Source: a virus. Taken from it: DNA of 35,004 nucleotides. The stretch covers positions 1 to 35,004 of the IMG/VR virus record IMGVR_UViG_3300024508_000005. One strand, written 5' to 3'. Positions 1 to 35,004 of the stretch are shown one piece after another. The notes under the pieces are model-generated. The model was not told the DNA's origin. It was given only the letters and a program-made list of their open reading frames with translations, and ran no database searches. The position numbers and the translations under genes were made by a program. Positions within the stretch are counted from its first letter, which is position 1. Each line of letters starts with the position of its first letter.

Positions 1-111
1 CCTGTAAGACAAACCTACCTACATCATCTACACCAATACGTAGATACCGAAACCATAACTCCAGAAATGGAAGACAAAGAGGAAGAATATATAAATTCCT
101 GCATTATATAA
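1..111 (+). CDS. C-terminal end of an unrecognised protein (partial)
   Basis: Open frame running in from the left edge and ending at TAA 109-111. It encodes the last 36 residues of a protein whose start lies outside the window. The tail is Glu-rich (EMEDKEEEY) and shows no motif I recognise. It lies upstream of the Sak4-like gene and so probably belongs to the same early phage module. The fragment contains no TGA codon, so it gives no information on the code. The reading frame is reasonably supported only by its being open to the edge. Confidence 0.45.
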   Translation, partial: PVRQTYLHHLHQYVDTETITPEMEDKEEEYINSCII

Positions 112-310
112 AACCCAATCAGAGCAGGGAACTACGGCTCTCTAAATATAGTGAACCCTAGAAATATATCGTTATTACTTACCAATGGAGAATAATACAA
201 AAAGAAAAGCCCCTCAAAGAGAGACTTCGCCTTTACATATATTGTATCCCATCCTCCACGACAAGACACGGTAGCATTCTAGTATTTTACATTATTAAGT
301 CAAGAAAAAT
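112..310. other. gap without a convincing gene
   Basis: 199 bases between the partial first gene and the Sak4-like gene. The longest start-to-stop frame on the + strand is a 29-codon ORF at 185-274. Frame 1 reads plausible residues but has TAA and TAG stops at about the density expected by chance. No hairpin with a T-run was found. I call no gene here. Confidence 0.4.
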
Positions 311-1201
311 ATGCAAATAATGACTTTTAAGCCTACATCACACAAGATAAAGGCACTCGTATATTGAGCCTCATGAAGCTGAAAAACATCTTTTTGAGCA
401 ACCGCACCGAATGTTATCTACGCTTCAGCCGAAGCATGACTCCTCTCCGTAGGAAATAAACAAATAGACTATGTAGAAATAAAAACAGTCAAAGACTTCC
501 AAGATCTTCTTCTCTACCTAAAAAATGAAAAACACCAATATCAAACCGTGGTTATAGACTCCATAACGGAAATAAATGACATCATAAAAATAGAAATAGA
601 AAAGAAAAAATGAAGACCACTACAAATCCAAGACTGGTGAGAAATAGCTAAAAAAATAGAAAGCATACTCAGAGAATTTAGATGACTCGATATGCATGTA
701 CTCTTCATAGCCCAAGAACAAGACATTACAGATGATAATAAAATAAGTAAAATCGTACCAAGCCTCAATGGAAAAAGTGCTACAAAAATAGCCTATTTCA
801 TGGACATCGTTTGACACATGGAAGTGACCCCATCTTGAGAACACGTCATACAAACACTCTCACACCCAAAACTCCTCTCAAAAGACAGAACCTCACTCAT
901 AGGAAACAGCACCGAAGCAAACTTTCAAGAATGGATAAACAAACTCGAACAAATAGAAATCTGAGAACAAACAAAAGTAGGAGAATACAACGGTATAGAA
1001 AACCAACAGCAAAATCAATACGAAACATATAGAGAAATACTCACCCAAGCAAAAGACATCCAAGAGCTCCAAACCATATATACCAATATACTCAAAAACT
1101 TTAAGGAAACACCAGACATAGTAACCACCGAACAAAAAAAAGACATAGCATCTCTCAAAGATGATATGAAAACCTCACTTATGAGAAAACAAAATAAGTA
1201 A
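311..1201 (+). CDS. Sak4-like RecA-type ATPase, phage single-strand annealing/recombination
   Basis: 296 aa when TGA is Gly. The Walker A motif GASGSGKT is at residues 19-26, and all three of its glycines are TGA codons, which is the cleanest proof of recoding in the window. The Walker B-like strand TVVIDS is at residues 79-84. Size and motif spacing fit the phage nucleotide-binding family (AAA_24/Sak4), whose members act with a single-strand binding protein in phage recombination or replication; that role is family knowledge, not seen here. The C-terminal third is Gln/Glu-rich and probably helical. The next gene is a RecB-type nuclease, a common partner. The start ATG 311 is the first in frame. 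Confidence 0.85.
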
Positions 1202-1234
1202 AAAACCTACCTTATATAATAACAGAACAAACAC

Positions 1235-2308
1235 ATGGAAAGAAAAATTAAATCCATCTCCTGGAGTAAAATACACTCCTTTGAGAACTATAAACAACAG
1301 TTTATAAAACAATACTTTGAATGAGAGAAATTTTATGAAACCAAAGAGGTTATCTTTTGAAAAGTACTCTGAGCCATTATAGAACTGAACACTTTTGAAA
1401 CAGATGAAATAATAACCCACCTCTCCAAAGACAGAAATGGAGACTATCAAGAAATAGAAGAAAGAGTACTCAAACTTATACATACATCCATAGAAAAAAT
1501 TGCCGAAGATACTTGATTCTGTGACAATCTTATGAAGTGGCAATTTGATTTATTTCCTCAATACGAGGAATATATCCAAAGTTTTGTGCAAACTTCTCTC
1601 GTTGAATGAGTATGAAGTATATGCTGTCTCTGATTTATAGATAACAGCTCAGCAATAGATGAGAATTTGCAAAGCTTCAGAGAATTTAAAACAGGAAAAA
1701 CACCTTGGACCCAAGAAAGAGCAAATGAACACGGACAACTCTACTTCTACGCTATGCTCATAGAATCCAAAACAGGACAACTCCCAAAAAAAGCATATCT
1801 CGATTGGATCATAACAACGGAAAACGAAAATGGAGAAATAGTGCCACATTGAGACATACAAACCTTTGAAGTAGAAATCAAGAAAGAAAAAGTAGAAACA
1901 CTCAAAAAGAAACTCCCAATCATATTTAATCAAATGCAAGAAGAATATGAAAAATGGCTAGATTCACAAGAATGACAAATCAACCTCAACATAGAAAACA
2001 TAGAAGAATATGCAGCACTCCAAAGAAGCATTAACATGGCACAAGAAAGACAAAAAGAACTCAAACAGGAAATAGACCAGGATCTCCAAAAAAACAAAGT
2101 AGAAAACTACAAACTCAAATGAGCAGGAAGCTTCTTCTATACTCAAAGAAAGAAATGGGACTACCCAGAAGAAATAACAACAAAAGAAGCAAAGATAACC
2201 GAAGAAACCAAAGAGAAAATGAAAACAGTAGATCAACTCAAAGTAAAATATGAAGAAAAACACGAACCACAAACTACTACCTCACTCAGTTTTAGACTCT
2301 GAAAATAG
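1235..2308 (+). CDS. RecB-family PD-(D/E)XK exonuclease-like protein
   Basis: 357 aa with UGA as Gly, ending in TAG. A strand with GFIDN (residues about 133-137) is followed by EFKTGK, giving the E150-x-K152 pair. Then come W..ERA..H and QLYFYAM, the typical order of the RecB/Cas4-like PD-(D/E)XK nuclease core (motifs II, III and the QxxxY helix). The C-terminal half is Lys/Glu-rich and probably coiled. It lies 33 bases after the Sak4-like ATPase, so the two likely form a recombination pair that processes DNA ends. It could equally be a Cas4-like single-strand exonuclease. Fold assignment is firm; exact activity is inferred. Confidence 0.75.
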
Positions 2309-2353
2309 AACAACACTATAATCTACTTTATACGTTAATCTTCACCGTCTATT

Positions 2354-3115
2354 ATGAAATACAGTCTACATGTGAACCAAATAAAATGTATGGAATGGTG
2401 ACTCAATCTCCAACAGTGAGCCGTACTCTCTATATTTACTACACTCTCTACCTGGGCAGAATGAAAAGTAATAGACTCAGAAATATACTATTACTTTTCA
2501 GCAAAGAAAATTATAGAAGAGATACCAATGATAACCGATAAAAAAGACACGATTCTAAAAATAGTAAAAACCCTTAAAGATAAGAAACTCATAGAACACA
2601 TCATACATAAAAATAAATGATACTATCGAATATCACCCCTCTGAAAAACATACATTTCAGACAAAAATAATAACTTGTCAGGTATAGAAAATAATCCACA
2701 CAAGTATAGAAATAAATCCATACCAAGTGTGGAAATAAATCCACACAATAATAATACTAGTAATAATACTACTCAAGATAATAACTCTAAAGAGTTAGAG
2801 CAAAGCTCAGAAAATTATTGAGACACAGAAATTAATCAGGTACTCCAAATACTTCACAAAGCAGTATGAATAGATCAGTTCAAAGAAAACCAACAACGGC
2901 AGAGAATATATGGAAAACACTTGGTAGGCTTTATAAAAAAACACTCAAAAGAAGAATTTATTAAACGACTCAAGTGAATACTAGAAAATGATTTTAAAGC
3001 AAGTAACTGTAATTCAATCAAATACCTCTACTGAGAAATAAAGAGCTTTATACACTCACCAATTATAGAAACTAATAATTTACACAATAAAAATAGCATA
3101 TGAGTACTTGAATAA
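2354..3115 (+). CDS. winged-helix phage replication protein (DnaD/replisome-organiser-like)
   Basis: 253 aa with UGA as Gly. The N-terminus (LNLQQGAVLSIFTTLSTWAE, residues about 17-36) followed by a helix-rich KIVKTLKDKKLI and a RISPLGK wing resembles the winged-helix domain of phage replisome organisers. An Asn-rich linker (about residues 105-145) leads to a helical C-terminal domain (about residues 160-235) with a KYLYGEIKSFI segment, like DnaD or DnaT C-terminal domains that recruit helicase. There is no primase or helicase in the window. The end overlaps the next gene by 16 bases. Family assignment is by pattern only. Confidence 0.6.
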
Positions 3116-3435
3116 CCAAATACGAACCACTCCATAAAATCATCACATACGATGATTATGAAGTAATTATTCATTCATCCCAAGTTGATAACCTTGATGA
3201 ACTTATGGAGAAAAATAGGTTTGTAAAAATAAAAGAGATGAGAATAGCTGTTGCAGATATCAGAAGGATTATACCAGCAAAAGATGATAAGAATATGCTC
3301 GAGACCATGTTATCTTTACTCTCAGAAACTCAGAAAAACCAAGTACGAGAAATAGTGAAAACCTGGCAAGCAACCAATAAACACAAAAAGCTTACCGAGT
3401 GAATTATTACCAACATGATTGAAAGTATATTATAA
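3100..3435 (+). CDS. small hypothetical early protein
   Basis: 111 aa with UGA as Gly, starting inside the end of the preceding replication gene, which suggests translational coupling. The N-terminal half reads as a short beta-rich domain (YDDYEVIIHSSQVDNLDEL...FVKIKEMRIAVADIRRI). The C-terminal half is helical and basic, ending in KHKKLTEG. The pattern of a YEV..S..Q...L...I..G.F..I. segment is seen in many small phage proteins of unknown role. No catalytic motif was recognised. Its place between replication and recombination genes suggests an accessory replication role, which is inference only. Confidence 0.7.
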
Positions 3436-3448
3436 TCCGCCCAAAAGT

Positions 3449-3799
3449 ATGAACTATTATCCAAGACAAAGAAATAAATATTGAAACCAAAAAACAATTA
3501 TTGATGGCTATAAATTTGATTCCAAAAAAGAAGCAACGAGATATTCTGAGCTGAAACTGTTACAAAAATCATGACATATAAAAAATCTTAGACTTCAACC
3601 AAAATTCTTGATACAAAACAGATTTATATTTGAGAAAAAAGTTGAAAGAGAAATCAATTACATAGCAGACTTCTATTACGAAATAGATGAAAATAAAATA
3701 GTAGAAGATGTGAAATGAAAGAAAACAGATGTCTATAAGCTCAAAAGAAAATTATTTTTGAAGAAGTACTGAGAAACATATCAATTTGTAGAAAGTTAG
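3449..3799 (+). CDS. DUF1064-type phage endonuclease (PD-(D/E)XK, resolvase-like)
   Basis: 116 aa with UGA as Gly, ending in TAG. The N-terminal GYKFDSKKEATRYSEL is followed by a YIADFYYE strand, then VEDVKGKKTDVYKLKRKL and a final Y-Q-F strand. This order (E...ADF.Y......EDVKG..T..Y..K.K) is the hallmark of DUF1064, a PD-(D/E)XK family in phages thought to resolve or nick branched DNA. The glycine of the VKGK catalytic turn is a TGA codon. It lies 13 bases after the preceding gene, in the early operon. The fold is well supported; biochemical activity is family-level inference. Confidence 0.8.
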
Positions 3800-3821
3800 T
3801 TTAATTTTTAAAGATTATTAT

Positions 3822-4034
3822 ATGCAAATACCAGGAACGATAATTTGAAAGGATGTGAGACTTATCTTCTCTTGATGAGGATATAAAAATATAGTAAGGG
3901 TATCGAAAGTAGTAGAAAATATTATAGTAGATGAAAAGGGGAACCAGTATCATGTGAATTTGAATCTTCTATCAAGTATTTTTGAACCGAAAAGTGAAGG
4001 ATATAGCTTGGAAAAATTGAAAAACTCAATATAA
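3822..4034 (+). CDS. small beta-rich hypothetical protein
   Basis: 70 aa with UGA as Gly. It begins MQIPGTIIGKDVRLIFSGGY; two adjacent TGA codons give the Gly-Gly in the N-terminal part. The rest is an alternating hydrophobic pattern (NIVRVSKVVENIIVD) followed by YHVNLNLLSSIFEP, which suggests a small beta barrel. I do not recognise a family. It sits directly after the DUF1064-type nuclease and before a codon-atypical membrane protein. The ATG at 3822 is the only one that preserves the frame. Confidence 0.6.
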
Positions 4035-4064
4035 TTAAATTTTATTAGATTTGTAAAAAAAATT

Positions 4065-4409
4065 ATGAAAGATTCTGAAATAAGAAAAAATATATATATT
4101 GAAATTCTGGAATATGCTCAAAAAACTACAGAATTTACTATAGAAAAATTAGTAAAAGATTTGAATTTAAATCCAAGTGAAATAGATTTACTTACTAGAT
4201 CTAGGGATAGTGGATTATTAATTTGTAATATATGAAAGAAAAAAAGATGAGAAGATGATTCTTGGACAATGTCAGTAGAAGGTAGGTTTAGATTATTAGA
4301 TTATGAACAGATTCAGTTAAATTACAAAAGTCTTTTTTGGACTAAATCCATTTGAATTACAGCAATGATTCTTTCTCTCTGCGTAGGATTGGCAACAATT
4401 ATTTATTAA
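4065..4409 (+). CDS. hypothetical protein with HTH-like N-terminus and one C-terminal membrane segment
   Basis: 114 aa with UGA as Gly. Residues 1-50 look helical and HTH-like (TEFTIEKLVKDLNLNPSEIDLL), then a short wing-like stretch ends at SVEGRFRLLDYEQI. The last 20 residues (about 93-113) form a single hydrophobic segment, so the protein is probably tail-anchored in the cytoplasmic membrane. Leu is mainly TTA and Asp mainly GAT here, unlike the CTC-rich phage genes around it. Together with its place at the end of the early module, that suggests a late-acquired accessory gene. Function unknown. Confidence 0.65.
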
Positions 4410-4495
4410 TAACTTAAATATACATGGGAATTGCCAAATAGCCGAAAATAAATAAATTACGTTAGTACTAACATATATTTATACTTGTATCCATT

Positions 4496-4566
4496 AAGGC
4501 TTTCATGCTGGATACGGAAAAATTATTTTTAACTAATTTTTTTGTATCTTAACATTTGAAAGCCTT
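4496..4566 (+). other. nested inverted repeat in the leader of the methylase gene
   Basis: Outer arms AAGGCTTTCA (4496-4505) and TGAAAGCCTT (4557-4566) are perfect 10-base complements. Inside, GATAC (4511-4515) pairs with GTATC (4544-4548), and AAAAATTA pairs with TAATTTTT around the tip. The outer right arm ends in a short T-run that abuts the ATG at 4570. It could be an intrinsic terminator of the early operon or a structured leader of the methylase mRNA. Confidence 0.7.
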
Positions 4567-4569
4567 TTT

Positions 4570-5910
4570 ATGAATAAAAAAATCCAAAAACAACATATAA
4601 ACCTCAAGGTAGAAAATATTATCCCATACGAGAATAATAACAAAATACATACAGAGAAAAGTACAGCAGAAGTAATAAAATCAATCAAGAAGAACAGCTA
4701 TATAGCACCCATAATCGTAGATGAAAAGAATACTATCCTTGCCTGACATGGAAGATACTTTGCCATTCAAAAAATATGAACCTATTCAGAAATAGATGTA
4801 CTCAGAATTACAGGACTTACCAACACCCAAAAGAAAGATTATCGAATCAGAGACAATACTACCAATCTCATGTCGGAATGGGACTTAGAAGCACTCCATC
4901 AAGAAATACTCGCACTCTGAGAAGACTCCTACGATCTCATCGACCAAATAGAATGACTCGATACTCTTAACTTCTTTGATGATGAAACATATAACGAAGA
5001 AATAGAAGACGAAGTACCAAATATAGAAAATCAAGAAATTGTAGTAAAGCAATGAGATATATTCAAACTCTGAGATCATATCCTCGTGTGTGGAGATTCA
5101 AGCAAAAAAGAAGATGTCCAGAAACTCATGCAATGAAAACAAGCAGACATGATATTCACCGATCCACCATACAATGTGAATTATAAATGAGGATGAAAGA
5201 TCACTGGAACCGATAGGAAAATAGAAAATGATCATATGAGCGATACCAACTTTATCACTATGCTTAATGAATGGTTTAAGAGATATCAGGAGATTACCAA
5301 GAAAGAAGCCTGAGTCTATGTATTCCACTCTACCTCAACCCAAATACAGTTTCAACAAGCTCTAGAACTCAATGGCTTTGAAATTAAAAATCAACTCATA
5401 TGGAATAAACCAAGTGCAGCACTCTGATGGGGAGACTACAGATGGAAACATGAACCATTCTTCTATTGTTCACAAAAAGAATGAAAAACGAATTTTTATG
5501 GAGATAGAGCACATGGAACCGTTATTGAAACATTCAAAAACAAATCCGATGAAGATATACTCAGAATGATAAAGCGAGTAAAAAAAGCAGAATCAGAATG
5601 AAAAATGACTCTATGGAGTATGAGAAGGTGTAATGTGAATGAGTATGTGCACCCAACTCAAAAACCGATAGAGCTTATAGAATATGCACTCAAAAACTCT
5701 AGCAAGAAATGAAATATAGTAGTAGATCTCTTTTGATGAAGTGGTAGTACACTCATAGCTTCAGAGAAAACCAATAGAACTTGTCACATGATGGAATTGG
5801 ATCCTATATTCATTCAGACGATTATTCAAAGATATTTTGATGTTACAAACTGAAGTAAAGAAATAGAATGTTTGAATCGAAACTTAAATTTAAGTTTTTT
5901 ATTAGAATAG
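4570..5910 (+). CDS. ParB-like domain fused to a beta-class DNA methyltransferase
   Basis: 446 aa with UGA as Gly, ending in TAG. Residues 10-75 are a ParB/sulfiredoxin-like domain (ENIIPYENNNKIH, then ILAGHGRYFAIQKIG). The methylase follows, with DPPY at residues 198-201 (motif IV). FGGSGST is at residues 388-394 (motif I, SAM binding), preceded by HPTQKP; both FGG glycines are TGA. Motif IV before motif I is the beta-class order. TDPPYN fits N6-adenine methylation, though N4-cytosine is possible. Such fusions are common in phages and may protect phage DNA from host restriction. No restriction enzyme is adjacent. A 177-base gap without any clear signal follows before the small terminase. Confidence 0.9.
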
Positions 5911-6087
5911 AATATCTTGCATTGTTTTTTACGGAACTGTATTTTTAGGTTCATAGTATAAAAATTAATAAATAAGTATATATACATCTAAGAAACATTG
6001 GAGACAAAAAATTGAATATATAGAGTTTTCTTGAATTAATATATTTAATAAAAATCTGAATTGCTACTATCTACTAAGAAACTTTTA

Positions 6088-6540
6088 ATGAAAAAAAATG
6101 AAAAAAATCTTCCAAATAATTTTGAGCAAAAGAAAAAAATAGTAGAAGAACTCGAATGAGAACTTCCACCAGGAGAAAGAGAAAAAGAAGAAAATAAATG
6201 ATGACGACCAAAGAAAATTGATGACCGCACTCTGCAAAAACTCAAGCTTTGTTTTTCGGTAGGAATGACTGACCAACAAGCAGCTTATTTCTGCGGAATA
6301 TCTGAGAGAACTCTCTACAGTTATCAGAAGAAAAATACGAGGTTTATGCAGGAAAAAAAGATATTAAAAGAGAATATAAGTTTACAAGCTCGAGTGAATA
6401 TTGGAAGAAGTATAAAATCAGGAAGTGTACAAGACTCATGGAAGTGGTTGGAGAAAAAAGATAAAGACTTTGTACCAAAGTTTAAATTAGAGTGAGAAGT
6501 CTCCCATAACACACATAAATTAATAAATGATGTACTGTAA
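6088..6540 (+). CDS. terminase small subunit-like DNA-binding protein
   Basis: 150 aa with UGA as Gly. A basic, low-complexity N-terminus leads to GGRPKKID (both Gly are TGA), then a helix-turn-helix with SVGMTDQQAAYFCGISERTLYSY pattern (residues about 61-83), a further helical region, and WKWLEKKDKDFVPKF near residue 118. GRPxK followed by an HTH and a WxLE..d..f motif is typical of phage small terminases that recognise packaging sites. The gene directly precedes the large terminase (2 bases between them). The exact family is not certain, but context supports the call. Confidence 0.75.
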
Positions 6541-6542
6541 AT

Positions 6543-8219
6543 ATGCAAATATTCTCATATGAAAAGACACCAAAGAAAAGAAAACTCATTAAAGAAAATA
6601 TGCTTGAGAGTCAAGAGTTTCGAGTCTCATATTTTCCATATGATTTTTTTGCTTTTTGTATTTATTATTTTTGAAACAATATGATTCTATGAATCAAGGA
6701 CTTTCACAAAGAAATAATGAAAATAGCTAGCTGAGATAGAAATGCTCTCATTATATGATTTAGGGAATGTGGGAAGACGGCAATAGTCGCTCTATGGTAT
6801 GTAATATATTGTATTGCTACAAAAAAAGAAAAATTCGTACTCTTTATGGCATACGATCTTGATAGTGCTACAGAAAAAGTAAACAATATTATTACCATAC
6901 TTAAAACCAATAAGATACTCATAAATGATTACTGACTCCTCTTTGATGATGGAACCAGTAGAAAACAGAATCTCACGGAAGCAAACAAACAAAAAACAAT
7001 GAATAAGTTTGTATCTACCAATGGAGTGAAAGTACAAGCCGTATCACTTAAAAATATGAAAAGATGAAAACAATTCGTAGACGATGAGTGAAATGTACTC
7101 AGACCGAGTCTCCTTATATGAGACGATATAGATATAGAAGAAAGTGTGAAAAATGAAAGAATTATAGAAGAAAACTTCTACAAAATATCAAGTTGAGTAT
7201 TAAACTCAATACGATGACGAGCCATATTCTTATGAAATATTATAGCAGAAGACGGAGTGAATATACGACTCAGAGATGAATATTGTAAAAATAATGATAT
7301 ATGGAACTACAAAGAAATAGCGCTCCTAGAAAACGATGAAATAGTCTGGGAAGAAAAATATGTATGGACCCACGCAGAAGCTCAGAAGATAAACAAAGAA
7401 AAATATGACGGAGAAAAAATGGTGACTTCAATAGAAGAGCTACAAATAAACCCAGAAGCTTTTAACTCTGACTATCTCAATAAACCACGAATCGTTATAT
7501 GAGATCCCGTCTTCAATACAGAAAATGTTTTGAAACTGGAAGAACGAGAACCTGTATACACCTATAATATGAAAATAGATGATAGAGAAATAATACTAGA
7601 TATATTCTATGAAGACTTCAAAAAAGATTATTTCGATTATCTCTATGCTGGAATAGATACAGCAGGAGGACAAGGAGGAGAGAGTGATAGTTCGGACCTT
7701 ACATTCTTAGACAAAGATGGAAATCTCTACGCAAGAATAAATAGTAATATATTGAACTACAAACACCTCTATAAACTACTTCATATTTTACACAATGACT
7801 ATTGATTCCATTTTTTCAATAATTCTCTCTGTATCGAACGAAACTATATGTGAGTAGCACTCATAGAAGAACTCAAGCAAGATAATCCACATGTGCTACT
7901 GAGTAAATGCTATATACCAACCTCAGAATGAAAGAAGCATACCAAATATACGAATATTGTTGGCTGGAATACCACCCATACTTCAAAAGAACAAATGAAA
8001 GACGGACTTGATAGAGCTATCAATCTTTGAAAGTTACAAATAGATACACTGATGAAAAAAGAATTAAAATGATGGACCAGAGAAGAAGTAAATGGAAAAA
8101 TAATATATGCCCCTGACGGAGTGAATGTGAAACACGATGATAGTATTATCTCGTATGGACTAGCTCTTCAAATGTTTTTGAATTATAACCCTAATTTTTT
8201 AGATTATGAACACCATTAA
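6543..8219 (+). CDS. terL: terminase large subunit (packaging ATPase-nuclease)
   Basis: 558 aa with UGA as Gly. Walker A-like GFRECGKT is at residues 72-79 (first Gly is TGA), and Walker B-like LLIGDDID at about 189-196. The C-terminal RNase-H-fold nuclease shows GIDTAGG at 369-375, a middle acidic residue near CIERN (about 429-433), and HDD at 530-532. This is the normal length and order for a phage motor that packages DNA through the portal. It follows the small terminase and precedes the portal module. The last 14 bases overlap the next gene. Confidence 0.92.
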
Positions 8220-8538
8220 AGAAAACAATCTCTACGACAAACAAATAGAGCTCATTGATGTGGCCATTGATATTCTGAAAGAGAGATTTAAGGAATACAG
8301 AGAAGATGAGGAGTATTCCTATCTCTTTTATAATAAAACAATACCACCTCATATATGGCAAATACTTCTTACCACTAAGAATAAAATCAACTTCAAGCCT
8401 CTCATTGAGAGAATCAAAGAAAAATATGGATTCTCTACTCATATGACGAGAACTTTGATACACCATTATGGATATTCTGATGTGTTGAAAAATGGGAAAG
8501 AATTACAAAAGCAATATTTAAAAAGTATAAGACGATAA
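8206..8538 (+). CDS. hypothetical protein between terminase and portal
   Basis: 110 aa, no TGA codons, starting 14 bases inside the end of the large terminase. The sequence is helical and charged (KQIELIDVAIDILKERFKEY), followed by IPPHIWQILLTTK and KYGFSTHMTRTLIHHYG. I do not recognise a family. Position suggests a packaging or portal accessory factor, but this is inference. The first copy of the TTTTATTCTA element begins 4 bases after its stop, so it appears to end one transcription unit. Confidence 0.75.
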   Translation: MNTIKENNLYDKQIELIDVAIDILKERFKEYREDEEYSYLFYNKTIPPHIWQILLTTKNKINFKPLIERIKEKYGFSTHMTRTLIHHYGYSDVLKNGKELQKQYLKSIRR

Positions 8539-8541
8539 AAC

Positions 8542-8551
8542 TTTTATTCTA
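8542..8551 (+). promoter_or_regulatory. late-promoter-like element, copy 1 (before portal)
   Basis: TTTTATTCTA, just after the stop at 8538 and 53 bases before the portal ATG. One of seven identical copies in the structural region. It could act as a -10-like element for a phage-modified or alternative polymerase. Confidence 0.7.
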
Positions 8552-8604
8552 AAAATCATCTTTGTATTCTTTTCTGTAATCATAGCTTTTAAAAATCTCA
8601 CTCC

Positions 8605-9954
8605 ATGAACAATACAACTCCTATAAACTCCAAAATACAAGACTATCTCTGAGAAGTAAGTGAAAGATTAGAACTCGTGAGTGGAGACTATTTGAATAAT
8701 GAAAAAAGTGAATATTTTCAACTCAATGTAGAACATCTCTATCCACAACAAATAGAAAAAGCAAAACTCCTTAATCCAGGAAGTTATATTTGAAGTGTGG
8801 TATATGACTGGATAAGCTCCTATTTATGAATACCAGTACACAATGAAAACATAGACTGGAAAGATGTAGTAGAGTGAATCCTGGCAACAGGGAACATTCT
8901 TTTCCTTATGGATATTGATAACAAGAAACTCAAATCAATCAAAGCTAATAGGTATTATCGAAGTGGAAGTAAAGAGTATATCGTATCTGTATTTGAAGAA
9001 GACGAGGAACAGAATATTTTGAATCATCAAAAAAATTATTACCTACTCGTAGAAAGCTATAAATCACCAATTTTCACAAGAAAACTCTACAAACTCAACA
9101 GCTCTGATAGTTATATGTTTTGAGATGAAGTACCACTCAGTACTCTCGCAATAACCAAAGGAAAGGCAAGTGAACTTACCCTTAAAAACTTAGATTCCCT
9201 AGTCTATCAAAAAGAAATAGAACATTCTCTTTTAAAAAAAATCAAAACAATTATTCATTCCATTGATGGAAAACTCATGGAAGCAGATAAAAACTTTAGG
9301 CAATATACTGAGCAGTTTAAAATATTTAGAAATCTTGTTATTCCAGATAACTGTTACAAGAAACTAGAAAATGGAGTACAAGTGATTGATTTTGATAAAC
9401 TTTGAAAAGTAGTACAGACCAACGATCTCCAATGAAGTGTATGAGGGCTTGAAATAGTGAAAAATACCAATCAGTTACTCGTTGATAGTTTGGATTTTAT
9501 AGACAAACAAATACGACAAATAAGTTCCATCACTACGATCCCTTTATTTGCTTTTTGAATCAAACAGGAATCAGGACAAGACTCAGGAACGAGTAAGATA
9601 AAGAGTGCGGGAATATTTTATAAGAAAATAGAAAAATATAGAGATTTTATTTCACAGTGATTTGAGTATTTTTGGGAAATATTCTCAGTACAAGAGGAAA
9701 AAAGGATTTTAAAATGGAATGCAATAACCACCACTGACCCCAAAGAAATTATTGAAAATGAAGATACAAAACTCGCAAATGGAACTACGAGCAGAAAAAG
9801 AGCTATTATGAAGCAAGAATGAGTAGATGAAGAACAAGCTGAAATAATCCTCCAAGAAATTCTAAAAGAAAACTTACTTTTTAATCCTATACAAAATGAT
9901 TGAGGTAATAGCACCACAAAAAACAAAGAAACAACAGGTGAAAGACACTCTTAA
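8605..9954 (+). CDS. portal protein (SPP1 gp6-like)
   Basis: 449 aa with UGA as Gly. A mixed N-terminal region includes the LNVEHLYPQQIEKAKLLNP stretch. The core has VVYDWISSYL and ILATGNILFLMDID. A long helical section carries DFIDKQIRQISSITTIPLFAFG (about residues 299-320), then SAGIFYKKIEKYRDFISQGFEYFWEIF, as in SPP1/SPP-like portals where this is the stem and crown-proximal helix. The C-terminus is acidic with EGVDEEQAEIILQEILKEN. It follows the large terminase, as usual, and is headed by its own TTTTATTCTA leader. The dodecameric ring role is family knowledge. Confidence 0.8.
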
Positions 9955-10071
9955 ACTTATAAAATATAAGTTCAGATGACCAATACAGTATTTTCTTTAT
10001 GTAAATATTACTTTGTATTTTCTCTATATGATCAATCTTATTTTTCAAATCTCTCTCTAATTCGCATTTCA

Positions 10072-10081
10072 TTTTATTCTA
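10072..10081 (+). promoter_or_regulatory. late-promoter-like element, copy 2 (before scaffold)
   Basis: TTTTATTCTA, 117 bases after the portal stop and 129 bases before the scaffold ATG. The leader is longer than at the other copies because a terminator-like hairpin (10082-10119) and a second small hairpin lie between. Confidence 0.6.
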
Positions 10082-10119
10082 AAACACTTTGCCAGTATAT
10101 TCACAGTTGCAAGGTGTTT
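10082..10119 (+). terminator. hairpin with T-rich tail downstream of portal
   Basis: AAACACTTTGC (10082-10092) pairs with GCAAGGTGTTT (10109-10119) with one G-T wobble, followed by TTCTTTATTTTT. It is terminator-like, but it starts right after copy 2 of the TTTTATTCTA element, so it may be part of a leader or attenuator instead. Confidence 0.6.
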
Positions 10120-10156
10120 TTCTTTATTTTTCATTATAAAATACTGTAGAAAGAAC

Positions 10157-10178
10157 CTACTCATCCTTTAACGAGTAG
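10157..10178 (+). other. small leader hairpin before scaffold
   Basis: CTACTC (10157-10162) and GAGTAG (10173-10178) form a short stem followed by an A-run, 32 bases before the scaffold start. The stem is short and could be chance; it is listed because other structural leaders also carry hairpins. Confidence 0.35.
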
Positions 10179-10210
10179 TAAAAAAATTAATTGTATAACC
10201 AAAAAATATT

Positions 10211-10822
10211 ATGGCTGAATTATTACCAGGAGAAGTAGCAGTTTCAAAAACTGAATATGACTCACTTTTAAAAGATAGTGCGAATCTATGAGGTTTACAA
10301 GAAAAACTATCAAAAATAGAAGAAGCAAAAGAAAACCAAAGAATCGCAATGGAAAAAGCGAAAGATGAACTTTCAGAATCCAAAAGACAAGCAAAGATAG
10401 ACCTATCCAAAAAAGAAGAAGAAATAAAAACAATAAGGGATAAGCTTTGACTGGAAGAAAATGATGAACTCTTACCAAAACTGGAAACTCTGATTCAGAG
10501 TGATTCAAAATATTCTGAAATTCTCCAAAAAGAATCTGAAAAAAGAGCTGAAACTATTACTTCCTATGAGAAGGTTCTCTGAGAAGAATTTATAGAAAGT
10601 AAAAAAGAACTCTTTGAAAACCTCTCAGATGAAGCAAAAGAAAATCTTTTAAAAGAGTTTATTGACCTCAAAGGTTTATCAGATAAGACAGAACCAAAGG
10701 TTGATATCACCGATGATAATAAAACAGATCCAAATAAAAATCCTCTAGGTGAATTTGATGAAACACTTCAGAACGGATGAACTTCTGCAGACCTCATTTC
10801 ATCTATAGCGAACTCTATTTAA
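10211..10822 (+). CDS. capsid scaffolding-like protein
   Basis: 203 aa with UGA as Gly. The protein is almost entirely charged and helical: a long coiled-coil-like stretch from about residue 20 to 80 (LQEKLSKIEEAKENQRIAM and onwards), a middle acidic section, and a C-terminal tail GEFDETLQNGGTSADLISSIANSI. The length, composition and place between portal and major capsid fit a phage scaffold (GPO/gp20-like) that shapes the procapsid and then leaves. No serine-protease motif was seen, so I do not call a fused protease. The assignment rests on position and composition. Confidence 0.65.
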
Positions 10823-10841
10823 CATATAACCCTATACAAAT

Positions 10842-12062
10842 ATGAGTAAAAATGTATCCGATTTTGATATACAAAGACAAGTATTACAAACAGCAAAATC
10901 TGTAGCAAAAGAGCAAGGACTCTTATGAGAAATTGCTTTGAGTAATACTGGATCTGAAGTATTAACGGGAAGTAAACTCGAGAGAAAAGAAATGGTATAC
11001 AGTCCTATTAAACTTGAAATTGATACGGCTATTGCCAGTGGCTATTTTGATACTACTGCAAAAGATGTTGTAGTAATTTCTGGGGCAAAAGAACTCCAAG
11101 TATGAGACTTGCTTATCTTTCAGTCAGCAAATAAAACCTCAAAAGGAAGTCTTACAGTTATCGTTGATTCTATTACTGATGATACTACTTTCAAAGCGAA
11201 GAAAGTATGAGGAACTGATATTGCTATTGCTTCATGAGATCTCGTATATCTTTCGAGCTCTGCCCTTGAGGAATGAAGTACCAATTCTGAATACAGAGGA
11301 ATCACAAAACCAAGGAATGTGTATAACTATCCACAAATCTTTCGAGTAGCAGGCTCAGTAAGTGGTTCTATGGCATCTACCAATAATTGGGATTTCAAGA
11401 ATATCAAGGCTGAACTTATAAAACAAGTTACGCTTGATCTCGCAAGAAAACTCAATGGAATTGCGACATCTTCCATTCGTTATACGACTACTACCTCTGA
11501 TGGAAAACTCAAAAACTATGCATGAGGTCTTCCTTTCTTTGTATCCAATCTTTTTAACGAAGATGGAGATATGGTAGCTGGAACGGCTCCAAATGTAAAG
11601 AATGTTGGTGGAGTTATTAGTCTTGATGATATAAATGATGGATTCCAATATGCTATTGAGAATGGAGGGAACCTAAATGCTATTATATGTTCTCCTGACC
11701 AAGCAAGAAAAATTTCTACCTTTGAGAATGCAAAGATTAATATTCAGCTCGTTAATGGAGCAGGTTCAGTACCAACGAAGGTATGAGGAGCAGTACAAGT
11801 TCTTGAGAGTCCAATTAAGGTTGGAAAGAATAGGATTGAAGCTATCTATGTTGATACGAATATGGCAAAAGATGAAGCATATCTTTTCAATTCTCAGAAT
11901 GGAAGACTTATCCCAAAGAAAGATAGAGGGATTGTGTGATTCAAGATCCAACAACCAGATGAAAATAATGACAACTATAGAGTTGGAGCCATATGTGAGT
12001 GGACTTTCTACTACGAAAATGCTCTTGAAAATACATTCAAACTGGAATGATTGAGTTTATAA
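10842..12062 (+). CDS. major capsid protein (SU10/DUF5309-like, HK97 fold)
   Basis: 406 aa with UGA as Gly. The N-terminal arm includes GSEVLTGSKLERKEMVYSP, followed by a beta-rich insertion (residues about 85-145) and then the core: RVAGSVSGSMASTNNWDFKN, a helix with KQVTLDLARKLNG (about 190-205), a glycine-containing turn GKLKNYAGGLPFFV, and a C-terminal half ending in AICEWTFYYENALENTF. This resembles the SU10 major head family, where ..K..E....MNGIA and a GGL loop precede the A-domain. It lies directly after the scaffold (19 bases) and is followed by a terminator, fitting a highly expressed gene. Confidence 0.8.
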
Positions 12063-12076
12063 AAATACTTTCTACG

Positions 12077-12108
12077 AAAAAGGATACATTCACTTGTATT
12101 CTTTTTTT
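12077..12108 (+). terminator. intrinsic terminator after the capsid gene
   Basis: AAAAAGGATAC (12077-12087) pairs with GTATTCTTTTT (12096-12106) with one G-T wobble and an 8-base loop. It runs into a seven-T stretch, starts 15 bases after the capsid stop and overlaps the beginning of copy 3 of the TTTTATTCTA element. Confidence 0.7.
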
Positions 12109-12114
12109 ATTCTA
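12105..12114 (+). promoter_or_regulatory. late-promoter-like element, copy 3 (before head-tail connector)
   Basis: TTTTATTCTA, 47 bases before the ATG at 12162. It lies immediately after the capsid terminator, which makes most sense if it starts a new transcript for the connector operon 12162-13691. Confidence 0.72.
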
Positions 12115-12161
12115 AACTTTTTCCTTTTATCATATCTACAATAATTTCTCATTCCTTAAAA

Positions 12162-12614
12162 ATGACCAACATACTTGTTGAAAATATTACTTATCTTACT
12201 ATTGATGAAGTAAAAGATAGTTCGAGTCTTTTTGACTCAAAAGAAGATCAATATATACAAGCAATAGTCAGACAAGCTGAAAGAATTATTGATAGTATTA
12301 TAGGAAATTATGGAACCAAACAAGAAGAAAACCAAAAAACCCTCTTTCCGATTCAGTGAGAGGATATTCCTCTGGAAATAAAACAAGCTACCCTTTTACT
12401 CAGTGAGTGCCTCTTAAAAAAACAAAACAATACAGGTAATAGAATCATAAAATCAGAAAAAAGGAGAGGGAATACCATTACCTATGATGTAGAACCAAGT
12501 ACAAATAAATACTCTGATATACACCCTTGTATAGATGAAAGTATCTATACTCTCTTACAACCATATCTTCCAACAAAAATAGAATCTGGAAGCGATAATT
12601 TTTTTAGAACCTAA
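12162..12614 (+). CDS. head-tail connector / head completion protein (gp6-like)
   Basis: 150 aa with UGA as Gly. The N-terminus (YLTIDEVKDSSSLFDSKEDQ) followed by a helix YIQAIVRQAERIIDSIIGNYG and then EIKQATLLLSECLLKK is the usual layout of gp6/gp15-like connector proteins, which dock on the portal ring. The C-terminus is polar with the VEPSTNKYSDI segment and ends in ..LLQPYL. The first gene after the capsid terminator, it probably heads a four-gene operon. Pattern and position agree; the family name is not certain. Confidence 0.7.
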
Positions 12615-12623
12615 TATATTCAA

Positions 12624-12932
12624 ATGATGTATACTGTTAGTACCAAAAGAGTAAACAATGATGGAACGAAGCAAGATATATATACCGATATTCAAGCAAT
12701 AGATATTATTATGAATGACAAAGGAGATAAAAGCGAAGATATATCAGAAAACTCTCCTGTATGAGACTATTTTGTTTTTTTGAAAAAAGAGTATACCGAT
12801 GTGAAAATATGAGACTCTCTCTATTTTATCGATAACTTTTGAGACCAACAGAAAGTAAAAGTAATTTCAAGAGATTATCTAGACTTTGAATGTAAAGAAG
12901 CAGAAATAGAATTACTCTGTAAACTGAATTAA
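12624..12932 (+). CDS. small head-tail joining protein (stopper-like)
   Basis: 102 aa with UGA as Gly; the start could also be the second ATG at 12627. It is beta-rich: QDIYTDIQAIDIIMND, then a SPVGDYFVFLKKEYTDVKIGDSLYFI strand pair, then VKVISRDYLDFECKEAEIEL. The KIGDxLYFxD turn resembles the small barrels of phage stopper/head-closure proteins. It lies between connector and gp10-like genes, where head closure proteins sit in siphoviruses. The function is inferred from position and fold pattern only. Confidence 0.6.
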
Positions 12933-12933
12933 A

Positions 12934-13302
12934 ATGAGAATCAATATGAATATACCAGGCATTATAGTAAAACATAAGAACGTTATAAGAAAATGACTTG
13001 ATATATTTACTGATGATTTGAAAGAGGGAGTAGATACGAGAACACCAGTAGATAAGAAAAAACTGATAGGAAATACAAAAAGAAGCGAAATAATAGAGAT
13101 TTGAAATACACTCCAAACCAGGGTTTATAACGATACCGATTATGTAAAACTAGTTGAATATTGAGTGAAAGGAAGAGAGTATAACTATAATATTCCTAAT
13201 GATCCTGATGGTTTAAAAAGTGGAGTATGAGCAGGAATGTTTAGAAGAACAAAATTTGATATGGAAGATAAACTTCCCGACTATATTCTAAAGAAAAGAT
13301 AA
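12934..13302 (+). CDS. HK97 gp10-like tail-joining protein
   Basis: 122 aa with UGA as Gly. A helical N-terminus (RKGLDIFTDDLKEGVDTRTPVD, about residues 20-41) is followed by KKKLIGN and strands ending in TRVYNDTDYVKLVEYGVKGRE. The sequence TPVDxGxLxxS and VYNxxxYAxxxExG is the signature of the HK97-gp10/PF04883 family, and the match is close. These proteins link the tail terminator to the head. The stop overlaps the next start (TAATG), so the two genes are probably translationally coupled. Confidence 0.75.
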
Positions 13303-13691
13303 TGAAAAAAATTGAAATACAAGAACTCAAAACTTTTTTGCAGAACGATAGTAGCTTACAAACTATTTTCTGAAGCAATGTTTTTTTTGGACTTCCACAT
13401 ACAGAACCAGAATCTACCTATTTAATTTTTCATATTCTTTCGAATAAAAAACAATGATGTTATAACAAAGACTTGATAGAGTTTCGAATTATAGGAGGAA
13501 GTGAGGTAACGGAGAATCTCGAAATGAAAGAATACTTTGATACTTTGGAAAGTGTTCTTATCAGTCAAAATAAAGATATAGGAACGCTTAAAAGCTTAAT
13601 AATACAGTGCCTGAATGACGAATATATGGGTATCAACGAAAAGGATAGAAAAGAAATCGAGCGAACCTTCACTTTTAGCTATGCCATTTAA
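13302..13691 (+). CDS. tail completion/terminator-like protein
   Basis: 129 aa with UGA as Gly. It starts in the TAATG overlap. It shows a helix (IEIQELKTFLQNDSSLQTIF), GLPHTEPESTYLIFHILSNKK, and strands such as EFRIIGGSEV, then LESVLISQNK. This alternation of an N-terminal helix with a P...P.....v.f.i strand resembles DUF3168/tail-terminator proteins, which cap the tail at the head side. It comes right after the gp10-like gene and before the tail tube region, as expected. Copy 4 of TTTTATTCTA begins at the base after its stop. Confidence 0.6.
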
Positions 13692-13701
13692 TTTTATTCT
13701 A
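13692..13701 (+). promoter_or_regulatory. late-promoter-like element, copy 4
   Basis: TTTTATTCTA directly after the stop at 13691 and 51 bases before the ATG at 13753. The leader contains AGTGAGA/TCTTACT able to pair (one G-T), then a T-run that abuts the start codon. Confidence 0.72.
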
Positions 13702-13752
13702 GTATAGGAGTGAGATATATTTGTCTTACTTTTATATTTTAAATATTTTTTT

Positions 13753-14094
13753 ATGTCTAAAAATCAGAAAAATACAACTCAAAAGTTAGGAAGTACTGAA
13801 GCTGAGAAAAAACAAACCCCTCCTAGCCTCCCCTTATCAGGGGAGGAAAAAGTAAAAAAAGAAGTAGAAGTAATTGAAAAACAAAAGCAGGAAGAACTAG
13901 AAAAGAAGAAAGAAGAGAAAAAGAAAGAAGAACAGAAAAAAGGAGAGACAGAGAAAAAGGCCACAGGAAAAACGAAAATAAAATTAGTTTGTGATGTGTT
14001 GTACTGAAAATGAAAACGAAAGAAATGAGAGATTTTAGAGTTAGAAAGTGAGGAACTCTCTAAGTTTTCTAAAAGCTTTTATGAACTCGTTTAA
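13753..14094 (+). CDS. Lys/Glu-rich coiled-coil protein carrying an in-frame palindromic repeat
   Basis: 113 aa with UGA as Gly. The N-terminus is polar, and a run of about 40 residues (about 35-75) is almost only K, E and Q, so a single long helix or coiled coil is likely. The C-terminal part has a TGKTKIKLVCDVLYGKGKRKKGEI segment, a small basic beta domain, and ends in ELSKFSKSFYELV. Residues about 21-32 are coded by a GC-rich palindrome of foreign look. The position between tail terminator and tail tube suggests a tail or head decoration protein. I do not recognise a family. Confidence 0.65.
13816..13846. repeat. GC-rich palindromic element inside a coding sequence (copy A)
   Basis: CCTCCCCT (13827-13834) and AGGGGAGG (13839-13846) form an 8-base perfect stem with loop TATC, preceded by ACCCCTCCTAG. 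The segment is far richer in G+C than the gene around it and uses a rare GGG glycine codon, yet keeps the reading frame. It encodes PPSLPLSGEE. It looks like an inserted REP-type palindrome. Confidence 0.7.
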
Positions 14095-14101
14095 TTTCTT
14101 T

Positions 14102-14132
14102 TTATTGTTGTTATCCTTGCAAATAACAATAA
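14102..14132 (+). other. hairpin between coiled-coil gene and tail tube
   Basis: TTATTGTT (14102-14109) pairs with AACAATAA (14125-14132), or the alternative TTGTTAT (14108-14114) with ATAACAA (14123-14129). There is no long T-run behind it. It may be a weak terminator or a leader structure of the tail tube mRNA. Confidence 0.4.
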
Positions 14133-14171
14133 ATCGTATAAATACTTTATATGAATAAGTAAAAAGAAAAT

Positions 14172-14930
14172 ATGAGCCAAGAATTATTTCCTACCATAGT
14201 AGGAAAAGCGAGAATAAGGAAGTACGGAACCAATGGACTCTTCGCAGACCTGGAGTGTGCAACCAATGTGAAAACTTCTTTAAATACCACTGAGAATACG
14301 GCTGAACTTGTTTGTGGAAGTGGAGAAACACTCACGCTTGAAAAACCAACAGGGAATATAACCCTTACGGTTATTAAAACAAAGAATCCAGAACTCTTGT
14401 GAAAGATTCTTTGACTCGATGTGGTTTCTGCTACTGCTTGAACCAAGCCTATTACGAATGAACCAAATACTTTTGAAGCTGATAAAATAGAACTCACTTA
14501 CAGGAGTAATGATGATAATTGAGTAACTTCTCTTGTCATAAAATCAAGTGATGGAGTGATAACATATGCTGATACTAACGACTATACAGTTGAGGTGGTG
14601 GAGAATAAAACTATCATTACGAGAGTATCTTGATGATCTATTCCTGAATGAGCCAAAGTACTCGTGAGTGGTTGAGTGAATCAAAATGCTTCCAAAGAAG
14701 TCTCTCTTGATCTCGTTCAAAGAGTAAAGGAGAGAATCGAAATTGAAATATTTGGAAAGAAAGAGGGAACGAATAAATACACGACTATTCATGCAAAGCC
14801 ATGTGTTCTTGATAGTGAGTTTATACTCGAAATGATAGACGCTTTCCGTGATGGTGTTCCTACTGGTTCAGAGCTGACTTTCAAACTCAATGATGGGGCT
14901 AACTGGAAAATGAGAGATGAAAATATTTAA
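14172..14930 (+). CDS. tail tube (major tail) protein
   Basis: 252 aa with UGA as Gly. The sequence is beta-rich throughout: FPTIVGKARIRKYGTNGLFADL, then NTTENTAELVCGSGETLTLEKP, then ITLTVIKTKNPELL. Next is an Ig-like stretch with DTNDYTVEVVENKTIITRV (about residues 136-155), and finally KERIEIEIFGKKEGTNKYTTI and GSELTFKLNDG. Length, position before the chaperone and tape measure, and the K..DVS.....f.s......i....G pattern fit the tube family of siphoviruses (V-like), with a short inserted domain. An upstream ATG at 14151 is followed soon by TAA, so 14172 is the start. Confidence 0.72.
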
Positions 14931-14933
14931 TAT

Positions 14934-14943
14934 TTTTATTCTA
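14934..14943 (+). promoter_or_regulatory. late-promoter-like element, copy 5 (before tail chaperone)
   Basis: TTTTATTCTA 3 bases after the tail tube stop and 50 bases before the ATG at 14994; followed by a long hairpin. Confidence 0.72.
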
Positions 14944-14949
14944 GCTTTA

Positions 14950-14993
14950 AAAAAAAGATAATACAGTAATATTTTACTCTATTATCTTTTTTT
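14950..14993 (+). other. long leader hairpin abutting the tail chaperone start
   Basis: AAAAAAAGATAATA (14950-14963) and TATTATCTTTTTTT (14980-14993) are perfect 14-base complements with a 16-base loop. The right arm ends at the base before the ATG. The shape is that of a bidirectional terminator, but its place between promoter-like element and start codon suggests a leader structure. Confidence 0.7.
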
Positions 14994-15491
14994 ATGGAGG
15001 AATTTCTCAGGAAAACTCATAAAATTATTATCAAGTACCCAAAAAGGGAAGTACTCTATACATTCAAAGAACCAACTATCTATACTCTTCTATTATTCCA
15101 GGAATATGTGAGAGATGAGGAGTATATAAAAGCCGTACAACAAATAGTGGATATTTCAGAATTAGACATACAGAGTAATCCTATATGAATTATCAATGGG
15201 ATTATGCAGAGTTTGCAAGGGGAGAAAAAATCATCATGAGAACAGATCTTTTTTCCTGCTGTGATTGATTTCATTTGAAAGAGATATGGAAATCCTATGG
15301 AGGTTCTCAAAACTCTTACGTATTCTCAATTATGAGAACTTATGAATGGTATGGAATATAATATGAATATTGAGAACGGAGAGGTAGGGAAGAATTATAA
15401 GTTTAGAAAGAAAAAGAGGATTAGTGATGAAAAGATGAGGGAGTATGAGGAGATTTTGAGGGAGGTGGATAATTTATCAAGAATAAAATAA
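14994..15491 (+). CDS. tail assembly chaperone-like protein
   Basis: 165 aa with UGA as Gly. It shows KIIIKYPKREVLYTFKEPTIYT and a helical central section (LLLFQEYVRDEEYIKAVQQIV), then a second half with FPAVIDFIGKRYGNPMEVLKTL and a very basic/acidic C-terminus ending REVDNLSRIK. A y.f..p........q....... beginning and position between tail tube and tape measure fit G-type tail chaperones. I found no shifted second frame after its stop that would give a GT-type extension, because a minus-strand gene begins 2 bases further on. Confidence 0.65.
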
Positions 15492-15493
15492 AA

Positions 15494-16495
15494 TTATTTC
15501 CCCATCATTTTGGTACTGATATAGCTAAGTATAGAATCTGTATTGATTCAATATAAGTTAAGGTTTTCTTCTCAACTAACTTGTTTTCGAAATAGTTCAG
15601 GACATTTATTTTCTAATTCTAATTTCAATTTTTTATTTAATCAGTGAACTTTATATAATGATCTAGCCTTTGATAACTGTTCAAAAGTAATATTTTTAGT
15701 TTTTGAGAAATTAATCCGACTGAGATCTGTATTAGTAAAATTTACAGTTTTTAAATCAACACCATCCAAAGTAGCATAATAAAGGTTTGCACTTGCAAAG
15801 TTTGTTTTGTTTAAGATACTTCAACTAAGTTTAACTCTAGGCATAAATGATTCTTCAAGATTACTATTCTCTAAATTCGTATTTGTTAAATCTGCAGTAT
15901 TAAAATTAGAGGCACTAATATCAATATTACTTAAGTCCATTCATTTTAGTTCCCCTAGTACAAAAGAACTATATCTTAAATCTACTTTCCTCAGATTTGG
16001 CAACTTTGAATAGTCAATAGCATTCATTTCTCAGTCAGGCCTGTTAATGAGTAGTGTCATAGCTTCTTTGTATAATACTTCTTGTTTTCAAGTTAATTGT
16101 TTTCCTTTCTCTAAATTAAGTAAGAAATTATAGAGTATATTTATGCTATTATTATGCTTACTATTATCCTTATTTACTGTAAAAGGTTTGAAAGATTGTA
16201 TAATAGATAGAGTTTTAAAAGTAGGGTTTTTTTCATAGTCACATAAATCATCTATATATTGATTATAGATGTTATCAACATATACCTTGTTACTCACATC
16301 AGAACTTTGAGCTTGGGATTCAGATGACTTACTTTGAGCCCTTGATGATCTATGGAGAGAAATATTTCTCCATACTGCTAAAGCTATACCAACAATTGCT
16401 ACTATAATAAATACAAGATTTCTTACATCTTCACTTGATGAAAACCAAAAAGAACTTTCTAAAACATCGTATATTATAGGGGAAGAAGTGTTCAT
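15494..16495 (-). CDS. membrane-anchored pentapeptide-repeat protein (moron-like)
   Basis: 333 aa on the minus strand with UGA as Gly. An N-terminal hydrophobic segment (about residues 26-42) is followed by a Ser-rich linker, a helical region (about 85-135), and then pentapeptide repeats A(D/N)LXX from about residue 190 to 270 (for example DLRYSSFVLG, ADLTNTNLENSNLEES, FASANLYYATLDGVDL). The protein is probably anchored in the cytoplasmic membrane with the right-handed beta-helix on one side. It is the only clear gene on this strand in the phage region, uses TTA for Leu, and carries its own sigma-70-like promoter. These are features of a moron expressed in the host, for example for exclusion or protection; that role is inferred. 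Confidence 0.85.
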
Positions 16496-16536
16496 CTATT
16501 ATAAGTAAAGTGATAAGTTTTTATTAACTATTATAA

Positions 16537-16564
16537 ATTATACATACACTTTCAAATATCCCAA
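16537..16564 (-). promoter_or_regulatory. sigma-70-like promoter of the pentapeptide-repeat gene
   Basis: Read on the minus strand: TTGGGA (16559-16564), a 16-base spacer and TATAAT (16537-16542), 41 bases before the start codon. It is divergent from copy 6 of the TTTTATTCTA element. Confidence 0.6.
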
Positions 16565-16567
16565 TTT

Positions 16568-16577
16568 TTTTATTCTA
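16568..16577 (+). promoter_or_regulatory. late-promoter-like element, copy 6 (before tape measure)
   Basis: TTTTATTCTA 47 bases before the tape-measure ATG and divergent from the minus-strand promoter. A 14-base perfect hairpin lies between it and the start. Confidence 0.72.
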
Positions 16578-16589
16578 CCCCCTAAACCA

Positions 16590-16622
16590 AATAATATTAA
16601 GAAAATTATTCTTAATATTATT
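16590..16622 (+). other. 14-bp leader hairpin abutting the tape-measure start
   Basis: AATAATATTAAGAA (16590-16603) and TTCTTAATATTATT (16609-16622) are perfect complements with a 5-base loop, ending 2 bases before the ATG at 16625. It has no T-run and no Shine-Dalgarno sequence, so it is more likely a leader structure than a terminator. Confidence 0.72.
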
Positions 16623-16624
16623 TC

Positions 16625-19285
16625 ATGTCCCAAGATTCAGAGAACATCATCTACATTGACAGCAGAGTAGATCTTACACAATTCCAACAAGACCTCAAAA
16701 AAGCAGACCTCATAGCAAGAGACACAGGGAAAAAACTTGAGAAAAATCTACTTACAAAACTCGAACTCAATGTCGCTGACTACCAAAGGAAAATAAAAGA
16801 AGCAAAAAAACAAAGAAAAGAACTCAAAGATGGAAGCTTGGAAACTCTCAAACTAGATTTAAATATAAACAGATATTCAAGAAAATTCACAGAAGCCAAA
16901 AGACAACTCAATAACTATGTAAACAATGGAGAAATAAAGCTCTCCAGACTCCAAAGAAAGTTTAACTCTCTCAAAGGAAGTATTATATCCGTATGAACCG
17001 TTCTCAAATCAGCCTTTATTTTCACATTTGTAAGCTTCTTTAGAAATTACTGAAGAAATGTATCCGAGTTCTGAAAAGAGTTTGAACTCGCTTTTGTATG
17101 AGTCAAAAAAACGGTTGAATGAAGCACAAAAGAACTGGGTACACTCAAAAAGAAACTCATAGACATTACTTTTCAAACGGGGAAAACCTTTAAAGAAGTA
17201 GCTGGAATAGCAGAACTCTGATGACAACTTTGAGTCGCAATAGAAGACCTAGAAAAGTTTACCAAAGTAATAACAGACATCTCAGTCTCTACCAACCTCA
17301 CAGAAGAAGCAGCTGCAAAAAGCTTTGCAAGAATATCAAACATACTCCAAGAACCTCTGGATGATATAGATAAAATGGGAAGTGCAGTAGTAGGACTCTG
17401 AAATAACTTTGCCACCACCGAAGCAGAAATACTCAGCTTCGCAGAAAGAATAGCATGAGCATGAAAAATAGCCTGACTCACCAGTTCTGACATATTCTGA
17501 ATTGCAACAGCATTTAGTTCCGTATGAATAGAAGCAGAAGCATGAGGAACAGCCGTTCAAAAGACACTTCTGAAAATGAATAATGCTGTAAATAACGGAG
17601 GAAAAGAACTGCAGAAATTTGCAAAACTCAGCTGAAGAAATGCAGAAGAATTTGCTCATATTTGGAAAACAGATGCCAGTAAGTGATTCGAACTCTTCGT
17701 AAATGGACTATGAAAAGCTTGAGATGATGCGAGTAATATACTCTGAGAACTCATATGAAATGATGTCAGACTCCAAAGAGCATTCCTCAGTCTTGCCAAT
17801 GCATGAAACCTTGTAAATCAAACACTCGAAACATCAAATCAAGCCTTTAGAGAAAACTCAGCACTCACGAATGAAGCCAGTAAAAGATATGAAACCTTTG
17901 CTATAAGAAGTGAAAGGCTCAAAAGAGAACAAGAAGCACTCTACTCCTCTATACACAATAGTAATTCTGCCATATGAAACCTTATTCTCTCCCTCAAAGC
18001 TTGGTTTATCTGAGCTCAAAAAGGATTTTTCACTATCGTAGAAGCAATTAAATTTGGCTTTGAAACCATACCAAAGTTTATAGAACTTAAATTTGTAAAC
18101 CTATTACTAAAAATAAATAAACTCCTGAAACCTCTAGAAAAAATAGGAATCAAAATAGATTTTACTTCCAATATTGAAAAAAGAAGCAAACAAATACAAA
18201 GTGAGTTAGATAGTCTCAAACAAAACGCAAAGAAAAATATTTTAAATATCAATCTTCCCACAGCAACTCCAGAAGATATTCGAAACCAAAGAAGTTATAA
18301 CACCTGATACAAGAAAAGCAATGAACTCATAGAAACCAACCAAGACTTAATACAGGAATCCCAAGAGTGAAAAAAAGATCTTACCAAAATATACAAAGAG
18401 TATAATAAAAAAGTAGACGATGGCCAAGACCTCATTCAAAAATACTATGAATCCATAATAGACGGAGCAAAGAAATCAAAAAACTCCGTAAGCGATCTTA
18501 TGGAAACACAAAAGGATCTTCAAAAAGAATTATCAAAAGCAACACAAGAAAAAGATACCAGTATAGCAGAAAGAAAACTTGAAATACTTGAACAACAAAA
18601 AGAACTCGAACAAGAAATGAGTGTATTCAAAGGAAAGGGAGTGAATATAAACTTGGCAAAAGGTATCAGTGAAAATGCTTTGATAGAACTAAGAGATGCG
18701 AGGTTTGGAACCACGCAAGATACTTGAGAGAACCTCTTACAAGTAAAAAGAATTTTAGAAAAACAACAAAAACTTAAAAGAGAAAGCCTTATTCTCGAAA
18801 AAAATCTTGATAAAAAAGTATTCATTCAAATACAGGAGTATAAAGAACTCTCTGAAACAGAAAGGATTCTCAGAGATTACCAGCAATTTGAACAAAATCA
18901 AAATCAGAAACTCACACAAGTACAAGAAGATATAGATCAGGAACAAACACTCTACGGAGATATGGTAGATATAAAACAACACTTAGAAGAAAACTTTACT
19001 TGATTTATAAAAGACCAAACTCTCGAACGAGTAGGGGAGTTAGAGAAGATAAAGCAAAAGGCAATAGAAGTAGCCAAAGAACTCAGGAGCTTATGATTTG
19101 AGTGAAAAATACCAACCAGTACGCTCTTAAATGCGGGAAAAGTAGATACAAAAATAGGGAATACCTGACCAGTTACTACCAATAATGCAAAATATACTAT
19201 CCATATAGATGCGAAAGAAAGACCTATCGCACAAGTAATGAAAGAACTCAAAAGAGAAATTCAAAAAGAAAACTTATTAACATAA
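16625..19285 (+). CDS. tail tape measure protein (TP901-like core)
   Basis: 886 aa with UGA as Gly. A charged coiled N-terminus (residues 1-118) leads to a hydrophobic segment (about 122-140). The conserved tape-measure core follows (about 205-400): DISVSTNLTEEAAAKSFARI, AVVGLGNNFATTEAEILSFA, AFSSVGIEAEAGGTAVQKT and GLGKAGDDASNILGEL. A second hydrophobic stretch lies around residue 455, and the rest is a long coiled coil rich in E, K and Q. Length usually sets tail length; 886 residues would imply a tail of about 130 nm by the usual 0.15 nm per residue rule. Many of the core glycines are TGA. It is headed by its own promoter-like element. Confidence 0.9.
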
Positions 19286-19295
19286 TCCACTGATA

Positions 19296-20204
19296 ATGAT
19301 CAATGAAAACATATTAAATTCTACGGTATTCAATGATAATGAAATACTTCAAGACACAATACTATGAGAAGAAATATCAAGTTTTTCTTCTGAATATAAG
19401 GGAAAATATTCTTTCAAAACGAAACTTGGAAGTATCTTCAACTTTAATACCATCGTTTGAGATTGTAGGGGAAATGACAGTAGGAAATATGGAAATACAC
19501 TTGATGACCATAATATAGAAGATATGGCCGATATAGATATTATCAAATATGAAACCCCACTCAGAAACGGTGGAATTATACAGAATCAAAGATTTATAGA
19601 AAAAATATTTCATATTAAAATAACACTCTATTCAAACACAATAGAAAATCTCCAAAAAGAAATACAAGCAATAAAAACAGCCTTCCACTCATGAGGTGAG
19701 CTCTATAAAAAAGAATACAACCGTGAAAGTTATATCAATGTAAAACTCGAATGAGGAGTAAAAGTCTGAAAAATACTCCTTTCTGGGACTCAAATAGAAT
19801 TTGATTTTATCTCTCTTGATCCTTTCTTCATCCAAAGAAACGGAACCACTAAGTTTTATGAAAATCAAACCGAACCTATAGATGGAACCCTCGTTATAAA
19901 CGATAGCGAATATCCTCCAATACTTACTACCATTATACAATTCTGAAATACCACTTGAGTGAATAATATAAAACTTGAACTCAATGGGTATGAACTCGAA
20001 GTAAACGAAACCATACCAAATAATGCTATCCTCATATTCAATGGAGAAGAAAATAAAGTAACACTCAATGGGACGGAAATAAAGTGATACAAAGGACAAT
20101 TTCTCCCATTTCCACTTGGAGTACCAGGAACTTTTAAAATAAATTATAATGGAACCCTTGATACATATAATACCTATATTTTATACGATAAAATAATCCT
20201 CTAA
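19296..20204 (+). CDS. distal tail protein (Dit-like)
   Basis: 302 aa with UGA as Gly. The N-terminal half has DCRGNDSRKYGNTLDDHN, the YETPLRNGGIIQNQRF segment and IKITLYSNTIENLQKEIQAIKTAF, which match the layout of siphovirus Dit proteins (a ring-forming N-domain with a helix pair). The second half is a beta-rich galectin-like domain (YPPILTTIIQFGNTTGVNNI, IPNNAILIFNGEENKVTL, FPFPLGVPGTFKINYNG). It follows the tape measure by 10 bases and overlaps the next gene by one base (TAATG). A tail-hub role is the natural reading. Confidence 0.75.
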
Positions 20205-21028
20205 TGCAAATAAAACTCAATTGCTATACATCAGATGGAACCCCAAAATGAGAAATACTCAAAGTAAAAAATTCAGACTCTCTTCGTTTCTCTGAATCTA
20301 TAAATGGATGACAAGGCTGACTTGATATTGAACTCTGAGAGAGCTTTGACAATGCTGATTACAACTCATGAGATTTTGTGGAATATATCATTTATAACGA
20401 TGAGTATAAAAATGGACTCCATAAATACACTTGATATATCACAGGGATAGAAAGAAAGCTCTCTATCAAAAAATGATCATCAATTATATTGAAAGTGGCC
20501 TGACTAAAAACACTCCTAGAACAATATGAAATACATAAAACATATACCTGAACTCTATCTAGTGTTATAGATGAACTCATCACAGACTTTCACTCTCAAA
20601 AGAATATTACCAATGAAATACAGTTCTTATGAACCAATATTTTAAAAAATACTATCAGCAATACCGACAATATTAATGCCTCTGTAAGTGGGAATTTTTT
20701 TGAAGCATTGAAAAACATATTTTGAGAAAATAGAGATTTCTTTATAGATAAATCTGGAAGTATACATCTCGTTTCTGAAAATACGAAAAAACATACCCTT
20801 ACTCTCAATAGCAATATCTCAGAAATAGAAATAAATGAAAATTCAGAAACACAAATAGAACTTTCTCATTATTCATATAACATAGAAGCTGGACAAAAGA
20901 TACAACTTCAAAATGTATCAAGTTTTCTCAATCTCGATAATCAAATTATACAGAAAATAGATTTTAATCTCTTGTCTCCAATACTGTATCTATGAGAAAC
21001 TTTGAGTTTTAAAAGTATAGTCTCTTAG
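20204..21028 (+). CDS. tail-hub / baseplate protein (Tal- or gp37-like)
   Basis: 274 aa with UGA as Gly, ending in TAG; it starts in the TAATG overlap with the Dit-like gene. Beta-rich from the start (MQIKLNCYTSDGTPKGEILK, LRFSESINGGQGGLDIEL), then SGDFVEYIIYNDEYKNG, YTGYITGIERKL and a helix TLSSVIDELITDFHSQKN. The repeated pattern of v.f......a..l.f.l...... with GY(I)TGI is that of phage tail-hub proteins of the gp27/Tal and ReqiPepy6 gp37 types. It lacks any peptidase or lysozyme domain. It ends the tail operon; the next gene has its own promoter-like element. Confidence 0.65.
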
Positions 21029-21031
21029 AAT

Positions 21032-21041
21032 TTTTATTCTA
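21032..21041 (+). promoter_or_regulatory. late-promoter-like element, copy 7 (before adhesin)
   Basis: TTTTATTCTA 3 bases after the hub-gene stop and 52 bases before the adhesin ATG, flanked by TCTTAGAA and AAGAGA. Confidence 0.72.
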
Positions 21042-21055
21042 AGAGATAAAAACCT

Positions 21056-21090
21056 AAAATCATACCTAATAATTGAATAAGTATGATTTT
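21056..21090 (+). other. leader hairpin abutting the adhesin start
   Basis: AAAATCATAC (21056-21065) and GTATGATTTT (21081-21090) are perfect 10-base complements with a 15-base loop, followed by TTT and the ATG at 21094. Same layout as the tail-chaperone leader. Confidence 0.65.
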
Positions 21091-21093
21091 TTT

Positions 21094-22932
21094 ATGCTCA
21101 ATATGAAAAATAATGTATTTGCAAAAATGAAGTCTTGACTCTCTATCACGACCACATTATTGATTATTGACTGATGAAAGGAAAACCTTTTTTGAGATGA
21201 CTTTCCTATTGAAGAAATAGAGAAGAGATTCAAACTGAATCTTATAAAATTCTCTTGAACCTCTGTGATTCAAAGAGAAATTGTACTCGTTACGAGTAAG
21301 TCTTGAAAGAACCTTACCATAGAGAGAGCAATAGAACTCTGTCCCTTGAATGGAAATGCAACAGAACATACACAAACAGCATATGAGTTTGATGAATGAG
21401 ATTATATTTATTTTAATCTTACTGCTTGAGGGATAAAGGAACTAGAAGAAGCAATAAAAAACTCTACTGACTTTGTAAATTATCTAAAAGCTTGAGAACT
21501 CCTATTAAACCAATGAGTAGATATTTTTTCTATAAAAAAAGATACTGATGGAGACGGAGACTCTGATGAAAACGAACTCGCAAAATTAAACCTATGAGGG
21601 TATCAATTAAACGGAACCGATCTCTTCGACAGCAACGGAAAACTTAAAGCCAATTTTCTTGAATCCAGCTGAACCGTTATATACAAAGCCCAAGAAGTAA
21701 TCTCCAAATGAGACAAAATCAATGCAGACATCCAAAACAATGGAAGAATCATATACCTCTGATGAGAACTCCCAGTCGTAAAAGCAACTGGAAACCTCAG
21801 TCTCTGAATAGCAAAAGCAGACTATGCGATATGAGATACAGTAGAAACCATGAACGAACAAGAATGGCAAGACTACCTCACATGAGATGAAAGCGATGGA
21901 GACCTCATAACCAGTGCCTGAGATAATATCGTACTCGAAACCAATAGAATATACAACTACAAAGATGTAAACATAGCAAATGGATCTACCATAACTACCA
22001 ATGCCACAACAGGCTTCATATTCCTCAAAGTAAAATGAACGCTAAACATTGAATGAAACTTCAACCTCTCAAGTAAAATAGAAGTTTTTGAAACATACCA
22101 AACCTGAATCTGGACTCTCAACATAAACCCTTGAAATCCATGAACTGCTGGAAGTGGATGATATGGTGGAAACGGATGATACCACAGCAGTTACTGAAGT
22201 GGCTGAACCAGAGGATACTGATGAAGTGGAGTCAACTGATTTGGATGATGAGGTGGAGGATGATGACACGGATCATGACAAAATGGAACCGTAAGAACCT
22301 CTTGAAATGGATGAAACGGATGAACCCCAGCATGACTCGGATGATGATGAACCATCAGTGGATGAAATTCAGCATGAGGATGATGAGCCTATAAATTCTG
22401 ATGAGGTATGGTATGAGCCAATGCCTACAGTAATTCTGCAAATTATGCTTGATACAGTTGATCATGAGGATGATGATGAGCCTGATGAAAAGTATGAAGC
22501 TTTTGAGTATGTCTTGTCATCATACACCAAAATACCATAACAGGAGTATGAACCATACAATCCAATGGATGAAATGGAACCAACGGAGGAAACGGAGCAA
22601 ACGGATGGAGTTACTCATGAGGAAGTGGAACCAATGTCTCATATTCTTCTTGAGGATGATGAGGTGGTTGAGGATGAGCTTGATGATGAGGTGGTGGATG
22701 AAGTATTTTACTCGTTTGACCAACCACAAGTCTGACACTCTCTACTACCCTCAATGGATGAAACCCATGAACCCCTTGAAACTGATGAAGTGGATGAACC
22801 CCTTACAACTTTAACGGACAACAAAGTGGAAGCGCATGAAACCCTTGAAATAATGGATGAATCGGTGGAACTGGAAATATAACATACAAACCACTCTCCG
22901 AAGTTTTAGACCTATACAAACCTACTTACTAA
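21094..22932 (+). CDS. glycine-rich adhesin / receptor-binding tail protein
   Basis: 612 aa with UGA as Gly. Residues 1-150 form a globular start (MKSGLSITTTLLIIDGGKEN, SGKNLTIERAIELC). A Ca-loop-like DTDGDGDSDENEL lies near residue 155, and a beta-solenoid-like middle follows (about 180-340). Residues about 346-595 are Gly-rich with Asn, Ser and Thr (NPGNPGTAGSGGYGGNGG and onwards), broken by SFGVCLVIIHQNTITGVGTI. Alternating TGA/GGA runs encode the Gly tract. Such polyglycine domains are known from phage adhesins (S16 gp38 type), where they form receptor-binding sandwiches. Place after the hub gene supports a host-recognition role. In the standard code the gene would not exist. Confidence 0.78.
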
Positions 22933-22942
22933 TTTTATACCT

Positions 22943-23395
22943 ATGTTCAAAAAAACAGAAATTCAAAAACAATGATGATTCATACGAGATAAAAACAAGA
23001 TTTTCTATATCGATACTCAAAAGAACATACAAGTAGTAGAACTCCACGATGAACTCATAGAAGCAATTGATATTAAAAAATACAAAATTCTTAACGAAGA
23101 ATGAAATATCAAAGTAATAGAAACAGATGAAAGTAAAGCTATAGAAAAGGAGGAACAAATAAATCAAATCAATCAAGAAACCAAAAAGAAAATCCTAGAA
23201 AAATACTCCCAAACAGACCAAACCAACCTTACGAGAGAAGCTACGAGAGTTATATGAGAAATAGCACTCAGTAAACAAGAACCAACAGAAGAACAACTAC
23301 TCATACTCCAAAAAGCGAAAGAAGCAGATGAGGAAATCAAAGCAATACTTGAGGAGTGAAGAAAACAAAAACAATCCTTAGAAATTAATTATTAA
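22943..23395 (+). CDS. hypothetical tail-tip accessory protein
   Basis: 150 aa with UGA as Gly; an N-terminal Gly-Gly comes from two TGA codons. It starts as a short beta domain (FIRDKNKIFYIDTQKNIQVV, then YKILNEEGNIKVIET), followed by a helical, Glu/Lys/Gln-rich C-terminal part (KAIEKEEQINQINQETKK). A small folded head on a long helix suggests an assembly factor or chaperone for the adhesin upstream, but I recognise no family. It is co-directional and 10 bases from the adhesin stop. Confidence 0.65.
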
Positions 23396-23398
23396 ATT

Positions 23399-23602
23399 AT
23401 GTTTTTAACCAATTCAGACAATGCATGAAAAGTACACAGTGATAATGTATGAGAGATATGAAACATTACTTCAAATCAACAAACTTTAGAAAATAACTAT
23501 ACTCTCCCCCCAAACACCAACGGAACACTCGCAGGACCATATACCATTCCAGCCAACAAAACCCTAGAAATTCCAGCCACCAGTAACCTCGTTATCCTAT
23601 AA
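23399..23602 (+). CDS. short hydrophilic beta-strand repeat protein, fibre-like
   Basis: 67 aa with UGA as Gly. After a short start (MFLTNSDNAGKVHSDNVG) it reads as alternating polar turns and strands: NNYTLPPNTNGTLAGPYTIP, ANKTLEIPATSNLVIL. The AGPYTIPANKTLEIPATSNLVI layout is common as a small phage fibre or spike segment. The gene overlaps nothing and lies 3 bases after the preceding stop. No catalytic residues. Function is inferred only from the pattern and position. Confidence 0.6.
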
Positions 23603-23612
23603 AAACCAAAAA

Positions 23613-24146
23613 ATGCTTAAAACAGACAAACTCTCCACCATCACCTGAAATAAAGAAATCAGAATTGAAGACATAGCTAGCCTTCAAGACATTCAGAATG
23701 CCCTCAACCACATAAACCATAAAACAGTAGAAGAATACGACACCACCAACCGTTCTTTCTGATGAGGTTGGGCAGATGGAAAAATATGGAGTACCCAAAC
23801 ATTCAAATGATGAAAAAATCTCCTCCTCAACCTATCCATTCCAGCCAGAAATGATACAGAAAACTGGTGATGACTCTACACCGAAGTCAAATACCGACTC
23901 AACAATGGAAACTGGACCAGCCTCTGACATTCATGATACGACGGAGTTATGGGATACCGAGCAAGACTCATCCTCACCTACAATAAATCCTTCCTCGTAT
24001 TTACCCAAAACCAAATACCACAAGAAGACTATACCATACAATTCAAATTCAGACACAGAAGCTATAACGGAACCACCCACATAAATAGATCCCATGACCT
24101 AAGTGGAGAAAGATTTGGAACCATACTCAGACTTGAAGAAAAATAA
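23613..24146 (+). CDS. hypothetical tail fibre/tip protein, beta-sandwich-like
   Basis: 177 aa with UGA as Gly. After a helical start (EIRIEDIASLQDIQNALNHI) it has SFGGGWADGKIWSTQTFKGGKN, then strands with LYTEVKYRLNNGNWTSLGHSG, YRARLILTYNKSFLVFTQNQ and IQFKFRHRSYNGTTHIN, so it is probably a small jelly-roll or lectin-like domain. Several Gly pairs are TGA TGA. It lies in the tip/fibre cluster after the adhesin, so a carbohydrate-binding role in host attachment is possible but unproven. I do not recognise a named family. Confidence 0.65.
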
Positions 24147-24178
24147 AAGAAAATAATATTATCCAATAAGAAAATACT

Positions 24179-24610
24179 ATGATCACCACCAGTATAGAAA
24201 AAATCATATCTGACACCCTCTGACACAACAACTTTATTATATCCTACAACGGAGAACTCACCCAAGACAACTACACCATCAAGTGAGAAGATGGAAGCGA
24301 AATACTCCTTAATAGAGAAACAATATGGAACGAATACCAAAAAACTATCAAAATAGAAGAACTTAACACCCAAAGAAACCAAGAACTCGAGTGATTCATA
24401 ATAGATGACTTATACATGAACCAAGAAGAACTCATTAAAATGGATTTTGTTCTCAGACACACACCGGATACAGAAAAAGTAGTATGGATTAATATACACA
24501 ACAACCTTGTAGAAATCACGAAAGTAAGCTTCCAAACCACCATACTCAAATGACTTCAGAAAGTCCAAGAAATAATATTCAAATACAGGGAATTAAAAAA
24601 TAACATATAG
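24179..24610 (+). CDS. hypothetical protein of the fibre/lysis region
   Basis: 143 aa with UGA as Gly, ending in TAG. A first half with NNFIISYNGELTQDNYTIKG and ETIWNEYQKTIKIEELN and a second with MNQEELIKMDFVLRHTPDTE and VWINIHNNLVEITKVSF; it ends in a helix with LQKVQEIIFKYREL. I see no catalytic motif. The mix of small beta hairpins and helices could fit a fibre assembly chaperone, which is often found next to fibre genes. The role is not known. Confidence 0.6.
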
Positions 24611-24613
24611 AAA

Positions 24614-24886
24614 ATGGACGCAAAAATACTCGAGCAAATAATCAAAGAATGATGATACTTCGTTATCCTCTTTCTCATTATATGGTATTCACTCAATAAA
24701 TGATTCCCACTCATAGTAGAAAGGTTCCTCTCAAAAATAAATGATGTCAATGATAACTTTAAAAAAAGCTTGGATCAAGTTGTAAAAGTATTTGAAAAAA
24801 ATATGAATCGAAGTGAAGCATGGCATCTAAAACATAATGATGAACTCAAAAGAATAAATGAAAAAATAGATAACCTTAAAAAGTAA
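24614..24886 (+). CDS. holin-like small membrane protein
   Basis: 90 aa with UGA as Gly. One hydrophobic segment at residues about 14-27 (GYFVILFLIIWYSL) is followed by a long helical, charged C-terminus with KSLDQVVKVFEKNMNRSEAW and RINEKIDNLKK. One N-terminal membrane helix plus a cytoplasmic coiled tail is the layout of many phage holins of the BhlA/UviB type and also of Rz-like spanins. It starts 4 bases after the preceding stop and lies before the PLA2-like gene, in the place of a lysis module. No classical endolysin was seen. Confidence 0.6.
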
Positions 24887-24896
24887 TAGAAATATT

Positions 24897-25295
24897 ATGA
24901 AAACCATAGAAAAAATAACCACCTACCAACTCACCGACAAAGAAATACAGTGACTCTATTACTCAGAAATAGTAAATGGATGTTGAGGAAAGGGAGGAGT
25001 AAACTTTGATACCATACTTAAACAAAATATACAACTCATACCAGGATTCAATGAAGAAAAGTCTGAACAACTTATGCAAGACATACGAATGATATGCTTT
25101 GAACATGACATAGACTTCCGATTCTGAACATGATTCTACAAAGCCAACTACCATTTTGCAAAAAAGATGTTCAAACTTCTTACTTGGGCAAATCCTAAAC
25201 AAAGAATCTGAATAGCAGTACTCTGTTTCTATTTCCTGAATAAGTATGGAAAAAAGTTTTATTACATAAAAAAGAAACCATGAACTACCAAGTAA
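24897..25295 (+). CDS. phospholipase-A2-like protein
   Basis: 132 aa with UGA as Gly. The calcium-loop-like NGCGGKGG is at residues 27-34 and the catalytic helix CFEHDIDF at 67-74 (C67, H70, D71), giving the His-Asp pair typical of secretory PLA2 folds. A second helix with FYKANYHFAKKMFKLLTW follows, and the basic tail ends in KKKPGTTK. PLA2 domains hydrolyse phospholipids at the sn-2 position; in phages and parvoviruses some act in entry or lysis. Sitting directly after the holin-like gene, it may help membrane disruption. The motif is short, so the match needs structure checking. Confidence 0.55.
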
Positions 25296-25960
25296 AAAAC
25301 CAAAACAAGATAAAGGCATGACACCTTACAGATTGTAGTCTCTACACTCTTTTCACCATAAGTGAACTCACTTTTATGTTGAAAATAAGCTATGGATTTA
25401 TTGAAAAAGTTTCTAAAATAGCCGTGATAGATAAGGTTCTACTCAAACTATGAGCCTATTTTCCTGTAATATATAACTGGTTTACCAAGAAAACAAACAA
25501 AGAACTTTGAATCAATACCAAAGTCATAAAGGAAAATGTAGATTCAAAAAGATTCCAAGAACTTGTAGACAAATGATTCTATTTTTGAATCTGACTTAAA
25601 CACGGAAATAAAGCATACAAAAAAGCTCTTAAAAGATGAAAACTCACAAAAAAAGACATTGACCAAATTATCAAAGAAAAATGATGATTCTGACACAATA
25701 ACTGCTTTGGATTATCAAGAAATCTAAAAAGCACTTATTCTATATTTGAAATCTATACCTGACAAGAAATAGAGTGTGATATTGATGTACTTATTTATGG
25801 AGCAAAAAGGGGAGTACTTTATTATCCTGGAAGAACGATATGAGCGAATGATGATTTTACTTGGGAAGTAATGAAGAAGCTCAGAAGTTTCAAAAAATGA
25901 CCCTACTCGTGAGATGAGGTACTTGATAAGGCTTTGGAGATTAAGTTTAGGTTTGAGTAA
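25280..25960 (+). CDS. hypothetical protein with possible cysteine-peptidase-like Cys/His pattern
   Basis: 226 aa with UGA as Gly, starting 16 bases inside the end of the PLA2-like gene. The N-terminus has AGHLTDCSLYTLFTI with Cys19, and the middle has GFYFGIGLKHGNKAYKKAL and GGFGHNNCFGLSRN with His and Cys. Later come ECDIDVLIYGAKRGVLYYPG and DDFTWEVMKKLRSF. A Cys early and a His in the second half could be a papain-like or C39-like active site, so it is a candidate endolysin by position, but I do not see a clear match. It is the last phage gene, followed by a strong terminator. Confidence 0.55.
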
Positions 25961-25969
25961 AATTTTGAA

Positions 25970-26027
25970 AATAACAAAAGTGGCTACGAAGAAAGGAAAA
26001 TCGTAGCCACTTTTGTTATTTACTCTT
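25970..26027 (+). terminator. strong intrinsic terminator at the end of the phage late region
   Basis: AATAACAAAAGTGGCTACGA (25970-25989) and its perfect 20-base complement (26001-26020) with an 11-base loop, then a T-rich stretch. It starts 9 bases after the last phage gene and marks the right end of the late region. Confidence 0.92.
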
Positions 26028-26129
26028 TTTTTAGGAAAACGCAAAATTCTTTTTAAGAAACTGAGGCTTTTAATAAGCTATTTTTTGTTTTTTTCTCTCC
26101 ATTCCCTATACTTTTCCTATACATTTTTC

Positions 26130-26157
26130 TTGTAAAAAATCAAACATTATGTATAGT
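26130..26157 (+). promoter_or_regulatory. candidate promoter of the protease-toxin locus
   Basis: TTGTAA (26130-26135), a 16-base spacer and TATAGT (26152-26157), 51 bases before the ATG. The expected transcript would begin near a small hairpin TGCAAA-TAAG-TTTGCA (26164-26179). CATTATGTATA occurs twice at exactly 60 bases apart (26145-26155 and 26205-26215), the second one containing the start codon. Confidence 0.5.
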
Positions 26158-26208
26158 AAAAACTGCAAATAAGTTTGCAATTATATTTTACAATATTACT
26201 TCTCCATT

Positions 26209-28029
26209 ATGTATACAAGAAAGGTATTATCTACGCTCCTGCTCGTAGTTTTTTTTATGTCCCAAATTCAAGTATGAACCCTCCAAGTCCATGCGTCAAA
26301 TAATCTAGAAAAATCGAAACAAGCTACCATCAAAGCCCTTGATGGAGTAGAATCAAAACTCTGATGAGTAATGGATACCCTCGGTGATAAAGTATGAGAT
26401 GAAAAAATCAAAGCAAGACTCAAAGCCAAGGAAAAAGAAATAGAAGCATATATAGAAAAAACCCAAGACAACATATCAGAATCGAAAAATAAAAAAGAAA
26501 TATCTGACAATATAAAAGAAGTAAAAAAAGTAATCGTTCTCAAAGTTGTATCATGAGCTACCCCTCAAACCAACATAGAAGAAAATATTCCAGAGGAAAT
26601 AGCAAATACTCCAGAAAAGAAAGAACAAGCCACCCAAACTATCCAAGACTCACTCGCAACCACAGATGGAAACTACTCAATTATCATCAAAACCAAATAT
26701 AACCAAACCCAAGCACTCCAACTCTTCAGAAAGTTTGATACCAACACAACAATAGAATACCTCTATTCCGATGCAGGAAAGAACTATTTTGAAGTCTTCA
26801 TAAAACAAGACTCACTCTTTCGTCAAGAAATGCTCGAAGACATAGAAAATGGAGATATCCCAGAAAGCTTCCTCGGAGTAGAAATAGTTCAGCCAGAAGT
26901 ATTTAGTATAGCCCTCACCCCAACCCTCTCCCTTGAGGGAGAGGGAGAAGAGCAAGTAGACCTCAGCTGAGAACAACTTAATCTCACTTGGTGAATCCAA
27001 AAATATCTCCCAGAAACCTACCTTGAAGAACTCCAAACCAAAAGCCAAATCAATAAAATAAAAGTCTGAGTCATAGATACCTGAATAGACTACAATCACC
27101 CAGACCTCCAATGAAAAGTATCCAAATGATACGACTTTGTAAACGATGATAACGATGCCATAGATGATCAGTGACACGGAACCCATGTAGCATGAACTAT
27201 CTGAGCAGGAATAAACGGAAAAGGAATCATCTGAGTCAATCCTTTCGTAGAACTCGTACCACTCAAAATCTGTAATGCGAGATGATTCTGTCCGAGTTAT
27301 GCGGTTATAAAATCATTAGAATACGCTAAAGAACAAAAACTTGATATCGTAAATATGAGTCTTTGAGGAAGAACGAATCCACAAGGAAATCCAATCTGTG
27401 CTTGAATATCAAGCCTCAACCAAGCAGGAACAATAGTAGTAACTGCGGCAGGGAATAGTAATGTTGATACTTCTACCTTCGTTCCAGGATGATGTCAAAA
27501 TACTATCACGGTTGCAGCCATAGACCAGAATAATAACAGAGCGAATTTTTCAAACTATGGAACGAAAGTAGATATATCAGCACCATGAGTAGATATATAT
27601 TCTACCATACCAGGTGGTCAATACAGACAACTCAGTGGAACCAGTATGGCAACACCCCATGTCGTATGACTCGTATCGATATTGAAAACTCTCGATCCAA
27701 GTATAACTACTGGACAAATAAAAGAACTCTTCAAACAAAACCAAACGCAAGTATATACTTCTTGAGATAAATATATAGCTGCAGGATTTAATATACAAAC
27801 AGCCCTCGTAAACCTTACTAAAAAAGAAGAAGTAGTAACAGAAGAAGTACCAGTTATACAAGAACCAGAAATAATACCAGAAGAACCAATCAAGTGAGAC
27901 GATGTAGAAATAGTATCTGACCTCCAATTCATAGAAACCATCATTCAAGAAAAAGAAGAAGAAACAGAAAACAAAGTACCACAAACTTGACTCATCTGAC
28001 CAGTACAGGTAGGTTTTTGAAGTGAATAA
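26209..28029 (+). CDS. secreted subtilisin-like serine protease (S8)
   Basis: 606 aa with UGA as Gly. Signal peptide: basic start, hydrophobic core (about residues 6-17), likely cleavage after VHA near residue 29. A coiled propeptide-like part (30-230) is followed by a palindrome-coded linker (about 235-246). The S8 catalytic domain (about 260-530) has D290 in VIDTGID, H323 in GHGTH and S479 in GTSMATP, with the oxyanion-type AAGNS present; several glycines beside the active site are TGA. The Glu/Pro-rich tail ends at TAA 28027-28029. The frame continues after this stop into a 1,718-codon repeat/toxin region, so the protease may be the N-terminal part of one giant protein. Likely role: secretion-linked or self-processing peptidase. 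Confidence 0.92.
26912..26945. repeat. GC-rich palindromic element inside a coding sequence (copy B)
   Basis: CCCTCTCCCT (26924-26933) and AGGGAGAGGG (26936-26945) are perfect 10-base arms with a 2-base loop, preceded by CCCTCACCCCAA. It encodes ALTPTLSLEGEGEE in the linker between propeptide and protease domain. Copy A in the phage region is related in layout but not identical. From memory, nearly this sequence is a common interspersed palindrome in many bacteria. Confidence 0.75.
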
Positions 28030-31000
28030 ACATGAGTAAAAATTAACAGTGCCGAACAACCAGAAATAGAAACCATTCAAATAGAAGCACAAATTCAAGC
28101 AGAGAAAGCATTCTCTCACTCACCAGAAATACAAAATTTTAACGAAAAATGAGAACTCATAGAATGAGAAGTAGAAATAAATAGCATATCAGAAGATGAA
28201 AAAGTAGAAGGGGAGTATATAGAATGAGAATTTGATATAAATAATATAGAGTACTCAGAATCAGATACAGTTACTCAAACAGGAAGCCAAGAAGATGGAG
28301 AAGAACCAATAGAAGAAATTCAAGAAATATTTCTAGATGGAGCTGAAAAATGAGTAGAAATAAATAGTACACAAAATGAAATCCAAGAAATAGAAATACC
28401 AGTATACGACCCAAACACAGATATTGTTCAGACTGAGGAAGTAAAAGAAATTCAACCAACTCAAGAAGTCATAAGTTATAACTATGATACAGAAATATAC
28501 ATAGACTGAGCAGAAAAATGAGTAGAAATAAACAGCATCTGAGAAGAAACACCAGAAGAAATAATAGTAGAAGAGTATAATGGAGTCCAAGTAGAAGGAA
28601 CCATAATAGAGTGACCAAAAATAGAATGATACATTGAAAGTGAAGGAACTGAAGCAGGACAAGAAAATGAAGACCTGTGAAACAATATTATTCAAAGAGA
28701 ACAAAAAATATGAAAAATAGAGAATAGAGGAACTATAAAAGAAATCTATGTAGACTGAGCAGAAAAATGAGTAGAAATAAATAGTATAGGAGAAGAAACA
28801 CCAGAAGAAATAATAGTCGAAGAGTATGATGAAACTCTAGGGCAAGATGAAGACCACTCACAAGATGGAACCCCAATAGTACAAGAAATAGAAGTAATCG
28901 AAACACCAACGATTACGAAAGAACTCTCTATAGACTGAGCACAACCTTGAGTAGAAATAAACAGCCTCTGAGAAAGCAATGAGTGAGAATTATTAGAATT
29001 AAAAGAATATGATGAAAACGAAAAAATCATCATAGACATGTGAGAAATAAAAAGTGAAAGAAATGATGAAATAACAGATGAAGAATATAACTCTATGTGA
29101 GAAGATGAAATCATAGAATGAACATACGAAGAATACAAAGAAGAAAATACAGAACCAGAAGAATGAAACATATGAATCCAACAGACATATACATACTATT
29201 GTGATATATACATATGACAAAACTGTAGATACCGTATCTGGCGGCCTCGTGGGTATAATTTTCAATTACAAAACCCATGAATCGCATACCATAATATGGG
29301 AAGAGACCATTTATACATTGAATGAAAACAAGCTGGAAATGCTACCTACTATCTCAGATGAAGATATCAGAACTATAAAATCCATGTCAATGTAAAAGCA
29401 CCACCAAAACCGATTGAATATAATATAACCGTAGAAGAGTGAAAACAATCAAATATCTATCTGCCACTCATTAATAACTACTGAATAAATATTTATTGAC
29501 ATCGTATTCAATACCTTAACCAATGAAGAGTCTCTCTTCATAATTTAAATGGGTGAAGTATTTGAATTAAGTGAACCGTTCCTGGAAATATAAAATACTA
29601 TATAAAAGTATGAGGTCTTGATAAATATCTCTTAAATATTACCATCACACCCACCCCTCCACAAATAGTAGATATAGACCTCTATGAAACGAAAGAAGCA
29701 AAACATTATTTATTATACTCAAATACCTATACATATACATTTTCAGAAGCATGAAAAGTAGATACTATTATTAACCCACACAATATATCATTTACTGGGA
29801 AAACTCCTTGAGAAGTAGAAGTATATGTAAAGAAGAACGGAATACACAGATATACCTTTCATATAAAAGTTTCAGCTATACCAGAACCAATAGAATATAA
29901 CATCTCTGTAGAAAAATGAAAAAATGTAGATATATACCTTCCAGAAAGTGATAGAGCTTGGTATGGTTATAGAGCTGAACACATGGACAACGGTCGTTCT
30001 GGTCTTTATAATTATTCATGGTGAGTAAAATTAAGATGATATAGAGAGTGAACCTTGAAATACTATGTACTCTGAAAATACTCAATAAATAGATATATTT
30101 TCAACGTAACTATTATCCCAGAACCACCAAAAATAATAGAAATAGAAGCCTATGAAGGACAAGAAATAAAAAGTAGAATGTACCGTGCTGATCTACACGA
30201 TTTCAGTTTTTCTGAAACAGGAAAAATAGATGTAAAAACAGCTCCATATGACATATATATTACAGGAAAAGAACTCTGAGAACTCCAAGTATATGCTCAT
30301 AAAAACTGAATACATACCTATACCCTCAATGTAAAAATATTACCACTCCCAGAACCAATTGAGTATGATATATCTGTTGGAGAAAATAAATACGTAGAAA
30401 TATATTTCCCAGAGAACAATAATAGCTCTTACCAAGTAAAGTATAATGATGATGGAAAAGTAGCATTCTACTGGTATTCATGAAAAGTAAAACTGAAGTG
30501 ACTCATAGGATGAAATCTTCAGTATTATGTATATGATGCCAAAGGAGTGAATAGATATATTTTGAATGTAAAAGTAATTCCAAAACCTCCAATGGTTTCG
30601 GGTGCAAGTGTATTTGAAACTAGAACCACCTCTTTTGGTTTTCCACTTGCTCATTTATACCAATATAGTGTTTCAGAAACAGATATGGTAAAACTCAGTA
30701 CGAGTACTGATAGAATATATGTAAAGTGACTCAAACCATGAACCGTAGAAATATATGGAAAATTTCAATGAAAACATCTTCGTACTTTTAAAGTAACAGT
30801 ACAAGAAAAACCGAAACCAATAGAATATAATGTAAATCTTCACCCTTCATGAAGTACGGTACTCTACCTCCCATCAGAAGTACATCAATATGATTACAGT
30901 GTAGAAAACCATACCCTCCTACGAGATGGAAAAGTATCCATATATTGAAATCGTTTTCGTATAGAAGCAAATAGAGCTTGAAAAGTAATTCTTCACTTTA

Positions 31001-33186
31001 AAGAAAAGAACGGACATAGATTTGATAAATATAGAGTAAATATCAATATAACGGTACCAGAGATTTATCATACCTTTTATATAAGTGAAAGAATTAATGC
31101 ACTCTTTTACAAGTACGATCATAGACTGTATGATCAATCTATTATACGAATAAATGGTGGAAAATATATCCATGGACTCAAACCAGGAACCACAACTATC
31201 AACTCGTACTCAAATAGTATTTTAAGGAAAATTCATCATATAACAGTTCTCCCAATCCCAGAACCACAACATATTTATACAACGACTGAAGTATGAAAAA
31301 GAGTCGTATTTCGTTGAGCATACAAAAGATGATATAGATACACACAAAGTAGAGGATGAGTTGTTCAAATTGATGCTTCAAATAATGCTATGAAAGTAAA
31401 TGCACAAGCCACAGGAACCGCTACTGTATATATAACATCAGAGAAATGATGGTATATTACTCATGTGTATCATATCCAAGTAAATCCAAAACCAGTAAAA
31501 CAATATAGCTGTGAAGTCCCACAATGAATAGAATGTGAAACCTACCTTTACCCAGAAGACGAATGATACACCTACGCAGTAACCACTCCAGGAATAGTAC
31601 AACTTAATAACAAAAGACACTACTACGCAGCCCTCAATGAAAGATACAGCCTTCTTCACATAGAATGACAAAAAGAATGAGCAACGAATATTTACATATA
31701 CAAGAATGGAGATCATCACGCAACGATTCAAACGAAAATACTCCCAGAAATCCCACCAATCCGAGTGAGTATAGAGGGCGATATAAAAGAGTGAGAAACA
31801 AAAGAAACAAAAGTCATTAGCTGATGAGGGAAGTACAAAATCATTGAAGAAAGTGAGAATATTAGTGTATCAGTCAAAGAAGATGGAAGCGAACTTACTA
31901 TTACATGAAAGAATCCATGAGAATGATACTTTACTATTAAAGACCAATATAACCAAACAGCGAAATATTGGATAAAGATAAGAGATGTATCTCTTATGCT
32001 TACTAGATATGACATTACCCTCAATAGGTGACAAGAAGAAGAACTCTACATCCACGAATACTATAAATGAATCAAACCACTCAAGAAAAGTAATGATAAT
32101 ATCAAGGTGTGGATAGAAACAGATAAAAACAATGAGAAATACCTACTTATTAAGTGAGAGAAGCAGTGAGAGACGATAGTACAAATAGAAGATGCACAAG
32201 GGAATATCAAGATGGTAAGGGTTACGGTAGGAGCATGAACAACTCAACCACCAGTAGAATGATGAGAAGAAGAAACACCAGTTACGAATCCGAATGACAT
32301 GTTAGATCCATTCACATTGATTGATGATTTATTGAAACAAGTGGAGAATGAGAATAGTGCAAATGGTATAGAAGTGAATAGTGTGGATACAGAAGATGGA
32401 ATAAGTATAGCAAATGGAGCATTATATGAAAGATACAATAGTGCAGTTTTATGATTACGTGAAACAGAAGAAGGAAGAAAATATATGTCATCACTTAATA
32501 AAATCCTCAATGGTATAAAATCGTGGGAACTAGAGAAAAAGGATATATTTTTAGAAAGGATAGAGATAATAGAAGCAGCAAACAAAAATAGTAAAAATAA
32601 GAATCTTTGATATGTATTTGATATGCTTATAAGTGGAATACAGTCAGATATAGAAGATTATTGGACACATCACCCAGAAGAGAGACAAGAATATGTTGAT
32701 GCACTAGTTAAATGATATTTAGATTTGTGATTAGACATAACTTGATTAAAATCAACATGAGAGTGACTTGGAACAGTCGCTGCGTATTGGACTGCTCAAA
32801 TAACGAATGATCCTTATTTAGAACAATTAGCAAAAGAAAATTTGAATGCTGATTTAAAGCTTATAGCACTTGAATTGAATCCTATTAGAAAATGGAAAAA
32901 ATTAAAGCAGTTTGCGAAAGGAGTGAAATATGCAAAAAATTTATCAAATAGTCAAATAGATAAATTAATTAGGAAATGATGATCAAAAGTTCCAAAATCT
33001 GTAATAAGGATTGACAAAGATGTTGTTATTAATTGAAAAAATATTGATCCGGCCCATATACATATAAAAAGAGATTGATGAGAGATAGCAATATATAAGA
33101 AATGAAAGATGAAACATGAGAAAGGTAATATTTCATTGAATTCTAAAGAATTAGAGTTTTTAAAATGAGTAGGTTGGATAGAATAA
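28030..33186 (+). CDS. giant Ig-repeat polymorphic toxin, open frame continuing from the protease
   Basis: 1,718 codons open with UGA as Gly, in the same frame as the protease and directly after its TAA. No ATG, GTG or TTG occurs in frame until ATG 29038, although the sequence before it is clearly coding. Order: acidic repeats around (I/V)DGAEKGVEINS (28100-29180), alternating Ig-like units (about 29400-31250), a further beta-rich region with IYIYKNGDHHATI, a pre-toxin region, and a variable C-terminus from about 32400. The last 80 residues, with NGKNIDPAHIHIKRDGGE and ending LEFLKGVGWIE, resemble compact C-terminal toxin modules of Rhs/CdiA/LXG toxins. An immunity-like gene follows. Probably exported and surface-exposed or released. 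Confidence 0.8.
28150..28970 (+). repeat. acidic repeats of about 12 residues in the giant protein
   Basis: Copies of a DGAEKGVEINS-like unit at about 28333, 28499, 28748 and 28931, with a weaker one near 28150 (EGEVEINS). Spacers are Glu/Ile-rich (EETPEEIIVEEY). A further degenerate unit, GSE-stop-TGVKINS, lies across the TAA at 28027, which argues that the protease and toxin frames were once one. Confidence 0.7.
29401..31250 (+). repeat. alternating Ig-like beta-sandwich repeats (A/B units)
   Basis: Type A units begin P(K/E)PIEYNI and contain a (I/L)Y(L/F)P strand; they start at about 29401, 29881, 30349 and 30811, so the A+B period is 460-480 bases (about 155 residues). Type B units lie between them, with FSE(A/T)GK(V/I)D and VYxxKNGIHxYT. 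Each unit is predicted as a small beta sandwich. They probably form the stalk that carries the toxin away from the cell. Confidence 0.75.
32030..32298 (+). repeat. toxin-junction repeat, functional copy
   Basis: Pre-toxin sequence with EEELYIHEYYKGIK, LIKGEKQGETIVQIED and VRVTVGAG. It is nearly identical to 33858-34137 in the orphan cassette. After about 32400 the two copies diverge completely, which marks the toxin swap point. Confidence 0.88.
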
Positions 33187-33208
33187 TTATATATTAATCA
33201 AAATTATT

Positions 33209-33763
33209 ATGAATATGCAAGAGATACTAAATTTACAGAAATCTACGGAACTAGAATTATGATCGTATTTAAATGAATACAAGAAATTAAAAGAATGAAA
33301 TATTTCTGACTTTGAATCCCCTTATAGTCTTGTTCGTGAGTTAGAGCAAACACAAACGAAGATAGAACATTTATCTTTAGTTAGTAGGTATTCTGACTAT
33401 AATTTTTTAAATGGTATCTCTAGGGAGAAAAAGGATATATATATATTATTATTTACTATTTTTTTATATTTAGAATATTACAACTTTTTTTTAAAAAAAT
33501 TATGAGATTGATATTTTAATATGAAGATTGAATTAACTTATTCTGTTAATGATGAAATGTTGTTTCCAAAAATTTTCTATTACTTAGATTCTAGATGATG
33601 TGATGATAATTATAATATCGTTCAAGGTGAAAGTAGTGTTAATATACCTATATATGTTTTAAAATTGCTCAAATTTTGAGTAATAGATAGGTTTAGTTAT
33701 AGCTGTAATTCATACGAAGAAAGCTGAGAAGTTTTTTATGATGTTTCTTTATTTCTTAATTAA
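33209..33763 (+). CDS. candidate immunity protein of the upstream toxin
   Basis: 184 aa with UGA as Gly. Helical and acidic start (LQKSTELELGSYLNEYKKLK), an aromatic hydrophobic middle (IYILLFTIFLYLEYYNFFLK, about residues 76-95), and a beta-rich end with MKIELTYSVNDEMLFPKIF and GVIDRFSYSC, ending YDVSLFLN. It starts 22 bases after the toxin frame ends, on the same strand, and is strongly AT-rich with TTA for Leu, unlike the giant gene. Position, size and composition fit an immunity gene, and toxin/immunity cassettes are usually transferred as units. I recognise no named immunity family, so this call rests on context. Confidence 0.65.
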
Positions 33764-33782
33764 AGTTTATTTTACTAGGTTT

Positions 33783-33860
33783 CACATAAAATGAGAGAAA
33801 GAGTGAACCACCGATATCTACATCTACAAGAATGGAGATTATCATGCTACTATTAAAGAC
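33783..33860 (+). pseudogene. chimeric fragment of the giant gene at the cassette start
   Basis: Reads HIKGEKEGTTDIYIYKNGDYHATIKD, matching HIEGQKEGATNIYIYKNGDHHATIQ at 31657-31735 of the giant gene. At ATTAAAGAC (33852-33860) it switches, in a different frame, to the sequence that matches 32030 onwards. A deletion between two parts of a duplicated copy would explain it. In the downstream frame a TAA lies at 33854-33856. Confidence 0.7.
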
Positions 33861-35004
33861 AAGAAGAAGAACTCTACATCCACGAATACTATAAATGAAT
33901 CAAATCACTCAAGAAAAGTAATGATAATATCAAGGTGTGGATAGAAACAGATGAAAACAATGAAAAATATCTTCTTATTAAGTGAGAGAAAGAGTGAGAG
34001 ACGATAGTACAAGTAGAAGATGCACAAGGAAATGTCAAGACTGTAAGAGTTACTGTCGGAGCAGGAGCTACACAACCAACACCAGAGAATCCAGAGAAAC
34101 CATGAGAAGAAACACCAGAACCGAATCCAAATGATGATTTAGATGTGGAGGCTTTGATTGAAGATTGGTTAAAACAAATTGAAAATGAGAGTAGAACAGA
34201 TGGTATTCAAACAAACAATGTGAAAACATTGGAGGAATATAAAAAAGAGATAGATACATTTATACAAGAACTTAGGAATAAGAAGGTAAATCAAGAAAAA
34301 ATAGATATTCTTATTGTTAGAATACAGACAATTAAAACTAAAATCTCTGACTCTAAAGTAAGTACTTTACAAATGCTTGTTCAAGTTTTGGATTACTTTG
34401 CAATAGAACTACAGGATATTTATCAAGTAGAGATAATAAAGTCAGATTATACACCAGAAGTAGAAGACGGATATATATGATGATTTTACTTTAAAATTGA
34501 GAATCAAGAAAAAGTAAAAGAAGCATGAATAGAATACTATAGTAATAAGGAGTATAGCAAACAATGATTTACTTGGAAAAAACAAATATTAGAAAGTAGA
34601 TGATGAGGAGAATATGCTGCATTCATATTTCCAAAAACTAAATATACTAACATAAGATGATATGTAGTAGATAAAGAGGGGAATAAGTTTTATACAAGTA
34701 CACAAGGGGATATAATAAAGTCTTGAATTTCTTTAAATGATTATTACAATTTAGAGAGTGGACAAACCATTGCTTCAGCTGATTGAGTACAAATAAATGC
34801 TATACCACTATTAATTCCAATATTAATTATGGGGTGAATAGCTACGTATTCTTCATATGAATGTGGAAAATATAATGCTGTTAATGGAACATATGATGAT
34901 CTATCATGTTATGTATGATGATGAATAGTAGTAGCATGAGTAGGTTTGTGAGCAACTCTTTCTGCTCCTGCAATAGTAAGTTGAGCTTCAACATTGCAAT
35001 GATA
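33857..35004 (+). CDS. orphan polymorphic-toxin cassette without start codon (partial, runs off the window)
   Basis: Frame open from just after TAA 33854-33856 to the right edge, with UGA as Gly. The first 90 codons repeat the pre-toxin region of the giant gene (EEELYIHEYYKGIK, VRVTVGAGA). The next 35 are still similar (ALIEDWLKQIENE against TLIDDLLKQVENE), and then a wholly different C-terminus follows: helical linker, beta-rich YIGGFYFKIENQEKVKEAG, and a hydrophobic Gly/Ala region (LLIPILIMGGIATYSS and IVVAGVGLGATLSAPA). It has no ATG in its first part (GTG 34145 is the first candidate), so it is probably silent. This is what displaced toxin tails in CDI/Rhs loci look like. Confidence 0.75.
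33858..34137 (+). repeat. toxin-junction repeat, orphan copy
   Basis: Near-identical to 32030-32298, with scattered point differences and small in-frame insertions and deletions in the Pro/Glu-rich linker. It is long enough to serve as a recombination arm for exchanging the C-terminus of the giant gene. Confidence 0.88.

Follow-up and report, generated by a model that had tools for sequence, protein, structure and literature searches.

What function do seven identical copies of a 10-nt element have in the structural region of a virus genome? The window analysed here is the entire record of a 35-kb virus contig (35,004 nt), and the box TTTTATTCTA occurs in it at 8542, 10072, 12105, 13692, 14934, 16568 and 21032, always on the plus strand, with no copy on the minus strand of the window. 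The next annotated ATG follows at 53, 129, 47, 51, 50, 47 and 52 nt, respectively. All seven boxes lie outside the annotated long ORFs, the copy at 10072 overlapping only a spurious ORF of 57 aa; the copies, strand, intergenic placement and ATG distances reported by the first-pass annotation were reproduced exactly. In 100 shuffled windows, TTTTATTCTA was present 0.99 times on average (maximum 4) and seven copies were never reached, and when the boxes were placed at random within their own gaps, the probability that at least six of the seven would fall 47–53 nt from an ATG was about 5e-6. Since the plus strand of the window contains a single one-mismatch version, the box is nearly invariant.

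The genes of the window are broken by translation table 11; this reading and that with table 15 were rejected, and the frames are open when TGA is taken as a sense codon. A subtilisin motif in the window reads QGHGTHVAGT only if TGA encodes glycine, which is the code of Gracilibacteria and Absconditabacteria (PMC10746230). The residues facing TGA in relatives are too mixed to settle glycine by themselves, and the subtilisin motif is the better evidence. Judged by its sequence, the window is a virus of Gracilibacteria-type bacteria, and the contig is probably incomplete. PHROG matches were found for a Sak4-like annealing protein, a replication initiator, a resolvase and a ParB-methylase and, among the structural genes, for the terminases, portal, head protein, connector, tape measure and distal tail protein. 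The small and large terminase subunits are encoded at 6088–8219 (+), 5' of the first box.

Each box is followed, after a spacer of 13–14 nt, by a sigma70-type -10 hexamer, which is TAnnnT at six of the seven window sites and GATAAT at the remaining one. When the sites of two syntenic relatives, G123 and G105 (see below), were included, 14 of 15 sites had TAnnnT at 14 or 15 nt from the box (shuffle mean 5.4, maximum 9 in 2000). With the -10 set as -12 to -7, this fixed spacing places the window box at -35 to -26 (one base further upstream at three sites). Thus, where the first-pass annotation saw no obvious -35 element, the 10-mer itself occupies the -35 region, and it was the -10 that had been missed. 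Transcripts are predicted to start ~26 nt past the box, giving leaders of 21–28 nt in the window, with the exception of the scaffold leader; over all sites, scaffold genes again excepted, the leaders are 21–30 nt long and nearly unstructured. Under the window boxes, the best match to a sigma70 -35 was 3/6 and no TGn extended -10 was found, i.e. the sites have neither the TTGACA-like -35 at 16–18 bp nor the TGn of host sigma70 promoters. Generic scans for sigma70 promoters and terminators stayed at or near shuffle level and failed to pick up these sites.

The first site would drive the portal gene (assigned by PHROG; ATG at 8605), its box at 8542–8551 (+) being followed by TATTCT at 8565–8570 and a predicted start at ~8577. 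The box at 10072–10081 (+), with TATATT at 10096–10101 and a predicted start at ~10108, precedes a scaffold-like gene (ATG at 10211) and the gene of the major head protein (PHROG), and its leader is 103 nt, compared with ~25 nt elsewhere. The head-tail connector gene (ATG at 12162) has its box at 12105–12114 (+), TATCAT at 12128–12133 and a predicted start at ~12140. For the genes starting at 13753 and 14994, the boxes are at 13692–13701 (+) and 14934–14943 (+), the -10s are TATATT (13716–13721) and GATAAT (14957–14962), and the predicted starts are ~13728 and ~14969. The tape-measure gene (ATG at 16625) is preceded by a gap behind a divergent minus-strand gene, in which lie the box at 16568–16577 (+), TAATAT at 16592–16597 and a predicted start at ~16604. 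The last box, at 21032–21041 (+), precedes a glycine-rich gene starting at 21094, with TAAAAT at 21055–21060 and a predicted start at ~21067.

A stop-tolerant TerL search of 353 genomes of the class yielded G123 (43% TerL identity over the match) and G105 (32%), both syntenic with the window, and the more distant G117, G091, G038 and G083. The orthologous late gaps carry TTTTATTCT[AT]-N13-TATAAT in G123 and TTTTAC[TA]TT[TG]-N13-TAnnnT in G105. The boxes read from intergenic gaps were TTTTATTCTA and TTTTATTCTT in G123, TTTTACTTTT-like sequences in G105, GACCTTGAGGGG in G117, and GACATTGAA with an A run in G091. G105 has TAnnnT at 14 nt in six of six sites, G117 at 15 nt in five of six and G091 at 18 nt (from a shorter box core) in five of seven, one G091 site carrying AAAAAT as its -10; shuffles rarely or never matched these counts. 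In G123, TATAAT is found twice at 14 nt, but with only two sites this count is reached by shuffles, and the portal gene of this relative lacks a clear box. The same layout was found in five further TGA-recoded phage lineages with a different box, GAC[AC]TTGA (class B), and the distance of ~50 nt from box to ATG recurs across unrelated box classes. No box was resolved in G083, G077, G111 and L323, and the non-recoded TerL relatives had no comparable box. IMG/VR scans with TerL, head protein and tape-measure protein patterns and a genome scan with the methylase found no relatives, the back-translated IMG/VR patterns probably missing TGA as Gly; a scan with a TGA pattern for the subtilisin found nothing, and the matches listed from a scan of IMG/VR with TTTTATTCTA were all chance-like, L176 among them being low-complexity. 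G038 was rejected as a case of the same layout: AACTAT[TC]CAAATTGGAGT is repeated without a fixed -10. This repeat occurs three times upstream of genes and beside hairpins (L034, region of 9407; L039, regions of 163 and 4008), possibly as another phage-specific signal.

Equal frequency in host genes or inside coding sequence, which the first-pass annotation had named as evidence against a late-promoter element, was not observed: TTTTATTCTA is at background (control) level in eight whole Gracilibacteria-class genomes, including the carrier of the closest relative, and no exact copy lies inside the annotated genes of the window. For the class-B box, every exact copy in the complete genomes of G091 (1.3 Mb) and G117 (1.4 Mb) is located in the late region of the prophage and on the coding strand, a distribution for which host sigma factors by themselves do not account. 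In the host genes of G091 (400 kb of DNA; L065–L084), TTGACA, a normal -35, peaks at about -58 and TATAAT at about -38 to -25 from the ATG, and the matching geometry suggests that the phage promoters use the host arrangement with the -35 replaced. The host peaks themselves imply short leaders of ~20–30 nt, and there is almost no Shine-Dalgarno signal in these genes. Based on these data, TTTTATTCTA is very probably one half of a two-part phage late promoter, the upstream half at -35 to -26, and sequence comparison gives us high confidence in the assignment of these sites as phage-specific late promoters with a box replacing the -35. The comparisons support the bipartite layout, its fixed spacing, the restriction to phages and late genes, and the hairpin overlap described below.

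At five of the seven window sites, a terminator-like hairpin overlaps the promoter; the sites at 8542 and 12105 are without one. The hairpin at 10082–10119 (+; z -3.0) has the -10 in its loop and the predicted start in its right arm. Those at 13702–13737 (+; followed by a T run; z -6.3), 14950–14993 (+; with a T run and reaching up to the ATG; z -7.3), 16589–16623 (+; z -7.6) and 21056–21090 (+; with a T run; z -3.1) all extend across the predicted start. Counting five phages, a stable hairpin lies between box and ATG at 16 of 27 sites, with a mean z of -3.0 over all sites. At the five window sites, the spacer contains the left arm, the -10 belongs to the loop or left arm, and the predicted start falls within the loop or right arm. 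Over the five phages, 201 of 234 base pairs straddle the predicted start and 2 are wholly downstream of it, and hence transcripts begun there would be incapable of forming the hairpin. The variation of the stem sequences from site to site argues against a common operator. We infer that the hairpins may act as terminators for the preceding unit, each nested with the promoter of the unit that follows.

In G117 and G091, a gene for a Cro/C1-type tandem-HTH protein is located between TerL and portal. A blind IMG/VR scan with the pattern GACATTGAAAAAA-N13-TAnnnT, in which no protein information was used, returned four contigs with repeated box and -10 sites (L238, L245, L317 and L221). The three checked (L238, L317 and L221) are TGA-recoded, and in them the box usually precedes the genes for portal, protease and further late proteins by 55 nt, with TA at +18. 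Two of the contigs, L238 and L221, span the TerL-portal interval, and both carry the tandem-HTH gene there. Conversely, a scan starting from the tandem-HTH protein found seven new contigs, six of which have, ahead of late genes, a box of the form GACATTG[AT]A, GACCTTGAG or CCTTGAGAATG. Under the strict site definition (box, TA and ATG distance), no site was found in 400 kb of host DNA or in 1.03 Mb of other viral DNA, the latter made up of contigs selected by the class-A pattern. For class B, the box search has therefore led to the HTH gene and the HTH gene search to the box, and this co-occurrence suggests that the tandem-HTH protein is likely to be the reader of the class-B box, as an activator rather than a repressor. 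G111, L323 and L046 encode the tandem-HTH protein but have no recognisable box; L323 and L046 may use yet other boxes. In the window, the TerL-portal interval contains a 110-aa ORF (8206–8538, +), which has a homologue in G123 and a weakly similar ORF at the same place in G105; by its position, the product is a candidate for the regulator that would bind the box. This ORF has no Pfam or PHROG support and no detectable similarity to the class-B tandem-HTH protein (hhalign probability 0.2), to which it is apparently unrelated; AlphaFold run without alignments gave pLDDT values of 49 for it, with no usable model, and 45 for the L238 regulator.

Several other explanations of the box were weighed against the late promoter. 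It could be an operator through which a phage repressor silences prophage late genes, in the manner of stoperators, over promoters that host sigma70 uses alone. The asymmetric, one-way, intergenic sites, the tandem-HTH protein of the class-B phages and the -35-like TTGA core of their box fit this explanation, and a two-domain mycobacteriophage repressor is known to bind an asymmetric site as a monomer (PMC9283540). However, with no -35-like hexamer or TGn under or near the window box, such a promoter would be very weak unaided, and the box is locked to the -10 rather than merely near gene ends. The position of the HTH gene between terminase and portal also speaks against a repressor: G117 has a separate HTH_3 gene beside those for an IrrE-like peptidase and a serine recombinase, a set that looks like an immunity module. 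We consider repression unlikely. Alternatively, a phage-encoded sigma factor might read both the box, as its -35, and the -10, as the bipartite layout with fixed spacing and the incompleteness of the window contig would allow; but TAnnnT is kept across phages with unrelated boxes, as expected if region 2 of the host sigma reads the -10, and no sigma-like gene was found among the PHROG-scanned genes of the window or in Pfam scans that covered the window and G117 in part, which makes this explanation improbable.

The hairpin and T run that follow the box at most class-B sites, and at five sites in the window, raise the question of whether the motif is instead an RNA element, such as an antitermination or processing signal before intrinsic terminators, with no promoter involved. 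This is very unlikely, since box, -10 and ATG distance are unchanged at 8542 and 12105, where there is no hairpin, hairpin sequences vary while TAnnnT is fixed, and the terminator of the G105 connector gene precedes the box. The near-constant ATG distance in several phages could also be that of a translation or start-codon element like the mycobacteriophage SAS. We find this scarcely credible, as SAS lie 3–7 bp from the start with AGGAG (PMC3203893), whereas ~50 nt separate the box from the ATG and the predicted transcript begins only downstream of it, and as the scaffold genes break the ATG distance yet keep the -10 spacing. Finally, the box is AT-rich and of low complexity, as expected of chance repeats in AT-rich DNA, but chance is contradicted by the number of copies, their strand bias, the fixed -10 and the conservation in relatives, and we assign it next to no probability.

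Under the late-promoter reading, the RNA polymerase of the host, carrying its primary sigma factor, would make contact at the TAnnnT -10, 13–14 nt downstream of the box. The box itself, in lieu of a sigma70 -35, would be recognised by a DNA-binding protein of the phage, so that each structural transcription unit would be switched on late. RNA reading in from upstream could fold and stop at the hairpin; RNA begun at the promoter could not. That the promoters are active, where their transcripts start, which protein activates them and what the hairpins do are predictions from DNA sequence. More generally, there is an about even chance that TGA-recoded Gracilibacteria-type phages have a common late system, in which i) a small phage HTH regulator encoded beside the terminase would assume the -35 role on host RNA polymerase, ii) box and regulator would change together between lineages, and iii) promoters would lie inside terminator hairpins, one cassette of ~50 bp ending one unit and starting the next.

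The T4 late promoter consists of one -10-like box. The window resembles the T4 late system (gp55/gp33/gp45) in having many separate late units and a short phage-specific box, but each site has an ordinary -10 in addition to an upstream box. The undescribed phage late-promoter element proposed by the first-pass annotation is accordingly well supported as a phage-specific late element, whereas its single-box, T4-late-like logic is contradicted by the separate TAnnnT -10. The closest mechanism is that of the T4 middle promoters (MotA/AsiA), in which a 10-bp MotA box, lying at -35 to -26 and 12 ± 1 bp (or 13) from a sigma70 -10, substitutes for the -35 (PMC2988021); here too a phage 10-bp box would take the place of the -35 before a sigma70 -10, with a spacer of 13–14 bp. 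TTTTATTCTA resembles the MotA box WWWTGCTTtA at 7 of 10 positions by eye, but its core is ATTC rather than GCTT and the class-B boxes are unrelated, so membership in the T4 middle class fails on the box consensus. In addition, the window promoters would control late structural genes, TTTTATTCTA is invariant whereas MotA boxes vary, other phages of the group use GAC[AC]TTGA, and the promoters are interleaved with terminator-like hairpins. No MotA or AsiA match was found among the scanned genes of the window, whose contig is incomplete.

Cluster A mycobacteriophage stoperators are likewise short, asymmetric, one-way intergenic sites, in a system with a two-domain DNA-binding protein (PMC9283540), but the box is locked to the -10 and ATG, is confined to late genes and shows no sign of elongation blocking. 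The start-associated sequences of Cluster K (SAS and ESAS) also repeat in one orientation ahead of start codons, are specific to their phages and in some cases contain inverted repeats (PMC3203893). SAS, however, have an SD core and occupy the half of the genome without structural genes, whereas the box is 47–53 nt from the ATG and has no AGGAG.

How phages of TGA-recoded and for the most part uncultured bacteria control their genes has hardly been studied, and the word 'promoter' is absent from the main paper found on such phages. The present data provide a late-gene signal that can be read from sequence, a family of candidate regulators, and a compact combination of terminator and promoter that lends itself to tests in vitro. 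That phages with no known T4 kinship have a layout resembling sigma appropriation suggests either convergence or that the strategy is used more widely. The generality across recoded phages, the co-occurrence of box and regulator and the nesting of terminators make the element of above-average interest.

Other features of the window are also worth recording. A lone minus-strand gene of 333 aa (15494–16495), located in the late region between the gene at 14994 and the tape-measure gene, has PHROG matches of unknown function and is possibly a moron. The gene at 21094–22932 contains a long glycine-rich stretch encoded mostly by TGA, with 82 TGA codons in the ORF. The subtilisin-like protease gene is followed by a very long repetitive ORF (together 26209–33186), and the coding stretch at ~32030–32270 appears by eye to be partially duplicated at 33850–34130, the second copy being outside a long ORF. 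A long inverted repeat followed by a T run (25969–26031; aaaagtggctacgaagaaaggaaaatcgtagccactttt) is probably the terminator after the late operon.
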